The notes beneath the pieces were generated by a model that worked only from the letters and a program-made list of their open reading frames with translations, did not search any database and was not told where the DNA came from. Below, one piece after another: positions 1 to 64,000 of a stretch of DNA of 64,000 nucleotides. Origin of the DNA: Sphingosinicellaceae bacterium (lineage in GTDB: Bacteria; Pseudomonadota; Alphaproteobacteria; Sphingomonadales; Sphingomonadaceae); the NCBI GenBank assembly GCA_019285715.1, contig CP079108.1, positions 2,929,001 to 2,993,000 of the forward strand, in the 5' to 3' direction. The translations under genes were made by a program, and so were the position numbers. Positions within the stretch are counted from its first letter, which is position 1; every line of letters begins with the position of its first letter.

Positions 1-848
1 GAGACGAACACCATGATCAGGGTTCCGGGGGTCACGATAGTCTTGGGACCGTGGCGAAAGCCGAGCGAGCTGTCGAACATCGTGGGCACCGCGCCATCTG
101 TCAGTTCGAGCAGCTTGAGCGCAGCTTCGCGCGCCAGACCCTGGAATATCCCGCTGCCGAGATAGACGACGCGCTCGAAACCACGTGCCGCCAGCCCGGC
201 GACCACATCCTCCGACTGCGCCAGCACCGCAGCGACGGCGTCGGCGATCGCCTCGACCCGGTCGTGCATCGCGCCGATCCCGGTGAAGATCGACAGCGCT
301 GCCAGCATCATCGCGCTGAAGCTGGAGGTCATGGCGAAGGCGCGGTCGTGTGTCTCCTCCGGCAGGACCACGATATGGCTGTTGCCCGACGCGCGGCGGG
401 ACAATGCGCCCTCGGCGTTGCAGGTGATCAGCAGGTGATAGACGGCCGCCCCGGACTTGTCGGCCAGCTCCACCGCCGCGATGCTCTCCGGACTGTTGCC
501 CGAGCGCCCGAACGATACCATCAGCGTCGGTCGCGTGGCGCTGAGATAGAGGTGCGGCGCGCCGACGATATCGGTCGTCGCGACGGCCTCGACCGGGCGG
601 CCGAGCGATGCCGTCAGCCACGGCGCCAGGCATTCGCCGATGAAGGCCGAGGTTCCCGCGCCGCACAGCATGATCCGCAGGTCCGGCATCGCGAGCAACG
701 GAGCGACGAACGCCTCGATCGCTGTCCGCTCCGCCTCGAGCACGGCCCGGGTGGCGCGCAGCGTCGCTGGCTGCTGCAGGATTTCCCTGCGGGTCCAGCT
801 GTCCGGCTGCGTGTCCGAGCTCTCGGCCGCGACAAGGGTCTCAGTCAT
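1..848 (-). CDS. agaS: AgaS-type SIS-domain sugar isomerase/deaminase (3' end outside window)
   Basis: Predicted cytoplasmic ketose/aldose isomerase of the AgaS family, which converts galactosamine-6-phosphate to tagatose-6-phosphate. About 282 codons are visible and the C-terminus lies beyond the left edge. The reading starts MTETLVAAESS and contains a first SIS domain with the GAGTSAFIG sugar-phosphate loop (about residues 60-75) and SFGRSGNSPES. A second SIS domain carries REAALKLLELTDG and the family signature DSSLGFRHGPK near the cut end. The ATG overlaps the last 8 bases of the upstream aldolase-subunit gene, so the two are translationally coupled. Family substrate is established for AgaS. 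Assignment here rests on motif match and the adjacent GatZ/KbaZ gene. Confidence 0.88.
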   Translation of the reverse strand, partial: MTETLVAAESSDTQPDSWTRREILQQPATLRATRAVLEAERTAIEAFVAPLLAMPDLRIMLCGAGTSAFIGECLAPWLTASLGRPVEAVATTDIVGAPHLYLSATRPTLMVSFGRSGNSPESIAAVELADKSGAAVYHLLITCNAEGALSRRASGNSHIVVLPEETHDRAFAMTSSFSAMMLAALSIFTGIGAMHDRVEAIADAVAAVLAQSEDVVAGLAARGFERVVYLGSGIFQGLAREAALKLLELTDGAVPTMFDSSLGFRHGPKTIVTPGTLIMVFV

Positions 849-2124
849 CGGGGTTGCAAGCTCCATGATAGGCATCGAGCGTCGCGCCGATGTGGGCGAC
901 GATCAGGTCGACGGGATCCAGGGTCGCAGTGCCGGCTCGCACGGCGGCATAAGTGATCGGCAGATACTGGCTGAGCAGCGGCAGCGGCGGCGCCTGCTTG
1001 CGCAGGTTGTCGAAAAGCCGCGCCTGTGCCGCCGCGATCTCGGCGTCGGGCCAGTAATAGCGGATGCGGTCGCTCAGGCTGTACTGCAGCTGCAGGTCGA
1101 GCGCCGCGCCGGTGTCGTGATAATAGCGCTGCCAGTTGCCGGGCGCGGCTTTCATGCAGGCAATCGCGACATCCCGGAGGCCGGCGCGCTGGCCAGCCTC
1201 GACGGTCTCGGCCTCGATCGCGTCGAGCGCCCATAAAGCCTCGCGCAGGGCGAAAGTTACGCCCGGGCCCACTTTCAGGATGGCGAAGTGATCGCGGACC
1301 AGTTCGCTCAGCGCCGTCGCAGTCTGGTAGTCGGTGGAGTGCGCCTCGAAGACGATATGCTCGACCGGCTCGATCGCCGCGACCAGCGCGGTAGCGGCCG
1401 CTGGATCATAGTCGACGACCTTCATGTGATCGAACTCGACGCCGGGCTGGACGACGGCGGCGATGACGCGGTGCCAGGCGCTGTGCAGCCCCGCCTCGGC
1501 GAACAGCGTGCGGTGCATGTCGAGCGTCGCCAACACGGCCTCGGGCGATGTGACCGCCAGCGCGTCGAGGTCCTCGGCGGCACCGCCCGGCACCGGGACC
1601 TCGGTACCGATGACATAGACTGGGGCATCGGCGGGATCGCCGGCATAGGCGTCCTCGGCGGCCCGGCACAGGCGCGCAGCGCGCTCGGCGATAGTCCGCT
1701 CCGGCAGCGGCGTCGGGTCGTCGGCGCAGCTCATCGAGCAGTCGAGGTGAATCTTTGAAAAGCCGGCACGGACATAGTCGGCAACCATGATCGCGGCGTT
1801 CTGCATTGCCTGTTCGGCCGGCAGGCCCGTCCAAGCATTGGGTCCGAGATGATCGCCGCCCAAGGCCAGTCGATCGAGCGGAAAACCCAGGCGGCCGGCG
1901 ATGGCTTCGACGAAGACGCGAAAATCGGCGGGGACCATGCCGGTGTAGCCGCCGTCCTGGTTGACCTGGTTCGAGGTCGCCTCGATCAGCACCAGCGGCG
2001 CATCGTTGCGCAGCGCATGCGCGAAGGTCGCTTCGATCACCAGTGGATGCGCCGAGCAGACCGACGTCAGGCCGATCCGCTCGCCACGCTTGTGACGGGC
2101 CACGAGATTCTGAATTAGCTCCAT
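841..2124 (-). CDS. kbaZ: D-tagatose-1,6-bisphosphate aldolase subunit GatZ/KbaZ-like
   Basis: Non-catalytic subunit family of class II D-tagatose-1,6-bisphosphate aldolase, 427 residues, the usual length. Visible hallmarks are an N-terminal GLTSVCSAHPLVIEA stretch, LIEATSNQVNQDGGYTGM, LGGDHLGPNAWT and KIHLDCSMSCADD. In related pathways it works with a KbaY/GatY catalytic subunit, which is not in the window. A GTG one codon upstream (2127) is possible, but the ATG at 2124 is preferred. It overlaps agaS by 8 bases and follows the DMT transporter after a short gap holding a repressor-like motif. With AgaS it places tagatose-6-phosphate catabolism here. The gene could be gatZ by name, since the two families are hard to separate by eye. 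Confidence 0.88.
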   Translation of the reverse strand: MELIQNLVARHKRGERIGLTSVCSAHPLVIEATFAHALRNDAPLVLIEATSNQVNQDGGYTGMVPADFRVFVEAIAGRLGFPLDRLALGGDHLGPNAWTGLPAEQAMQNAAIMVADYVRAGFSKIHLDCSMSCADDPTPLPERTIAERAARLCRAAEDAYAGDPADAPVYVIGTEVPVPGGAAEDLDALAVTSPEAVLATLDMHRTLFAEAGLHSAWHRVIAAVVQPGVEFDHMKVVDYDPAAATALVAAIEPVEHIVFEAHSTDYQTATALSELVRDHFAILKVGPGVTFALREALWALDAIEAETVEAGQRAGLRDVAIACMKAAPGNWQRYYHDTGAALDLQLQYSLSDRIRYYWPDAEIAAAQARLFDNLRKQAPPLPLLSQYLPITYAAVRAGTATLDPVDLIVAHIGATLDAYHGACNPDD

Positions 2125-2151
2125 CACGCTACCCTAGCACCGACCGTCAAT

Positions 2152-2166
2152 GAAACAAAACGAAAC
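2152..2166 (-). promoter_or_regulatory. Putative DeoR/AgaR-type operator, copy 1
   Basis: GAAACAAAACGAAAC on the plus strand, which reads GTTTCGTTTTGTTTC on the minus strand. It lies in the 54-bp gap between the DMT transporter stop and the gatZ start. Related motifs occur at 5293, 7268, 9302 and 9471. Repeats of TTTCGTTTC type are known in AgaR-like operators. Binding here is inferred. Confidence 0.5.
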
Positions 2167-2178
2167 TGCTGTTGCTTG

Positions 2179-3093
2179 TCAGGTTTCGCTGGTGACGTCC
2201 GCATCCTCTGCGTCGGGCGCGATCGCCAGCAGCAGCGAAGCCGCCAGCGCCAGTACGATCCCAATCGACTTGAGCGAGCTTGGTACGACGCCCAGCGCGA
2301 CCATCGAGATGATCGCCGTGGCCAGCGGCGCGCCGGCGTTGGTCAATGGCGCGACGATGATCGCCTTGCCGTAGCGAAAGGCGAACACCAGGGTCAGCGC
2401 TCCGATAGCGTTCAGCACCTGGATGCCTGCCGCGAGCAATGGACCGTCGAGACCGTAGTTGATCGGCCGGCTGAAGTCGGTCATCGCCCAGGCGATCGGG
2501 ATCAGCGCCAGCCCCGTCACCGTCATGTAGAAAAAGATGCTCTCGCCGGACATGACGTTGTTGGCCGACTTCATGAAATAGGCCTGCAGCCCCCAGCAGG
2601 CCATGACAACCAACGCCATCCATAGCCAACCGCCGCCCTGCCCGTCCCCGCCCGGCGCGAAGTCGAACGTCGGCAGCGCCAGCAATGCCAGCAAGATACC
2701 GAGTGCGCCGAGCTTGCCGGTCCGCTCGCCGATCAGCAGGAACGACAGTGCGATGGTGACCACCGGCGACAGCGAGATCACCGGGAAGATCAGATAGGCC
2801 GGCCCGCGCGTTACCGCATAGAACAGCACCATCTGCCCGCCCGCGCCGAGCAGGCCGACGGTCAGGCCATAGGCAATGGCGCGGCGATCGGTGTCGAGCT
2901 TCCAGCCCGCCTGCGACAGCACCACCAGCGCCGGCGGAATCATCGTCAGCGCCCAGACGCAATAGACCAGGGTCTCAGGGAAATGATGCTGCGGCGACAG
3001 GCCCGAATAGGCGCCCCAGATGCCCCACAGCACCACCGTCGCCAGCGCGTTCCACAGCCAGGCCCGGCCGGTCGCAGACGGACTGATGCTCAT
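2179..3093 (-). CDS. DMT-superfamily (EamA) inner-membrane transporter
   Basis: A 304-residue, highly hydrophobic protein with about ten predicted membrane segments in two similar halves, typical of EamA/drug-metabolite transporters. The first segment is near residues 13-32 (LWNALATVVLWGIWGAYS). The second repeat begins around GGWLWMALVVMACWGLQ. It overlaps the upstream GH36 gene by ATGA and precedes gatZ, so it probably imports the sugar released by the hydrolases. The substrate cannot be read from sequence. No sugar kinase is visible in the window, so phosphorylation must come from elsewhere or from genes to the left. Confidence 0.85.
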   Translation of the reverse strand: MSISPSATGRAWLWNALATVVLWGIWGAYSGLSPQHHFPETLVYCVWALTMIPPALVVLSQAGWKLDTDRRAIAYGLTVGLLGAGGQMVLFYAVTRGPAYLIFPVISLSPVVTIALSFLLIGERTGKLGALGILLALLALPTFDFAPGGDGQGGGWLWMALVVMACWGLQAYFMKSANNVMSGESIFFYMTVTGLALIPIAWAMTDFSRPINYGLDGPLLAAGIQVLNAIGALTLVFAFRYGKAIIVAPLTNAGAPLATAIISMVALGVVPSSLKSIGIVLALAASLLLAIAPDAEDADVTSET

Positions 3094-5183
3094 GCGGAAA
3101 TCGTCTCCTGAACGGGTGACGCCTCGACGATCAGGAAGTGTTCGAAGCTGACGGGGATGCTGGCGGCAGGGCCGGAGACGATCCCGAGCGGCTGGCCGGT
3201 GAAGCTGTCGGTCAACCTATGCCGGCCGGGCGGCAGGCCGCGCAAAACCACCGGCCCCGACCATTTATCCGCGTAAAAGGCATAGTGCATGCTGGTCCCG
3301 GCGCGGATCGCATGGCCCTCCGGCTTGTCGAAGCCGATGTCGTAGAGATGCCCCTGATACTCGCCCTTGGGGAGCATCTTGGCGCGGTACAGCGCAATCC
3401 ACTTGCGCCACAGCGCCTCGCGCTCGGGGTTGAGCGCGATGCCGCCGGGGGGCAGCGGATCGGTGGTATCGACGGGGTCGTTCGGCCAGGTGAACTTGGT
3501 CGAGAGGATCGCGCCGATGCCGTAGTGCGTGGCGAAGTCATTGTGCCGGTCGCTGAGCTCGACATGGTCGCCGGCGAAAGGCGCCGACGGCCCCATCATC
3601 GCCTTGAAGCTCTTGCCCTTCGAACGGATTTGCCACGACGAGGTCGGATCGGACGCCGGCGTGTGGTTCATCCCGGCGATGTTGTGGAAGGCGAAGCTGT
3701 CGCCGCACGGGCAGATCTCCATCACCGCGTTCGGGTTGATCGACATCGCCTCCTGGTACAGCGCCTTCCAGAAATCCTGCAGCTTCTCATAGGATTCCTC
3801 GGGCCGCGCGTGATTGTGCGCAGGGTTGTAGCAGGGCGCGACGCCGTTGAGGTGCTGGCCGTCGAGCTTCAATCCTTCATAGCCCCAGTCGCTCAGGATG
3901 CGTCGGACCTGGCCGCGGAAATAATCGACCGTCGGCGCATAAGCGGGGCACAGGGTGAAGGCATTCCAGAAGCTGACGTTCTGTGCCGCGCCGTTGCGGT
4001 CGAGCAGCAGCATGTCGGAATGGTCGCGCAGCAGGTCGGTGCCCGGGTCGGCGGCCAGCGGTGCGAGCCACAGGCGGGGACGCATTCCGGCTGCCTTGAT
4101 CTGGTCGGCGAAGGCCTTCATGTCGGCGTCGCCGCGCGGGAACTTGGTGCGGTTGAGCTTCCAGTCCCCTTCCGACGTCTGCCAGCCATCGTCGAGCACT
4201 GCCCATTCGAGGCCGATCGCCTTGGCTTTGGTCATCGCAGTCAGCACCTCGGCCTTGGTGAAGTCGCGGCCATAGCCCCAGGCGCACCACACCGGCGCGT
4301 AGCTGGTGTCGGGGATCGCCGGTGCCGCGATCCCGCGCTCGGCCATCAGGCGGCGATAGGCGTCGAGCGGGCGAAAATGATCGCCCTCGTGCGCCATCAG
4401 GAAGACTGGGGGCAGCGCGAGGGTTGCGCCGGGTGTGAGCAAGGTCGGAGTGTCGCCGACGATCGAGACGCGTGTGCCACCGGGCTGGCCCGAAACCGGC
4501 AGCGAGACGAGGCGCGGCACGGTGTCGATGTGGCCGACTGCAAGCCCGACATCGCGGCGCCAGACGACCGCAACCGGGGTGCCCCCGCCGTAATCGGAGG
4601 CGTTCATGCCCATGAAGTTGCGCTGGCCGAAGCCGGGCTCGACCTTCTGCACCCAGTCGCGGCGGTCGGGGTAGGAGGCGCCGGAGAAGCTCCACGCCCC
4701 ATCTGGATGGGGCAGCAGATCATGGGTCGCTGCTTGCCAGCCAGTGACGGCGAGCGGTGACTTGCCGGTGTTGCGATAGCGGACCTCGATCAGCGCGAGG
4801 CCCGGATAGTGGTCGAGGAAGGTGACGGAAACAAGCTTCTCGAGCTTGCCGGCAGTACCGCGCAGATGGTGGACACGGCCGGGTCCGTGCGCGCCGGCGA
4901 CGGTCTCGCTGGTCTGCTCGGCCAGGGCGAACCGATCGATGGCGCGGTTGTCCTGGAGGCCGATTGCTTCGCCGGGTTCCATCGCAGTGAGGACCTTGCC
5001 CTTGTACGAAATGCGCGAATGGAGGTCGGAGTCGAACTCGATGGTCAGGACGCCGTCGCCGACATTGGCCGCGGCCTTGCTGGTCAGGGCGCGGGCAAGC
5101 GCGGGCTGACCGGCGGCGATTGCGGCTCCGGCGCCTGACAGGCCAGCGATCGCGCTGCGCCGGGATAGTGTGAACTCTGACAC
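3090..5183 (-). CDS. Tat-exported GH36-like alpha-galactosidase / alpha-N-acetylgalactosaminidase
   Basis: Glycoside hydrolase of clan GH-D, 697 residues. The N-terminus has a twin-arginine signal (LSRRSAIAGL, residues 7-16) followed by an Ala-rich segment, so export folded to the periplasm is likely. An N-terminal beta domain (about 40-280) is followed by a TIM barrel containing APVWCAWGYGRDF, VLDDGW, and the likely nucleophile Asp441 in GLKLDGQ. The likely acid/base is Asp512 in ASDPTSSWQ. GH36 removes terminal alpha-galactosyl or alpha-GalNAc residues. The KLDGQ context differs from the common KWD motif, so exact specificity is uncertain. It starts the leftward run GH36, DMT, gatZ, agaS. 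Confidence 0.85.
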   Translation of the reverse strand: MSEFTLSRRSAIAGLSGAGAAIAAGQPALARALTSKAAANVGDGVLTIEFDSDLHSRISYKGKVLTAMEPGEAIGLQDNRAIDRFALAEQTSETVAGAHGPGRVHHLRGTAGKLEKLVSVTFLDHYPGLALIEVRYRNTGKSPLAVTGWQAATHDLLPHPDGAWSFSGASYPDRRDWVQKVEPGFGQRNFMGMNASDYGGGTPVAVVWRRDVGLAVGHIDTVPRLVSLPVSGQPGGTRVSIVGDTPTLLTPGATLALPPVFLMAHEGDHFRPLDAYRRLMAERGIAAPAIPDTSYAPVWCAWGYGRDFTKAEVLTAMTKAKAIGLEWAVLDDGWQTSEGDWKLNRTKFPRGDADMKAFADQIKAAGMRPRLWLAPLAADPGTDLLRDHSDMLLLDRNGAAQNVSFWNAFTLCPAYAPTVDYFRGQVRRILSDWGYEGLKLDGQHLNGVAPCYNPAHNHARPEESYEKLQDFWKALYQEAMSINPNAVMEICPCGDSFAFHNIAGMNHTPASDPTSSWQIRSKGKSFKAMMGPSAPFAGDHVELSDRHNDFATHYGIGAILSTKFTWPNDPVDTTDPLPPGGIALNPEREALWRKWIALYRAKMLPKGEYQGHLYDIGFDKPEGHAIRAGTSMHYAFYADKWSGPVVLRGLPPGRHRLTDSFTGQPLGIVSGPAASIPVSFEHFLIVEASPVQETISA

Positions 5184-5292
5184 GATCGGCTTCCTCGAAG
5201 GACGGATGGCTTACCACGACCAAGGGCGCAGGCTTCGGCGAGTTGCGCCCGATCATTATGACTTGCGTAAAGCTGAACGCAACATAAGATTA

Positions 5293-5306
5293 TTTCGTTA
5301 CGTTTC
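5293..5306 (+). promoter_or_regulatory. Putative DeoR/AgaR-type operator, copy 2
   Basis: TTTCGTTACGTTTC lies just before the GGAG ribosome site of the amidohydrolase gene, in the 137-bp gap that divides it from the divergent GH36 gene. An inverted pair TTGCGT (5263) and ACGCAA (5277) sits next to it. The position suits repression of the rightward gene, possibly of both. Confidence 0.5.
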
Positions 5307-5320
5307 CTTTGGAGATTTTC

Positions 5321-6427
5321 ATGCGGCCGCGCCGGGCTTTGATGCCATTGACCACAATCCTGGCGCTGACCGGCGCCGCTGCCAAGCCCGCGACGTATGG
5401 CGAGGCTGATTTCGCCCGGGTGCCCAAGCTCGACGCGCATGTCCACGCCAATCGCGACGCACCCGATTTCCTGCAGATCGCGCGCAAGGATGGCTTCGAG
5501 TTGCTGTCGATCAACGTCGACTACCCCGACTTCCCGCCGCTCCCGAAGCAGGCGGAGATCGCGTACAAGATGCACGCCGCGGACCCGAAGCACTTCCACT
5601 TCGCGACGACGTTCTCGATGGACGGCTTCGGCACGCGGGGCTGGACCGCACAGGCGCAGCGCCTCGTCGACGACGGCTTTGCGCATGGCGCGGTTGCTGT
5701 AAAAGTGTGGAAAAACATCGGCATGATCGCCAAGGATGCAGCGGGCAAGCGCGTCTTCCTCGACGATCCGCGCTTCGATCCGATCATGGCGCACATCCAG
5801 GCGCGCGGGGTTCCGCTGATCGCGCACCAGGGCGAGCCCAAGAACTGCTGGCTGCCGCTCGACCAGATGACGACCGACAACGACCGCAGCTATTTCACCG
5901 AGCATCCCGAGTATTACATGTTCAAGCACCCGGAGGAGCCGAGCTACGAGGCACTGATGGCGGCGCGCGACCGCTTCGTGGCGCGGCACCCCAAGCTGGC
6001 GTTCGACGGCGCGCACATGGCGAGCCTCGAGTGGAGTGTCGACGAACTGGCCAAGTTCCTCGACCGCTACCCCAATGCGGTGGTCGATCTCGCCGCGCGG
6101 ATGAGCCAGGTGCAGGTCCAGTCGAACGCCGACCACGCCAAGGTCCGCGCTTTCTTCGTAAAGTACCAGGACCAGCTGATGTACGGCACCGACCTGACCG
6201 ACAGCCCACCTGACCCCAAGGCGCGGGCGCAGAACCCGCCGACGACGGGCAATTTTGGCAAGGAGGCGGACGATACGTGGCGCTCTGACTGGCGCTATTT
6301 GGCGACGCCGCTGTCGCAACCGGTCGCGGCAATCAAGGCCAAGGCACCGGGGCTGGCCCTACCGCGCTCGGTAATCGACAAGATCTATTACTTGAACGCG
6401 CGCAGGATCTTCCACCTCAAGGGCTAG
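5321..6427 (+). CDS. Exported amidohydrolase (amidohydrolase_2, metal-dependent TIM barrel)
   Basis: Predicted metal-dependent hydrolase of 368 residues with an N-terminal hydrophobic leader (MRPRRALMPLTTILALTGAAA) suggesting export. The metal-site HVH motif (PKLDAHVHANRD) comes early. VPLIAHQGE and FDGAHMAS provide further histidines, and LMYGTDLTD near the end carries the conserved Asp. ATG 5321 is chosen because GGAG sits 6 bases upstream. A TTG at 5309 would lack a ribosome site. It is divergent from GH36 and convergent with the repressor, with only 7 bp between stops. It is not a NagA-type deacetylase by motif. The substrate is unknown, perhaps a lactone or acylated sugar in the same pathway. 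Confidence 0.75.
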   Translation: MRPRRALMPLTTILALTGAAAKPATYGEADFARVPKLDAHVHANRDAPDFLQIARKDGFELLSINVDYPDFPPLPKQAEIAYKMHAADPKHFHFATTFSMDGFGTRGWTAQAQRLVDDGFAHGAVAVKVWKNIGMIAKDAAGKRVFLDDPRFDPIMAHIQARGVPLIAHQGEPKNCWLPLDQMTTDNDRSYFTEHPEYYMFKHPEEPSYEALMAARDRFVARHPKLAFDGAHMASLEWSVDELAKFLDRYPNAVVDLAARMSQVQVQSNADHAKVRAFFVKYQDQLMYGTDLTDSPPDPKARAQNPPTTGNFGKEADDTWRSDWRYLATPLSQPVAAIKAKAPGLALPRSVIDKIYYLNARRIFHLKG

Positions 6428-6434
6428 GCGCCAC

Positions 6435-7208
6435 TCAGGTCTTGTGGACCTGGAAGCCGAGCCGCTCGGAGGCTGAGCGGATGGTGTCGGGGACCGCGTC
6501 GTCGGTAACGAGGTGGTGGATCTTGTCGAGATTGATGATGCGGTGCAGGCAGACCCGCCCGAACTTGGAGACGTCGGTCACCGCGATTACCTGCCGCGCC
6601 GCCTCGACCATCTTGCGGTTGAGCATTGCCTCGGGCTCGTAATGGGTAGTGATGCCGAACTCGACGTCGAAGCCGTCGACCCCCAGGAACAGCTTGTCGA
6701 CGCGCAGGTCCTCCAGCGCCGCGACGGTCTGCGCGCCGTAGAAAGCACGGTTCTTGCGGCGCAACATGCCGCCCAGCATGACGATGTTGAGACGCTCCCT
6801 GGTTGCCAGCACCGACAGGATGTCGAGGTCGTTGGTCAGGACCGTGATGTCCTCGTCGTCGGGCAGAAACGTCGCGATCTGCAGCGTCGTGGTGCCGGAA
6901 TCGAGCACGATCGACTCTCCCGGCCGGACCATCGAGGCTGCTAGCCGGCCAATGCGGATCTTCTCGTCGGCGTGGCTGGAGCGCTTTGCCTCGACCGGCG
7001 GCTCGGCTGTGACGTTGACCGCGTCAGCACTGATACCGCCGCCATAGGATCGCTCCATGACGCCCTTGGTCGCCAGGAAACGCAGGTCCTTGCGAATGGT
7101 CTGCACCGAAACACTGAAACGCTCGGAAAGAGGTGCGACCTGGACGCTGCCGCGTTCACGCACCATCGTGCTGATCCGCTGCCGTCGTTCACTGGTGTCC
7201 CGAACCAT
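6435..7208 (-). CDS. DeoR/AgaR-family transcriptional repressor
   Basis: A 257-residue DeoR-type regulator. The N-terminal winged helix-turn-helix (about residues 5-60) includes ERRQRISTMVRERGSVQV and the family recognition region VSVQTIRKDLRFLATKGVMER. The C-terminal sugar-phosphate sensing domain has VLDSGTTTLQIA, LTNDLDIL and DKLFLGVDGFD. ATG 7208 is preferred over a TTG at 7259, because the domain begins directly after it. It lies downstream of and in the same direction as the GH27 gene. DeoR members of this type are released by a phosphorylated sugar, here plausibly tagatose-6-phosphate or galactosamine-6-phosphate. The repeated TTTCGTT motif around the locus is its likely target. Confidence 0.87.
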   Translation of the reverse strand: MVRDTSERRQRISTMVRERGSVQVAPLSERFSVSVQTIRKDLRFLATKGVMERSYGGGISADAVNVTAEPPVEAKRSSHADEKIRIGRLAASMVRPGESIVLDSGTTTLQIATFLPDDEDITVLTNDLDILSVLATRERLNIVMLGGMLRRKNRAFYGAQTVAALEDLRVDKLFLGVDGFDVEFGITTHYEPEAMLNRKMVEAARQVIAVTDVSKFGRVCLHRIINLDKIHHLVTDDAVPDTIRSASERLGFQVHKT

Positions 7209-7267
7209 CGCGTTATTCCCGTGCCCGCCGCCGTGATGCAACGGAATAGCATCAATCAAAGCGTTGC

Positions 7268-7280
7268 TTCGTTATATTCA
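7268..7280 (+). promoter_or_regulatory. Weak DeoR/AgaR-type operator-like site
   Basis: CTTCGTTATATTC in the 81-bp gap between the GH27 stop and the repressor start partly matches the TTTCGTT-N-TTTC motif. It could serve autoregulation of the repressor. The match is degenerate. Confidence 0.25.
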
Positions 7281-7289
7281 CATTCCGGA

Positions 7290-9146
7290 TCAGCGCCGGA
7301 AGCTTGCGCTGCTCCACGCGATCATCGGCGGCCGGCCCTCCCCGCTGCCCTTGTCGGCGACCAGCTCAACGATGCGCGCGGCCCTGATGTCGATGTTGAA
7401 CTGGCGCGACGGGACCTTGCTCGAAGCCGAGGCGGTCAGCACCAGCTTGCGGTCGGCATAGACGCGAAATCGGACCGGTTGACCGTTGCCGACTACCCGG
7501 GGGGTCGCGACAAACCGGCGGAACTGGCCGTCGGTGCGAATCTCGAGCCGCGAGTTGGCGTAGAGACCAATGCCCCGACCGAAGGCTTGGCCTTTCGTTC
7601 CCAAGGACTTCCCGTCCGGGGTGACGCCGAGACGGGCGGGAAAACTGCCCATCGGCAGGGCGGTGGCGGGTGTCAGGCCGTCGGCGGCGACGTGGATCCT
7701 GCCCGGCATCTCGTCGAGGAACGTCGCTGCGGGATCGGCGGGGGTGCCCTTCAACCGGAGCAGTACCGAGCCATGTGCGGGAAGCCTGATCCGGATATTA
7801 TCGGCCGCCGTTATCCCGCCACGCCGGGCCCAGAGGTCGCGCACCGCAGCCCGACTTCCGGGCGCAAAGCCAAGTTGCGCCCATGAGACGACTGCCTCAG
7901 CCGACGCTGTGCCGCGGTTGACGAAGGCCACGGCACGGGTGCCCGCGCCCGCCAGCGTGCGGACTATGACCATGGTTTCCCCACTGCGATAGGGCACGCC
8001 CTGATTGCCCGCTGGGTCCTGATCGACGGCGATCACTTCGGGGTTGCCGATGATGTCGAGCAGCGCCGGCGGTGACTGGCGCAGGTCGTAGCCAAGCAGC
8101 AGCGGCGAGGCCATGATCGCCCATAAAGTGAAATGGGATTGCGCCTCGACCAGGTGTTTCTCGTCGAAGTCGCCATGGCCGATCGCCAGCATGTCCGGGT
8201 CGTTCCAATGTCCCGGACCAGCGTAGAGCGCACCGTCGATGACGCTGTCGACGTTGACGAGCATGCTGGCCCAGGTGAACTCGATGTCAGGGCTAGTCCG
8301 CCACAGATTGCCCCGCGCCGGTCCCCAGAGCGGGGAAAGCGCCTCCCCCCAGGCACAGATCGAAAGTATCGCGTCCTTCCCGCCCCAGCGATGGACGGCG
8401 TTACCGAGCGTGGCATAGAGGTTCTCGACCGCCCCTGGATCGGACTTCGGGATATCGCCGCGCACGATCAGCGGCGCAAACGCCTGGTAGGAGCCCGACC
8501 GCACCGGCGCGACCTCGGGCGTGTAGTCGGCGACCCCGCAAGCATCGATCTTGACGTAGTCGAACCGCCAGTCGGCGAACATCATCCGTATGTCCTGCTC
8601 GGCATGGCCAAAGCTGCCGACCTGGCGCTCAGGAATCGTGCCAACCGGCAGGTTGGGGCTCTCCGCATCCCAGCGCTGGGCACACGTGTTGCGACCGATG
8701 TCGGTGTACAGGCCGGCTTTCAATCCAAGACCGTGGATGAAGTCGGTGAACGGCTTCAGCGATCCGGTCGGACTGCCTGCGACTGCCGCCGAGGGGAACA
8801 TGCTGCCCCGAATGCGAAGCCGTCCGTCGGGCAGCCGCTGTAAGGCCCAGCCGTCGTCGACGTTGATGAAGCGATAGCCTTTTCGCGCGAGGCCGGTATC
8901 GACGATGGCTTTCGCCACACCCCGGATCTTGGCTTCGTCGACGTTCGTACGAAAGGCATTCCACGGATTCCAGCCCATCGGCGGCGTCGCCGCTACGGTG
9001 GACGAATAGACCGAGAAACGCCCGGTCGGTGTCAATGGATCGATCTGTGCCTGCGCCGGAACGACCGACAACGCCGCGACGATCGCCACGAGCGGGCAAC
9101 ACGAGTTGTGATACGACCATCGGCGAGTATCGCGCATCGATGGCAT
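7290..9146 (-). CDS. Exported GH27 alpha-galactosidase / alpha-N-acetylgalactosaminidase with NPCBM-like C-terminus
   Basis: Clan GH-D hydrolase of about 618 residues. A signal sequence (CCPLVAIVAALSVVPAQA) precedes the catalytic barrel starting TPPMGWNPWNAF, the GH27 hallmark. FINVDDGW and FDYVKIDACG (nucleophile Asp, about residue 201) follow, then ISICAWGE and GHWNDPDML with the acid/base Asp. A beta domain follows, and the last 130 or so residues resemble an NPCBM-type carbohydrate-binding module. ATG 9146 is favoured by a GGGAG 10 bases upstream. An ATG at 9137 is the alternative. GH27 and GH36 together give two different catalysts for the same linkage. The neighbours suggest a receptor-coupled uptake system. 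Confidence 0.9.
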   Translation of the reverse strand: MPSMRDTRRWSYHNSCCPLVAIVAALSVVPAQAQIDPLTPTGRFSVYSSTVAATPPMGWNPWNAFRTNVDEAKIRGVAKAIVDTGLARKGYRFINVDDGWALQRLPDGRLRIRGSMFPSAAVAGSPTGSLKPFTDFIHGLGLKAGLYTDIGRNTCAQRWDAESPNLPVGTIPERQVGSFGHAEQDIRMMFADWRFDYVKIDACGVADYTPEVAPVRSGSYQAFAPLIVRGDIPKSDPGAVENLYATLGNAVHRWGGKDAILSICAWGEALSPLWGPARGNLWRTSPDIEFTWASMLVNVDSVIDGALYAGPGHWNDPDMLAIGHGDFDEKHLVEAQSHFTLWAIMASPLLLGYDLRQSPPALLDIIGNPEVIAVDQDPAGNQGVPYRSGETMVIVRTLAGAGTRAVAFVNRGTASAEAVVSWAQLGFAPGSRAAVRDLWARRGGITAADNIRIRLPAHGSVLLRLKGTPADPAATFLDEMPGRIHVAADGLTPATALPMGSFPARLGVTPDGKSLGTKGQAFGRGIGLYANSRLEIRTDGQFRRFVATPRVVGNGQPVRFRVYADRKLVLTASASSKVPSRQFNIDIRAARIVELVADKGSGEGRPPMIAWSSASFRR

Positions 9147-9301
9147 GATCACTTGGCTCCCGTTACAGATCATCAGGTCTTGCGGCAGAGATTGGAGATG
9201 GATGCCGAAGGCCGGCAAAGTCTCCAACATCCGCGGGCCGAACTCTGGGCGCGAGATCAGCTTGGCACGACGCCTGCGATCACGTTAGGCGTGCTAAATC
9301 C

Positions 9302-9317
9302 GAAAGCAAAACGAAAC
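9302..9317 (-). promoter_or_regulatory. Putative DeoR/AgaR-type operator, copy 3
   Basis: GAAAGCAAAACGAAAC, whose complement reads GTTTCGTTTTGCTTTC. It lies about 155 bp upstream of the GH27 start in the divergent gap to the receptor gene. It is one base longer than copy 1 and otherwise nearly identical. Confidence 0.5.
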
Positions 9318-9470
9318 CAGCGAACGTTGAGCTGTCGGTTGCTTGACCAGGCAGGCGCTCTCGAGGTTCAACCCGCTTGTCGGCCTTGCCGCGGGGCCGC
9401 TACCCTCTACGGCAGCGCCACGAACCCGCCGAACTGTGCCTCTTTAGCAAGGCTCACGAGTAAAGGCAGC

Positions 9471-9515
9471 GTTTCGTTTTAAAGCGTTTGACAATTTAAA
9501 TATGGCCACGTTAGA
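9471..9515 (+). promoter_or_regulatory. Putative operator and promoter of the TonB-dependent receptor gene
   Basis: GTTTCGTTTTAAAGC (9471-9485) matches the locus motif and abuts a perfect -35 TTGACA (9487-9492). A weak -10, TAGAAA, follows about 18 bases on. Overlap of motif and -35 fits simple repression. The rest of the 9147-9594 gap shows no gene. Confidence 0.4.
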
Positions 9516-9594
9516 AATGCGCAACAAATCGCTCGTATGCCGTAGGGTGGCTACAGAGTGGAACCGTCCGAGAGTTCTAAAGGGAGTTAGCACC

Positions 9595-12456
9595 ATGGTC
9601 GATGCGAAACATTGGCGGAAACTCATCCGCTCCGGCATCAGCGTGACCGCCCTCCTGGCCGGTTCCGGCGTCCTGGCCCAGACCGCGGTTTCGCCGACCG
9701 AACAACCCAATCCCGGCACGCCGGTCCAGTCCGGCCCCGGCCAGAGCGGCGACCCGTCCGATCTCGCAGTTACCGACCCTGACGAGATCGTCGTCCGCGG
9801 TGTCCGCGGCAGCCTGTTGCGTTCGATCGACACCAAGCGCGACGCATCGACCATCGTCGACGCGATCTCGGCCGAAGAACTCGGCAAGTTTCCCAACCGC
9901 AACGTCGCCGAAGCGCTGTCGAACATCCCCGGCGTCACGGTCGGCCGCGACGGTCGCGGTGAAGGCCGCAGCGTCACCGTCCGCGGCCTCGGCGAAGACT
10001 TCGCCCTGACCACGCTCAACGGCCGCATCCTGCCGACCGACGGGCCCGACCGCTCCTTCGCCTTCGACGTACTGCCGTCCGAAGTCATCTCCGGCGCCGA
10101 GATCCAGAAGGCCGCGCAGGCAACTCAGCTCGAAGGCAGCATCGGCGGCAACATCGACCTTCGCACCGCGCGCCCCTTCGACCATATGGGCAACCACGCC
10201 GCCGGGTCGATCGAGGGCCAGTACAACGAGTTCGCCAAGAAGGGCGGCTTCAAGGCCTCGGGCGTCGTCAGCACAACCTTCGCCGACGGCACCATGGGTA
10301 TCCTGGTGTCCGGAACCTACAACAAGTACAAGTCGCGGACCGACAATCTCGGCGAATACTCGAGCACCGACACGTTCGATATCGCCACCGACCCGAGCGG
10401 TCAGCGCAGCATTGTCCAGGTGCCAAGCGGCGGTGTCATCGTTCCCTATTTCTACAGCACCGGCTATGTCGAGACCGAGCGCCAGCGCTGGGGCGGTTCC
10501 GCGGCCTATCAGTGGAAGCCTTCCGATCGCTTCGAATTCCGCCTAGACGGCATCTACAGCAACTACACCGACATCGAACACAATCACCGCATCGCCGTCG
10601 GCCTGACGCCGCTCGCCGACGACGGCAGCGTGCGGTGGGATCTCAACAACATCACGGTCGATTCCAACAAGGTCGTAACCAACTATACGGTTCAGCCGGC
10701 GACCATCGATATCGTCAACACCGACGAGCCGCGCAAGTCGATCACCTATCAGATCGGCGGCCATATCGACTGGGAGCCGGTGGACCGGCTCAGCGTCGCG
10801 GCCGACGCATCGTACGGCAAGGCGACAAACGACACCGGTGGCCAGAACCGCTTTGTCGTCGCGGGCATCCCGGGCTCCAAGGCCGTGATCTCGACCCGCG
10901 CTGGTGGCTTGCCCGACTTGGTGCTGACCATCCCGAACGCCGATGGAACGGTCACCGACCGGCCCCTGTCCTCGGCTACCGATGCCGACGTCCGTGCGCA
11001 CTATATCGGCATCCAGGGCGAGAACATCTCTGACAAGAGCATCCAGGCCAAGCTTGACCTGAAATACGATCTCGACCTCGGCTTCCTTAAGTCGTTCAGC
11101 TTTGGCGGCGCCTTTTCGGATCGCCGTAAGGACGTCGAGACTATCGACAATCAGTATACCACCGCCGAGAACTTCGCCGGCTATCCGTTTCCATTATCCG
11201 CAGTCGGCGGTGGCGTGCTGCAGCAGCCGAAATACACCAACATCCTGCCGAACCTGACGGGCAATTTTCCACGCGCCGTCCCGACGTTCGACATCGATAC
11301 CTACCTGGCGTCACTGTCGAAGGCCGAGAACAATCCCAATATCCTGAATCCCAATACCGGCCTGCCCTACCCCACCGGCTACGCGACCCAACAGGTCGTT
11401 CCCGATCAGCTGGCTTCCTACCTGATCAAGGAACGGACGTGGAACGCCTATGGCCAGGTCAACTTCCAAGGTGAGAAGTGGCGGGGCGACATCGGCCTGC
11501 GCTACGTCAACACGACGGTCGACTCGCTCGGCTACGGCGCTTCGGTCGCCAGCTATGTCGTCGTCGGCGCGGGTACGGCGAACGTCCAGTTCAATCCGAT
11601 CGAGCCGATCGTCGGCGGCGGCAGCTATTCCCGCCTGCTGCCATCGGCCAACTTCGCTTACGACCTCGCCGATGGGCTGCGGGTCCGTCTTGCCGCCTCG
11701 CAGGCGATCTCGCGGCCGACCTTCGGCCAGCTTTCCTCGGCCAAGGACTATTCGGCAGCCCAGTCCAATACGCCGGTCGTCAGCGATGCGGGCAATCCGA
11801 ACCTGAAGCCGGTTTCGGCCGACCAGGGTGACATCTCGCTGGAATACTACCCGAACAAGAGCCTCGCACTCACCGCGGCGGTTTTCTACAAGCACCTGAC
11901 CAACTTCGTGACGACACGGGCAGTGCCGTTCACCTTGACGCCAACCAACCAAGTTCCCGGCGCCCCGGCCAGCTTCCCGTTCACCGAAGTACAGTTCGTC
12001 AACGGCGATAGTGCCAAGGTCTATGGCCTCGAGGTCGGCGGCCAGTATTTCCTGAAGAACGGCTTCGGCATCCAGGTCAACGCCACCTACAACCACTCGC
12101 GGGCGGTGCGCGAAGGCGCGCCGACCACCGACTTGCAGGACGCCGTGCCGTTCTCGGCGAATGCCAAGATCTTCTACGAGGCCCACGGCATCGATGCCTC
12201 GGTGTCGTACCAGTACCAGTCGCGTTTCGTGTCGTCACTGGCCAGTTACATCGACAGTCTGGCGATCAAGCAGTCGCCGTATCACGAGCTCGCGGCGAGC
12301 ATCTCCTATGATATCCTGCCGTCGTTGACTGTCTATGCTCAGGGGTCGAACCTGCTCGACTCCGCGACCAAGCGCTACTCCACCTATAGCAACGTCCCGG
12401 CGTTCTACGAATATACGGGGCGTGCGCTATTCTTCGGGGTCCGCGCAAGGCTTTAG
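9595..12456 (+). CDS. TonB-dependent outer-membrane receptor (glycan uptake type)
   Basis: A 953-residue receptor with signal sequence (about 1-30, ending GSGVLAQ). A TonB-box-like stretch DEIVVRGVRGSLLRSID is followed by a plug domain with ELGKFPNRNVAEALSNIPGV, VTVRGLGEDFALTTLNGR and the IGGNIDLRTARPFD end. The C-terminal beta-barrel ends in the aromatic-terminal stretch YTGRALFFGVRARL. ATG 9595 is chosen because AGGGAG sits 8 bases upstream and a signal peptide follows. The length and the GVRGSL motif are typical of sphingomonad and Caulobacter oligosaccharide receptors. Its place beside GH27/GH36 suggests it imports alpha-galactosylated oligosaccharides. The substrate is inferred. Confidence 0.92.
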   Translation: MVDAKHWRKLIRSGISVTALLAGSGVLAQTAVSPTEQPNPGTPVQSGPGQSGDPSDLAVTDPDEIVVRGVRGSLLRSIDTKRDASTIVDAISAEELGKFPNRNVAEALSNIPGVTVGRDGRGEGRSVTVRGLGEDFALTTLNGRILPTDGPDRSFAFDVLPSEVISGAEIQKAAQATQLEGSIGGNIDLRTARPFDHMGNHAAGSIEGQYNEFAKKGGFKASGVVSTTFADGTMGILVSGTYNKYKSRTDNLGEYSSTDTFDIATDPSGQRSIVQVPSGGVIVPYFYSTGYVETERQRWGGSAAYQWKPSDRFEFRLDGIYSNYTDIEHNHRIAVGLTPLADDGSVRWDLNNITVDSNKVVTNYTVQPATIDIVNTDEPRKSITYQIGGHIDWEPVDRLSVAADASYGKATNDTGGQNRFVVAGIPGSKAVISTRAGGLPDLVLTIPNADGTVTDRPLSSATDADVRAHYIGIQGENISDKSIQAKLDLKYDLDLGFLKSFSFGGAFSDRRKDVETIDNQYTTAENFAGYPFPLSAVGGGVLQQPKYTNILPNLTGNFPRAVPTFDIDTYLASLSKAENNPNILNPNTGLPYPTGYATQQVVPDQLASYLIKERTWNAYGQVNFQGEKWRGDIGLRYVNTTVDSLGYGASVASYVVVGAGTANVQFNPIEPIVGGGSYSRLLPSANFAYDLADGLRVRLAASQAISRPTFGQLSSAKDYSAAQSNTPVVSDAGNPNLKPVSADQGDISLEYYPNKSLALTAAVFYKHLTNFVTTRAVPFTLTPTNQVPGAPASFPFTEVQFVNGDSAKVYGLEVGGQYFLKNGFGIQVNATYNHSRAVREGAPTTDLQDAVPFSANAKIFYEAHGIDASVSYQYQSRFVSSLASYIDSLAIKQSPYHELAASISYDILPSLTVYAQGSNLLDSATKRYSTYSNVPAFYEYTGRALFFGVRARL

Positions 12457-12578
12457 CGGCGCCCCAGTTGCTTATGGCAAACATAGCCGAGGGCGCAGCC
12501 CGGTAAGCGTTGTCGGCTGCGTTCTCGTGGCAACCGATGAAGACGCTGCCGGGCTGCTGAGAACAGCGACCACCGGGC

Positions 12579-13040
12579 CTCAAGCTGGTCTCGGCCAATC
12601 CCGTCGTGCGCAGCTGCCGCATGATCAAGACGCCGGCTGAGGTCGCGCTGATGACGAAGGCGACCGAGGTGACGATCGCCGCCTATCGCTGGGTCTGGGC
12701 GCGCATCAGGGTCGGAATGGTGCCATACGAAGTCAGCGCCCCGCAGACCAGGTCGATGATACCGTCCGCGCTTACTACGAGAAGCAGGGGTTCGGCCCGC
12801 GATATCATCTTCCCGACGTCACGCGCCGCACGGTCATGGCATCGGGCTTGATGGACACGAGCCGGTCAACCTCGTCCATAACGAGACGACGCCGCTGCAG
12901 CCCGGCAAGTGCTTTTCGGACGAGCCTTGGCTCTACCTGCCCGGCAGGCTCGGCGTGGGGCTGGAGGATTGCTCCACATGACCGAAAGCAGCCCGCCCTG
13001 GTTTTCGACCCCGCCAGCTTCGCTAGAGAAGCCGGTCTAA
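12579..13040 (+). pseudogene. Decayed M24 metallopeptidase (Xaa-Pro dipeptidase type) remnant
   Basis: Pieces of one M24 peptidase appear in order but in different frames: LKLVSANPVVRSCRMIKTPAE with ALMTKATEVTIAAYRW (from 12579), then ADQVDDTVRAYYEKQGFGPRYHLPDV. Next comes GHGIGLDGHEPVNLVHNETT with the metal-binding His, then GVGLEDC with the metal-binding Glu. The last piece is LHMTESSPPWFSTPPASLEKPV ending at a natural TAA (13038-13040). At least three frame changes and a missing N-terminal half make it non-functional. The final pieces match the normal C-terminal order of the family, so this is a real relic. Confidence 0.75.
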
Positions 13041-13249
13041 GCCGGAGGCTGGTGTACGCCGGTGATCGTCGATCGCAGTATGGCGCCTTCGGCCATTAGG
13101 ACCCAAACCCGGTCCTCCAGCGATCCGCGGCCGCTTCTCGAAGCTGACGCTGGTTCATCTCGCCTGTACGGCTGGTTTGAAGCGCTGCATGCATCGGCTG
13201 TGTGCGCGCTGTGCCAGACCCCATCCGCTCGGGGCTGGGACCGAAAGAG

Positions 13250-13807
13250 CTATGATGGCAGGAGCTCAACGGCACGAAAGTTGTCGATCAGCGTATCGAA
13301 CAGAGCGATGTCCGACCGGCTTCTGGCCATAAGCTGCGCTCCGGAGACAGCCGCGAAAATAGCGCGCGCCCGATCCTTGCTTTTCGCGGGACCGACAATG
13401 CTCGCCTCGACCAGGCGCCGATCGAGCCACGCCACATTGACATCTGCGAAAGCTTGAACTTCCGTCTTCACCAACTCCGGAATGTCGTCATATTCAGCGG
13501 ACATGAAGCTGCCCAGGCAAAGCCGATTCTCGCGCTCCAGGGACCGGCGGAAACTATCGGGATATCTACGCAGGGCCGCTTTCGGACCAGATGTTTCCGC
13601 CAGCAGGGCGTCGAGATCAGCGACGCTGGTTTCCCAGTAGCGTCTTGCTACTGCCGCACCGAGGTCAGCTTTGCTCGGGAAGTGGTGGTAGATGCTCGCC
13701 GCCTTGATGCCGACGTTAGCGGCGAGATCGCGGAAGTTCAGACCGCCATATCCGTGCGCTTGTACGCTGTTCCGTGCTGCCAGCAAGATCGCCTCACTCG
13801 TGCTCAT
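13250..13807 (-). CDS. TetR-family transcriptional repressor
   Basis: A 185-residue TetR regulator. The N-terminal helix-turn-helix has ILLAARNSVQAHGYGGLNFRDLAANVGIKAASIYHHFPSK, with the typical recognition helix ASIYHHF. The C-terminal ligand-binding half is helical and resembles the AcuR-like group. It is divergent from the amidase relic. Two near-identical palindromes lie in the 114-bp gap, one close to its own start and one next to the amidase ribosome site, so it probably represses itself and the rightward gene. Unlike its neighbours it has no visible damage. Confidence 0.87.
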   Translation of the reverse strand: MSTSEAILLAARNSVQAHGYGGLNFRDLAANVGIKAASIYHHFPSKADLGAAVARRYWETSVADLDALLAETSGPKAALRRYPDSFRRSLERENRLCLGSFMSAEYDDIPELVKTEVQAFADVNVAWLDRRLVEASIVGPAKSKDRARAIFAAVSGAQLMARSRSDIALFDTLIDNFRAVELLPS

Positions 13808-13838
13808 AGCCGAACCCTCATATACCTAATTCGATCCC

Positions 13839-13856
13839 CTACCATCTGTTAGGTAG
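13839..13856. promoter_or_regulatory. TetR operator-like palindrome, copy A
   Basis: CTACCATCTGTTAGGTAG, an 18-bp imperfect palindrome with CTACC and GGTAG arms. It lies 32 bp upstream of the TetR start. A further half-site (TACCTAA) lies at about 13823-13829. Confidence 0.6.
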
Positions 13857-13892
13857 AGCTTGACCGCCCGAAATGAAAGGCTCATCTGCAAC

Positions 13893-13910
13893 CTACCAAG
13901 TGTTAGGTAG
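13893..13910. promoter_or_regulatory. TetR operator-like palindrome, copy B
   Basis: CTACCAAGTGTTAGGTAG, differing from copy A at only three inner positions and starting 54 bp after it. It ends just before the GGAG ribosome site of the amidase relic, well placed to block its transcription. Confidence 0.6.
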
Positions 13911-13921
13911 GAGAGTCGATC

Positions 13922-14930
13922 ATGGCCAACGACATCACCTTTTACGACGCGACGAAGCTGGCCGAGTTAGTGCGCACCAAGGACATTTCCCCAGTCGAAA
14001 TAGTCCAAGCCCATCTGGATCGAATTGCGGATGCAGATCCCAGGATCAACGCGATCGTCACTGTCGCCGAGGGTGTTCTCAAAGCCGCAAAGGTGGCCGA
14101 AGCGGCAGTGCTGGCGGGTGAAGAGCTCGGCCCGCTGCACGGTGTCCCGTTCACAGCGAAGGACTCGATCGACACGGCCGGCGTGCTGACCCAGCGTGGC
14201 TCTCCGATCTTCAAGGGCCGTCGCCCCGATGTCGACGCGACCAGCGTAGCGCGCCTGAAGAAGGCTGGCGGCATCCTGCTCGCGAAGACGAACCTTCCGG
14301 AATTTTCCTACTGGATCGAGAGTGATAATTTGCTCTCCGGTCGCTCGAACAACCCTTGGGATCTGACCCGCACGCCGGGCGGTTCGAGCGGAGGTGAATC
14401 AGCCGCGATCGCCGCTGGCATGTCTCCACTCGGGCTTGGCACCGATCTTGCCATTTCCGTGCGCGGCCCGGCGGCCCAGACGGGCATCACGTCGATGAAG
14501 GCGACCCATGGCCGCGTCCCCATGACCGGCATCTGGCCGCGTGCGCCGCGTCGCTTCTGGCATGTCGGGCCGATGGCCCGCTCGGTGAGGGATATCGCTC
14601 TCGCTTTCTCTCAATTGGTCGGGCCGGACGGCAAGGATGCGTTTGCAACCAGTACCGTCCCGTTCGACGCCGGCATCGGCCGCCAACCTTCCCGCCCCCT
14701 CCGGGTGGGTTGGATGGTCGGACCCGGGTTCGGACCGGTCGATCCCGAGGTCGCGGCGACTGTGAAAGCGGCGGCGGACGCACTCGCGAACATCGGCGTG
14801 CACGAGCAAGGAAGGGTTGCCGATCAGCGTGCAGATCACCGGCAGCTGGCAGGCGGAATCGACGATCCTCCATGTCGCATCGCTGCTGGAGGGCGTCAGC
14901 CAGGTCCGCGACCTTCGTCCCACGCTGTAG
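13922..14930 (+). pseudogene. Amidase-signature enzyme, internally deleted and frameshifted
   Basis: The first 300 or so codons are an intact amidase start: MANDITFYDATKLAELV, catalytic-Lys region VPFTAKDSIDTAG, GGSSGGESAAIAAG and GTDLAISVRGPAAQTG with the catalytic Ser. After ALANIGVHEQG the frame breaks, and the family C-terminus GLPISVQITGSWQAESTIL appears in another frame, ending at TAG 14928. Roughly 100-150 residues between these points are missing. The ribosome site AGGAG precedes ATG 13922. An intact amidase would hydrolyse an amide or nitrile-derived substrate. The remaining part could be translated but should not fold as a complete enzyme. Confidence 0.8.
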
Positions 14931-15005
14931 CAGCCGGTCTGCTCTGGACTGCTGTTTGCAGGTCCAAGGCGGCGCGTCGGCGTGATTGAGTATCTGGAGA
15001 AGAAC

Positions 15006-15231
15006 ATGGGTATCGCCATACGCCTCGAAAAACCGGGGGACCGGAGGTCCTTCAGGTGCAGTCGATCAAGACAATCGAGCCCGGTGCTGGCGAAGTCTGG
15101 ATCGAGCCGGAAGCGATCGGCGTCAACTATCTGGATGTCACCCAGCGCAACGGCGCCGTCCCGATCCCGCTGCCCGGCGGTCTTGGCCTGGCAGGCGCGG
15201 GCCGAGTGGCCGCCATCGGATCCGGCGTCGC
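15006..15231 (+). pseudogene. Truncated zinc-independent quinone oxidoreductase (QOR/AcuI-like) relic
   Basis: Starts MGIAIRLEKPG, then a frame change continues as GPEVLQVQSIKTIEPGAGEV, IGVNYLDVTQRNGAVPIPLP and GGLGLAGAGRVAAIGSGV. This is the N-terminal GroES-like fold of the quinone reductase family. Homology stops near 15231, leaving about a quarter of the normal length. The next 250 bp up to 15487 show no further gene. Confidence 0.72.
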
Positions 15232-15487
15232 TCTACCGATTTCAAGATTCGGACGTCCGTTTCGGTATCAACGCAGCTTCAGCTGGCCGCTAAACGACCG
15301 ACCGCTTATGGGCGACGAACGGTAAGAAGCGGGCTGTATGCACGCTCACTCGACGGTTGTTGCAGTTCCCGCAAGCAGACATCCGTTCAGGTCGTCGGGC
15401 GAACGGATTCGACGCCCGGGACATATAACCCAACGGCAAGGCCCCGGTGGCTGACAGGGCACGGCTGCTCGACACATGTCGCAGGCG

Positions 15488-16426
15488 CTAGCTAATCAGG
15501 ACGACGCCGCCCGGCAGATGATGCAGGCGCAGCGCGAGCAGTTGCTGGAGCTGGTTAAGGGCCGCTTCGAGCTGGTCGGTATAAAACACGCCGCTGACCG
15601 GTCGTTGCGACAAGGCCGCGTCCGTCAGCAGGATCGGGGTCGCGCGGTACCGATTGATCTGCGCGACGACCTCGGCCAGCGGCGTCGCCTCGAACGCCAG
15701 ATAGCCCTGTCGCCAGCCGACGGCTCGGGCCGACACGACCGCCGCGCGCGCGCTACGGCCATCGGCGGTCAAGGTGAGCTGTTGGTCCGGCCTCACCGCC
15801 GAGGTGACCCCGTCGTGCCGGCACAGGACCCCACCGGAGATACAGGTTACGCGCACATCAGCCCCCAGAAACTGCACGTCGAACGCGGCTCGGGTCGCCA
15901 GCAGTCGGGCGCGCCCGGCGGTCACGCCGAACGGCGTGGCCCGGTCGATCGCTACGAAGGCCTCGCCGTCGATCAGACCGAGCGTGCCTCCCGCGTCGTG
16001 CAGCGACACGCTGGTCCGCGTGTTCAATTCGATGTTGACGCCGACGCCTGGAGCAAAGGCCAGGCGCTCGCCGACGCCGGTGCGGCGATCGGCCATCAGT
16101 TCGGCGTAGGATGGCCAGAGGCCGAGCGGCGGTCGCGCCATGCCAAACGCGATGCCGCCGGCGACCATGGCACCGCCTGCCGCGAGCACGCCGCGGCGGT
16201 CGACAACAGGGGCTCGCTTGAGGGCGCGCGCCACCGGGCGCATCCCCGCCAGTTGCCGAAAGGCCAGGTCGTGCGTCGGATCTGCGGTGCGCCACGCTTC
16301 AAGCGCTTCGGCATCGGCTTCGGTAGCGTCGCCCGACGACAGGTTCACCAGCCAGTCGATAGCCTCGACGACCGCGGCATCGAGGTCGCCGTCAGGCGGT
16401 CGCGCCGGCGGTGCAGCGCTGGTCAT
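15488..16426 (-). CDS. FecR-family anti-sigma / sigma-regulator membrane protein
   Basis: A 312-residue FecR-type protein. The N-terminal DUF4880-like region (about 10-65) has AIDWLVNLSSGDATEADAEALEAWRTADPTHDLAFRQL. A single membrane segment follows at about 78-97 (GVLAAGGAMVAGGIAFG). The periplasmic FecR domain (about 115-205) includes RTSVSLHDAGGTLGLIDGEAFVAI and a C-terminal part resembling an STN fold. It should hold the co-encoded ECF sigma at the membrane and receive a periplasmic signal. ATG 16426 gives a 43-bp gap from the sigma gene. An upstream ATG at 16513 would overlap the sigma gene by 44 bp and add an unlikely leader. Confidence 0.85.
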   Translation of the reverse strand: MTSAAPPARPPDGDLDAAVVEAIDWLVNLSSGDATEADAEALEAWRTADPTHDLAFRQLAGMRPVARALKRAPVVDRRGVLAAGGAMVAGGIAFGMARPPLGLWPSYAELMADRRTGVGERLAFAPGVGVNIELNTRTSVSLHDAGGTLGLIDGEAFVAIDRATPFGVTAGRARLLATRAAFDVQFLGADVRVTCISGGVLCRHDGVTSAVRPDQQLTLTADGRSARAAVVSARAVGWRQGYLAFEATPLAEVVAQINRYRATPILLTDAALSQRPVSGVFYTDQLEAALNQLQQLLALRLHHLPGGVVLIS

Positions 16427-16469
16427 CTGGTGCCTGGCGTCGGCTGCGGCATTGGTATCGGGATCCCTG

Positions 16470-17069
16470 TCACTTCCTAGATACTCTGAGAGTCCCAATC
16501 GCGAAGCGATCATTCCCGGCCATGCCGCGCGCGACGTGAATTAGCGCCTGACGCAAATCACTTTGTACCGTCCGTATCGTAACTCCGTACCGGTCAGCGA
16601 GTTCGGCATGAGTGGCGTCGCCGGTAAAACTTTCTAGGAAAATCTCGCGCTGACGCCGAGTCAGGCCATGCAAGGTCCGGCGCAGATGAGCGATTTCGTT
16701 GCGGGCGATGGCGATACGCTCCGGCCCCGGCGCGTCGTCGGCGATCGACAGAAGATCATCGATGTCGCCAGTACCGAGCACGCGACGCTGGGCGGCACCG
16801 AGTTTCGAGGCGTTGTTCAGCGCGGCTCGAAAAAGATAAGCCTGCTGATTGTCGACCGGTGCCAAGGCCGGGCCATCCTGCAGCCGCAACCAGGTCTCGT
16901 GCAGTGCCTCGCCCGCCAGATCGATCGAACCGAGCCGCGCGGTCAGCCGTTTGCGCAGCTGATCGTATCCGTCGACCAGCGTATTGCGCAGGACCGCCCG
17001 CACCGTCGGGCGTTCGGCCCCGGCCGGTGCAGCGTCGGGCTCGTCGTCGGCGGGTGCGGCAGCGTTCAA
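16470..17069 (-). CDS. ECF (FecI-like) RNA polymerase sigma factor
   Basis: A 199-residue ECF sigma factor. Region 2 is seen at about 28-75 (LRNTLVDGYDQLRKRLTARLG, then LAGEALHETWLRLQD). Region 4 is at about 130-185, with LTRRQREIFLESFTGDATHAELADRYGVTIRTVQSDLRQALIHV. The start overlaps the upstream STN-protein stop by ATGA. FecI-type factors direct transcription of transport genes when a surface signal passes through FecR. The neighbouring target candidate is the divergent secretion operon starting at 18702. The N-terminal 25 residues are acidic and Ala/Pro-rich, beyond the usual domain. Confidence 0.87.
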   Translation of the reverse strand: MNAAAPADDEPDAAPAGAERPTVRAVLRNTLVDGYDQLRKRLTARLGSIDLAGEALHETWLRLQDGPALAPVDNQQAYLFRAALNNASKLGAAQRRVLGTGDIDDLLSIADDAPGPERIAIARNEIAHLRRTLHGLTRRQREIFLESFTGDATHAELADRYGVTIRTVQSDLRQALIHVARGMAGNDRFAIGTLRVSRK

Positions 17070-17806
17070 CCGAAGCTGCCGAGGCTGCCGGTCGTGACGT
17101 CGAAGCGCATCGGCTGTTCGAGCTCCGGTGGTGGCGGCGTGGACAGCTGCCGCCCGGTGAGCGCCTCGGGCAGGTCGTCGACTGGCGCTGTATCAGCGCT
17201 TTTCCGAATGACGTCGACGTGCTCGATGCGTCCCGCAGGGTCGATCCCGATGGCGATGCGGAGCTGCACACTGCGGCGACTGAACGCCGGATCGGTATTC
17301 AACATGGTTCGAATTTCGCCCTGTGCGCGCCGCGCATAGTCGAGAGCAGCATGCCGGACCGGGGTGCCGATCGTCAGCGGCGCGCGGACCTCGGCCAGAT
17401 CGAGCCGCAGCGAAGGCAGCCGGCCCGGCAAGGTCGTCGGGGGCGGTGCGCTGCCGCCCGGATAGACAATGGCGGAGGCCGGACCCGTGAAGCGTGCGTC
17501 GAGGCCGGTCCCGGCAAGCAGCGCCCGCAGCGCGATCTGCACGGTATAGCGACCCCGGATCGCGACCGACCGCCGACGCACGGCCAACTCGCTTTCGTAG
17601 GCGATGCTGACCCGCGCCTTCCTGGCGAAATTCGCCAGCGCCAGATTGAGCGGCTGGGCAGCGATATCGAAGGAGTACTCGACGATCGGCGCGCTGGCCT
17701 GCGCTGCGACCGGCGATACGCCCGGCGCGATCTGGCTAGCGAGCAGCACCGCGCCGGCCGCCACGACGCCCCAGCCCCGGTCGTTCGTGGACACGTGGAC
17801 TGCCAT
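17066..17806 (-). CDS. Exported STN-domain protein with TonB-C-like tail
   Basis: A 246-residue exported protein. A signal sequence covers about residues 1-35 (GVVAAGAVLLASQIAPGVSPVAAQ). An STN (secretin/TonB short N-terminal) domain follows at about 42-112 with FDIAAQPLNLALANFARKARV and ALLAGTGL. The last 100 residues, VQLRIAIGIDPAGRIEHVDVIRKS onward, resemble a TonB C-terminal fold. STN domains normally form the signalling extension of FecA-type receptors. Here it is free-standing and sits directly before the sigma gene (ATGA overlap) and after a TonB-like gene (ATGA overlap). It may replace the receptor as the FecR partner. STN call is good; the tail call is tentative. Confidence 0.72.
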   Translation of the reverse strand: MAVHVSTNDRGWGVVAAGAVLLASQIAPGVSPVAAQASAPIVEYSFDIAAQPLNLALANFARKARVSIAYESELAVRRRSVAIRGRYTVQIALRALLAGTGLDARFTGPASAIVYPGGSAPPPTTLPGRLPSLRLDLAEVRAPLTIGTPVRHAALDYARRAQGEIRTMLNTDPAFSRRSVQLRIAIGIDPAGRIEHVDVIRKSADTAPVDDLPEALTGRQLSTPPPPELEQPMRFDVTTGSLGSFG

Positions 17807-18468
17807 CAACCGAGGTTGAACGCCACCGGCAGGCTGATATCGATCCTGGCCGGCCAGTCGACCGGTAGCCGCGGCAACGGCTGCGCCCGCGCCACGGCGT
17901 CCAGCGCCTCGCGATCGATGGCGACGGCACCGGAGCTCGATTCGATCCACGGCTCCGTCACCCGTCCCTCACGATCGAGGACGAAGTGCAGCACCACAAC
18001 GCCCTGATCGCCGGCATGTTGGGCCGCAACGGGATAGATCCGGTAATGGGCAAGATGCGCCTGCAGCAGGAGGCGAAAGGCGGCGGTCTCGGCGCTTGGG
18101 ATGTCGGCAATCTCGCGCACGGTCGGGGTGACCGCTGTCACGATTGTGCCACGATCGCCGATCGTGCCGGGAGCCGAGTGGTCGCTGGTCGCGGTCTGCA
18201 GCGGCGCGGCGGATGCGACCTGCAGACGCTCGCGAGACTGCGTTTTCTCCACCACAGGGTCGAGGGCTGCGGCGGCCGCGGTTTCGCCAGGCGTCTGCTC
18301 CACGATGGGCAGCAGCGCGAAGACCTTGAGCGAACCGGCGGCGGCCGGGTGGCTGACGATCGGTTGGGAGCGCTCGATGGCGGTCAGCAGCGCATAACCG
18401 AGCGCCAGATGTGCCGACACCGACAGGAAGAGCACAGCGAGCCGGGACGGGTCCCACTGGCTAATCAT
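17806..18468 (-). CDS. TonB-family energy transducer
   Basis: A 220-residue TonB-like protein. It has one N-terminal membrane anchor at about 9-28 (RLAVLFLSVSAHLALGYALL), a flexible middle, and a C-terminal TonB domain at about 130-220. The domain contains LAHYRIYPVAAQHAGDQGVVVLHFVLDREGRV and SGAVAIDREALDAV. The middle is less proline-rich than usual. It opens a leftward four-gene cassette (TonB, STN, sigma, FecR) whose members overlap or nearly touch. It lies 233 bp from the divergent TpsB start. A second, proline-rich TonB is encoded at 22500, so the two may have separate roles. Confidence 0.82.
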   Translation of the reverse strand: MISQWDPSRLAVLFLSVSAHLALGYALLTAIERSQPIVSHPAAAGSLKVFALLPIVEQTPGETAAAAALDPVVEKTQSRERLQVASAAPLQTATSDHSAPGTIGDRGTIVTAVTPTVREIADIPSAETAAFRLLLQAHLAHYRIYPVAAQHAGDQGVVVLHFVLDREGRVTEPWIESSSGAVAIDREALDAVARAQPLPRLPVDWPARIDISLPVAFNLG

Positions 18469-18701
18469 GGTCCCACTGTCCGATCACTAAAGAAGGGCTT
18501 GGTAGAGGGCGTTTGTCACATATTGATGACGTAGGCCGAGATTCCGTCTCGCGGCGGCCGCCGAACCGCCGGCCGAAAATAAGTGCTTCGCATTTCTGCC
18601 CGGCGCGGATCCTTCAAACGAGGGGGATCGAGCATGTTTGCCGGACGATCGACTTTGCATGGGAACGCGCCTTCCGACCGGGTCGGCGCGATGGGGTGTT
18701 G

Positions 18702-20327
18702 ATGATTCATAGAATAAGCCTGCTCGCGCCGGTCGCTCGCGCCGTCTTGCTGGTGACGGCCGGGCTGGCAGCGCCGGTGCTTGCGCAGTCAGCGGCGCCG
18801 GTGCCGCCGGCGCCGCCGGCTGCGGTTGCGGCAGCGACGTTCGACGTGTTGGCGATTGCTGTGAGTGGCAACACGGTGTTGCCCCCGGCGGAGGTCGAGG
18901 CGCTGGTCTATCCATCGATGGGTCCGGGCAAGACCGCGACGGACATCGAGGTAGCGCGCGCGGCGTTGCAGGCGGCGTTCGAGAAGCGCGGCTATGCGAC
19001 GGTATCGGTGATAATTCCCGAGCAGTCGGTGGACAGCGGCACCATCCAGCTCGAGGTGCAGGCGCAGGCGATCGGCACCGTGACCGTGGCCGGGGGCAAG
19101 CGGACGACCGCGGACTGGGTGCTGAAGCGGGCGCCCTCGCTGGCGGCGGGGACGGTGCCCGACTTCACCGCGGTGCAGCGCGATATCGTCGGGTTGAACC
19201 GCTCGGCGGACCGCAAGGTCAGCCCGGCGGTCACGGCGGGCGTGGCGCCGGGCACGGTCGACGTGGTGCTGAACGTCGCGGACAAATTGCCCCTGCACGG
19301 CACCCTTGAGGTCAACAACTTCAGCTCGGTAGCGACCAGTGACCTGCGGGTCGCGGCGTCGCTGCGCTACGACGACCTATGGGGGCGCGGCGACAGCATC
19401 TCCGTCTCGGCGCAGACCGCGCCGCGCCGTTCCAAGGACGGCACCGTGGTGTCGGGCAATTACCTGGCGCGGGTCGGCGGCATCCAGCTGATGGCCTACG
19501 GGGTCTATTCGGACAGCGATATCGCGGTCGTCGGCGGCACCAGCGTCATCGGCCGAGGCACCATCTTCGGCGGCCGTGCCATCGTGCCGCTGAGCCAGAG
19601 CGCGGGCTTCTACCAGAGCCTGACCGCGGGCCTCGACTGGAAGAAATTCAAGGAAGACGTCCGGCTCGGCGCCGACCGCGATTCCGCGCCGATCGAGTAT
19701 TTCCCGGTGACGGTCGGCTGGCGCGGCGACTGGACCGGCGACCGGGTGCAGTCGAACGCCGGCCTGACGACGGTCTTCGGCGTGCGCGGGGCCGGCGACG
19801 ATGCGGTGCGGTTCGACTACAAGCGCTACGGCGCCAAGCCCAATTTCTTCATCGTCAAGGCTGAACTCGGGCAGACCCGGACGCTGGGCGACTTCGAGGT
19901 CTACGCCCACGCCGGCGCGCAATGGTCTCCCGACCCGCTGATCTCCAACGAGGGCTTTTCGCTCGGCGGCATGGAAAGCGTGCGCGGGCTGTACGAGTCC
20001 GAGGCACTCGGCGACTGGGGGATCGCGGCGCAGTCCGAGCTTCGCCTGCCCGAGCTGTCGTCGCTGTTCGGGACCGCGGGCGGCGCCGGCAAGCCGGTCG
20101 GGTCGCTGCGGGTCGTGCTGTTCGCCGACGGCGGTACGGCGGGCATCCACCGGCCACTCGCCGGGCAGGAGCGGCGCTGGACACTTGGCTCCACCGGGGT
20201 CGGCGTCCGCTTCAAGGTCTTCAACTATCTCAACGGCGCCGGCGACTTCGGCACGCCGCTGGTCGACGGCCCGGACTCCCGGTCCGGCTCGCTTTTTGCT
20301 CGATTCCGTATCTGGGGGGAATTTTAA
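18702..20327 (+). CDS. TpsB/ShlB-FhaC-type outer-membrane two-partner secretion transporter
   Basis: A 541-residue outer-membrane transporter. Signal sequence at about 1-25 (LLVTAGLAAPVLAQ). A POTRA-like part includes VSGNTVLPPAEVEALVYPSMG, AAFEKRGYATVSVIIPEQ and IQLEVQAQAIGTVTV. The 16-strand barrel carries LRYDDLWGRGDSISVSAQTAP and the loop-L6 motif GMESVRGLYESEALGD (VRGY/F type), ending FARFRIWGEF. TpsB proteins move a large partner exoprotein through the outer membrane. ATG 18702 is preceded by a three-codon frame, ATGGGGTGTTGATG, whose stop overlaps it. An earlier in-frame ATG at 18513 would spoil the signal peptide. The next gene starts directly after its TAA. Confidence 0.9.
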   Translation: MIHRISLLAPVARAVLLVTAGLAAPVLAQSAAPVPPAPPAAVAAATFDVLAIAVSGNTVLPPAEVEALVYPSMGPGKTATDIEVARAALQAAFEKRGYATVSVIIPEQSVDSGTIQLEVQAQAIGTVTVAGGKRTTADWVLKRAPSLAAGTVPDFTAVQRDIVGLNRSADRKVSPAVTAGVAPGTVDVVLNVADKLPLHGTLEVNNFSSVATSDLRVAASLRYDDLWGRGDSISVSAQTAPRRSKDGTVVSGNYLARVGGIQLMAYGVYSDSDIAVVGGTSVIGRGTIFGGRAIVPLSQSAGFYQSLTAGLDWKKFKEDVRLGADRDSAPIEYFPVTVGWRGDWTGDRVQSNAGLTTVFGVRGAGDDAVRFDYKRYGAKPNFFIVKAELGQTRTLGDFEVYAHAGAQWSPDPLISNEGFSLGGMESVRGLYESEALGDWGIAAQSELRLPELSSLFGTAGGAGKPVGSLRVVLFADGGTAGIHRPLAGQERRWTLGSTGVGVRFKVFNYLNGAGDFGTPLVDGPDSRSGSLFARFRIWGEF

Positions 20328-22067
20328 ATGTCTTTGTCCGAACGCCTTAAGCGGGGCCTCCTGACGGGGGCGCTGGCCGCCACGACGGCGCTGAGTTTTG
20401 CCGCGCCCGCACACGCCTGGTGGCAGGGCGACTATGCCTATCGCACCCGGATCAACCTCGATGCAACGGCGGCCGGCGTCGCCACCGAGGTCGTGCGCGC
20501 GCCGATCCTCGTCCGGCTGCACCAGGGCAACTTCAGCTTCGCGGACGTGAAGCCGGACGGCTCCGACCTGCGCTTCGTCGGCGGTGACGACCGCACGCCG
20601 CTCAAGTTCAGCATCGAGCGCTGGGACCCACAGGCGCAGCAGGCGCTGGTCTGGGTCGACGTGACCGCGATCAAGTCCGGCGCGCGGTCGGCGATCTATG
20701 CCTATTACGGCAACAAGACCGCCAAGCCCGGCCAGGACCCGGCCGGGACCTTCAACGGCTACCGCGCGGTCTATCACTTCGACGGCAGCGAGTTGCACGA
20801 CGCGACCGTCAACAACGTCGCCGCCGGCGGTGGTGCGGGGACCACGCCCGGGCTGATCGGCCAGGGGCTGAAGCTCGATGGCACGACCCCGGCGACGATC
20901 GCCGCTGCTGCCTTCCCGGGCGGTCCGCTCGGCGTTTCGCTGTGGGTCAAGCCAGGAGCCGCCGCCGGCCACCTGCTCGACGTGCCGGGCAGCGCCGCGC
21001 TGGTGCTGGAGGGCGGCCGCCTGTTCCTCGAGGCGAACGGAAAGCGCAGCGCCGGGGCACCGCTCCCGGCCGGCACCTGGGCGCATGTCGCGCTGTCGAA
21101 CGACGGCGCGAAGACCCTGCTCTATGTCAACGGCCAGCCCGCCGGCGAGGTCGCGGGCGCATTGCCGGCCGCGACCGGACCCGCCGCCATCGGCACCGGC
21201 TTCACCGGGACCGTCGACGAACTGCGGGTCTCGGCCGGTGCGCTGTCACAAGGCGCCACTCAGCTCGCCACCGCCAGCGAGGGGCAGACGTCGAAGCTTC
21301 TGAGCTTCGACACCGCCGAGCAGACTGAAGGCCCGGGCCACAACTACTTCGGCATCCTGTTCGCGGCGCTGACCCCCGATGCGTGGGTGGTCATCGGCAT
21401 CCTCGGCATCATGCTGGCGATCGCGGTCTGGGTGATGATCACCAAGGGCCTGCTGGTCGGCCGCGTCGGGGCCGCCAACGACGACTTCCTCGACGCCTAC
21501 CAGCGCCAGGCCAAGCGCAGCACCGGCCATGACGGCCTGCCGGCGTTCGACCCCGGCGCCGGGGCGGCGAGCTCCACGCTCGGCCGCCTCTACCAGATCG
21601 GCCGGCGCGAACTCGCCGACCGCCTTGCGGAGGGCCGCGCGTCGGACTCGCGCTTCGCGATCCGGGCGCAGTCGATCGCGGCAATCCGCTCGGCACTCGA
21701 TGCTGCGCAGGTCCGCGAGAGCCAGCGCATCAACAAGCAGATGGTGCTGCTGACCATCGCCATCTCGGGCGGGCCGTTCATCGGGCTGCTCGGCACGGTG
21801 CTCGGCGTGATGATCACCTTCGCCAGCGTCGCGGCGGCGGGCGAGGTCAACATCAATGCGATCGCGCCGGGCATTGCCGCCGCGCTGCTGGCGACGGTGG
21901 CCGGCCTGGCGGTCGCGATCCCCGCGCTGTTCGGCTACAACTACCTGCTCAGCCGGGTCGAGGAGATCACCGCGGAAAACCAGATCTTCGTCGACGAGCT
22001 GGAAAAGCGCATCGCCGAGACGTGGCAGGACATCGCCGCCACTCCCGCCATGCTCGCCGCCGAGTAA
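20328..22067 (+). CDS. DUF2341-LamG-MotA/TolQ/ExbB fusion protein
   Basis: A 579-residue fusion. Signal sequence 1-30 (ending AAPAHA). A DUF2341-like domain spans about 31-135 (WWQGDYAYRTRINL, VWVDVTAIKSG, IYAYYGNKTA). A LamG/concanavalin-like domain spans about 145-305 (YRAVYHFDGSELHDAT, SLWVKPG, WAHVALSNDG, VDELRVS). Then membrane segment 1 at about 351-374, a cytoplasmic part, and the ExbB/TolQ core with segments at about 473-500 (GGPFIGLLGTVLGVMITFAS) and 511-540. Standard ExbB/TolQ lacks this large exported beta-sandwich. It follows the TpsB stop as TAAATG with GGGGGA ahead, and precedes ExbD. It probably forms the proton channel, with the periplasmic domain binding a glycan or the exoprotein. 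Confidence 0.87.
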   Translation: MSLSERLKRGLLTGALAATTALSFAAPAHAWWQGDYAYRTRINLDATAAGVATEVVRAPILVRLHQGNFSFADVKPDGSDLRFVGGDDRTPLKFSIERWDPQAQQALVWVDVTAIKSGARSAIYAYYGNKTAKPGQDPAGTFNGYRAVYHFDGSELHDATVNNVAAGGGAGTTPGLIGQGLKLDGTTPATIAAAAFPGGPLGVSLWVKPGAAAGHLLDVPGSAALVLEGGRLFLEANGKRSAGAPLPAGTWAHVALSNDGAKTLLYVNGQPAGEVAGALPAATGPAAIGTGFTGTVDELRVSAGALSQGATQLATASEGQTSKLLSFDTAEQTEGPGHNYFGILFAALTPDAWVVIGILGIMLAIAVWVMITKGLLVGRVGAANDDFLDAYQRQAKRSTGHDGLPAFDPGAGAASSTLGRLYQIGRRELADRLAEGRASDSRFAIRAQSIAAIRSALDAAQVRESQRINKQMVLLTIAISGGPFIGLLGTVLGVMITFASVAAAGEVNINAIAPGIAAALLATVAGLAVAIPALFGYNYLLSRVEEITAENQIFVDELEKRIAETWQDIAATPAMLAAE

Positions 22068-22073
22068 GCGTCG

Positions 22074-22496
22074 ATGCAGATCCAGGGCAAGAAGCCGTAC
22101 AACGAGATCAACATCACGCCGCTGGTCGACCTGACCTTCGTGTTGCTGATCATCTTCATCCTGCTGACCACGGCGGCGGTCCAGGGCATCAAGGTCGATC
22201 TGCCCTCGGCATCGTCGACGCAGGCCCTTAACCAACCCAAGTCGCGGGTCATCGCGGTCGCTGACGACGGCACCGTGTCGATCGACGCGATCCCGGTGTC
22301 GATGGCGGAGCTGGAGCTGCAGTTGCGCTCCAGCATCGCCGCGACGCCCGACCTCGCGGTGATCCTGCGCGGTGATCGCAGCGTCCAGTACGACCAGGTC
22401 ATGGCGGTGCTCGACCTGTGCTCGAAGGTCGGCGTGCCCAGCCTCGGCATGGCCGCGACCCGCCCGCCGACCACTTCGTCGACGCCGGGAGCCTGA
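22074..22496 (+). CDS. exbD: ExbD/TolR-type biopolymer transport protein
   Basis: A 140-residue ExbD-family protein with a short cytoplasmic N-terminus (NEINITPLVDLTFVLLIIF). Its single membrane helix at about 17-38 carries the conserved functional Asp in PLVDLTFV (Asp19). A periplasmic domain follows with VIAVADDGTVSID and VILRGDRSVQYDQVMAVLDLC. It starts 6 bp after the ExbB fusion and ends 3 bp before tonB, so the three are one unit. It pairs with ExbB to use the proton gradient to move TonB. Confidence 0.93.
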   Translation: MQIQGKKPYNEINITPLVDLTFVLLIIFILLTTAAVQGIKVDLPSASSTQALNQPKSRVIAVADDGTVSIDAIPVSMAELELQLRSSIAATPDLAVILRGDRSVQYDQVMAVLDLCSKVGVPSLGMAATRPPTTSSTPGA

Positions 22497-22499
22497 GTC

Positions 22500-23216
22500 A
22501 TGGCGCTCGCAGCCCCGGCCCCGACATATGACGCGGCGGCGTTCGACGCGGCGTTCGCGCAAACCCCGGTGCGGACCCGGCGAGGCCGTCGCCCGCCCAT
22601 GGGGCTGCTGGTCGCGGCGGCACTGGTCGTGGTGGTCGCGCTGATGCTGTGGCGCGGCGATGCCGTCAGCCTGCGTCCCGGCGAGCAGAAGACCGTCAAG
22701 GTCGTGCTGCCGCCACCGCCGCCACCGCCACCACCCGAGGTCAAGCCGGTCGAGAAGCCCCCTGAGCCAAAGCCGATGCCGCTCGAGACGCCAGTCACCG
22801 ACGTGCCGCCACCACCGACCCCGCAGGCCGAGCCGGTCGCGGGCGACAGCGCCCTGAGCGCACGCGAAGGGGCGGGTCCGAGCAACTACGGCCTCGCGGT
22901 CGGCGACGGCGGGGGCACCCGCATCGGCATCAAGGCCGGCAGCGGCGACAACGGGTTCGCGAATTATGCCGCCGCCGTGCTCACCGACATCCGACGGGCG
23001 ACGCAAGCCGACCCGGCACTGGCGCGGGGCCGCTACCGGGTCATGCTGGCGGTTACGGTCGACAGCGATGGGCGCATCACCACTGTGCACCTGCTCGGCA
23101 GCACCGGCAGTGCGAAGCGCGACGCCGAGATCGAGCGCCGCCTGGCCGGGCTGCAACTGTCGCAACGCCCCCCAGCCGGCCTGCCGGTGATGCGGATCGA
23201 ACTCAACGCCGCCTGA
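22500..23216 (+). CDS. tonB: TonB energy transducer, proline-rich
   Basis: A 238-residue TonB. The cytoplasmic start is about 33 residues, longer than the usual few. A membrane helix covers about 34-53 (MGLLVAAALVVVVALMLW). A periplasm-spanning proline-rich region runs from about 69 to 112, with a nine-proline run and Pro-Lys/Pro-Glu repeats. The C-terminal domain at about 150-238 has NYAAAVLTDIRRAT, YRVMLAVTVDSDGRITTVHLLGSTG and IERRLAGLQL. It completes the ExbB-ExbD-TonB set next to the TpsB gene. Targets could be the receptors in the window or an outer-membrane protein of this secretion locus. Confidence 0.9.
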   Translation: MALAAPAPTYDAAAFDAAFAQTPVRTRRGRRPPMGLLVAAALVVVVALMLWRGDAVSLRPGEQKTVKVVLPPPPPPPPPEVKPVEKPPEPKPMPLETPVTDVPPPPTPQAEPVAGDSALSAREGAGPSNYGLAVGDGGGTRIGIKAGSGDNGFANYAAAVLTDIRRATQADPALARGRYRVMLAVTVDSDGRITTVHLLGSTGSAKRDAEIERRLAGLQLSQRPPAGLPVMRIELNAA

Positions 23217-23287
23217 CCGCCCGTCACCTTCATTCGCGCGGACCATCGTCCTCCAAGGCCCGCCATCATCTTTCCAGGGAACTCATC

Positions 23288-25003
23288 ATGTCGCGTCACC
23301 GCCTGAAACTGCTGCTGCTCGCCGGGTCTGTCCTGGTCGCCGCTGCCCCCGCCGCCGCCCAGCAGGTCGACTCCAACACATTGCTCGAGGTCATGGTGCG
23401 CAAGGGCGTCGTCACCCGCGTCGAGGCCGATGCGATGATCGCCGAGGCCAAGGCGAAGGGGGCCGCCGCCGCCCCGGTCGCTACCGCCGCCGCCGTGCCC
23501 GCCGGTACGCAGGTCATCCCCTACATCCCGCAGGTCGTGCGCGACCAGTTGAAGGCAGAGCTGCGCACCGAACTTGCCGACCAGGCCAGCACCGAGGGCT
23601 GGGCCAAGCCGGGCGAGGTCGCCGAATGGACCAAGCGCATCACCATCTCGGGCGACATCCGCGTCCGCGGCGAGGGCGTCCGGTTCGACAAGCCCAAATT
23701 TACCAACGGCCTGCAGACCGGCGGCAACTACGCCGACTTTCCCAACTTCGGCGCGATCAACAGCGGTTCGGCGTTCAACCAGAATGTCGGCGCGGCCGGT
23801 TACGCCAACCCGCCCTACCTGAACACCACCGAGAACCGCGACCGCGCCCGCATCCGCGCGCGGCTGGGCATCGCGGCGCGCGTCGACGACCATGTCGTCG
23901 CCGAAGTCCGCATCGCGACCGGCTCCGACCGTTCGCCGGTGTCCACCAACCAGACGCTCGGCAGCAACGGCGAGTTCGGTAAATACTCGATCTGGCTCGA
24001 CCGTGCCGACATCCGCCTGACCCCGGTCAAGGGCGTCGAGGCCGTGCTCGGCCGCTTCGCCAACCCGTTCTGGACGTCGGAGCTACTGTTCGACGACGAT
24101 CTCAACTTCGACGGCGTCGCAACCTCGATCAACTATCCGGTTACCGACCACGTCGGGGTGTTCGCCAACGCCGGTGCGTTCCCGATCTTCAACACCGACT
24201 TCAACTTCGGCTCCAACGACGCTGGCTCGTTCGCGTCGAAGGACAAGTATCTCGTCGCCGGCCAGATCGGCATCGTCGTCACCCCGTTCGAGGCAGTCAG
24301 CCTGAAGCTCGCCGGCGGCTACTTCCGCTTCGAGAAGGTCCAGGGCGAGCTGTCGTCCCCGTGCCCGTTCAACCAGGACGTCTGCGATACTGACGCGATG
24401 CGGCCGGCATTCCAGCAGTTCGGTAACTCGCTCAAGCCCCTGCGCAATATCGTCGCCGACCCCTCGGCCGCCCCGGGCACCAGCGCCGACCGCCAATATT
24501 ACGGGCTGGCTTCGAAGTTCCAGATCCTCGACGTCCATGCCGCGCTCGACCTCGGCTTCTTCGCCGCCGCGCCGGTCCGGCTCGAGGGCGACTACGTCAA
24601 AAACCTCGGCTTCGACCGCGCCGGCATCGCCGCGACTGCGATCAACCCGTCGAGCTTCGGCCCGGGCACGACGGTCGGCACGGTGACCAAGCCTGGCGCC
24701 TTTGCCGGTGGCGACATCGGCTGGCAGGCCAATTTGATCGTCGGACAGCCCGAGCTGACCAAGCGTGGCGACTGGAAGCTGCTCGCCGGCTACCGCCACA
24801 TCGAATCCGACGCGGTCCTCGATGCGTTCGCCGACAGCGACTTCCACTTCGGCGGGACCAACGCCAAGGGCTATATCCTCGGCGGCTGGTACGCCTTCGC
24901 CAAAGGCACCTCGATCGGCGCGCGCTGGCTGTCGTCGGACGCGATCGCCGGGCCGACCTATTCGAACGACGTCCTCCAGATCGACCTGACGACCAAGTTC
25001 TGA
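23288..25003 (+). CDS. Putative outer-membrane porin (Porin_5-like)
   Basis: A 571-residue exported protein. Signal sequence is about 1-24 (LLLLAGSVLVAAAPAAAQQ). A short helical segment follows with LEVMVRKGVVTRVEADAMIAEAKAKG, then a predicted beta-barrel starting ITISGDIRVRGEGVRFDKP. Repeated amphipathic strands follow, such as NRDRARIRARLGIAARV and LLAGYRHIESDAVLD. The protein ends in the typical barrel terminus with a last Phe (VLQIDLTTKF). A pattern of this kind is common in putative porins of sphingomonads. It lies inside the secretion operon and its stop overlaps the next start (TGATG). It may be a general or glycan-specific pore. A role in exoprotein export is possible but untested. 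Confidence 0.78.
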   Translation: MSRHRLKLLLLAGSVLVAAAPAAAQQVDSNTLLEVMVRKGVVTRVEADAMIAEAKAKGAAAAPVATAAAVPAGTQVIPYIPQVVRDQLKAELRTELADQASTEGWAKPGEVAEWTKRITISGDIRVRGEGVRFDKPKFTNGLQTGGNYADFPNFGAINSGSAFNQNVGAAGYANPPYLNTTENRDRARIRARLGIAARVDDHVVAEVRIATGSDRSPVSTNQTLGSNGEFGKYSIWLDRADIRLTPVKGVEAVLGRFANPFWTSELLFDDDLNFDGVATSINYPVTDHVGVFANAGAFPIFNTDFNFGSNDAGSFASKDKYLVAGQIGIVVTPFEAVSLKLAGGYFRFEKVQGELSSPCPFNQDVCDTDAMRPAFQQFGNSLKPLRNIVADPSAAPGTSADRQYYGLASKFQILDVHAALDLGFFAAAPVRLEGDYVKNLGFDRAGIAATAINPSSFGPGTTVGTVTKPGAFAGGDIGWQANLIVGQPELTKRGDWKLLAGYRHIESDAVLDAFADSDFHFGGTNAKGYILGGWYAFAKGTSIGARWLSSDAIAGPTYSNDVLQIDLTTKF

Positions 25004-25383
25004 TGCTCCGAACTGTCTATTTTGTCGGCGTGGCGTTCGTCCTGGCGGTCGTCATGGCCGCGACCATCGCCGTGCCCTCGGCGGCGGGGCCGGTGATCGG
25101 CGGCGGCCCGATGACGCCGTGCATCGTGGTCGACATCGCCGGTACGCGCGCCGGCAGCGTCGACTGCGCCGCCGCGCGCCTCGGCGCCGCCGCCCGCACC
25201 GCGCAAGACCGCGCCGGCAGCACCGGCATCGCGGTACCGGACGCAAGATCGCCCGGCGTCGTCACCGGGGTCGCCAGCCAGACCGCGACGCGCCAGCGCA
25301 TTGGCAAAACCTTCGGCACCGGCGTCCGCCCGCAGCGGCCGCCGACGCCCGTCTACACCAACCCTATCGGCAGCCGGCCATGA
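25003..25383 (+). CDS. Small exported protein of unknown function
   Basis: A 126-residue protein not recognised as a named family. An N-terminal hydrophobic segment at about 4-28 (TVYFVGVAFVLAVVMAATIAV) acts as a signal or anchor. Two cysteines (in TPCIVVDI and SVDCAAAR) lie early in the mature part and could form a disulfide. The rest is Ala/Thr-rich, ending in a Pro-rich tail (GVRPQRPPTPVYTNP). Its ATG overlaps the porin stop, and its stop overlaps an ATG of the exoprotein reading frame by ATGA, so it belongs to the operon. Its position directly before TpsA suggests a helper of the exoprotein. That is inference. Confidence 0.6.
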   Translation: MLRTVYFVGVAFVLAVVMAATIAVPSAAGPVIGGGPMTPCIVVDIAGTRAGSVDCAAARLGAAARTAQDRAGSTGIAVPDARSPGVVTGVASQTATRQRIGKTFGTGVRPQRPPTPVYTNPIGSRP

Positions 25384-25412
25384 CGCGCCGCCCCACCCCC
25401 CGGAGACCCTCG

Positions 25413-28400
25413 ATGATCCGCATCCCGCTGCACCGCCGCACCCTGCTCGCCGGAGCCTCGGTCGCCGCGCTGGTGCTGGCCGGACCGGCCGCCGCCGAGC
25501 CGTTCGGCCGCCGCACCGCGGTCGACCCCGCCGCACAGGCCGCCCGCGCCGCCGAGACGGCCGCCACCCGCAACGTCGCCGCCACCGCCGCCGCCACCCG
25601 CACGCGCGCCGCGTTCGCGGCCGCCGCCCAGGCCCGCCAGCTCATGGACGGGGTCCAGGCCGCCGCCCGCGTCGCCGCGCTCGCCGGGAAGAGCCTCGTC
25701 CCCAACGGCCTCGGCGCCGGCGGCCTGCAGGTCGCGGCCGGCGTCGGCGTCGATCCGACCCTATGGGTCAACGCCGCCGCCCCCACCCAGACCACCACCG
25801 GCGGGCGCACCGCCGTCACCGTCACCCAGACCGCCAGCAAGGCGATCCTGACCTGGGACAGCTTCAACGTCGGCCGCGAAACCGACCTGACCTTCAACCA
25901 AGCCGGGCATACCGACTGGGTCGCCCTCAACCGCATCACCGGCGTCACCGCCGACCCGTCCAAAATCCTCGGCACCATCAAAGCCGACGGCGCCGTCTAC
26001 ATCATCAACCAGAACGGCATCATCTTCGGCGGCGCCTCACAGGTGAACGTCCGAAGCCTGATCGCGTCGAGCCTCGATATCCACGGCGGTACGATCGAAA
26101 CGACGCAGCCCAACGACGCCGGCGGCAATCCGATCAGTGACGCGCTGTGGCAGCAGGCGAAGATCGCAGCGCGGGATGCGCGGTTCATCGCGGGGCTGGC
26201 GGCCCCGACCGCGACGCCGACGTTCAGCGACTATGTCCAGAATGACTATTCTGCGACGCCGCCGGAGGTTCCGACCACGGACCAGGTGGTTGTGGAGCGC
26301 GGGGCGCGGATCGCGGTGGCGCCGCTCGGGCAGGCGATCCTGCTGGGTCATGACGTCGTCAATGCCGGGACGATCACCGCGCCCGACGGCCAGGTGCTGC
26401 TGTCCGCCGGTGGGAGTATCATCCTCCAGCGCGGCGTCGACCGGACACAGGTCGATGGCAACAGTGCCGACGGGCAGGTTCGCGGCTATGTCACGGCGGT
26501 GCGGGGGTACGGCAAGGCACGCAACGACGGCGTGGCGGAAGCGACGCGCGGCAACGTCTCGCTCCATGCCGACGAGGTCGAGCAGAACGGCGTGATCGCG
26601 GTCACCACGGCGATCGACCGCGCCGGCTCGATCATCCTCGACACCTCGGTCAGCCCGCTGAACGGCAATACCGCCGTGAACGTCGGCTATGCCTACAACT
26701 ACGGCACTGTCAGCATCGGCGCGGGCAGCTCGATGTCGATCCTGCCGGACGCGAGCGGGGCGACCGCGGTCGGCAATACCTTCAAACCATCGACGGTCGA
26801 GATCTTTGGCACCAACATCAGCTTCGGCGAGGGCGCGACCTTGTACGCGCCGGGCGCGAAGGCGTTCATCTACGCGCCCGCCAACGCCCTGGCGGGGCGT
26901 TTCTACCTTGGCGCCGGGGCGACCATCGACTTGTCGGGGCTTGGCGATGTCACCGCTCCGATGAGCCAGAACCAGATCGCGGCAGAACTGCGCGCCAACG
27001 AGTTGCGCGACAACCCGGTGCTGCGCGACAGCGCCTTGCGCGGGCAGTCGGTGTTCTTCGACGCGCGCCTCGGCAGCAAGCTGACGAACGGCACCGGCGT
27101 CGCCGATCTCAGCGGCTGGTACGACCTGATCCCGCGCACCGTCAGCCAGTTCATGACCGGCGGCGGCTCGCTGACGCTGCAACAGTCGGAGATCGTCACG
27201 CGCGCCGGGTCGGTCATCGACCTGTCGGGCGGCAGCGTCCATTATGCCGACGGCATGGTCCGGCGGACGCGGCTGATCGACGGCTCAGGGAAACTGGTGC
27301 CGATCGAGTTCGCCGACACTGCGACCACTTACGTCGGCATCGAGGGCGACGCCATCACCAGCCATGTGCGCTGGGGCATCACCGAGCGCTTCACCAGCGA
27401 CTTCACCCGCGGCCTGAGCCAATGGCAGGCCGGCTACGACGAGGGCCATTCGGCCGGGAGCCTGAGCGTGCTGACGCCGGGCCCGGGGTTCGACAAAGCG
27501 CGCATCTTCGACGGGACCGTCCGCGCCGATACGGTAACGGGCCAGTACCAGGTCGCCGCCCCGGCGGGATCGACCGTCACCGACGCGACCAAGGTCTGGC
27601 AGGAGCGCCCGGCACTCGCGACGCTCAACTTTTCCAGCGTCGACGGTTTCGGTCGCGCCCCGCTAGGTGGAAACATCACGATCGCGGCGGGCGGCCCGCG
27701 GCTGGACAGCAGCTCCACCGCCGACACCGTGTTGTTCGATACCGAGAACGGCAATGCGTCGCTGGTGAACGGCATCGTCGCCGCCGATCACATCCTGCCG
27801 GCCAACTGGTTCGACGGCAAGACCTTCGGGACGGTGGCGCTGCGCGCCGGTGTCGAGAATTATTATACCTACGAAACGTCGAACAACCTCAACTTCACGC
27901 CGGTGGCCGGGCATCCGCTGATCGGCGGCGTCCTGACGATCGGTGCCGGCGTCACCGTCAACCTTGGCGACTACGGCAAGTTCGAGTTCCTCGGCCGGCA
28001 GGCCGAGATCGACGGCACCATCGTCGCGGCCGGCGGATCGGTGAAGCTGCAGACCGTCGAGACCGTGATGTACGACTCCTACACAGCGATCCCGGGGGAG
28101 CAACTCGTGCCCGGTGACGTTCTCGGCACGCACCTCGGCGCGACCGGCGTCATCGACGTCGCGGGCCGCTGGACGAACAATCTGCAGGAGAACCTCGACG
28201 GCGAGCCGCTGACGCAGGCCGTGATCAACGGCGGCTCGGTGACGATCGTCGCGCACGACCTGCTCCTCGACGCCGGCTGGCGGATCGACGTCAGCGGCGG
28301 CGCGCAGCTGACGACCGGAGGCGGCTCGCCGATTCTCGGCAACGGCGGCGCGATCCTCCTCGACAACAGCCAGGGCGGGCAGGCAACGCGGACCGCCGAA

Positions 28401-31400
28401 CCGAGCGGGCGCATCGTTCTCGACGGCGCGCTGGTCGGCTACGCACCGGGCCGGGGCGGCAGCCTGACCGTCGATACCAACCAGTCGGTCTACATCGGCG
28501 GCGCGGCGATCCTGCCGTCGGGTGTACTCGGCGCCGGCAACGCGGCCGCGGTCAAGCTGCTGCTCAGCGCTGATGCCGTCCTACCGGCTGGGGCGACCTT
28601 GCCCTTCCCAGTCAATTACAGTGCCGCCGTCGTGCCCGCCGGGGCGGCGTTCGCGCAGGACACGGGCCTGTACCTCCCGAATGGCCCGCTGCCGCCGCTG
28701 GCCGCCGACTGGACCGTGCCGGGCACCGATTTCTACATCCAGGACGACGCCGGAAACACGTATTTCTCCGGCTCGGTGGTTCCCGCCGGCACCGTCATCC
28801 CGTTCCTGAACGGCACCTTCACGGCGGGTTCGACGCTGCCCGCCGACGTTTTTCCGAACGGCATCGCCTTTCCGTCCGCGGTCGGCCTTCTGCAGCCGGC
28901 CGGCGTCCTCATGACCCCGTTCACGCTGCCGAAGGGGCTGGCGATCGCCGCCGGGACGGTGTTCGGTGTCGATGTCGGGATCGTCGCGCCCAAGACCTAT
29001 GCCGCAGATTTCTTCACCAAGGGCGGTTTCGCAAGCTACGAACTGGCCGGTTCACAGGGCGTGACGCTGACAGCGGGCACCATCCTCGCGCCGACCATCG
29101 ATACGCTGACGCTGGGCGCCGTGTCCGGGCTGGCGACAGGCGCCCGTCTCGGCGACCTTGTCTTGGTTGCCGGCTCGGGGGTGACGCTGGTCAACTCCGC
29201 GAGCCTGCCCGAGGCGCGCCGCCCGGCGATGGACCTCGTCCTGTCCACCGTCGCGACGAGCATCGACGGCAGCTCGCTGTTCAGCCGGATCAACGGCGAC
29301 TTCGGCCGTGTCGATCGGGGCGGGACGCGCAGCCCCGGCAGCGTGACGGTCGAGACCGGGGCGGCGATCAAGATGAGCGCCGGCTCGCGCGTCTTCCTCG
29401 ACAGCGTCACCGGCATCGCGGTCGACGGGACGATCGACGCGGCGGGCGGGATCATCCGGATCGGCGGTCTCGGCAGTTCCGACTATGGTAGCCCCGGCAC
29501 GCAGATCAGCATCGGCGACAACGCCCGGCTGACGGCGCGCGGCTATCAGGAGGCGCTGCTGGCCGGCGGCATCACCACCCGCACCGTGAAGGGCGGCGGC
29601 CAGATCCTGATCGGCGGGACGAGCAGCGCCACGGACAGCATCGGCGAAAACCAGGTCCGCGCCGTCGCGATCGGCGCGGGCGCGGTGCTTGACGTCTCGG
29701 GCATCCACGGCACCAACGACCTGATCGCCGGTATCTCGGCCGGCATCGACAGCGGTCGGACCGACGCGCCGAAGGTGGCGGTGGCGGTTGCCGTCGACGG
29801 CGACGCCGGGACGATCCTCGTCCATGGCACCACCGGCATCATCGCCGGGTCGCTGCAACTCGCGGCGGGCGGCGCAACCGGCCGCGCCGGGACGCTGAGC
29901 ATCGGCCAGGCCAGCCCAACAGCACCGCTGATCGTCCGCCAGTCCACCCCGGCAGGACTGGAGCCGGTCACCCTGGCCAGCGACATCGCACAGGACGGGC
30001 TGACGCTGGTCGCGGACTCCATCCACGGTGTCGGGCAACTGACGCTGGCAACAGGCCACGGCTATTCCCTCACCCATATGCAGGGCATCCTGTTCGACGG
30101 CTCGGTGACGCTTTCGGCGCAGCGCGGGATCACGCTGGAGGCCGACCGGATCCAGCGGACGATCGATGCCGAAGGCGCGCCGAGCGTGGTAACGCTGTCG
30201 GCTCCGTATGTGCGCTTCAAGGGGAACGACGCCGTCGGGCCAACTTACGGCGACCCGGTCTATGCAACCGACCTCAACGGCTCGCTGACGGTGCGCGCCA
30301 ATCTGATCGACCTCAGCGGCGCGATGCAGTTCGACTGCAGCGCCAGCAATTGCGACGTGCCCGGCAATGGCGGCTTCGGCACCTTGCTGTTCCAGTCGGC
30401 GGGCGACGTGCGGCTGATCGCCGGCGGCGGCCTCGACCCGAATTCGCAGCAACCGCTGCGAACGGGCCTGACCAGCGGCGGCGACATCATCTTCGACGCG
30501 GCGCAGGTCTATGTGACCAACGGTATCAGTTCCCCCTACAATGGCGGCCAGCTCGAGCGCGGCGACGCCGACCCGGGCTTTCTGGTGCAGGCCGGGCAGC
30601 GGATCGTCGTGCGCTCGAACGGCGCGGCGGCCCCGATCCCGCTCAACTTCGGCGAGCGGCTGACGCTGCGCGCGCCGGTCATCGAACAGAGCGGCGTCCT
30701 GCGCGCGCCCGCCGGGCAGATCCGGCTGGAGGCCTCCGACCGCCTGACGCTGGCGCCCGGCAGCCTGACCTCGGTCTCGCTCGGCGGGCTGACCGTGCCG
30801 TTCGGCGGCGGGGGGTTTGAGGGTTACGGCCGGGTCGACTGGGCGCCGACCCGTGCGGTGGCGCTGACCGGCGGGACCGTCGATGCGCAGGCCGGTTCGC
30901 GGGTCGAGGTCACCGGCGGCGGCGACCTGCTCGGCTGGTCGTTCGTTGCCGGCACCGGCGGGACCACGGACATATTGGCGAACAAATCGGCGGACGGCTA
31001 TTTCGCCATCCTGCCGAGCCTCGGCGACCGCCCCGCACCGCAGCATCCTGTGGCGAACAGCGGCGGCCTGGAATCGACCTCCAACGCGCTCAGCGATCCC
31101 CGGCTCAGCGTCGGCGACACCATCTGGCTTGGCGACTCCGCCGGGGTGAAGGCGGGCTATTACATCCTGCTGCCGGCTTATTACGCACTGCTCGACGGCG
31201 CGCTGCTGGTGCGGCCGAAGGGGGCGACCGCTTATGCCTCGCCGTTCGAGACGGTGACGCACGCCGACGGATCGCACGTCACCGCCGGCTATACCGCCGT
31301 GTCGGGGACCGCAATTCGCGGCCCGTGGTCGGCGTTCGAGGTCCTCGATAGCAAGACGTGGCGCCAGTACAGCGACTTCACGTCGGTCTCGTTCAACGCG

Positions 31401-34400
31401 CAAAAATCCGCCGCCGCGACACTGGCGGGCATCACCTTGCGGACGCTGGCCGATGCGGGCGGCGTCCAGGTAACGGCACAGGACAGCCTCAACCTGGCGG
31501 GCAGCATGGACTTTTCGGCGGCCAAGGGCCTGATCGGGACGCTCGACATCGCCAGCGACCGGATCGCGGTCACCAACGGCACCGCGCCCGAGGGCTATCT
31601 GCGCGTCGATGCAAAGCAGATTGAGGCGCTGGGCGCCGGCAGCGTGCTGATCGGCGGCACCGGGCCGAGCAACAGCTTCGCCGCGTTCGACTACAGCACC
31701 TACACGCCGTTCGGGATCCGGCAGGGCGTCGCGCTGACCACCGTCGCGACCGACGTGCTGGTCACCGCCGGCACGACGCTTAAGCTGGGCGAACTGCTGC
31801 TCATCGCCAGCGATTCGGTGACCATCGACGACGGCGCGGTGCTGAGTGCGACGGGCAAGCCGGGCGACCCGAGCAAGCTGCTGGTCGCCGGTGACGGCGC
31901 GCTGGTCCGCCTGACGGGGGGCGACCGCGTCGCCATCGTGCGGACGGGTGCGGCCGGGCAAACGGGCAGCCTGCGGATCGGCGAGAATGCGCGGCTGACC
32001 ACGGCGGGTGCGCTGTCGCTCGATGCCAGTATCGGTTTCGACCTTGCGGGCACGGCGCTGCTCGACGTGGCGCGGCTCGACCTGGCGTCGGACCGCATCA
32101 ACCTCGGCGACGTGCCGGCGGGTGAAAGCGGCACGACCATCGGCCTCGATACCGTGCGGCGTCTCGCCGCTTCGGCCGACCTGTCGCTGCATGGTCGCCA
32201 GTCGATCGACCTGTACGGCGACCTCACGCTCGGCGCGCGCGATGGCGGTGGCAAGGCGTTGCTGGCGGCGCTGACGCTCGATACCGCACTGCTGCAGGGC
32301 CACGCCGAAGACGGCGCGGGCGCGGCATTGACGGTCGGCGTGCTGACCCTGACGAACAGCAATGTCGCCGGAGCCGAGGCGATAGCCGGCACGGCGGCGC
32401 TGGCGCTCGATGTCGATACGCTGGTGCTCGGGCCGGGCTCGACCGGGGTCGGCGGCTATGCGGGCATCATCGGCCGGGTCGGCGAGATCCTCACCAAGGG
32501 TACGGGTAGTTTGAACGTCGGCGGCGACCTGACGCTGGCCACCGGCCGGGTCACTGCCGGGACCGCGTCGAAGTTCGAACTGGCGACCAGCGGTGCGCTG
32601 ACCTTGGCGCACGGTGACGTACCGGTCGCTGCCGCAGGTCCCACGTTGGGCGGCAGCCTGACGCTGACCGGAGCGGAGCTGACGCTGGGCACTGCGATCG
32701 TCGCGAACGCGGGCACGGTCATGCTCGGCGCCGCGGGTGATATCGCGCTGCTCGACGGGGCGCGCATCGACGTCTCGGGCCGCGCCGTCGACTTCCGCGA
32801 CACGGTGAAATACGCGCCCGGCGGCATTGTGCGCCTGACTGCGACAGGCGCGGTCGCGCTCGCGGCTGGGTCGCTGGTCGACGTCTCCGGGGCGGTACGC
32901 GGCGGGAGCGCCGGCATCGTCGAAATCCGGGCGGCCGGGGACGCGACACTGGGCGGCGACCTCAGCGCCACGTCGGCGGCCGGCTATGCGGGCGGCGAGT
33001 TCCTGCTGGCGGCGAACCACACCGACTTCGGGGCGTTGAACTCCCGCCTGAACACCAGCGGCTTCGATGCCGCGCGCGACATCACCTTGCGCCAGGACAT
33101 CGTCCTCGACGCCGGCAGCAGCATCGTCGCGCACCGCGTCGCGCTGCATTCGGAGGGTGGCACCGTGCAGATCGGCGGGGCCATCGACGCGCGCGGCAAC
33201 GCGGCCGACGCCGACGGCGGCGTCGTCCTGCTAAGCGGCGCTGCGGTGGAGCTGACCGGCACCATCGACGCCAGCGCCGGGTCCGCCGTTGCGGGCGGCT
33301 ATGACCCGTCGAGCGGCACCGTGGAGCTTGCCGGCAACTCGGTCACGCTGGGCAACGGCTCGGCCATCATGCTCGGCGGCGGACGCCAGGGCGGCGGGCG
33401 CCTCATGGTCCGCGCCGACCGCATCGGCACCGGCGTCAACGCGACGCTGGGTGGCACCACGACCGGCGCGCGCGAGCAGACGCTGGTCGGCATGGCGGAC
33501 TATGCCACCGACACCGTCGATGCCGATGTGGCCATGACCGCCATCGATGCCGCCAACGGCTGGCTGGCGACCGTCAGCCAGACCGCCGGCTGGACCACCG
33601 GTGCGGGTATCGCATTCACCAGCGCCGGCGACCTGTCGGTGAATTCGGCCATCGACCTCGCAGTGGTGAACGGTGCGGGCTATCTCGGGCTCAAGGCCGC
33701 CGGCGACATCCTCGTCGACGCCAGCATCAGCGACGGCTTCTCCAGCGCCGGGCGGGACGCCACCCTCGAGGCGGGCCGGTCATTCAGCTATGGCTTCGAC
33801 GCCGGGCGCGACGTGGTGATCGGGGCGGACCGCCTCGTTCGCACCGGTACCGGCGACATCCGCGTCGCCGCCGTCCGCGACCTCGTGCTGACTACCAACG
33901 GCTCGGTGATCTACACCGCCGGCAGCGCGACCCCGACGACGACGGGCTTCGACCACAGCGGCTTCGGCCCCGTGGCAGTCGACGGCGGCCGCGTTCTCGG
34001 CGAGTTTCCGACGCTGGGCGGCAACGTCTCGCTCGCCGCCGGGCGCGACATCTCCGCGCCGATCGTCACCCAAAGCGCCTCGGCGTGGCTGTACCGCTAC
34101 GGCAACTCCGCCTGGGATGGCACTCCCGACCACACTGCGGTCCTCGAGCAGACCAGCTGGTCGATCGTCTATGGCAACTTCCAGTCGGGCGTCGCGGCGT
34201 TCGGCGGCGGCAACGTCCGGGTCCGCGCCGGGCGCGACATCTGGGACCTCGGCGTCGCGCTGCCGACCACCGGCTACCTGACCACCGGCGTCGGCAATCA
34301 CGCGCAGGCGAGCGACCTTGTCGTCCGCGGCGGCGGCGACCTCGATGTACGAGCGGCAGGCGACCTCAACGGCGGCTTCTTCGTCCTCGGTCGCGGCCAT

Positions 34401-36776
34401 GCCGAGCTGACCGCGGGCGGCAACGTCGGCCAGGGCAAGCTGACGAACGTCGTCATCGGCAACGTCTTCGACTCGAACCAGACGGAAAACCGTGGCCTGT
34501 ACCCCATCATCGGCCTGATGGACGCCGACGTCAGGGTCACGGCGGGCGGCAGCGCGACGGTGGAGGGCGTCTACGACCTCACCAACGTCGCCCAGACCTG
34601 CGGCAACTTCGGCGCGACTTGCGGCGGCATCGTCTTCAAGTGGGCCGACGGCAACGACTACGGCTTCCCCGAAGGCGCTACGGTGGCGCCGGTTTATCAG
34701 TCGCACTGCATCGAAGCACCGGTCATGTGCGTCGTCACAGGTTCGCCGGACGTGGGGTCGGCGTTCCGGGGCTATAGCGGCCGCGCCGGGCTCGACCTGA
34801 TCGCCATCGGCGGCGCCGCCGGCTACCTGAACAACGGCTATGCCGGGACCTCGGTCAGTCTGATGAATCCCGATGTCGCCTTGCAGATTCGCCCGCAGCG
34901 GCCGCCCAATGGCGCGAGCGCGCCGCTCAGCCTGGCCTATACCGCTCAAGTGTCGCCGGGAACACTGCGCCTCGCGGCACTGTCGGGGAGCATCACGCTG
35001 ACGCCGCTGCCGATGAACGACAACGGGCTGCAACTGGCATCCGCGCCGTTCGGCACGCTTGCACTGCTGGCGTCGGGTGACATCAACATCAACTACGGCA
35101 GCCAGCAACTGATCCAGCTGCAGGACACCGGTACCGCCTATCTGCGCGACGCCTTCGCCCCGGCGAAGACCGACGGCGTCTCGACGATCGACATCGTCGG
35201 CAATGTCGCAAGCGATCCCTACGCGACGGTCGGCAACAACGGCTATCGTGGCTATACGATGCTCCACGCAGGCGACCCTGAACCCGTCCGTATTATCTCG
35301 GTCAACGGCTCGCTGGCCGGCAATGCCAGCTACGGCGCAATCGACTGGCGCCTGGTTACGCCAAAGCCGATCCAGATCTATGCCGGGCTCGACATCCGCT
35401 ATGCCATCCTGCAGCCGCAGAACAACAGCGCCAGCGACATCAGCAGCATCGTCGCGGGCCGTGACATCGTCCAGCGCAACGGCCAGTTCGGCGTCTCCAT
35501 TCTCGGCGAGGGGCTGCTGTGGGTCGAGGCCGGCCGCAACTACACCACTGAAGGCTACGGCTCGATTATCAGCGCCGGCAACGGCACGGCCTCCTCGCTC
35601 GGCGGCGGTACCGGCGTCAGCAACATCGCGCTGCCCGACCGGGGTGCCGACGTCACCCTGATCGCCGGCACCGCGCAAGGGTCGGACTATGCAGGCTTTT
35701 CGAAGCTCTATCTCGACCCCGCCAACCTCGCCAACCCGGCGGTGCCGCTGTCCAACCCGGCCAACGCCGGCAAGGTCGTTCACACCTACGAGAAGGAACT
35801 CGACCTCTACCTCGCCAAGCTGGGGGTAACCGGGGTGACGCCGGTAAACCGGCTGGCACTGTTCGCGGCCCTGCCGTCCGAGCGTCGCGGTACCTTCCTC
35901 AACAGCGTGCTGACCAGCGAGCTGCAGCAGACCGGCATCGACTACAACACGCCGGGCGGCCAGCGTTTCCAGCAATATACCCGGGGCTACAGCGCGCTGG
36001 GTAGCCTGTATCCGGCGACCACCAAGCTGACCGGCACCGTCAACCCGGCGGGTGGCGACATCCTGCTGTACGGCGGTACGGTCGAAAGCCGGTCGGGCGG
36101 CTCGATCCAGGTGATCGCACCTTATGGCCGCGTCGAGGTCGGCAATCCCTCGCTGTCCCTGCCGCCCAACAGCAACACCCAGACCGGCGTCATCACGCGG
36201 CGCGGCGGCGATATCGGATTGATTGCAAACGGGTCGGTCGGCCTCGACCTGTCGCGGGTCTTCACGCTGCAGGGCGGCGACATCCTGATGTGGACGTCGT
36301 TCGGCGACATCACTGCCGGCGCCGGCGCCAAGACCTCGGTGACCAACGTGCCGCTCGCCTTCCGGCAGGACCAGTTCGGCGAGGTCGCGCTCGACGCGTT
36401 CGGCCTGTCGACCGGAGCCGGTATCGGTGTGCTCGACTCGCTGCAGGGGAATGACCCGGACCGCAAGAAAAGCCGCCTCGACCTTCTTGCCTTCTTCGGC
36501 GAAGTCAATGCGGGCGACGCCGGCATCCGGGTCATCGGCGACCTCAACATCGCCGCACTGCGGGTCGTCAACGCCGCCAACATCCAGGTCTCGGGCGACG
36601 CTACCGGCATCCCGACGATCGCGGCTGTCAACATCGGCGCGCTGACCTCGGCCTCGACCGCCGCCAGCGCGGTCTCGATTGCCGCGACGCAGCTCGCCGA
36701 GCGTAGCCGCCCGCAGCCCGTCTTTGACCTGCCGACGATCGTCAATGTTCGATTCGTCGGCTTCGGAGATGAATGA
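25413..36776 (+). CDS. Giant filamentous-haemagglutinin-type TpsA exoprotein
   Basis: A 3787-residue secreted protein, 11.4 kb in a single unbroken frame. Signal sequence about 1-28 (RTLLAGASVAALVLAGPAAA). An Ala-rich helical stretch follows at about 38-92. The TPS secretion domain at about 95-235 has ILTWDSFNVGRETDLTFNQ and IINQNGIIFGGASQVNV, a variant of the NPNGI motif. A very long beta-helix body is rich in Gly, Asp, Ala and Ser with repeated IDLSG, GATIDLSG and AGGSV-type turns. The last 700 or so residues resemble DUF3739 (AGYYILLPAYYALLDG, then VVHTYEKELDLYLAKLG). ATG 25413 is preferred, with GGAG 7 bases upstream. ATG 25380 is the alternative. No toxin or nuclease domain was recognised at the C-terminus, suggesting an adhesin or biofilm role. 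Export is probably through the TpsB encoded at 18702. Confidence 0.9.
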   Translation: MIRIPLHRRTLLAGASVAALVLAGPAAAEPFGRRTAVDPAAQAARAAETAATRNVAATAAATRTRAAFAAAAQARQLMDGVQAAARVAALAGKSLVPNGLGAGGLQVAAGVGVDPTLWVNAAAPTQTTTGGRTAVTVTQTASKAILTWDSFNVGRETDLTFNQAGHTDWVALNRITGVTADPSKILGTIKADGAVYIINQNGIIFGGASQVNVRSLIASSLDIHGGTIETTQPNDAGGNPISDALWQQAKIAARDARFIAGLAAPTATPTFSDYVQNDYSATPPEVPTTDQVVVERGARIAVAPLGQAILLGHDVVNAGTITAPDGQVLLSAGGSIILQRGVDRTQVDGNSADGQVRGYVTAVRGYGKARNDGVAEATRGNVSLHADEVEQNGVIAVTTAIDRAGSIILDTSVSPLNGNTAVNVGYAYNYGTVSIGAGSSMSILPDASGATAVGNTFKPSTVEIFGTNISFGEGATLYAPGAKAFIYAPANALAGRFYLGAGATIDLSGLGDVTAPMSQNQIAAELRANELRDNPVLRDSALRGQSVFFDARLGSKLTNGTGVADLSGWYDLIPRTVSQFMTGGGSLTLQQSEIVTRAGSVIDLSGGSVHYADGMVRRTRLIDGSGKLVPIEFADTATTYVGIEGDAITSHVRWGITERFTSDFTRGLSQWQAGYDEGHSAGSLSVLTPGPGFDKARIFDGTVRADTVTGQYQVAAPAGSTVTDATKVWQERPALATLNFSSVDGFGRAPLGGNITIAAGGPRLDSSSTADTVLFDTENGNASLVNGIVAADHILPANWFDGKTFGTVALRAGVENYYTYETSNNLNFTPVAGHPLIGGVLTIGAGVTVNLGDYGKFEFLGRQAEIDGTIVAAGGSVKLQTVETVMYDSYTAIPGEQLVPGDVLGTHLGATGVIDVAGRWTNNLQENLDGEPLTQAVINGGSVTIVAHDLLLDAGWRIDVSGGAQLTTGGGSPILGNGGAILLDNSQGGQATRTAEPSGRIVLDGALVGYAPGRGGSLTVDTNQSVYIGGAAILPSGVLGAGNAAAVKLLLSADAVLPAGATLPFPVNYSAAVVPAGAAFAQDTGLYLPNGPLPPLAADWTVPGTDFYIQDDAGNTYFSGSVVPAGTVIPFLNGTFTAGSTLPADVFPNGIAFPSAVGLLQPAGVLMTPFTLPKGLAIAAGTVFGVDVGIVAPKTYAADFFTKGGFASYELAGSQGVTLTAGTILAPTIDTLTLGAVSGLATGARLGDLVLVAGSGVTLVNSASLPEARRPAMDLVLSTVATSIDGSSLFSRINGDFGRVDRGGTRSPGSVTVETGAAIKMSAGSRVFLDSVTGIAVDGTIDAAGGIIRIGGLGSSDYGSPGTQISIGDNARLTARGYQEALLAGGITTRTVKGGGQILIGGTSSATDSIGENQVRAVAIGAGAVLDVSGIHGTNDLIAGISAGIDSGRTDAPKVAVAVAVDGDAGTILVHGTTGIIAGSLQLAAGGATGRAGTLSIGQASPTAPLIVRQSTPAGLEPVTLASDIAQDGLTLVADSIHGVGQLTLATGHGYSLTHMQGILFDGSVTLSAQRGITLEADRIQRTIDAEGAPSVVTLSAPYVRFKGNDAVGPTYGDPVYATDLNGSLTVRANLIDLSGAMQFDCSASNCDVPGNGGFGTLLFQSAGDVRLIAGGGLDPNSQQPLRTGLTSGGDIIFDAAQVYVTNGISSPYNGGQLERGDADPGFLVQAGQRIVVRSNGAAAPIPLNFGERLTLRAPVIEQSGVLRAPAGQIRLEASDRLTLAPGSLTSVSLGGLTVPFGGGGFEGYGRVDWAPTRAVALTGGTVDAQAGSRVEVTGGGDLLGWSFVAGTGGTTDILANKSADGYFAILPSLGDRPAPQHPVANSGGLESTSNALSDPRLSVGDTIWLGDSAGVKAGYYILLPAYYALLDGALLVRPKGATAYASPFETVTHADGSHVTAGYTAVSGTAIRGPWSAFEVLDSKTWRQYSDFTSVSFNAQKSAAATLAGITLRTLADAGGVQVTAQDSLNLAGSMDFSAAKGLIGTLDIASDRIAVTNGTAPEGYLRVDAKQIEALGAGSVLIGGTGPSNSFAAFDYSTYTPFGIRQGVALTTVATDVLVTAGTTLKLGELLLIASDSVTIDDGAVLSATGKPGDPSKLLVAGDGALVRLTGGDRVAIVRTGAAGQTGSLRIGENARLTTAGALSLDASIGFDLAGTALLDVARLDLASDRINLGDVPAGESGTTIGLDTVRRLAASADLSLHGRQSIDLYGDLTLGARDGGGKALLAALTLDTALLQGHAEDGAGAALTVGVLTLTNSNVAGAEAIAGTAALALDVDTLVLGPGSTGVGGYAGIIGRVGEILTKGTGSLNVGGDLTLATGRVTAGTASKFELATSGALTLAHGDVPVAAAGPTLGGSLTLTGAELTLGTAIVANAGTVMLGAAGDIALLDGARIDVSGRAVDFRDTVKYAPGGIVRLTATGAVALAAGSLVDVSGAVRGGSAGIVEIRAAGDATLGGDLSATSAAGYAGGEFLLAANHTDFGALNSRLNTSGFDAARDITLRQDIVLDAGSSIVAHRVALHSEGGTVQIGGAIDARGNAADADGGVVLLSGAAVELTGTIDASAGSAVAGGYDPSSGTVELAGNSVTLGNGSAIMLGGGRQGGGRLMVRADRIGTGVNATLGGTTTGAREQTLVGMADYATDTVDADVAMTAIDAANGWLATVSQTAGWTTGAGIAFTSAGDLSVNSAIDLAVVNGAGYLGLKAAGDILVDASISDGFSSAGRDATLEAGRSFSYGFDAGRDVVIGADRLVRTGTGDIRVAAVRDLVLTTNGSVIYTAGSATPTTTGFDHSGFGPVAVDGGRVLGEFPTLGGNVSLAAGRDISAPIVTQSASAWLYRYGNSAWDGTPDHTAVLEQTSWSIVYGNFQSGVAAFGGGNVRVRAGRDIWDLGVALPTTGYLTTGVGNHAQASDLVVRGGGDLDVRAAGDLNGGFFVLGRGHAELTAGGNVGQGKLTNVVIGNVFDSNQTENRGLYPIIGLMDADVRVTAGGSATVEGVYDLTNVAQTCGNFGATCGGIVFKWADGNDYGFPEGATVAPVYQSHCIEAPVMCVVTGSPDVGSAFRGYSGRAGLDLIAIGGAAGYLNNGYAGTSVSLMNPDVALQIRPQRPPNGASAPLSLAYTAQVSPGTLRLAALSGSITLTPLPMNDNGLQLASAPFGTLALLASGDININYGSQQLIQLQDTGTAYLRDAFAPAKTDGVSTIDIVGNVASDPYATVGNNGYRGYTMLHAGDPEPVRIISVNGSLAGNASYGAIDWRLVTPKPIQIYAGLDIRYAILQPQNNSASDISSIVAGRDIVQRNGQFGVSILGEGLLWVEAGRNYTTEGYGSIISAGNGTASSLGGGTGVSNIALPDRGADVTLIAGTAQGSDYAGFSKLYLDPANLANPAVPLSNPANAGKVVHTYEKELDLYLAKLGVTGVTPVNRLALFAALPSERRGTFLNSVLTSELQQTGIDYNTPGGQRFQQYTRGYSALGSLYPATTKLTGTVNPAGGDILLYGGTVESRSGGSIQVIAPYGRVEVGNPSLSLPPNSNTQTGVITRRGGDIGLIANGSVGLDLSRVFTLQGGDILMWTSFGDITAGAGAKTSVTNVPLAFRQDQFGEVALDAFGLSTGAGIGVLDSLQGNDPDRKKSRLDLLAFFGEVNAGDAGIRVIGDLNIAALRVVNAANIQVSGDATGIPTIAAVNIGALTSASTAASAVSIAATQLAERSRPQPVFDLPTIVNVRFVGFGDE

Positions 36777-37283
36777 TCGACGAGCAGGACAACGTAGGAG
36801 CGAACGACGCCGGCCTATCCCCTTCGGCTATTCTTGGGGCATGCGGGTGGGTGGCTCCGGTGCGGGCAGCCAACCACGTCCGCGATAGGACCGACCGGTG
36901 CAAGGCGCCCTAGCTTAGTTGTCCTGGGGTAAGACTGCCTGACATTGCGAACTGTCTCGAGCCGGCGGCTGCGCTGCTGCCCGCCGCATGCAGCAATGTC
37001 GACCCAATGCTGGACATTCGCCCTTTCCGGCTCGGCGTCCAGCTCCGGACAATCGTCCAATTTTTCCATCAATCATCCGGGCGGTCGCATCGACGTGTGC
37101 AAAGAGGCAATGAGGACGTTGCGGTCCGGAAGCTTCCGCGCCTGAATCAGGGGTAGCAGCCGCTAAACTGCAACCCAACGTCCTTGGATGCCGCGCTCCG
37201 GACGGGCGCCGAGCGCTTCCCGCAAATTGCCTGCTGGAACGCTCCAATCATCGCCTCGTTCAGGGAAGCTTCGAGGACAGTGA
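36777..37283. other. Intergenic region without recognised gene
   Basis: About 500 bp between the exoprotein stop and mscS. No open frame resembles a known protein. A 12-bp perfect palindrome CGGAAGCTTCCG lies at 37127-37138. No convincing terminator with a T-run was found. Confidence 0.6.
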
Positions 37284-38198
37284 ATGAACCTGCTCAACAT
37301 CCTGATTGCCCAGCTCGAGGCGATGCTCGCCGCAGCGATCCGTATCCTGCCTCAGCTCGGCATTGCGTTGGTGATCCTCACCGCCACATGGTTCGCAGCG
37401 CGGTTTGCGGGTCGTATCGCCGATCGCCTGCTTAAGCGCACCGAGGTTCGCGGCACGCTGATCAATCTCGCTGAGACCTTGGTCAGCGTGACGATCTGGA
37501 TCGTTGGATCGATGGTTGCCAGTTCGATCGTGCTGCCAGGCGTCACGCCGGCGAACCTGCTCGCGGTCGTTGGTCTGGGGTCGGTCGCGGTCGGTTTCGC
37601 GTTCAAGGATATCTTCGAGAACTTCCTCGCAGGTGTGCTGATCATGCTGCGCTGGAAGATGCGGATCGGCGATATCATCGAATGCGAGCATGTCGGCGGC
37701 AAGGTCGAGTTGATCACCCTCCGCGAGACCTATCTGCGCCATCTGAGCAATGAGCTGGTGCTGGTGCCAAACGCTTTCCTGTTCAAGAATCCGGTCAAGA
37801 TCCTCACCGACCAGCCGCTGCGCCGGCATCAGGTCGAGATCGGCGTCGGCTACGGAGTCGATCTGGACGACGCCCATACCGTCATCGAAGCGGCGGTGCG
37901 GTCGGCCGCCGGGGTTGATCAGGCGAAACGCATCGACGTGTTTGCGAAGGCGTTCGGTGACAGCTCGATCGAACTGCTCGTACGCTGGTGGGCGGGATCG
38001 ACGCCGTACGAGGCGCACGCCAGCCGCGATGCCGTCGTGCGTGCGATCAAGCGTGCTCTCGATGAGGCCGGTATGGAAATACCCTATCCCTATAGAGTCT
38101 TCAGCTTCAACCAGCCGCTGCCAATTCAAACTGTCGATCGTCACGGCATCGACAGCAAGGCAGTGTCGCGGCTGGCCGAGGACGACGACGGCCTCTAG
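37284..38198 (+). CDS. MscS-family mechanosensitive channel
   Basis: A 304-residue small-conductance mechanosensitive channel. Predicted membrane helices lie at about 12-38, 60-80 and 88-115. The pore helix includes VVGLGSVAVGFAFKDIFENFLAGVLIM, the most conserved MscS stretch. A beta domain follows (MRIGDIIECEHVGGKVELITLRETYL, then LVLVPNAFLFKNPV) and a C-terminal alpha/beta domain. Such channels open in the inner membrane under tension and release solutes at osmotic downshock. It stands alone and runs convergently into the DUF202 gene, with one base between stops. Confidence 0.92.
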   Translation: MNLLNILIAQLEAMLAAAIRILPQLGIALVILTATWFAARFAGRIADRLLKRTEVRGTLINLAETLVSVTIWIVGSMVASSIVLPGVTPANLLAVVGLGSVAVGFAFKDIFENFLAGVLIMLRWKMRIGDIIECEHVGGKVELITLRETYLRHLSNELVLVPNAFLFKNPVKILTDQPLRRHQVEIGVGYGVDLDDAHTVIEAAVRSAAGVDQAKRIDVFAKAFGDSSIELLVRWWAGSTPYEAHASRDAVVRAIKRALDEAGMEIPYPYRVFSFNQPLPIQTVDRHGIDSKAVSRLAEDDDGL

Positions 38199-38199
38199 C

Positions 38200-38631
38200 T
38201 CACGACGCCCATAGACCGACCATCGCTGCGGCGCAGACCAGCAACAGGAAAGCGTTGACCGCAATGAGCAGCCACTTCGGCAGCCGCACGGTGTCGACCG
38301 GCCACGTCCCCGAGCGCAGGTCGCGCCAAACCGCAGCGATGAGGCAAAAGCCCGCAAAAGCGATCAGGATCGTGCCAGTCAGGCCGATCAGCCAGACCGG
38401 CACAAGGTGGGCGAGCAGTGCGCGTGCGCCGATGCCCGACGCGAGTGCGGCGAGCGCCGTGCGGACCCACGCAGCATAGGTCCGCTCGGCGGCAAGCACG
38501 GTACGATCTCCCGCGAGGTCGGTCCGGCGATCGGCGCTGTCGGTCTGCTGGACCGCGCTATCCTCCAGAACCTCGGCGCTATCGGCCAGCCGTTCGTGCG
38601 CCTTGGCCGCTTTGTCGACAGGGTTGGTCAT
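38200..38631 (-). CDS. DUF202/YidH-type small membrane protein
   Basis: A 143-residue protein. The soluble N-terminus is rich in Asp, Ala and Arg (KAAKAHERLADSAEVLEDSAV). The DUF202 signature follows (DLAGDRTVLAAERTYAAWVRTALA), then three hydrophobic helices from about residue 58 to 141. ATG 38631 overlaps the upstream transporter stop by ATGA, so it is the second gene of a two-gene operon. The family's biochemical role is unknown. It is an inner-membrane protein often linked to transporters. Confidence 0.8.
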   Translation of the reverse strand: MTNPVDKAAKAHERLADSAEVLEDSAVQQTDSADRRTDLAGDRTVLAAERTYAAWVRTALAALASGIGARALLAHLVPVWLIGLTGTILIAFAGFCLIAAVWRDLRSGTWPVDTVRLPKWLLIAVNAFLLLVCAAAMVGLWAS

Positions 38632-40406
38632 GATGTCATCGGCCAGAAATACGCGATCAGGGGCACGCCCAGGACGATGACGATAATCGACAGCGGCAGG
38701 CCGAGCCGCCAGTAATCGCCGAAGCGGTAACCGCCAGGACCCATCACCAGCGTATTGCACTGGTGGCCGATCGGCGTCAGAAAATCGCACCCGGCTCCGG
38801 TCGCCACCGCCATCAGGAACGGGTCGGGGTTGAGATGCAGGCTGGTCGCGACGCCGACGCTGATCGGGCCGAGCACGAGCACGGTCGGTGCGTTGTGGAG
38901 AAACGGCGAGCACGCCATCGCGGTTACCATCAACGCGCCAAGCACCAGCAGCGGAGCGGCACCTTGCAGCCCGTTTGCCAATGTGTTTGCAACAAGCTCG
39001 GTGCCGCCGAGACGGCGAACCGCTTCGCTCAGCGGTGTCAGGGCCCCGATCAGGATAAGCACCTCTGGCTCGAGCGAGGCATAGGCCTCACGCATCGACA
39101 GCGATCCCGCGACGATCATCAACACCGCCGCGCCGAAGAATGCCGGAGCAACTGGCATCAGCTTGGTCGCGATCAGGCCGATCGCGACCGCGAGGATGAT
39201 GACCGGCACCAGACGACGACGCCGGCCGCCGAGCGCCACCGTTCGTTCGGCGAGCGGCAGCAGGTCGAGTTGGTCGAGCACCGCCGGCAGCGCGGTCTCG
39301 CCTGCCTGAAGAATCAGCATGTCGCCGGCCCGAAGCTTGATGTCGCGCAGCCGCTCGACGATCCGCTCGCCGGCGCGGCCAACGCCGAGCAGTTTGACGC
39401 CGAACCGGTCCTGCAGCGCCGTCCGCGCCGCCGACTGGCCGACCAGCAGTGAGCCCGGCTGGATCACCGCCTCGATCGACCGCACTTCCTCGTGCGCGTC
39501 GGCGGTTTCGATCACCGCCGCTTCACGGACCGCCTTGAGCGGCATCCGCGCGTACAGCCGGCTCAGCGCGGCATCGTCGCCTTCAAGCACGAGGATCATG
39601 GCCGGGCCGAACGGGCTATCGTCCGACGCCGGTGCGCGCTTGCCGTCCGCCGCGATCAGCGCGACGACGGTGACGCCGTCGCGGGCGGCATCGAGCTCGG
39701 CGATGGTACGCGGCGTCTCGGGCCAGTCGTCAGGAACGAGTGCCTCGGTCGCATAGGCCTTGGCGGCAGTCGTCTCGCCGAGCGTCGTCTTGGGAGTCCG
39801 GTCGCGCGGCAGCAGCCGCCATGCAAAGCTGACCACGACAAGCCCGACTGCGGTGAGGCACAGGCCGACCGGCGCGAAATCGAAGAACTGGAAGGGTTTG
39901 CCGACGGTCTCGGCGCGGACCTGGCTGACGATGATGTTGGTCGAGGTGCCCGCCAGCGTCACAAGGCCGCCGAGCAAAGACATGAATGCCATCGGCATCA
40001 GCAGCGCCGACGCCGAGCTGTTCGGCTCGCGACCGAGCCGGATCGCAGTCGGCATCAGGATCGCCAGCGCGCCGACGTTCTTGGTCAGCATCGACAGCAG
40101 CGCGGTTGCGCCGGCCAGCGCCGGGACCTGTCGCTGGACCGTGTCGAGGCGCGGTAGCAGCGGCGCGATCGCCAGCTCGACGATGCCCGATCGCGCGACC
40201 GCGGCGCTGATCACCAGCGCGGCGGCGATGATGATGACAACGTCGCTGGTGAAGCCGCTGAAGGCTTCCTTGAACGGCACGATGCCGGTGACCATCCCAA
40301 CGAGCAGCGCCACGAGAGCGACGACATCGAACCGGAACCGGCCGGACGCGAAGCCGACCACCGCGCCGCCAATGATGGCAAAAGACAGAGCTTGCGCGCC
40401 GGTCAT
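38628..40406 (-). CDS. SLC13/DASS-type transporter with TrkA-C domains
   Basis: A 592-residue inner-membrane transporter. Its N-terminal membrane half has VALVALLVGMVTGIVPFKEAF and LAGTSTNIIVSQ. A soluble insert at about 210-390 carries two TrkA-C-like repeats (VVALIAADGKRAP, then GVKLLGVGRAGERIVERL with MLILQAG). The C-terminal half has ALMVTAMACSPFLHNAPTVLVL and GCDFLTPIGHQCNTLVMGPGGYRFGDYWRLG, the sodium-anion symporter signature. This arrangement is common in bacterial putative sulfate, anion or citrate permeases. The TrkA-C parts may sense a cytoplasmic ligand. The transported ion cannot be told from sequence. Confidence 0.87.
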   Translation of the reverse strand: MTGAQALSFAIIGGAVVGFASGRFRFDVVALVALLVGMVTGIVPFKEAFSGFTSDVVIIIAAALVISAAVARSGIVELAIAPLLPRLDTVQRQVPALAGATALLSMLTKNVGALAILMPTAIRLGREPNSSASALLMPMAFMSLLGGLVTLAGTSTNIIVSQVRAETVGKPFQFFDFAPVGLCLTAVGLVVVSFAWRLLPRDRTPKTTLGETTAAKAYATEALVPDDWPETPRTIAELDAARDGVTVVALIAADGKRAPASDDSPFGPAMILVLEGDDAALSRLYARMPLKAVREAAVIETADAHEEVRSIEAVIQPGSLLVGQSAARTALQDRFGVKLLGVGRAGERIVERLRDIKLRAGDMLILQAGETALPAVLDQLDLLPLAERTVALGGRRRRLVPVIILAVAIGLIATKLMPVAPAFFGAAVLMIVAGSLSMREAYASLEPEVLILIGALTPLSEAVRRLGGTELVANTLANGLQGAAPLLVLGALMVTAMACSPFLHNAPTVLVLGPISVGVATSLHLNPDPFLMAVATGAGCDFLTPIGHQCNTLVMGPGGYRFGDYWRLGLPLSIIVIVLGVPLIAYFWPMTS

Positions 40407-40529
40407 GAAGGGAAACGTCGCGTCGAACTGTTCATCAGACCGTGATGCACGGAGGGAAGCGAGTTGAAAAGTGCGGCACGATTGCCTCGTGCAGGATCGC
40501 TGCAGCCTCTACACAGGGGGCCTCCCAGG

Positions 40530-43500
40530 TTACAGCCTAGCTGGGGCTTGTCGGTGGCCGCGTGAAGGTGAACCGACTTCTGCAACTGCCAGTGCATGTC
40601 GGCGCCGCAAGACACCGCTGATGCTGTCCGCTGCCGAACCCGCGAAGCCGAAGGGAGGGCCGAAATGCGATGGGGGCAACGCCCCCTTTGATACCACGAG
40701 CGACTGCAGGACGAGCGTGGGATCGATCATGGCTATGTTCAGGCGATGCCGCCCGGGCGTCTCCGCCCGCAAAACAAAACGCATCGTGCGGGCATTGTCG
40801 CGGGTGTTCGCGGCATGCGCCGAACCCAGGAAATCCTGCTCGGCGCGCTTGTCAGGGGTGAAGACCGCCTGCGTACTCGGCACGGCATCGTCGAGCCACG
40901 CAGCAACCGCGAGTTGGCGAGAGGGATCAACCTGCAGTGTCGGCCCGGTGACCAGATCGAAGCAATAGTCACCGGCCTCGGCCAGGAACACAAGATATTC
41001 AAGCCGGGGTGCCACGCGTGGATCGGCAAACGACGCGGCCGTGACGGGTGCCGGTGTCATCGCAGCCGCCACCCGGCCGTAATCGGGAACTGCCTCCCAC
41101 CGCGCCGTATCTGCCGGCACGTTTCGCGAATACCCGTCCGTGGGTATGGCAAAGGATCCTGACAAGCTACCGTATGCGCCACGGGCCGCAGCCTCCTGTG
41201 CCGACGTAGCCCGGATCGCGACCAGTTTTACCCGCACTATATGGTCCGCATCGTTGACGACGACATAGGTTTCGGACGTGCCGGCGGGTGCACGCTCCCA
41301 AAGAACATCGATCCAATAGCGGTAGTCGGCTCCGCCCGAACCGAAGGCTTCGTCCTGCCTTATGCGAACCCATGGCTGGTCGCAGCCGACGCTCGCCGAG
41401 ACCTGCCGCAGGCCTCGTGCAAAGACCTCGATGTAGGTCGAGCGAGCGTTGAGGCTATCCATCGTCGGCAGCGCGGGCGGCAGGTAATATCCCGGCCAGC
41501 CCTGGGTTGCGCCGTCGATGGAGACCCCGAAGCTGGCATCGTCGGGCACCTCGATACGGGTGACCGGGGGCATGATGTCGCGTTCGGGCGGATACCAGTC
41601 GAAATAGCCGATGTGGCTCTGGTCCATCAGGTGGTTCCATTTACCCTCGGCCAGCGTATGATTGTAGTAATCGCGGAGTTCGGCATCGCGGCGGAAGCGG
41701 CGGGCAACTTCCACGGCCTCGGCATTGGTGCTGGCCCGAGCCTGCTCGGCGAAACGCTGGTTGCGGGCGGCAGCGATATACATGTGCGTGAGGTTGGCGC
41801 AGGCGAGTACCGGATACAGCACGTACTGATAGAAGGCGTTGCGCTGGCTTGGTTCGAGCTTGGCGTTGAGTGCGTCGGCGCGGGTAACCAACTCCTCCCA
41901 GGCTGCCCACACCCGCTCGGCCTCGCGGAAGTTGGCCAGACTGTAGACGGCGGGAGTGAGCTGCTCGGGTTTGCGCCAGGCATTGTATTTTGCATAGCGC
42001 GCCGCGAGGAACGCGACTTCGTCGGCGTGTTCGGTTCCGAACTCACGCTCCGCCCAGGCGCGGGTCCAGCCGGCCACGGTCTGCTTCGCAACCGCCGACG
42101 GGTTCCACGCCATGGCGATAAAGAATTCGATCGGAAGTTCGAGCGGCTTCATGTCGCCGACGTTCGCTATCCAGATCTGGTTGGCACCGTATTCATGCGC
42201 CAGGTTCATCTGTTCCTGAATTTTGGGCAGCGGATTACTGTTGATCCATTGGTATGAGAACGGGCCACCATGCATGTCCATGTGAAAATAGATTCCGAAC
42301 CCACCGTGGCGGGCGGCGCGCTCGGCAGCAGTCGGAAGCCGGCGGAGGTTACCGACATTGTCATCGGTGAACATCAGTGTGACGTCTTCCGGTAGCTTCA
42401 GTCCGCCTTCGTAGTATTTGAGAACTTCGGTGAACAACACCCAGACCTGCGGCACCTGATCGATCGGCTTGCCCAGCGTGGTGGTCAGGATCGAGCGCTG
42501 GTCAGCGATAATGTTCTCCAGCAGCCGGATGTCGGACTGCAGCCCGCCTGTCCCGGCGAGGGCGACGTCGCCGTCGCCCCGCATGCCGACGGTGACCACG
42601 ACCTCCTTGTCGCGACTGCGTTCGATGCCCTCCCGGAAAAATCCGCGGATCGCATCGCGGTTCGTCACGTAATTCCATTCGCCATTACCGAGATGGTCCT
42701 TTCGATCGGTCCACTCCTTGTGCGCGCGCATCATCGGCTCGTGGTGCGACGTGCCCATGACGATGCCATATTCGTCGGCGAGCACGGCATTCGCGGGATC
42801 GTCCTCGGCAAAGGCGTTGTTCCACATCGCCGGCCACAGGTAGTTCGCGCGCAGCCGCAGCAGGAGCTCGAACAGCTTGGTGTAGAACTTCGAGTTCATC
42901 CCGCCGAACTTTTCGGCAGTCCAGCCCGACAGGCACGGAGCCTCGTCGTTCAGGAAGATGCCCCGGTACTTCACCGCAGGCGAGCCCTGCACATAGTCGC
43001 CATAGCGCACGCGGATTTGACGACGGCGTACGACCGGTACGTCGGCCCACCAGTACCACGGGGAAACCCCGATGCGTTGAGACAGGTCGTAGATGCCGTA
43101 GATCGCGCCACGCTTGTCGCTGCCGACGATCACCAGTGCCTCGGCAACGCCCGGCAGCGGGTTGCGCATGATCGTGATCGTGTAGGCTTCCCATTTACCC
43201 TTGATCGCGCCGACGTCGAGCTTGCCGCGCGCCACAAGCTGATCGATCACAGCGCTGTTGCCGAGCGAGCCGACGATGATCACCTGGGTCGGCAGGCGCG
43301 TGCGGTCGTCCAGCACGGCCGCATCGATGCCCGCCACCCGGCCGATATCGGCAGCGAGATCTGCAGCCGCGCGGCGTACTCCTGCCAGATCGGCTGGATC
43401 GACCAGGATCGGGGCAATGCGGCCGCTTCCGTCCGCGATGTCGAACCCCGGCGCGCGACGGTCGAACCGCACGGCGGCGGCGAGCGATGATGGGAATATG

Positions 43501-43544
43501 CCGCTCGCAATCATCCCCGCTACTAGCTCGCGTCGCGTCGGCAT
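40530..43544 (-). CDS. Exported GH115 family alpha-glucuronidase
   Basis: A 1004-residue enzyme with an N-terminal export signal (MPTRRELVAGMIASGIFPSSLAAA). GH115 hallmarks are FDIADGSGRIAPILVD, GIYDLSQRIGVSPWYWWADVPV, YRGIFLNDEAPCLSGW, LRLRANYLWPAMWNNAF, YGIVMGTSHHEPMMRAHKEW and LMFTDDNVGNLRRLP. A C-terminal beta domain follows. GH115 removes 4-O-methyl-glucuronic acid side chains from xylan, including internal ones. ATG 43544 has AGAGGAA 7 bases upstream. The usual family ending (LPPSHFGPP) is followed by about 35 Arg/Ser/Ala-rich residues that may be read-through after loss of the natural stop. It lies downstream of the receptor gene in the same direction, and both probably form one operon. 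Confidence 0.92.
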   Translation of the reverse strand: MPTRRELVAGMIASGIFPSSLAAAVRFDRRAPGFDIADGSGRIAPILVDPADLAGVRRAAADLAADIGRVAGIDAAVLDDRTRLPTQVIIVGSLGNSAVIDQLVARGKLDVGAIKGKWEAYTITIMRNPLPGVAEALVIVGSDKRGAIYGIYDLSQRIGVSPWYWWADVPVVRRRQIRVRYGDYVQGSPAVKYRGIFLNDEAPCLSGWTAEKFGGMNSKFYTKLFELLLRLRANYLWPAMWNNAFAEDDPANAVLADEYGIVMGTSHHEPMMRAHKEWTDRKDHLGNGEWNYVTNRDAIRGFFREGIERSRDKEVVVTVGMRGDGDVALAGTGGLQSDIRLLENIIADQRSILTTTLGKPIDQVPQVWVLFTEVLKYYEGGLKLPEDVTLMFTDDNVGNLRRLPTAAERAARHGGFGIYFHMDMHGGPFSYQWINSNPLPKIQEQMNLAHEYGANQIWIANVGDMKPLELPIEFFIAMAWNPSAVAKQTVAGWTRAWAEREFGTEHADEVAFLAARYAKYNAWRKPEQLTPAVYSLANFREAERVWAAWEELVTRADALNAKLEPSQRNAFYQYVLYPVLACANLTHMYIAAARNQRFAEQARASTNAEAVEVARRFRRDAELRDYYNHTLAEGKWNHLMDQSHIGYFDWYPPERDIMPPVTRIEVPDDASFGVSIDGATQGWPGYYLPPALPTMDSLNARSTYIEVFARGLRQVSASVGCDQPWVRIRQDEAFGSGGADYRYWIDVLWERAPAGTSETYVVVNDADHIVRVKLVAIRATSAQEAAARGAYGSLSGSFAIPTDGYSRNVPADTARWEAVPDYGRVAAAMTPAPVTAASFADPRVAPRLEYLVFLAEAGDYCFDLVTGPTLQVDPSRQLAVAAWLDDAVPSTQAVFTPDKRAEQDFLGSAHAANTRDNARTMRFVLRAETPGRHRLNIAMIDPTLVLQSLVVSKGALPPSHFGPPFGFAGSAADSISGVLRRRHALAVAEVGSPSRGHRQAPARL

Positions 43545-43688
43545 CGGGTCATTCCTCTTTACTGGCCATGCACCGCGACAACCGCGATCGAAAGTGGCGG
43601 CAGCTCGAAGGTGAGGCGGCCATGCGCCACGACCGAGCGGCACCCGAAGTACCCGGTGCCGGCTCGCTCCGACGTCGATACCGCGCGA

Positions 43689-46600
43689 TTAGAAACTGCC
43701 CCGTAATCCGACGAGGAACTGCCGGCCTGGCTTATACTGGGTGAACGTCGCGTTGTTGAACTGGAAGTAGGACCTCAATGTTTCGTTGGTGAAGTTGGCG
43801 ACATTGACCGTCAACTGTGGTGCGTTCGGCAGGTTGAACAGTTTGTCTAGGTCGAATGCCGACGAGAAGTCGAACTGCTTATAGCTATCGTTGAATAGCG
43901 CGGCGGCAGTGGTGCCGTTCTGGTTTGCGCCGCTGCTCTGCGAGCCTTTTCTGAACGTTGTCGAAACCCGAAGCATGATGCCGTTCTTCTCATAATAAGC
44001 CGTCACATTGTAGGTATAAGGTGCGACGCCATAGGCCTGGGCGGGGCCATCGCTGGTCTGGTCGACTATAGTGGCGTTGGCGTTGAAGCCGAAGCCGGTG
44101 ACGCCGATATGCCGTGTAATGAAGTCCAGCGGCTGCACCCATTGCAACTCCAATCCGTTGATCTTCAGCCGGTTGGGCACATTGACCTGCGAGGTAACCT
44201 GAACCTGTGCCGCGTTGGGCCCGCCACGCAGATTAATCGCGATTTGCTGCGTCGGGTTCAGCGTGTCGTAGGTGATGCCGTACTGAGCCAAGTCCGTAAA
44301 CGGCACAGTATCGACGAATTGGTTGGTGAACCCGACGATCGACTTGCGGAAGGCGTTGAAGCTGATGACGCCTTCCTGTCCGGTGTAATACTCGAACCCG
44401 AGATCGATGTTGTCGGAAATATAGGGCTTCAACGCCGGATTACCGATGCTCGCCTGGTCGGCAGACGGTGCGCCGAACGACACACCGGGCAACTGCGCCG
44501 ATGGGTCAGGACGGGTCATTGTCTTTGAGTAGGCAGCGCGAGCGACCGCGTGGTCGCCGACGTTGTAGGCAAGATTCGCTGTCGGCAGCCATTCGCTATA
44601 GGTATTTTTGGTTGAGACCTCGCCCACGATGTTGGGATAGCGGCTGCCGTCGGGCAGGCTGGCACCGCCGGCGGGAGTATTACGAGGGTCGGGAAGCGAG
44701 ACTCGGCCGGCGATCGTCTGCTCAGTATTCACATAACGCACGCCGAGGCTGAAGCGAAGATCGTTATCGCCGATGTTCTGAACGCCACTGACCAATCCGA
44801 AACCTGATTTGACCACCTCGCGGATCAGGCCGCCGCTTGCGCCGGTGTTGGCCCCGCCCGTATCCGGCTCGTCGGCATGGAACTGGGCATAGTTCGTGGC
44901 GGCCGCGAGCTTGTCGAAGTCGACCGTGACAAATCCGGCGGGACCAGGACGCAGGTAGCCGGGCAATGCGCTGTTCGGGATAAGCGAGCCACCATAGGTT
45001 ACCGGCCCCGTCTGGCCCGCCGTGTAGCCGGTGCCATACCCCGGATAGCTGGGGTAACCGGCGGGTGCGGCCCCAGGTGAATTCAAGCCCGAGCAGGGCG
45101 GCTGGGTGTTCGGGGACGGCAGGGTGACGCTCGGATTATTGCCGCAGACGGCGTTCTGCCATGCTTGGCTGTTGTCATAACCGCGGATGCGCCGCGACAC
45201 GTCGTCGTAGGCACCACCGACCTTGATGTTGAACGCGCTCTCACCCCAGGTTGCGTCGCCGCGAACGCCCTTGCTGGTGTATTGACGACGCTCGTCGGCG
45301 ATGCTCAACCGGTCTTGTGCGTACCATCCGAAGCTGTTCGGATCGTTCAGATCGAGCGCGCTCTTGATCGTCGGTACGCCGCCGTCGTTGGCATATTCAA
45401 CGGTATTGCCGACCCCCAGCGGCGTGGTCGCGCCGACTGTCGGGCTCTCTCGGTGAAACTTGCTGCGTTCGTAATTGCCCTGCAGCGAGACCTTGAGCTT
45501 GTCGGTGATCTGGTATTCGACGCCAGGGTTGACGTTCCACAGCGTGGTCGTCTCGATGTAGGGCCGGAATTCATCGAAGAACTGAACATTCGCGAACGTG
45601 CCCGATTTGATCGTGCAACCGGCGTTGCAATCCGATTTGTCAAACGTCAGGTTGAGCGGGATGGCCGAGCCGTTGCGTACCGTCCAGGCCATATCCTCGC
45701 GGATCAAGTTATTGTGCTTGTAGCCATACAAACCGTCGACGTAAAAATGCAGTTCTTCGGTCGGGCGCCATTCCAGACTGAGGATCGCGTTGAGACGATC
45801 GCGCGATCCATATTCCGCCGACGGCCGGCCCAGGCGTGGCAGCAAGCCGTTGTCGATCTGCTGGATGGTCGCGCCGGGGTTGTGCGCGAGCAGGAATGCC
45901 TGATCGATCACGGTGCCCGCGACCAGGCCGCCACCGGCGCCGACCGGCACGGTCCCGGGGATAGTCCAGTTGCCGCCACCGGTCGTATTGCATCCGGTCG
46001 CTGCGCCGCACTGCGCCGCCGACAACGCGGGATTGGTATAACCGATGGTCTCGAAACCACGCGTATCGGTATAGAACCGCTGGCCCGACACACCCGCGAG
46101 GATGCCGATGGTGTCGTTCCGCCAGCTGCCGATCAAGGAGCCACGTACGCCGACCTTGTCGGCCTTACCTAGCTTCGAACCCTGGACATTGTAGGCAAGA
46201 TAGGACTTGGCGCGGTCCAACGGTCGCGCCGAGCGAATATCGATGTTACCGGCGGCGCCGCCTTCCAGAAGTTCGGCCGAATAACTCTTGTTTACCGTTA
46301 ATTTAGTGAAGAGATCGGTCGGGAAAAAGCTCAGGTCAACTGAGCGGTCAGTCCCTTGCGCGTCGGTCGCACCGGATGAAGCGACCGCAATGGGCGCTCC
46401 GTTCAACGTGACATTGGTAAAGTTCGATCCCAAGCCGCGAATAGCGACATTCGTCCCTTCGCCGGTGATGTCACGGGTAATCGTGATGCCCGGAATACGG
46501 TTAAACGACTCCGCGATGTTCGTGTCAGGGAACTTGCCGATGTCTTCGGCAAAGATCGAGTCGCTGAAATTCGTCGATTCGCGTTTGGCGATGGTCGATT

Positions 46601-46811
46601 TCGCCAAACTGCTTCGATAGCCGGTCACCACAATATCGCTGGCCGTTTCGGGCGGCGGTGGCGTCAGGACATCCGGAGTGCCCGCCGACCGTGGTTCTGA
46701 AAGAGACTGCCCGGTTGCATCGACAGGCGCATTTTGTGCCGCCAGCGGCATCGCCAAGAGACCAGAAATGTAGTTGCGCCAAGCAGCGCGAACCGTAGTG
46801 AACGAACACAA
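43689..46811 (-). CDS. TonB-dependent outer-membrane receptor (xylan-locus)
   Basis: A receptor of about 1040 residues. A TonB-box-like region ASDIVVTGYRSSLAKS is followed by a plug with FAEDIGKFPDTNIAESFNRIPG, TNVAIRGLGSNFTNVTLNGAP and EGGAAGNIDIRSARPLD. A large barrel ends QYKPGRQFLVGLRGSF. No ATG gives a good leader. A TTG at 46811 gives a leader ending ISGLLAMPLAAQ and is the best guess. The in-frame reading is open further upstream, so the start is uncertain. It precedes GH115, and a LacI/XylR-like operator plus a -35 TTGACA lie about 80 bp ahead. It likely imports glucuronoxylan oligosaccharides. The substrate is inferred from context. Confidence 0.88.
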   Translation of the reverse strand: MCSFTTVRAAWRNYISGLLAMPLAAQNAPVDATGQSLSEPRSAGTPDVLTPPPPETASDIVVTGYRSSLAKSTIAKRESTNFSDSIFAEDIGKFPDTNIAESFNRIPGITITRDITGEGTNVAIRGLGSNFTNVTLNGAPIAVASSGATDAQGTDRSVDLSFFPTDLFTKLTVNKSYSAELLEGGAAGNIDIRSARPLDRAKSYLAYNVQGSKLGKADKVGVRGSLIGSWRNDTIGILAGVSGQRFYTDTRGFETIGYTNPALSAAQCGAATGCNTTGGGNWTIPGTVPVGAGGGLVAGTVIDQAFLLAHNPGATIQQIDNGLLPRLGRPSAEYGSRDRLNAILSLEWRPTEELHFYVDGLYGYKHNNLIREDMAWTVRNGSAIPLNLTFDKSDCNAGCTIKSGTFANVQFFDEFRPYIETTTLWNVNPGVEYQITDKLKVSLQGNYERSKFHRESPTVGATTPLGVGNTVEYANDGGVPTIKSALDLNDPNSFGWYAQDRLSIADERRQYTSKGVRGDATWGESAFNIKVGGAYDDVSRRIRGYDNSQAWQNAVCGNNPSVTLPSPNTQPPCSGLNSPGAAPAGYPSYPGYGTGYTAGQTGPVTYGGSLIPNSALPGYLRPGPAGFVTVDFDKLAAATNYAQFHADEPDTGGANTGASGGLIREVVKSGFGLVSGVQNIGDNDLRFSLGVRYVNTEQTIAGRVSLPDPRNTPAGGASLPDGSRYPNIVGEVSTKNTYSEWLPTANLAYNVGDHAVARAAYSKTMTRPDPSAQLPGVSFGAPSADQASIGNPALKPYISDNIDLGFEYYTGQEGVISFNAFRKSIVGFTNQFVDTVPFTDLAQYGITYDTLNPTQQIAINLRGGPNAAQVQVTSQVNVPNRLKINGLELQWVQPLDFITRHIGVTGFGFNANATIVDQTSDGPAQAYGVAPYTYNVTAYYEKNGIMLRVSTTFRKGSQSSGANQNGTTAAALFNDSYKQFDFSSAFDLDKLFNLPNAPQLTVNVANFTNETLRSYFQFNNATFTQYKPGRQFLVGLRGSF

Positions 46812-46884
46812 GAAACCTGCGATGTCACCGGAAACCTCCCCTTGATGGCACCGTATCGGCGCTCTTCTATGCCCGACCCTGTCG

Positions 46885-46904
46885 TGGTAGCGATAACATG
46901 TCAA
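46885..46904 (-). promoter_or_regulatory. LacI/XylR-like operator abutting a -35 box
   Basis: TGGTAGCGATAACA (46885-46898) matches the alphaproteobacterial LacI-type TGGTAnCGnTAnCA motif known from the Caulobacter xylose regulon. It is followed by TGTCAA, which on the minus strand is a perfect TTGACA -35. Operator and promoter element touch, consistent with repression of the receptor gene. No clear -10 was found. Confidence 0.5.
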
Positions 46905-47355
46905 GCCACTTATTAAGGGAGTCATGCTATTGGCCAGACAGTTGGGCTCTAGGATTTCCTTGGTCATGAATGCGTGTTCTGCATGGCGACGATAGGTCAT
47001 CCCGCCGCACAGATTGCCGGGGATCAGACCCACTACAAATGTCATCATACAGGACAGTAGCCGCAATGATGGCTGCAATAATATGCCGGACGCACGGAAG
47101 CACCTGAACCCGCGAAACCATTCTTTCACAAAGACTTGTTATGTCTATCGCGGAACTCCCAACACGGATCGCGGGACGCTCAATAGGGGGATCAGGAGTC
47201 GTTGCAACTCTGACGCCGTTATCGACTTTGATCAGTTCCCGTTACCCGCTGCACGCTAACCGAATGGTCGCAAAATGCGACTCGAGCGATCATTTTCGTC
47301 CCTGGTTAGGTGGCTAAAGGGCGATACCAAGCACGACCCCGCTGGTTTTTCGGGA
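46905..47355. other. Upstream region between receptor and GntR genes
   Basis: About 450 bp without a recognised gene. A perfect inverted repeat GTCGCA-AAA-TGCGAC lies at 47267-47281, and GTTGCAAC lies at about 47203-47210. Either could be a regulator site. The stretch is less GC-rich than its surroundings. Confidence 0.4.
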
Positions 47356-48129
47356 CTAAGTCAAACTTCTATCGGCGCTTCCCAAGAACATCTGGCGGCG
47401 GGCGCTGAGCTTGGCATCGAATTGCGCGCCCTCCTCGACTTCGGTAGCGACGATCAGCGCGTGCAGGACTTTGTCCAGATGCGACCGCATCGCATCACGC
47501 GCACGGTCGGGGTTTCGTGCCAGCATAGCGTTGAGGATCGCGAGATGCTCGTCGAGGCGCGGACCAACCCCGGCGCGATGCGCCTTTTTCGACAGCGACT
47601 TTTCCTGGAGGGAATGAAGGCGCGCTTCCCACAAGCCTTCGACAGCACCGCTGATGGCACTGTTGCGAGTCATGCGGGCGATATGCAGATGGAATTGATG
47701 ATCGACCGCCTCGGCTTTCGTCAGGTCGGTACCCGCGCTCTCCATCTCGTCGTAAAGGCGCTTGAGCTTCGCCAGATCGTCCTCTTCCGCGCGCTGGGCG
47801 GCGATCGCGCACGCTTCGCCCTCTATCGCACGCCGTGCCTCAAGCAGTTCGAAGGGGCCGACACCGACCGGTGCGAATTTTCCGTCATGGGGTGTGCGGG
47901 CGATCACGTACACACCCGAGCCCATACGGATGTCCACCAGACCATCGACTTCAAGCGCGATAAGCGCCTCGCGAATGGTCGGGCGAGACACCGCAAACTG
48001 CTCGGATAATTCTCGTTCGGACGGCAGACGGCTGCTAATCGGATATTGATCGGACGCAATTTTTCCGGCGATCAGTCGAGCGATCTGGGCGTACAGGCGC
48101 CCCGCTTTTAATCTCGGCATATCTTCCAT
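47356..48129 (-). CDS. GntR/FadR-family regulator (FCD domain)
   Basis: About 257 residues. The N-terminal winged helix (about 10-78) has LYAQIARLIAGKIASDQYPISSRLPSERELSEQFAVSRPTIREALIALEVDGLV, the GntR signature. The C-terminal FCD domain has the metal-binding pattern in DHQFHLHIARMTRNSAI and DEHLAILNAMLARNPDRARDAMRSHL. ATG 48129 or ATG 48120 are both possible, and AGGA 9 bases before 48120 slightly favours the shorter form. FCD regulators of the UxuR/ExuR group respond to uronates. Next to a GH115 glucuronidase operon in the same direction, this suggests control by glucuronate-derived ligands. That role is inferred. Confidence 0.88.
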   Translation of the reverse strand: MEDMPRLKAGRLYAQIARLIAGKIASDQYPISSRLPSERELSEQFAVSRPTIREALIALEVDGLVDIRMGSGVYVIARTPHDGKFAPVGVGPFELLEARRAIEGEACAIAAQRAEEDDLAKLKRLYDEMESAGTDLTKAEAVDHQFHLHIARMTRNSAISGAVEGLWEARLHSLQEKSLSKKAHRAGVGPRLDEHLAILNAMLARNPDRARDAMRSHLDKVLHALIVATEVEEGAQFDAKLSARRQMFLGSADRSLT

Positions 48130-48683
48130 CCTGGCCACTGTTCGTTGGCGAACTGTGACATGTCGACCCATTCCGCATTATCTTTTGGTTGGCAAGGCCT
48201 TGAGCCGTCGGTCCGCTTGCACGTCACATGCCAGCTCATTGGACTGACACTGTTCTATTTTTTGGTTTGACAAGACTGATCGGCACCGATGGGTGCCCCG
48301 GGCTGATCGCTAGTACATTGTTGCCACCGCCGCCCTCGTCCCTTTCGTGCTCCAGACCATCATAGTCGATGGACCAGTCAGACGGGGGAAGATCAGTTTC
48401 GCGGCTCAGAACTGACTCTGATGTAAGATTCGCAGGCTCGGGGGCAATTTTACAGAGAGTCTCAGATTTAAGGTCGCTCCAACAGTCTGGGCAATTGTCT
48501 AACGAGTCTGGCGGGCCGTGGCGCCGGTCGCGCAATAACAAGCGCGTCCGTTGCCGGGCGCCCGCCGCTCTGTCCAAGCCGTGCGCACAAACCCCCACCG
48601 CCGAGACCCAATGTCTTAATCGCTCGGCGCGTCGTAGCTTGGCCGCGAAACTGCTGCCGAAGGTCGCAGGGCGGAGCCATGAC
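48130..48683. other. Divergent upstream region, no certain gene
   Basis: About 550 bp between the GntR and acyltransferase genes. GACATGTC is an 8-bp palindrome near 48157. GGCACC-GATG-GGTGCC (48282-48297) can form a small hairpin. An open frame continues upstream from the acyltransferase to an ATG at 48369, but its 105 extra residues look non-protein-like (Arg/Ser-rich, no domain). Confidence 0.4.
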
Positions 48684-49847
48684 TTGGCGAGGACAGGGAA
48701 CTTTCCATTTCTCCAGGGACTGCGTGGCATAGCCGCGATGATGGTGCTGTTGCACCACGCTTCGGAGGGCCGGCATCTCGACGCGTTGCTGGCCAACACC
48801 CCGGCCCCAATCAAGCTGCTGGTCTTCGATGGCGGCTGGGTCGGCGTGCCGATCTTCTTCGCACTCAGCGGCTTCGTCATCGCGCACAGCCTCGCCCACA
48901 AGATCGTCGATGGCCGCTTTTTGATGCGCTTCATTGTGCGCCGGTCGCTCCGCCTCGATCCGCCCTACTGGGCTTCGATTCTGCTGCTCCTGGCCTTTTC
49001 ATGGCTGTCGGCGCGTGTCATGCACGATGTCTGGACATTCCCGGGTTGGTTCCAGTTGCTCTCGCACGCAACCTATACCCAGCTCATGACCGGCGTGCCG
49101 CAACTCGGCGGCGTCTACTGGACGCTGACTTACGAAATTCAATTCTACCTCGTACTGGTCGTATCGGCATTCGTTGCTTACCGGCTCGCCCCAAGCCTCG
49201 GCCAAGGCGTCTCCAATGCAGTCGTTTCGACCGTACTGTTCGCCATCGCCGTCGCTTGGGGCACCGGCGCGATTACTTGGCTGCCGTTTCACGGCCTGTT
49301 CGTCACCCTGTGGGCATCGTTCTTTGCCGGCGTGCTGGCCTATCGCGCCTACACGAGTTGGAAACTATCGGCGATATTCCTGCCGTTCGTGATCCTGATG
49401 ATGGTCGCCGGGGCGCCGTCGATCCGCTTCAGCGCCCTCACCGCGCTGGTGCTCTGGGCGGCGGGCATTTCCGGCTTCCTGATGATCGGGTTGAGGTCGG
49501 CCTGGCTGCAATGGCTCGGTGCCGTATCCTACAGCCTGTACCTGACCCATAATCCGGTGTCGGGGGCAGCGTTTTTCATCGCTAGGCGCTTGCTGCCCGG
49601 TGGTGCCGCCGGAGAAGCGGCCCAACTGGGGCTGGTCATCGCGACGTGCCTCGCCGCCGCGACGGTGATGCGGCTGCTCGTCGAAGCGCCGTCGCAAAAT
49701 TGGGCCAAGACGTTCGGGGAGAATCGCCGGGCACCTGCGGCCGGCAGCGAAACGGGCAGTCCGCTACCGCGCCGCCCGCTTCCGTCGGTCGCAAACGGGG
49801 CTTTGGAGAGCCTCCGGCGGCCGGGCCGTAGGCCGGGGGCCCCATAA
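48684..49847 (+). CDS. Acyltransferase-3 family membrane protein
   Basis: About 387 residues with the OafA/YrhL acyltransferase-3 fold. The first helix has FPFLQGLRGIAAMMVLLHHASEG with the conserved catalytic His. VPIFFALSGFVIAHSL and RRSLRLDPPYW (Arg-rich loop) follow, then about ten membrane helices and VSYSLYLTHNPV. Such proteins transfer acyl groups from the cytoplasm to surface sugars. The proposed start is TTG 48684, because GGCGGAG lies about 7 bases upstream and the domain begins right after. ATG 48369 is the longer alternative. The C-terminal 45 residues are Pro/Arg-rich. It stands alone, so the acceptor is unknown. Confidence 0.8.
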   Translation: MARTGNFPFLQGLRGIAAMMVLLHHASEGRHLDALLANTPAPIKLLVFDGGWVGVPIFFALSGFVIAHSLAHKIVDGRFLMRFIVRRSLRLDPPYWASILLLLAFSWLSARVMHDVWTFPGWFQLLSHATYTQLMTGVPQLGGVYWTLTYEIQFYLVLVVSAFVAYRLAPSLGQGVSNAVVSTVLFAIAVAWGTGAITWLPFHGLFVTLWASFFAGVLAYRAYTSWKLSAIFLPFVILMMVAGAPSIRFSALTALVLWAAGISGFLMIGLRSAWLQWLGAVSYSLYLTHNPVSGAAFFIARRLLPGGAAGEAAQLGLVIATCLAAATVMRLLVEAPSQNWAKTFGENRRAPAAGSETGSPLPRRPLPSVANGALESLRRPGRRPGAP

Positions 49848-50383
49848 AGAAGATCTTCGCAGTCAAAGCCGTATGGCTGGCAAAACGCGATCAATTGGGG
49901 TCAGGGTCGGTGGCCCCACCCGCCGGAAGCCTTGCCTCAACTCGATACAATCGACTCGAGTAGACTTCGAACAACCCAGCCGCCCATGCCGCCGCCAACG
50001 TGGGACCACTCAGCACGATCGGCTCTCACTGTAATTGAGGGTAGTCGGATGATCGGCGTATCCAAGCCCGACAGGGTCGCTAAACAGATCAATCAGCTTC
50101 GAGGTACGTCGCTTTCACCCACATGCCGTCATTCAGCGTTGCAAGACCGCTCCTCGACACTGGGCACGAGTTTATGTCGGTTGAGGAACGGTCGCTCCAC
50201 TGGAACCCGTATCAACATCAGTGTCTTAACTCCGGCCCTACCCGCAGCCCTGCCCGGTCCCGCGCCGCCCTCCGTCGAGGCAGCGGATTCTATCGCGACC
50301 ACATCCCCGGCGAGCATTTCGCGCATTGCACCGCTTTTCCCCGGTTACCCTTTCCGATGACAGATTGCAGCGAGGAGCACGAG
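49848..50383. other. Intergenic region without recognised gene
   Basis: About 535 bp. No protein-like frame, repeat or clear terminator was recognised. The last 15 bases hold the GAGGAG ribosome site for the CsbD-like relic. Confidence 0.5.
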
Positions 50384-50555
50384 ATGAGCCTCAAAGGTGA
50401 ACTCAAGGAAGCGGCCGGCTTCGCCAAGGAAGAGGCCAACGGGCACGGCAAGACGCCGAAGAGCCGGAGGAAGGCCAGGAAGGTCGCAACCTGCGGAGCG
50501 AGAGTCGGATCGAAGAAGGTAAGGCACCGAAGACCACTCCCAGCGCGCCGGGAGC
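50384..50555 (+). pseudogene. CsbD-like stress protein, frameshifted
   Basis: Begins with a good ribosome site (GAGGAG) and MSLKGELKEAAGFAKEEANG, which matches small CsbD-type stress proteins. Near 50446-50460 the family pattern moves to another frame as DAEEPEEGQEGRNLRSESRIEEGKAPKTTPSAPGAG. A one-base change therefore splits a gene of about 60 codons. In the unshifted frame the product becomes Arg/Lys-rich and continues to the next gene. A sequencing error is possible and would restore a functional gene. Confidence 0.6.
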
Positions 50556-50621
50556 GGGCGGTCGCCGAGAGCGTGGCATTTCGAGTGTTGAAGTCAGCGA
50601 AAGATCGCAATATCAGCGGAC

Positions 50622-51398
50622 ATGGATTTGTCGCGTACTCTTAACTCTCAGGAAACGTTACGGTCATCGATTGGGAATGTACTATTACGTACGCTCAATC
50701 AAGAGGATTTAGCGCTACTTGAGCCTGAACTTGAAGCGGTTTCGCTAGAGTTTCGCGAGCGTCTCGTGGACCCAGCCAGACCGCTGGCTTACATCTGGTT
50801 CCCTGAGACGGCGGTGGTGTCGATCGTCGCAGCTACCTCAACAGGGCGCCGGTCCGAGATCGCCCTGACGGGTCGCGAGGGCGTCGTTGAACTCGGTTCA
50901 GTCAGTGGTGCTGAGTTCTCACCTCTCGAAGCCTGCGTCCAGATCGCGGGTACGGGTTGGCGCTTGCCGGTGCCGGCATTGCGCGCGGCAATGATCCGAA
51001 GCGCGGGTCTCCAGACTACTCTACTACGCTACAGCCAATTTTTTGTTATTCAGGTCTCCCACACGGCGGTGGTCAACGCAGCCCACACGATCCATCAGCG
51101 GCTGGCACGTTGGCTGCTGATGACGCTCGATCGTATTGAGGGCGACACAATTATGATGACCCATCAGCTTCTCTCGATGATCCTCGGCGTCCGCCGCGCG
51201 GGCGTGACAAATACGGTCCAGAAGCTCGAAAGTATCGGAGCGATCCAAGCGCGGCGCGGCACCGTTATCGTCACTGACCGCATGAGACTGGAGCTTATAG
51301 CAGCCGATGCATATGGGCAGCCGGAGATTGAGTATAAGCGCCTCTTCGGTGCCGACTTTCGCCGAAATATGTCCGCGACCAGTACGGATGGTCACTAA
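50622..51398 (+). CDS. Crp/Fnr-family transcriptional regulator
   Basis: A 258-residue regulator. The N-terminal cyclic-nucleotide-binding-like beta roll (about 20-145) has LAYIWFPETAVVSIVAAT and IALTGREGVVELGSV. A long dimer helix follows, then a winged helix at about 180-235 with MMTHQLLSMILGVRRAGVTNTVQKLESIGAI. No Cys cluster for an iron-sulfur centre is seen, and the cAMP-binding Arg-Ser pattern is absent, so the signal is unknown. This variety is frequent in sphingomonads and rhizobia. Its ribosome site is weak. It lies after the CsbD relic, possibly part of a stress-linked cluster. Confidence 0.87.
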   Translation: MDLSRTLNSQETLRSSIGNVLLRTLNQEDLALLEPELEAVSLEFRERLVDPARPLAYIWFPETAVVSIVAATSTGRRSEIALTGREGVVELGSVSGAEFSPLEACVQIAGTGWRLPVPALRAAMIRSAGLQTTLLRYSQFFVIQVSHTAVVNAAHTIHQRLARWLLMTLDRIEGDTIMMTHQLLSMILGVRRAGVTNTVQKLESIGAIQARRGTVIVTDRMRLELIAADAYGQPEIEYKRLFGADFRRNMSATSTDGH

Positions 51399-51902
51399 AA
51401 ACCCAAGCATAGTCCGATATTACAAAACATCTTAAAGTAAGCATGGTTACCGCGCTCTTATTACGTGACTGGAAATATCGCCACCAGGCGCTGAAATTTG
51501 GGCTCGGTCTTCGAGTAGCTCGAACTGGCGATATGCAATAGCAGCGCTCGATCGCGGATCGACTGGCCGCGGCGGGGTCTGATGGCGGCCTGCGCTGCTG
51601 CAGCTGCAAAACGGCCCCTAGATTGCGTTGCCTTTCCATTTTTCAGGACGACCGGGCCCCGATTGGCGCAGCGCTGTCAGCAGGATATCTACCGGTGGAA
51701 ATGTAATAGCTTTGAGATCGCCTGGTCTCGAGCGTCCGAACGCATCACGAGTGTCTGCTACGACCACACACCGTTGCCTGACCAGGATATGTCGCGACGT
51801 CGGCACGGCGATCGCCGGACGGGGCATAGGCCCAGACGGACTCGCGACCAAGAACGGCAATCCCGGGCATGGAGTCGGGCATCGCAAACGTCGATCGTTC
51901 GG
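51399..51902. other. Region without recognised gene
   Basis: About 500 bp after the Crp/Fnr gene. Several short frames exist on both strands but none resembles a protein family. It leads into the glutaredoxin relic and is probably decayed DNA. Confidence 0.4.
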
Positions 51903-52129
51903 GTCGTTTCGAGATAGCACTCGAGAACGTCGCCGCCGATCCGGTCATCGGCGAGGCATACCGAAACGGTCGTCTCGACCCCATGCTTAGCCCTTTAACG
52001 CACCGACCTCGCGTCGGCCCATCAAAGCAGAATCCGATCGTCGCTCGGGAATCCGCGCTCCTCGAGCATTTCCTTCGCCCCGATCCCGCAGGGGCAAATG
52101 TGTTTTGGAAGGGTCATGCGGTAGAGCGT
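51903..52129 (-). pseudogene. Glutaredoxin-like relic
   Basis: The minus strand reads TLYRMTLPKHICPCGIGAKEMLEERGF, similar to glutaredoxin starts with the CPxG/CPxC redox motif. That frame meets a stop at 52022-52024. About 35 bp further, in another frame, HGVETTVSVCLADDRIGGDVLECYLE continues. It matches the later glutaredoxin pattern of HGVxTTP, the cis-Pro region and RIGGxxxL, with the cis-Pro replaced. The order and spacing fit one broken gene. The remainder of 52130-52546 shows no further clear gene. Confidence 0.5.
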
Positions 52130-52546
52130 TGCTCGGTGTCCTGTGTCACGCCAGATCTCTAATGGCCTTTTGCCAGCCGCCTGAAGCGCTTCACGCTGCT
52201 CGTCGTCCCAAACCTTGGGCGGCAGAGCGGTTCAGAACGGCTGCGGGTCCCGCGGTGCTCAGAGACATATTACGATCTCGTACGACATCTCATCTTCGCC
52301 ACGCTCGCCTCCGCAATCATTAGCATCGACTACGCTGACGACCGCACAATCAGATAAATTGCGGATCTACCTGAGGTTTGAACCCCGATGGATGCCGACA
52401 CCCACTCGAGATCGCCCGACGGACGATAGCGTGCGACGACGCCGCCAGGCATTCCATAATGCTGTCTATCCCTGTCAATCAGCCCTGTCGCGGGACCTTT
52501 GTTTCCCTTGGGCCAAATCGCAAATCAATGCGGGGCAAGATTCTTT

Positions 52547-54118
52547 TTAAGTAGCTGACTTTGGCTCGGGCGAAAGCTCATCCGCTTGAGCTTGGCGCGG
52601 TCCGGTCCGATGCGGAATCCCGGTACTCATTTGCTCATACTCGGTGTGGCGCGGGCCGACGATAACGACGCCGCTGTCGGTTATGACGTACTCGCGGATG
52701 TCCTTGCTGTGGTTGCTGCCTCTCATCTTGATTATGACCATTATTTTGCGCATTTGCCCGTCGATCTCGACGTAGCGCAAACGGATGATGTCGTCGGTGA
52801 GGAATGAGACGGCGTACGGGCTGAACTGAAAGGCAGTGAATGTGTCCTCGATTTCCACCGTGCTCAGGATGGTGATACCAGCTCCGGTCAGGACAGTGAT
52901 CATCCGATAGAACGATTCGCGAAACTCTGATCGGAAGCCCGGGGCCAAGGCCGTTTCAAATCCGACCAAGGAGTCGATTACCAAGCGCTTGGCGCCGGTT
53001 CGCTTAATCGCATCGACGATCTCTTGCATCGCCTCGTCCACTGAGAGATCAAGGGGACGCAGATACAGTATCTCCAGGCGTCCATCATTCTGAGCAGTTC
53101 TGAGCTTGAGGCCAAAGGCATCGGCGCGGTCGATATAGCTGTTCGGGCGCTCTTCGAAGATTACCATTACTCCGCTTTCGCCGCAATTCAGCCCCTCGGC
53201 TATGAACTGGCTTGCCATGGCCGATTTGCCGGTACCGGATGGCCCGGCGATCAGAATGCTGTCGCCCGAAAAAACGCCGCCACCGAGCATCTTATCGAGT
53301 TCATCAACGCCAAACGCGAGACGCCTTCGTTCGAAGGGGGTCGCAATAATGCGATCAACTCCCAGAGTGCGGGCAAAAGTTTGAAGCCCGTCACTGCTGA
53401 TTCGCATCGTGTGGACACCCGGGATCGTCGCTTGGCCCCGAAGTTTTACGACATCCAGTTTGCGCACAACGGAATTGCGATCAGTGACCTGGGACAGCCA
53501 GATTATCCCGTCTACCATGGCAAAGACTGGTTCGTCGCGAATCTCGTCCTTTCCATATTCTCCAATTAGCAATGCCGTGCAGCCGAGGCTGACAAAGAAC
53601 TGTCCGAGCCGATAGAGAAACGACTGCACCTTTTCATGTGCCGTCTCGCCGACGTGCTGCCGTGCGAGAATCCGAAAAGAGTCCAGTACGATGAGACCCG
53701 CATTTGCTGAGGTCGCTTGTTCAAAGATCTTGGCGAGAACGACATCTAGGTCGCTCTCGCTCAGAACGTCTGAAAGGTTGACGAACCTGACCGTTACTCC
53801 GACCTTGGATTGGTCGAAAAAGGAGAACTGCTGTTGATAGCGAAGCAGCTTGATCAGCGGCTCACCGACCATCGAAAAGTATACCGCCGGCCGCTCTCGG
53901 GTGCCATTGGCAAAAGCAATCTGCTGAGCCAAGGTCGACTTTCCAGATCCCGGTGTACCGGCGATTAGGTTCAACGAGAACTCGGGCAGACCACCACCAA
54001 GGATGTCATCGAGCCCTTTTACCCCAGTCGGGAGCTGAGCGATGCTCACCGCCTGGTGCTTGGGGCCTTCCGTTTCTTGCAAGGGCGCATCTTTTCGTGT
54101 TTGATCGTTACTCATCAC
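52547..54118 (-). CDS. KaiC-like double-domain RecA/RadA-type ATPase
   Basis: A 523-residue protein with two KaiC domains. CI spans about 25-255 with GLDDILGGGLPEFSLNLIAGTPGSGKST (Walker A 54-62) and LIVLDS (Walker B). CII spans about 260-490 with GVDELDKMLGGGVFSGDSILIAGPSGTGKSA (292-300) and LVIDS. The catalytic Glu pair is kept in CII (FEERP, 322-323) but is Gly-Glu in CI (VGEP). At the position of the cyanobacterial Ser431-Thr432 phosphosite it has VSFLTDD, so Ser is present but Thr is Phe. The KMRGSNHSKDIREY motif is conserved. No KaiA or KaiB is nearby. It overlaps its upstream partner gene by 11 bp. It may act as a signalling ATPase rather than a clock. Confidence 0.9.
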   Translation of the reverse strand: MMSNDQTRKDAPLQETEGPKHQAVSIAQLPTGVKGLDDILGGGLPEFSLNLIAGTPGSGKSTLAQQIAFANGTRERPAVYFSMVGEPLIKLLRYQQQFSFFDQSKVGVTVRFVNLSDVLSESDLDVVLAKIFEQATSANAGLIVLDSFRILARQHVGETAHEKVQSFLYRLGQFFVSLGCTALLIGEYGKDEIRDEPVFAMVDGIIWLSQVTDRNSVVRKLDVVKLRGQATIPGVHTMRISSDGLQTFARTLGVDRIIATPFERRRLAFGVDELDKMLGGGVFSGDSILIAGPSGTGKSAMASQFIAEGLNCGESGVMVIFEERPNSYIDRADAFGLKLRTAQNDGRLEILYLRPLDLSVDEAMQEIVDAIKRTGAKRLVIDSLVGFETALAPGFRSEFRESFYRMITVLTGAGITILSTVEIEDTFTAFQFSPYAVSFLTDDIIRLRYVEIDGQMRKIMVIIKMRGSNHSKDIREYVITDSGVVIVGPRHTEYEQMSTGIPHRTGPRQAQADELSPEPKSAT

Positions 54119-54545
54119 TCGGCAACACCCAGACTAGGCTCTCCACAGGGGCGGTCGGCCACGTGTCGCGTACAACTGCATCAGTCATCACTGGACCGAT
54201 AAATCGCACGAGTAGGTTAAGGATATGGGTGAGGATCAGTGCCGACGCGCTTCGAAATTCTGCGCAGGAAACTTTGGCATAGGCTGCGTCAAGCCCGACG
54301 AACGCACCATCTCTGCCTAAAGACACCTCGCGCAACCATGGTGTCTCGCACTGTGCGTGGGATAGAGCGTTTGAAATGAGCATGGCGTAGCCGCCGGAAC
54401 CGATCAGCTCGACCAAGCTCGGCCTGAGAATCGCAAAATTAAATGCCGCGTTCTCATCGCGCCCTGGTCGGCGAACTTCTTGAAGCGGGCCTGTGAGGTG
54501 TTCTGCCAACTTTAGTGTGTTCGGTGTACTAGCCATCGGACCCAT
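54108..54545 (-). CDS. Uncharacterised partner of the KaiC-like ATPase
   Basis: A 145-residue protein not recognised as a named family. There are no membrane segments or signal. The C-terminal half is helical (SALILTHILNLLVRFIGPVMTDAVVRDTWP) and resembles the tail of some sensory proteins. The middle has SLGRDGAFVGLDAAYAKVSCAEF. A start at 54536 (MASTPNT) is also possible. Its end overlaps the ATPase start by 11 bp, which suggests coupled production and a physical partnership. Sensor or adaptor are guesses. Confidence 0.65.
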   Translation of the reverse strand: MGPMASTPNTLKLAEHLTGPLQEVRRPGRDENAAFNFAILRPSLVELIGSGGYAMLISNALSHAQCETPWLREVSLGRDGAFVGLDAAYAKVSCAEFRSASALILTHILNLLVRFIGPVMTDAVVRDTWPTAPVESLVWVLPSDE

Positions 54546-54753
54546 TCCGGCAGATGCCGCTTACGTCGCGCAAAATGAACCCTGGAGTTTGATAGGCCAC
54601 CATGGTGCGTTTACGTACACAACGGGAATTAAGACTTTGGTCCAGATCGGCAGGAAATTCTGCTTCGTTGCGAATCTGCAACGGGGCATTTTTATCCCCA
54701 GATCCCATAGGGTCACGGTAGGTCAACGACGATCGTCCGATCCAAGGGATAGT

Positions 54754-54867
54754 ATGGCTACTATAAAATACTCCATTGCTTTGCTGCAACGAAGTCTATC
54801 CGTTAACTCTTCATTATATCTTAGGAGCGATAACGTGCCAAGTTGGGCGTGGAAATCTCGTGTCTAA
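54754..54867 (+). CDS. Possible small protein or leader peptide before a strong terminator
   Basis: A 37-codon frame starting ATG 54754 with AAGGGAT about 6 bases upstream, ending at TAA 54865-54867, one base before a perfect terminator stem. Inside it, a GTG at 54835 with AGGAG 7 bases upstream would encode only PSWAWKSRV after the start. The tight ribosome-site and terminator spacing is the main evidence. No homology is recognised, and the transcript may simply be a small RNA. Confidence 0.3.
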   Translation: MATIKYSIALLQRSLSVNSSLYLRSDNVPSWAWKSRV

Positions 54868-54868
54868 C

Positions 54869-54910
54869 AAGTCGCCCGCGCCGGCAGCCCCCAGCGCGGG
54901 CGACTTTTCG
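54869..54910 (+). terminator. Perfect rho-independent terminator
   Basis: Arms AAGTCGCCCGCGC (54869-54881) and GCGCGGGCGACTT (54894-54906) pair over 13 bp with a 12-base loop, then a TTTT run (including the last arm bases) and CG. It is the clearest terminator in the window, but no known plus-strand gene ends before it. Confidence 0.8.
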
Positions 54911-55309
54911 CTCGATACACTGCCCACCCTTTGCGCTGAATTATCATCGCGCACATTTCGGCAAGGAGCTGCCCAGCAGGGCGGCAGGAATCAGCCGTAT
55001 GATGTTATTGTCTGGAAGTCGACACGCTGCGGCGATCTGCATCGCAGTAATTTTCGACAATGGACCGGAAGTCAACTTAGCTCAGCACAAATTATCGTTA
55101 ACGAGCAACCACTTTTCCGTGCACGATTCTCTAAAGAGCCCAAAGCCGGAATCAACTATGAATGACTGTCTGGGACCAGACCTCTGAGCCCGGTCGTTAA
55201 CGAGATCAACTTTGCCGAGGGTGGGTTCATCACCCCCGGCAACGCAGCCTTCTGTATCGGTAAGTTACACCAAGATTGCAAACGTTTACCGACAACTTAG
55301 TTCCTTTGA
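54911..55309. other. Region without recognised gene
   Basis: About 400 bp of relatively AT-rich DNA. A stem-loop with arms GCCGAGGGTG (55213) and CACCCCCGGC (ending 55239), with one mismatch, lies near the downstream gene stop. It could end transcription from either side. A weak resemblance to histidine-kinase fragments was not accepted. Confidence 0.4.
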
Positions 55310-55567
55310 TTAATGGCTTGAAGTTATCTTTTGTGACTGGGTACGCTCGACAGTTTGTCGCTGTTCGTGCTCTAGCTGATCCCATTGCGCTGCTGTCATG
55401 CACGATTTAGCAACTTGGAGCCGGCTGCCGGTAACTTCGCTGGTTCGGCAAATCAGTCGATTAGGGTCGTTTGGCATGTCTTTGGCCCGCGTTCTGGCGT
55501 CGGCGGAAGCGATAGCGCCAAGCGCTAAAGCCATAACGAGAGGCAACGTAAGCAGGCTTTTTTTCAT
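55310..55567 (-). CDS. Small exported protein of unknown function
   Basis: An 85-residue protein with signal sequence MKKSLLTLPLVMALALGAIASADA, then a short mature part containing LICRTSEVTGSRLQVAKSCMTAAQWDQLEHEQRQ. Two Cys (in LICR and KSCM) could pair. Similar small proteins with a CR..E.TGSRL..K..CMT pattern are common in sphingomonads, with no known function. ATG 55567 is preferred, because GGAG lies 7 bases upstream. The adjacent ATG at 55570 would be too close. It is single, with no operon partners. Confidence 0.75.
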   Translation of the reverse strand: MKKSLLTLPLVMALALGAIASADARTRAKDMPNDPNRLICRTSEVTGSRLQVAKSCMTAAQWDQLEHEQRQTVERTQSQKITSSH

Positions 55568-55844
55568 CATAACACTCCGGGACAAGGCTCTGCTCTTTTG
55601 ACGGAGACGTCGGTGACGAGCCTTGGTCGGGCTGCCGGTCCTTCACGAAAGATGGATGGCCGCGACGCTCCAGAGCCGATCGAGGATGGTGGAAGCTGCC
55701 GGGCCGCTAAAAGTCCGACGCGCGACATTTTTTGGATTGCACCAAGTTGAGCACGGCACGGTGGCTCGAGAGCAGTTCTGAGCCAAAAGGGCTGACGCTA
55801 AAATGCGGGTTTCAGCTTTAAGGTCAACCGCACGGTGGTTGCGC
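55568..55844. other. Divergent intergenic region
   Basis: About 280 bp. The left part is the leader of the small exported protein. No clear promoter elements or protein-like frames were seen. Confidence 0.4.
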
Positions 55845-55882
55845 CACGCTGATCGGTGGAGGACACGCTGATAGGTGGAGGA
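55845..55882 (+). repeat. 19-bp tandem duplication carrying the ribosome site
   Basis: CACGCTGATCGGTGGAGGA (55845-55863) is followed directly by CACGCTGATAGGTGGAGGA (55864-55882), with one mismatch. Both units contain a GGAGGA Shine-Dalgarno. The second is the one used by the gene starting at 55888. Confidence 0.85.
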
Positions 55883-55887
55883 GATGC

Positions 55888-56271
55888 ATGGGCGTGACCA
55901 GCGAGTCTGATCTCGGACGGTTCGCTGCAGCGCACACTGGCAGCTATCGAACAGCGCTCGCCGAGATAAGCCGCGGCCGCAAGCGCAGCCACTGGATGTG
56001 CTTCATCGTCCCGCAGATCGCAGGGCTTGGTTTGAGCCCGATGGCACAGCGCTACGCAATCCAATCCATCGAGGAGGCGCGTGCCTATGTTACTCATCCG
56101 GTTCTCGGTTCGCGACTAAGGGCCTGCGTCGAGGCGCTTCGGAACCTCGGTCCGATAACCGCGGCGACGGTGTTTGGCGAGGTGGATGCGATGAAGCTGC
56201 GATCGTCGCTGACGCTCTTCCGCGCAGTGGGCCGGCCAACGCGCATCGCCGCTGTATGGGAGAAAGCATGA
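55888..56271 (+). CDS. DUF1810 family protein, shortened C-terminus
   Basis: A 127-residue member of DUF1810 (NADAR-related fold). The core is GRFAAAHTGSYRTALAEISRGRKRSHWMCFIVPQIAGLG followed by MAQRYAIQSIEEARAYVTHPVLGSRLR. The usual last 15-20 residues (with the small-Gly/Asp ending) appear altered: after KLRSSLTLFRAVG the protein ends PTRIAAVWEKA. Its stop overlaps the next ATG. Biochemical role is unestablished; related NADAR proteins act on ADP-ribose derivatives. It begins a six-gene overlapping run. Confidence 0.85.
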   Translation: MGVTSESDLGRFAAAHTGSYRTALAEISRGRKRSHWMCFIVPQIAGLGLSPMAQRYAIQSIEEARAYVTHPVLGSRLRACVEALRNLGPITAATVFGEVDAMKLRSSLTLFRAVGRPTRIAAVWEKA

Positions 56272-56879
56272 ACGATTTACACGACCCGCGTCTTAGCTCA
56301 CCGGCAGTCTTCCGCAACCGCCTGGCGATCCTCGAGGTGTTGCAGGCGGCTCTGCCGCCTTCAGGATCGGTGCTCGAGATCGCCAGCGGCAGCGGCGAAC
56401 ACATTACCTACTTCGCCGGGCGACTGCCTGCCCTCAACTGGCAGCCCTCGGACCCGTCTCCCGCGGCACGCGCCTCGATTGCCGCGTGGACGGCGGGGGC
56501 GCGCCTGGCCAACGTAGGACCACCGCTCGATCTCGATGCCAGCGCGCGACCCTGGCCAGTCAGCACCGTCGACGCGATCCTCGCCATCAACATGATTCAC
56601 ATCAGCCCGTGGGCGGCAACCCAGGGTCTGCTGCAGGAGGCTGGCCGACTGCTAGCATCGGGCGGGCTGCTCTACCTCTACGGCCCGTTCCTCCAGGCCG
56701 GCGTGCCACTGGCACCGAGCAACGTGGCGTTCGACGCCGACTTGCGGGATCGCAACCTCGCATGGGGCTTGCGCGATCTCGCCGATATCGCCGCCGAAGC
56801 CGCCCTATCCGGCCTAGTGCTCGAAACCGTGCTGCCGATGCCAGCGAACAACCTGTCGGTGATCGTGCGCCGCACATGA
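56268..56879 (+). CDS. DUF938 SAM-dependent methyltransferase-like protein
   Basis: A 203-residue protein. The methyltransferase fold has motif I at VLEIASGSGEHITYFA (about 40-55), LNWQPSDPSPAA and a distinctive DUF938 core DAILAINMIHISPWAATQGLLQEAGRLLASGGLLYLYGPF. It ends LPMPANNLSVIVRR. It is probably cytoplasmic, substrate unknown. ATG 56268 overlaps the DUF1810 stop, and its own stop overlaps the next start, both by ATGA. Confidence 0.88.
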   Translation: MNDLHDPRLSSPAVFRNRLAILEVLQAALPPSGSVLEIASGSGEHITYFAGRLPALNWQPSDPSPAARASIAAWTAGARLANVGPPLDLDASARPWPVSTVDAILAINMIHISPWAATQGLLQEAGRLLASGGLLYLYGPFLQAGVPLAPSNVAFDADLRDRNLAWGLRDLADIAAEAALSGLVLETVLPMPANNLSVIVRRT

Positions 56880-57590
56880 CACGCGCGGCGGGTGGGTCCG
56901 GGGCACGAGTGGAGGCCGACATCGAAAGCACGAGCGTCGTCAAGTTTCAGGAGACTGCGCTCTACCCGCCGGTGAAGACGTTCCTCGAAGCCCAAGGGTT
57001 CGCCGTCAAAGGCGAGATTTGCGGCTGCGACGTCGTCGCGGTACGGGACGGCGAGCCAAAGCTCGTTGTCATCACCGAGCTCAAGCTGTCCTTCACGCTA
57101 GAACTGGTGCTGCAGGCCGTCGACCGCCTGCGTGCGGCGGACCAGGTTTACCTTGCCGTGGCGGGTTCGCGGCGCGGGCGCGACCAGGACAGCCGCGTGC
57201 ACCGCCTGTGCCGCCTGCTCGGCGTCGGACTGCTCACGGTCGACATCCGGCGTGGCGCGGTCACCGTCGTCGTCGAGCCCCTGCCCTATCGCCCGCGCGC
57301 CAACCTTCCGCTGCGCCGGCGATTGCTTAAGGAGCATGCCAGTCGGCACGGTGACCCGACCCGCGGCGGTTCGACCCGGCAGCCGATCATGACCGCTTAC
57401 CGCCAGCGAGCCATTGCCTGCGCCGAGGCCTTGCAAGCCAGCCCCGCTACGGCCACGCGACCTGAAAGCGCTCGCCGAGGATTCCGGGGCGATCTTCCGC
57501 CGCAACGTCTATGGCTGGTTCGATCGCATCAAACCCGGCATCTACGGCCTGTCGGCACTTGGAATACGATCGGTCCCGCCGCCCATGAAT
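56876..57590 (+). pseudogene. DUF2161 nuclease-like protein, frameshifted near 57440
   Basis: The first 185 or so codons read as DUF2161, a PD-(D/E)XK-like family. They include ETALYPPVKTFLEAQGFAVKGEICGCDVVAV, an ELK motif in VVITELKLSF, LQAVDRLRAADQVYLAV and YRQRAIACAEALQAS. Around 57440-57446 the conserved tail continues in another frame: PLRPRDLKALAEDSGAIFRRNVYGWFDRI. In that frame there is no stop before the next gene, so reading could run on into it. A single-base sequencing error, programmed shift or true mutation are all possible. It overlaps the DUF938 gene by ATGA. Confidence 0.75.
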
Positions 57591-57707
57591 TTGGTCGCAG
57601 ACGAACCGCATCACGGCGACGCGCCAACTTCAGACCCGGAACTTGCGGAGCATCCGGGGCGCTTGGCTTTAGAACCGTTGCACAGCCTAAAATTCGGGGT
57701 GAACATC

Positions 57708-58013
57708 ATGACAGAAGCAACCTGGGGCGGCGAAGCCCTGACCCCGGAGATCGACTGGCGGATGAGCGCCTCGCTCGAAAACGTTCATCGCGGCGACACC
57801 GATCTTGCCGAAGTGACCAGTCTGCGCGGCGCTGTTCGCGCCTGGCAGCAACTCGACCCGGAGCATCAGGCAGCGGCGACACTGACACCCGAACACGCAA
57901 TCCAGATCGACGGCGTGTTGACCAACGCGTTCAATGGCGCGGCGATCGCGGCGCTTGTCGAGCAGCTTCGATCCGGGGCAGTCGAAGATACAGACGGCCC
58001 AGCAGCTGCCTGA
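57708..58013 (+). CDS. Uncharacterised small acidic protein
   Basis: 101 residues, mostly helical and acidic (RMSASLENVHRGDTDLAEVTSLRGAVRAWQQLDPEHQAAATLTPEH). No signal or membrane segment. GGGGTG lies about 8 bases before ATG 57708. Because the shifted DUF2161 frame is continuous with it, part of it might be read as a C-terminal extension. It is likely a real gene, since the codon pattern is typical and it sits in the operon. Confidence 0.5.
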   Translation: MTEATWGGEALTPEIDWRMSASLENVHRGDTDLAEVTSLRGAVRAWQQLDPEHQAAATLTPEHAIQIDGVLTNAFNGAAIAALVEQLRSGAVEDTDGPAAA

Positions 58014-58041
58014 CCGGCTTCCAGAGATGAGAGAGACCCTC

Positions 58042-58332
58042 ATGGTACGACCGAGCGTCAGGTTTCAAGTCGACGGCGGTTTGTGGGTCGAGGAGCGTCA
58101 GAGCGTCGGCTTTACGGGCGAGACCGATCTCGGCCCCGTCGAATTCCTGATCACCGCCGAAGCGCTGGCCCAACTGCTCAATCCGGCCTTCGATGCGCTC
58201 GACCGGGAAACGGCGCTCGAAACCTTCATCGAGTTCGAAGCTGACATCCACCTCATTTCCCAGCGGGAGTTCGTCAAGCGCCTCGGCGGTGAACCGCCGA
58301 TCCTGATCACCGCTGCCGACCTGGACGGATGA
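58042..58332 (+). CDS. Small DUF1488-like protein, uncertain
   Basis: About 96 residues: VRFQVDGGLWVEERQSVGFTGETDLGPVEFLITAEAL followed by an acidic helical tail with FIEFEADIHLISQREFV. It is loosely reminiscent of DUF1488 proteins, with no catalytic motif. ATG 58042 has GAGAG 8 bases upstream, and ATG 58027 is an in-frame alternative. Its stop overlaps the start of the methyltransferase. Confidence 0.55.
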   Translation: MVRPSVRFQVDGGLWVEERQSVGFTGETDLGPVEFLITAEALAQLLNPAFDALDRETALETFIEFEADIHLISQREFVKRLGGEPPILITAADLDG

Positions 58333-58961
58333 TGACCGGCCTCCCCGAGCTGCCACCGGCGGCTTTTGCCAAGCAGGACAGCGGCAACGACCTCGACTTC
58401 TACGCCCCGCCGCGCCTGGTTACCCACATCGACGAGGCCGCGACGGCGGCACTAACGGACTATTATGCCCGCATCATTGCGCCAGGCGCGGTGGTGCTCG
58501 ACCTGATGTCAAGCTGGGTGAGCCACCTCCCCACGGATTTGCCGACCAGCGAAGTTATCGGTCACGGCATGAACGCGACGGAGCTCGCGGCCAATCCGCG
58601 CCTCGACCGCTGGTTCATTCAGGACCTCAACCGCGAGCCGGTCCTGCCGTTGCCGACGTCATCCGTCGACGCGGTCCTGTGCTGCGTCGGGGTGCAGTAT
58701 CTACAGCGGCCGCTCGAGGTTCTTGCCGACGTTGCGCGGGTCCTACGCCCAGGCGGCCGGTTCATCGCCAGCTATTCGAACCGTTGTTTTCCGATGAAAG
58801 CTGTCCGGATTTGGCTGTCGCTCGACATGGCGGGACAAGCCGGTCTGATCCGCACCTATCTCGAACGCACAGGCTTTACCGCGATCGAAGCGCTTGTGCT
58901 GTCCGACGGCGCGGCGGGCGACCCGCTGATCGTCGTCAACGGGTCGACACCAGACACTTAA
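58329..58961 (+). CDS. Class I SAM-dependent methyltransferase
   Basis: A 210-residue methyltransferase of the type-11 kind. The motif I region is VVLDLMSSWVSHLP (Gly-poor), followed by VIGHGMNATEL, DAVLCCVGVQYLQRPLEVLADVARVLRPGGRFIASYSNRCF and a C-terminal half with YLERTGFTAIEALVL. The first glycine of motif I is replaced, which is seen in this subgroup. It closes the overlapping run that starts with DUF1810. Substrate unknown. Confidence 0.85.
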   Translation: MMTGLPELPPAAFAKQDSGNDLDFYAPPRLVTHIDEAATAALTDYYARIIAPGAVVLDLMSSWVSHLPTDLPTSEVIGHGMNATELAANPRLDRWFIQDLNREPVLPLPTSSVDAVLCCVGVQYLQRPLEVLADVARVLRPGGRFIASYSNRCFPMKAVRIWLSLDMAGQAGLIRTYLERTGFTAIEALVLSDGAAGDPLIVVNGSTPDT

Positions 58962-59569
58962 CAATCCCAAGAGTGCGGCTGGTTTCGAGCTCCTATGAAC
59001 ACCCGGCTTGTCCGACCGCCCAGCATGATACTTGCGGCGAGCGCCGGTTGGGGCCCGCCGGCCATTCGACGATACGTGACGGTGGAAGCGCCCCGCACCA
59101 AATCGGGTGGGGAAAGAGCAGCGCGGGCACCTCCGATTTCCGGATATCCCAAGCTCGCGAGCTGACGAGGATGTTGAGGTGTCCGTCGTTGACGCACCGG
59201 CCTCGCGATACGATGTGGAACCTGTCACTGCGAACGTCACGGCACTCTGCGGTCCCTCGCTAAGGGAAAATCGCGCGGAGCGGGTAGCCTACCGCCGGCC
59301 CGTGCTTCATTTCACGCGAGAAAGCTCGATATTATCGTCTTGATTGTGTACCGGGCGTCGAAGGCGGACCCCCACCGCTCGTTCTGCCCAAGCGTTTGAA
59401 CTGATTTGATAAAATAAGCTAGTAGATCGGCATGGCTGACGTTTCTGTGTCGGCGGTGATCACATTTGGACATTCACAGCTTAGTGTCGTTGACGCAACA
59501 TAAGGTATTGAGCACCGACCTGGCGCGAATGGTGGCAGTGGGCTCATGAGCTATCGGGGAGCAGCCTCC
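58962..59569. other. Region without recognised gene
   Basis: About 600 bp. The right half (59330-59520) is notably AT-rich for this window. No frame on either strand resembles a known protein. The last bases contain GGGGAG, used by the VOC gene. Confidence 0.5.
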
Positions 59570-60013
59570 ATGAGAATGGGTTTTTTGACAACGGTCGCGA
59601 TTATGCTCGCCTTACCCACAGCGGCCGCGCGGTCGAATCCTCCCGGCCACATCACCGGGCTTGGCGGCGTGTTCGTGACGAGCAAGGACCCGAAAGCACT
59701 CGCTGCCTGGTACCGCGAGGTGCTCGGCATCCACCTCGAGCCTTGGGGAGGCGCGATATTGCGCTACGATGCCTCGGGACATCCGCCTATGGCGCTTTGG
59801 AACGCGATGCCACGGAACAGCGAAGAGATAACGCCGTCGCATCGCGAGTTCATGATCAATTTCGCGGTCGACGACCTTGACGCCTTTCTTGTGCGGCTAA
59901 AAAGCAAGGGTGTGACAATCCTAAAAAGCGAACAGGACGATACCGGCAAGTTTGCCGCCGTCCTCGACCCTGATGGAACTAAGATCGAGCTCTGGCAGCC
60001 GGCTATGAAGTGA
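59570..60013 (+). CDS. Exported VOC/glyoxalase-fold protein
   Basis: A 147-residue protein with a signal sequence (GFLTTVAIMLALPTAAA) and a single VOC domain: GLGGVFVTSKDPKALAAWYREVLGI, FMINFAVDDLDAFLVRLKSKGV, FAAVLDPDGTKIELWQP. ATG 59570 is chosen (GGGGAG 8 bases upstream). An ATG at 59546 is further up. VOC proteins act on small metabolites or bind antibiotics. Export is unusual but seen. A metal-binding Glu is in KIELWQ. It ends convergently toward the lipoprotein gene. Confidence 0.85.
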   Translation: MRMGFLTTVAIMLALPTAAARSNPPGHITGLGGVFVTSKDPKALAAWYREVLGIHLEPWGGAILRYDASGHPPMALWNAMPRNSEEITPSHREFMINFAVDDLDAFLVRLKSKGVTILKSEQDDTGKFAAVLDPDGTKIELWQPAMK

Positions 60014-60215
60014 CCCAGTCACAGACGCTTACGGCCAGATCAGCGCCTCCTCAAAGCGGACATTTGTTCGCCTTGCTTCTACGGCTACTAGCAGCAGCCG
60101 AGAAGCCCAAATTGGCCGTCGTGAAAATCGACAAGCGACCTCGGTATCGCCGCGACGAAAAGGGTCGGGTGAGATCGGAAAGAGCTAGTAAAATGACCGC
60201 GCAGCCCGCTGAGCC
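60014..60215. other. Convergent gap, no gene
   Basis: About 200 bp between two converging genes. No strong terminator or protein-like frame was recognised. Confidence 0.4.
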
Positions 60216-60827
60216 TCATTCCGGTAACCGTACGATTGTTTCATCCAAGCTTGCGACCGGTATCCCCAACTTGGTCACGATCATACGATTGCGCGCCGAT
60301 TGGCCGTTGGATCGCAGATACAGAAATTGCTGTGCATGAAGCCCGTTTTTCATGTCGAAGATCAGATGAAGTTGATTACCCTCGACAGTCCCCGTAACCA
60401 TTCCTCGCGCATCGCTGAGTGTCCCTGAATAGCGGGCCGGCGAAACGCGATACAGGTGCCACGTCCGCCGCGTAGGCTTACCGTCTCCTTTGCGGACGAT
60501 CTGATCGAGGTCGATCGAGCCGTCGGAGGCGACGACCCCGTGCCCTTCGACCAGCGTCGGATTTCGATGCTGCAGAACGACCGCGAGGCTGCCGCGGCCC
60601 TCGGTATGTCCAGCGAAAAAAACGATGGGATCAAAACCAGGAGCCGGCGCCTGCTCGAGGAAGACGTGATCGGACGGGACGCAGGCCGCGACCAAAATGG
60701 CAGCGGCAAACGCACCTCCGTACCGAAGCGAGAGACTAGTTGAGCGTCCCCCTTTGCGGGCTGGGTCTGAGCGAGCAACGGTGCCGAGGTGAGGAGGTAT
60801 CGAGCCGAAAAAAATCACGTAGCGCAT
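60216..60827 (-). CDS. DUF3833-like lipoprotein
   Basis: About 203 residues. A hydrophobic stretch with lipobox AAILVAACVPSD suggests lipid attachment at Cys, about residue 52 (the n-region before it is long, about 35 residues). The mature domain has FFAGHTEGRGSLAVVLQHRNPTLVEGHG, YSGTLSDARGMVTGTVEGNQLHLIF and ARNRMIVTKLGIPVASLDETIVRL, similar to the DUF3833 beta-barrel type. ATG 60827 has AAAGG 8 bases upstream. It is downstream of the histidine kinase in the same direction, with 103 bp between. Function unknown. Confidence 0.75.
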   Translation of the reverse strand: MRYVIFFGSIPPHLGTVARSDPARKGGRSTSLSLRYGGAFAAAILVAACVPSDHVFLEQAPAPGFDPIVFFAGHTEGRGSLAVVLQHRNPTLVEGHGVVASDGSIDLDQIVRKGDGKPTRRTWHLYRVSPARYSGTLSDARGMVTGTVEGNQLHLIFDMKNGLHAQQFLYLRSNGQSARNRMIVTKLGIPVASLDETIVRLPE

Positions 60828-60930
60828 CGAACGGCCTTTCTGGTGTAGAGCCGTCCTTGGCAAACGGGTCGTGCAGAGATGGTTCGAGCGCTGAACGTGC
60901 AGCCGGCGGCAGGGTTGTTTAAATTCGCGT

Positions 60931-62283
60931 TCAGCTTTCCCGGCCGGGCCCGACGAGCGACACCGCGCTGCCGATTTTGGCGAACTGCAGCCGGAAGCCA
61001 TGCAAGTCCGCGATTGCCTTCACCAGGCTGAGGCCAAGCCCGGCACCCTCGCAATCGTGGCCGCCACGATAAAAGCGCTGGGTGACCAGCGAGCGCTCGG
61101 CAACCGGCACGCCAGCGCCGTCGTCGGTGACGGTGATGACCACAGAGCCATCCTGCTCCCGCAGCGAAAGAACTACGCGTCCATCTGGCGGGCCAAATTT
61201 CATCGCATTGTCGACCAGGTTCGAAACTGCTTCCATCAACAGGCTGGCGTCGCCTTCGACCAGCTTGACGGGCTCGATATCGCAACGAAGGTCGATGCCG
61301 CGATCCTCGGCCGTCGGGCGGTGCAGGTCGCAGGCGTCTTCTACCAGTTGCGCCAGATCAACGCGCTCAAAACGGCTGCGGCGGGCATGATCCTCGAGCT
61401 CGCGGATCCTCAGCAACGCTGCAACGATGCCGAGCAGCTGATCGATTTCTGCCAGCGCCGCATCGCCGGCAGCGGCGAACGCTGCCACATCGCCGGCCTC
61501 GCGCAGGCTGCGCTCGATGCGGGCGCGGAGCCGGGTCAGCGGCGTGCGCAACTGGTGGGCGATGTCGTCGCCGACGCCGCGGACATCGCCGACCAGCGCC
61601 TGCAGCCGGTCAAGCATCGCGTTGATGTGCGCGCACAGCACACCAAAGCTGTCGGGATGCGATGCCACCGCAAGCCGCTGGTCGAGGTCCCCCGCAACGA
61701 TCTGCTGGGTCAGCAGGCGCACGGCGTCGACCTGCCTCGCGGCCCGGCGCCCGGCGACCAGCCCGGCACCAACCGCGAGAAGCATGCCGGGGATCAGGCC
61801 CAGCATCAGCGAACGCTCGACGACACGCAGCGCTTCCTCGGCATTGTCGAGGTCGAAACCCGTAAGCAACCGGGTACCGCCCGGCATCGCACACACCGCG
61901 AGACGCGCGACGTCGTTGTCCTTCCCGGGCAGTTCGGTCGGCTGTACCGTGGCCACCATCGACGCCCCGCTTGTTGTCACAGCTGGAAGCCCCGCGACGT
62001 TGCCTTCGATCAGCGCGCCGTTTGCTCCGAACAAGCCGATGAAGCGATCGCGGTGGATGTCGCGCGTCAGCATCGCGCGGACCTGGGCCTGCCGCGCCGC
62101 CGCCGGCAGCGCGGCAAGCGTCCGGCAATCGACTGCGAAGCTGCGCTCCATGGCGCGCTGATTGCTCCCGGCGGCGAGGAGCCAGAACAGCACGGCGATG
62201 ATTGCCGACTGCGCAACCAGCAGCGCAGCAATCGCGCCGCCCCAGCGCCAGGTCGCTCGGGCCTTGGGGTCAGCCAATGACAC
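60931..62283 (-). CDS. Two-component sensor histidine kinase
   Basis: A 450-residue inner-membrane kinase. Membrane segments lie at about 14-37 and 159-178 with a periplasmic sensor between. A HAMP-like linker follows. HisKA carries the phospho-His in DDIAHQLRTPLTRL (His243). The ATPase part has NLVDNAMKFGP, DDGAGVPV and GAGLGLSLVKAIADLHG. It overlaps the response regulator by 14 bp and follows it, so the two are co-translated. The presence of a TolC-type efflux gene divergent to the pair suggests sensing of metal or toxic compounds. The ligand cannot be read from sequence. Confidence 0.92.
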   Translation of the reverse strand: MSLADPKARATWRWGGAIAALLVAQSAIIAVLFWLLAAGSNQRAMERSFAVDCRTLAALPAAARQAQVRAMLTRDIHRDRFIGLFGANGALIEGNVAGLPAVTTSGASMVATVQPTELPGKDNDVARLAVCAMPGGTRLLTGFDLDNAEEALRVVERSLMLGLIPGMLLAVGAGLVAGRRAARQVDAVRLLTQQIVAGDLDQRLAVASHPDSFGVLCAHINAMLDRLQALVGDVRGVGDDIAHQLRTPLTRLRARIERSLREAGDVAAFAAAGDAALAEIDQLLGIVAALLRIRELEDHARRSRFERVDLAQLVEDACDLHRPTAEDRGIDLRCDIEPVKLVEGDASLLMEAVSNLVDNAMKFGPPDGRVVLSLREQDGSVVITVTDDGAGVPVAERSLVTQRFYRGGHDCEGAGLGLSLVKAIADLHGFRLQFAKIGSAVSLVGPGRES

Positions 62284-62947
62284 TGAAGACGTAACCCTGC
62301 CCGCGCACGTTGCGGATCAATTGCGGCTCGCCCTCGCCGTCGATTTTTCGGCGCAGTCTGCCGATGTGAACGTCGATAACATTGCTGTTCGGCTCGAAAG
62401 TATAGCCCCAGACGTCGCGCAACAGCATCGAGCGTGTCACGATCCGGTCGGGGCGCCGCACCAGATATTCGAGCAGCTTCAGTTCTCTGGGAAGCAGTTC
62501 GAGCGGTCGGCCCGAACGCGCCGCGGTGCCGGCAAGGAGATCAAGATCGAGTGGACCGGCAATAAGCCTGGTGTCACGCGTCTCGTTTGGCCGGCGCAGC
62601 AGCGCCTCGACCCGAGCCACCAGTTCGACCAGCGCGAACGGCTTGGGTAGGTAGTCGTCGCCGCCGGCGCGCAAGCCACGGACGCGGTCGTCGAGGCTGC
62701 CAAGCGCACTCAGCACGAGCGCTGGCGTCCGCCGGCCATCGCCGCGCAGTCGCTCGATCAGGTCGAGGCCTTCACCGTCGGGGAGCTGTCGGTCGACGAT
62801 CAGCAGGTCGATGGTGTCGTCCTGCGCGGCCGCGAAGCCTTCGGCTGCCAAGCCGCGATGGGTCACGCCGTACCCGTTGGCTGCCAGCTCGAGCGTGATC
62901 TCATGCGCGGTTCCGGCATCGTCCTCGATAAGCAGGATGTGCGTCAC
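62270..62947 (-). CDS. OmpR-family response regulator
   Basis: About 225 residues. Receiver domain with acidic pocket ILLIEDD, phospho-acceptor Asp52 in LLIVDRQLPDGEG, LVLSALGSLDDRVRG and DDYLPKPF. The C-terminal winged helix ends VWGYTFEPNSNVIDVHIGRLRRKID with GQGYVFSVIG. A GTG at 62947 gives the typical start MTHILLIEDD. Earlier GTG or TTG codons at 62977 and 62983 are possible. No good ribosome site precedes any of them. It precedes and overlaps the kinase gene. Confidence 0.92.
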   Translation of the reverse strand: MTHILLIEDDAGTAHEITLELAANGYGVTHRGLAAEGFAAAQDDTIDLLIVDRQLPDGEGLDLIERLRGDGRRTPALVLSALGSLDDRVRGLRAGGDDYLPKPFALVELVARVEALLRRPNETRDTRLIAGPLDLDLLAGTAARSGRPLELLPRELKLLEYLVRRPDRIVTRSMLLRDVWGYTFEPNSNVIDVHIGRLRRKIDGEGEPQLIRNVRGQGYVFSVIG

Positions 62948-62983
62948 TGCGTCTTGTTCGCAGTCCGCATCGGCCACCGTCAA

Positions 62984-63008
62984 CTGAATAACAGTTCAGA
63001 CTCTGAAC
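62984..63008. promoter_or_regulatory. Palindrome in the regulator/efflux divergent gap
   Basis: GTTCAGA-C-TCTGAAC (62994-63008) is a perfect 7-bp inverted repeat with one central base. A preceding CTGAA (62984-62988) pairs with TTCAG (62995-62999), so three CTGAA/TTCAG elements cluster here. The site lies between the response regulator and the divergent efflux gene and is a likely binding site for the regulator. Confidence 0.5.
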
Positions 63009-63076
63009 TAGGATTTAGTCGACCGTGGAGGACTGCGGTCGCTAGCAGGCTGGCTGAACTTCCAGGAGACAAATTC

Positions 63077-64000
63077 ATGCGGACCGCCGCTTTGGCCCTC
63101 CGCGTCGGCGTAAGGATGATCTGTGTCGGAGGACTGGCGATCGCACTGGCACCTGCCGTCGCAGCGCCTGTCGACATGCAGGCGGCCGTCAGCATCGACC
63201 AACTCGTCGACGATATCATCGCCAACAATGCCGAGCGGCAGTTCTACGAGCGCGAGTTGTCGGCGGCGCGGGTTGGACGTCGGGCGGCGGGTCGGCTCGT
63301 CGATCCCGAACTGATCGTCGAGTTCGGCGAGAAGACGACGAGCGGCGCGACGACCGGCAGCGACGGCAGTGGCGGCGGACGGACCCTCGGACCGGGGCCC
63401 GCCTATCAGGTGTCGATCGTCCAGCCACTCGAGTTCAACGGCCGCATCGCGCTGCGCCGGGCGATCGCCGAGCGCCAGATCGATCTCGCTACGCTTGGCT
63501 ATCAGCAATATACCGCAACTCTGGCAGCACGTGCTCGAACGCTCGCATACACCCTGTTCACAGCGACGACGAAGGCGGACGGAGCAAGCGCGGTAGCGGC
63601 ACGGATCGAAGCTGTCGCGGCGGTAACTGTCCAGCGCGATATCGCGGGACCCTCACCGCTTATCGGTGCCCGCATCCTCGAAGCCGGAGCCCTGACCGCC
63701 CGTCGGCAGGCCGAGACGGCGATCGCTGACTATAATGCGGCGCTCTACGAGTTGAACCAGCTGAGGGGTACGCCGTTCGCGTCGCGGATACGGCTGATCA
63801 CGCCGCCGATTGCCCTGCCACCGCTACCGAGCCAGGCGGTGTTGCTCGAACGGGCGCACACCGGCAATTTCGAAATCCGCAGCCTGCAGGCAGAACTTGA
63901 TCAGCAGGGCTTGAAGACTTCGCTAGCCCGGCGCTCGCGAGTGGGCTCGGTCAACGTCGGACCCTATTACAGGCAGGAAACGGCGGGCACGACCGACCGC
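63077..64000 (+). CDS. TolC/CzcC-type outer-membrane efflux protein (3' end outside window)
   Basis: At least 308 residues of a TolC-family protein, cut by the right edge. Signal sequence at about 1-30 (GVRMICVGGLAIALAPAVAA). Long helical coiled parts follow with NNAERQFYERELSAARVGRRAAG, IVQPLEFNGRIALRRAIAERQI and ERAHTGNFEIRSLQAELDQQ. The YQVSIVQPLEFNGR stretch is typical of CzcC-like proteins. AGGAG 8 bases before ATG 63077. It should form the outer channel of an RND-type exporter, whose other subunits would follow outside the window. The adjacent two-component pair is the likely regulator. Confidence 0.87.
   Translation, partial: MRTAALALRVGVRMICVGGLAIALAPAVAAPVDMQAAVSIDQLVDDIIANNAERQFYERELSAARVGRRAAGRLVDPELIVEFGEKTTSGATTGSDGSGGGRTLGPGPAYQVSIVQPLEFNGRIALRRAIAERQIDLATLGYQQYTATLAARARTLAYTLFTATTKADGASAVAARIEAVAAVTVQRDIAGPSPLIGARILEAGALTARRQAETAIADYNAALYELNQLRGTPFASRIRLITPPIALPPLPSQAVLLERAHTGNFEIRSLQAELDQQGLKTSLARRSRVGSVNVGPYYRQETAGTTDR

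Follow-up and report, generated by a model that had tools for sequence, protein, structure and literature searches.

A DUF2341-LamG-ExbB fusion subunit of a putative Ton-type motor paired with DUF3739-class two-partner secretion exoproteins

Two-partner secretion (TPS), as described in textbooks, needs no external energy source. Nevertheless, in Pseudomonas aeruginosa genes of a Ton-type motor accompany a TPS transporter gene: the PUMA3 regulon comprises pdtB, exbB2, exbD2, tonB4, PA0696 (putative porin), PA0697, PA0698 (YbjN), and PA0699 (PPIase), with vreA-vreI-vreR (PMC2729926, PMC7035377), and the genes starting with pdtB-exbB2-exbD2-tonB4-PA0696 form one transcript controlled by VreI and PhoB (PMC4971064, PMC7035377). 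A mutant in tonB4 (PA0695) retained the PUMA3-induced virulence in zebrafish (PMC2729926), which is not a direct observation on export. In the literature that we searched, no exbB2 or tonB4 mutant was examined for TpsA secretion, and DUF3739, the domain shared by the exoproteins discussed below, is not mentioned.

The window analysed here is a stretch of 64,000 nucleotides of contig CP079108.1 of a Sphingosinicellaceae bacterium. It contains a locus that corresponds to PUMA3/PdtAB (PA0692-PA0699) in the order of TpsB, ExbB, ExbD, TonB, and porin genes, in the presence of a DUF3739-containing TpsA, and in the adjacency of genes for VreA-, VreI-, and VreR-like proteins (15488-17806, minus strand; Table 1). 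The ExbB-type gene, which encodes a fusion protein, is co-directional with the genes of TpsB and TpsA and follows TpsB with a gap of 0 nt; the next gaps are of 6 nt (fusion-ExbD), 3 nt (ExbD-TonB), and 71 nt (TonB-Porin_5). The window locus differs from PUMA3 by the additional TonB gene beside vreA, and a tblastn search of the window for PA0697, YbjN, and PPIase at E 1e-4 gave no match. Genes of these three types occur past the porin gene in cassettes of relatives, but they are also missing from several other members, and we therefore treat them as accessory. No second ExbB gene lies near the window cassette, other MotA_ExbB genes being located elsewhere in the genome. A Pho-box scored with the consensus of E. 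coli type had no match above chance in the window, and no conserved candidate for a TonB box was obvious by eye in the N-termini of TpsB or the porin. In about nine other loci (e.g., in genomes G412, G617, G779, G009, and G1023), a relative of the small exported protein encoded between the porin and TpsA genes is encoded next to vreA or a TPS gene. An amidase ORF at 13922-14989 (plus strand) seemingly loses its frame near residue 290, its C-terminus resembling out-of-frame sequence, and is probably frameshifted or decayed.

Table 1. Positions of the fusion gene and its neighbours in the window
Feature	Position	Strand	Basis
VreR-like FecR-family anti-sigma factor	15488..16513	-	DUF4880 E 2e-13, FecR E 2e-5
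VreI-like ECF sigma factor	16470..17069	-	Sigma70_r4_2 E 5e-9
VreA-like signalling protein, STN + TonB-like C-terminal domain	17066..17806	-	Pfam, sequence match
Second TonB-type protein, first gene of divergent operon	17806..18468	-	Pfam TonB_C E 9e-14
TpsB outer-membrane transporter (POTRA_2 + ShlB)	18702..20327	+	Pfam
DUF2341-LamG-ExbB fusion, ExbB2-type motor subunit	20328..22067	+	Pfam, hydropathy, alignment, structure model
ExbD/TolR partner with conserved Asp25	22074..22496	+	Pfam ExbD E 7e-29; motif
TonB-type energy transducer: TM, Pro-rich spacer, TonB_2 C-terminal domain	22500..23216	+	Pfam
Porin_5 putative porin, PA0696 counterpart, recurrent cassette member	23288..25003	+	Pfam E 3e-174; recurrence
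Small exported protein, no family assigned	25003..25383	+	Relatives near VreA/TPS genes elsewhere
TpsA giant exoprotein, N-terminal TPS domain + C-terminal DUF3739	25413..36776	+	Pfam TPS E 5e-20, DUF3739 E 2e-28

The fusion gene is an intact open reading frame with a product of 579 aa. Three Pfam families match this protein above their curated cut-offs, namely DUF2341 (residues 77-155, E 3e-17), Laminin_G_3 (residues 185-308, E 3e-14), and MotA_ExbB (residues 445-550, E 4e-27). The signal peptide comprises residues 1-30 (MSLSERLKRG...APAHA, followed by WW), with the cleavage site after AHA. The periplasmic part has about 300 residues, and the linker past LamG runs to about residue 340, where the first of three hydrophobic segments begins (~340-381, ~471-505, and ~509-538, by hydropathy); within them we place TM1 at ~350-372, TM2 at ~471-500, and TM3 at ~509-538. 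With a cytoplasmic loop between TM1 and TM2, the predicted topology fits the N-out arrangement of ExbB. The Pfam matches, the signal peptide, and the topology confirm the initial annotation of the product as an exported DUF2341-LamG part joined to a TolQ/ExbB core.

A profile built from nine fusion members matches solved TolQ/ExbB chains with its C-terminal part and domain 4 of AbnA (PDB 5hon) with its LamG part (E 2e-14). The AlphaFold model of the ectodomain (residues 31-340), built from two sequences only, has an overall pLDDT of 53, with values of ~70-90 across most of the LamG half, and the modelled LamG half aligns with AbnA over 142 residues (Z 16.3, rmsd 2.0 A). A ConA-like jelly-roll fold of the LamG half is supported by both the profile and the model. 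For the DUF2341 half, which was modelled poorly, the support comes from Pfam alone; the full-length AlphaFold model, with two usable sequences, has a mean pLDDT of 50. Foldseek matches to neurotoxin binding domains were rejected as signs of kinship, since the common ConA-like jelly roll explains them.

Full-length relatives of the fusion protein, of about 35-48% identity, are encoded in 14 of the 398 sampled Pseudomonadota genomes (~3.5%), in 5 of the 385 genomes sampled from the class, and in 38 of the 119 from one Pseudomonas-like genus (its identity being inferred), as well as on plasmids of Burkholderia, Cupriavidus, Variovorax, Klebsiella, Methylosinus, and others. The recurrence of the open-frame fusion in dozens of species led us to reject a sequencing or assembly artefact and a one-off fusion event alike. 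One genome (G1023), which probably belongs to the P. aeruginosa complex, has, in this order, vreA-I-R, hxc-type secretion genes, a pdtA of 4,200 residues, phdA, pdtB, and a gene of the same DUF2341-LamG-ExbB fusion, so the gene known as exbB2 in this complex itself encodes the fusion. The literature found on P. aeruginosa terms ExbB2 a proton channel only and does not discuss the fusion. The rarity that the initial annotation implied is thus wrong, and the protein is a member of a subfamily that is widespread and barely described.

DUF2341, LamG, and MotA_ExbB are present together in all nine members scanned. In all 60 loci examined, the gene directly downstream of the fusion encodes ExbD, and in 52 of them the one directly upstream encodes TpsB. 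In five of the eight loci without an adjacent TpsB gene, the gene directly upstream encodes TpsA (preceded by TpsB in three cases and located on short contigs in two), while in the remaining three (G683, G008b, and a Methylomagnum plasmid) no TPS gene is within reach of the fusion gene. In the G683 locus (L043/L044), the gene after TonB encodes an exported protein of 563 residues with the look of a right-handed parallel beta-helix. One end of the 204-kb IncFIB/IncHI1B record of Klebsiella pneumoniae plasmid NZ_CP065459.1 (L032) carries a PUMA3-like cassette that is nearly complete (TpsA end, TpsB, fusion, ExbD, TonB, porin, YbjN, PPIase, and LysR).

The association with TPS is not limited to gene order. 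When identical genome sets were searched for the fusion and for DUF3739, the 14 genomes with the fusion among the 398 of Pseudomonadota were the same as the 14 with DUF3739, and so were the two sets of 38 among the 119 genomes of the Pseudomonas-like genus; not a single genome with one of them and without the other was found in either sample, about 500 genomes together. The chance of identical sets would be ~1e-25 and ~1e-32, respectively, if genomes were independent, which they are not, so that these values are illustrative only. In the sampled genomes, the fusion and the DUF3739-type TpsA thus form an obligate pairing. Linkage alone does not explain it, because in 27 of the 38 pairs in the Pseudomonas-like genus the two genes are separated by over 20 kb or belong to different contigs; in G683, too, the fusion and the DUF3739 exoprotein are encoded on separate contigs. 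Locus recurrence and this unlinked co-occurrence led us to reject a chance neighbourhood with TPS genes. As 26 of the 40 fusion-less genomes examined encode other TPS exoproteins and no DUF3739, the tie concerns the DUF3739 class and not TPS generally. One genome (G617) encodes three DUF3739 exoproteins and a single fusion, and its VreA/ECF/FecR sets are repeated; one motor may thus serve several exoproteins.

The TPS partners encoded in the cassettes have features of their own. The window TpsA has nearly 3,800 residues, and its DUF3739 occupies residues 3630-3744 of the 3796 translated, i.e., a place near the C-terminus. In FhaC, a plug helix and a linker precede the POTRA domains, while cassette TpsBs have only a short Ala/Pro-rich stretch ahead of POTRA. 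Only about 17 residues separate the predicted signal peptide of the window TpsB from its POTRA domain, which is too short for a plug helix with a linker and makes an N-terminal plug helix improbable. The plug helix of FhaC-type transporters thus seems to be missing from cassette TpsBs, and its absence would fit a TpsB that is gated in another way.

The core of the fusion protein is not a standard one, because the residue corresponding to Glu176 of E. coli ExbB is lost throughout the subfamily, a caveat to the initial annotation, which was to be judged by the conserved pore residues. For E. coli ExbB, Glu176 has been reported to be essential (PMC8599685), and a glutamate is present at this position in the TolQ and E. 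coli ExbB structure sequences that we compared; all 29 distinct fusion members, including the window protein (Ala518), have an alanine there. The Thr-Thr-Asp ion path, in contrast, is retained. Equivalents of Thr148 and Thr181 (Thr490 and Thr523 in the window protein) are invariant in the 29 distinct members, TM2-TM3 being the most conserved part of the protein, and the ExbD partners keep Asp25 in the motifs shown (ITPLVDL in the window). The trio of Thr148, Thr181, and Asp25 has been described as common to TolQRA, ExbBD, and MotAB (PMC12965293). As this ion path is kept, the motor probably still uses an ion gradient, and the subfamily can well represent a live ion-driven motor with altered coupling. 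The scores of the fusion protein are far below the NCBIfam equivalog cut-offs (112.5 vs. 221 bits for tolQ, 69 vs. 206 for exbB, and 72 vs. 135 for exbB2), and on the grounds of sequence we classify it as a member of the MotA/TolQ/ExbB superfamily (PF01618) rather than as a canonical ExbB or TolQ.

The co-occurrence suggests that the motor serves the DUF3739-type TpsA in its export or release, bearing in mind that co-occurring genes may share regulation without acting together and that the genomes in the samples are not independent. The option of the initial annotation that the fusion is linked to a passing exoprotein is well supported by the co-directional TpsB and TpsA genes, the recurrent arrangement, and the perfect co-occurrence with DUF3739-type TpsA. 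We consider it probable, with some reservation, that the fusion is a part of a dedicated Ton-type motor that aids DUF3739 exoproteins in being exported, retained at the surface, or released. The gene order, the DUF3739 pairing, the kept Thr148/Thr181/Asp25, the gap-free operon of the window, the ConA-like fold, and the single transcript of the counterpart genes in P. aeruginosa all speak for it; the alanine that replaces the E. coli-essential Glu176 in every member speaks against it, as do the virulence retained by the tonB4 mutant and the lack of an obvious TonB box in TpsB or the porin.

The fusion would then act as the A subunit of the dedicated motor of DUF3739-class TPS. Five copies would form an ExbB-like ring around an ExbD dimer (5:2, by homology), and on its periplasmic side this ring would carry five DUF2341-LamG modules. 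The cassette TonB would pass the ion-driven movement to an outer-membrane partner from the same cassette, be it TpsB, Porin_5, or TpsA with its DUF3739 end, and the movement could drive or gate a late step in the fate of TpsA: the finishing of export, surface retention, or release. A late step appears the likeliest task, because the only strict genomic partner is the DUF3739 TpsA and DUF3739 lies near the TpsA C-terminus. The lectin-like ring might anchor the motor at its work site via a periplasmic part of TpsA or TpsB or via a cell-wall glycan. We infer the stoichiometry, the ion flow and use of the proton motive force (pmf), the force transfer, and the ectodomain ligand, for which the exoprotein, TpsB, and a wall glycan are candidates. 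Putative glycan binding is suggested by the ConA-like fold only, and this fold also serves protein binding. As a broader and tentative proposal, which we hold with less confidence than the role of the fusion itself, there may exist a pmf-driven class of TPS whose DUF3739 exoproteins need a dedicated, lectin-ringed Ton motor for correct export, holding, or release.

Among other explanations, it is conceivable, if unlikely, that the motor energises uptake and not secretion. In this case TonB would act on the Porin_5 protein or on an unlinked TonB-dependent receptor, the secreted TpsA would capture a nutrient, and the ectodomain would sense the imported glycan or ligand. The regular presence of Porin_5 in the cassette and the phosphate-starvation control in P. 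aeruginosa (PMC4971064) fit such a nutrient role, and HxuABC, whose HxuA captures haem, is a known uptake system that combines TPS with TonB (PMC5422565). However, Porin_5 proteins are plug-less porins, the conserved cassette showed no TonB-dependent receptor (with systematic mapping of matches to cassette genes only), and the co-occurring partner is a class of exoproteins.

We regard as improbable that the fusion is a sensor in cell-surface signalling, where the motor, the VreA-like protein, and the exoprotein transporter would share a partner and the engagement of the exoprotein would tune the ECF sigma factor. VreA-like, ECF, and FecR genes do adjoin the cassette in the window and in many relatives, and the C-terminal domain of VreA matches that of the cassette TonB in dozens of loci (E ~1e-5 to 1e-13), in agreement with the published TolA/TonB-like model (PMC2729926). 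This applies to the TonB-like C-terminus of the VreA-like protein in the window. As their C-terminal domains are related, the VreA-like protein and the cassette TonB may dock on the same partner. Against the signalling role, the P. aeruginosa regulon stays on in phosphate-starved cells when vreA is deleted (PMC4971064), and several cassettes have no vre genes within ~20 kb. Still more improbable is a motor-dead structural anchor, i.e., an ExbB-like scaffold that conducts no ions and serves only to display lectin-like domains below the outer membrane: the uniform alanine in place of the glutamate of solved TolQ and E. coli ExbB could mark it, but the retained Thr-Thr-Asp trio (PMC12965293) and the high conservation of TM2-TM3 argue against it.

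If the fusion is, as we favour, a part of a motor that serves DUF3739 exoproteins, its pairing with them makes the use of an ion gradient by some TPS systems directly testable by removals of single genes. The pairing also suggests roles to be sought for DUF2341, DUF3739, and the uncharacterised ExbB2-ExbD2-TonB4 set, and the subfamily offers a natural Ton-type motor without Glu176.

The fusion shares with ExbB and TolQ of the TonB and Tol-Pal motors the MotA_ExbB core, three TM segments, both threonines, and the ExbD partner with Asp25, and differs from them in the exported ectodomain of 300 residues and in the alanine at the Glu176 position. An ExbB-like protein with a large extension is also known from the Vibrio TonB2 system, namely TtpC, which works beside a normal ExbB, whereas the fusion is the sole ExbB-type subunit of its own locus. 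Like the system described here, TonB2 is a Ton system with extra dedicated parts. TtpB, TtpC, and TtpD are essential parts of it (PMC6957404). One paper (PMC12505986) names DUF2341 as a domain appended N-terminally to non-flagellar A subunits of generic ion transporters, with no gene context, TPS link, or function given. The LamG half of the fusion resembles domain 4 of AbnA and other ConA-like binding modules in fold, but, in contrast to AbnA domain 4, it is attached to a membrane motor, and its sugar binding is putative.
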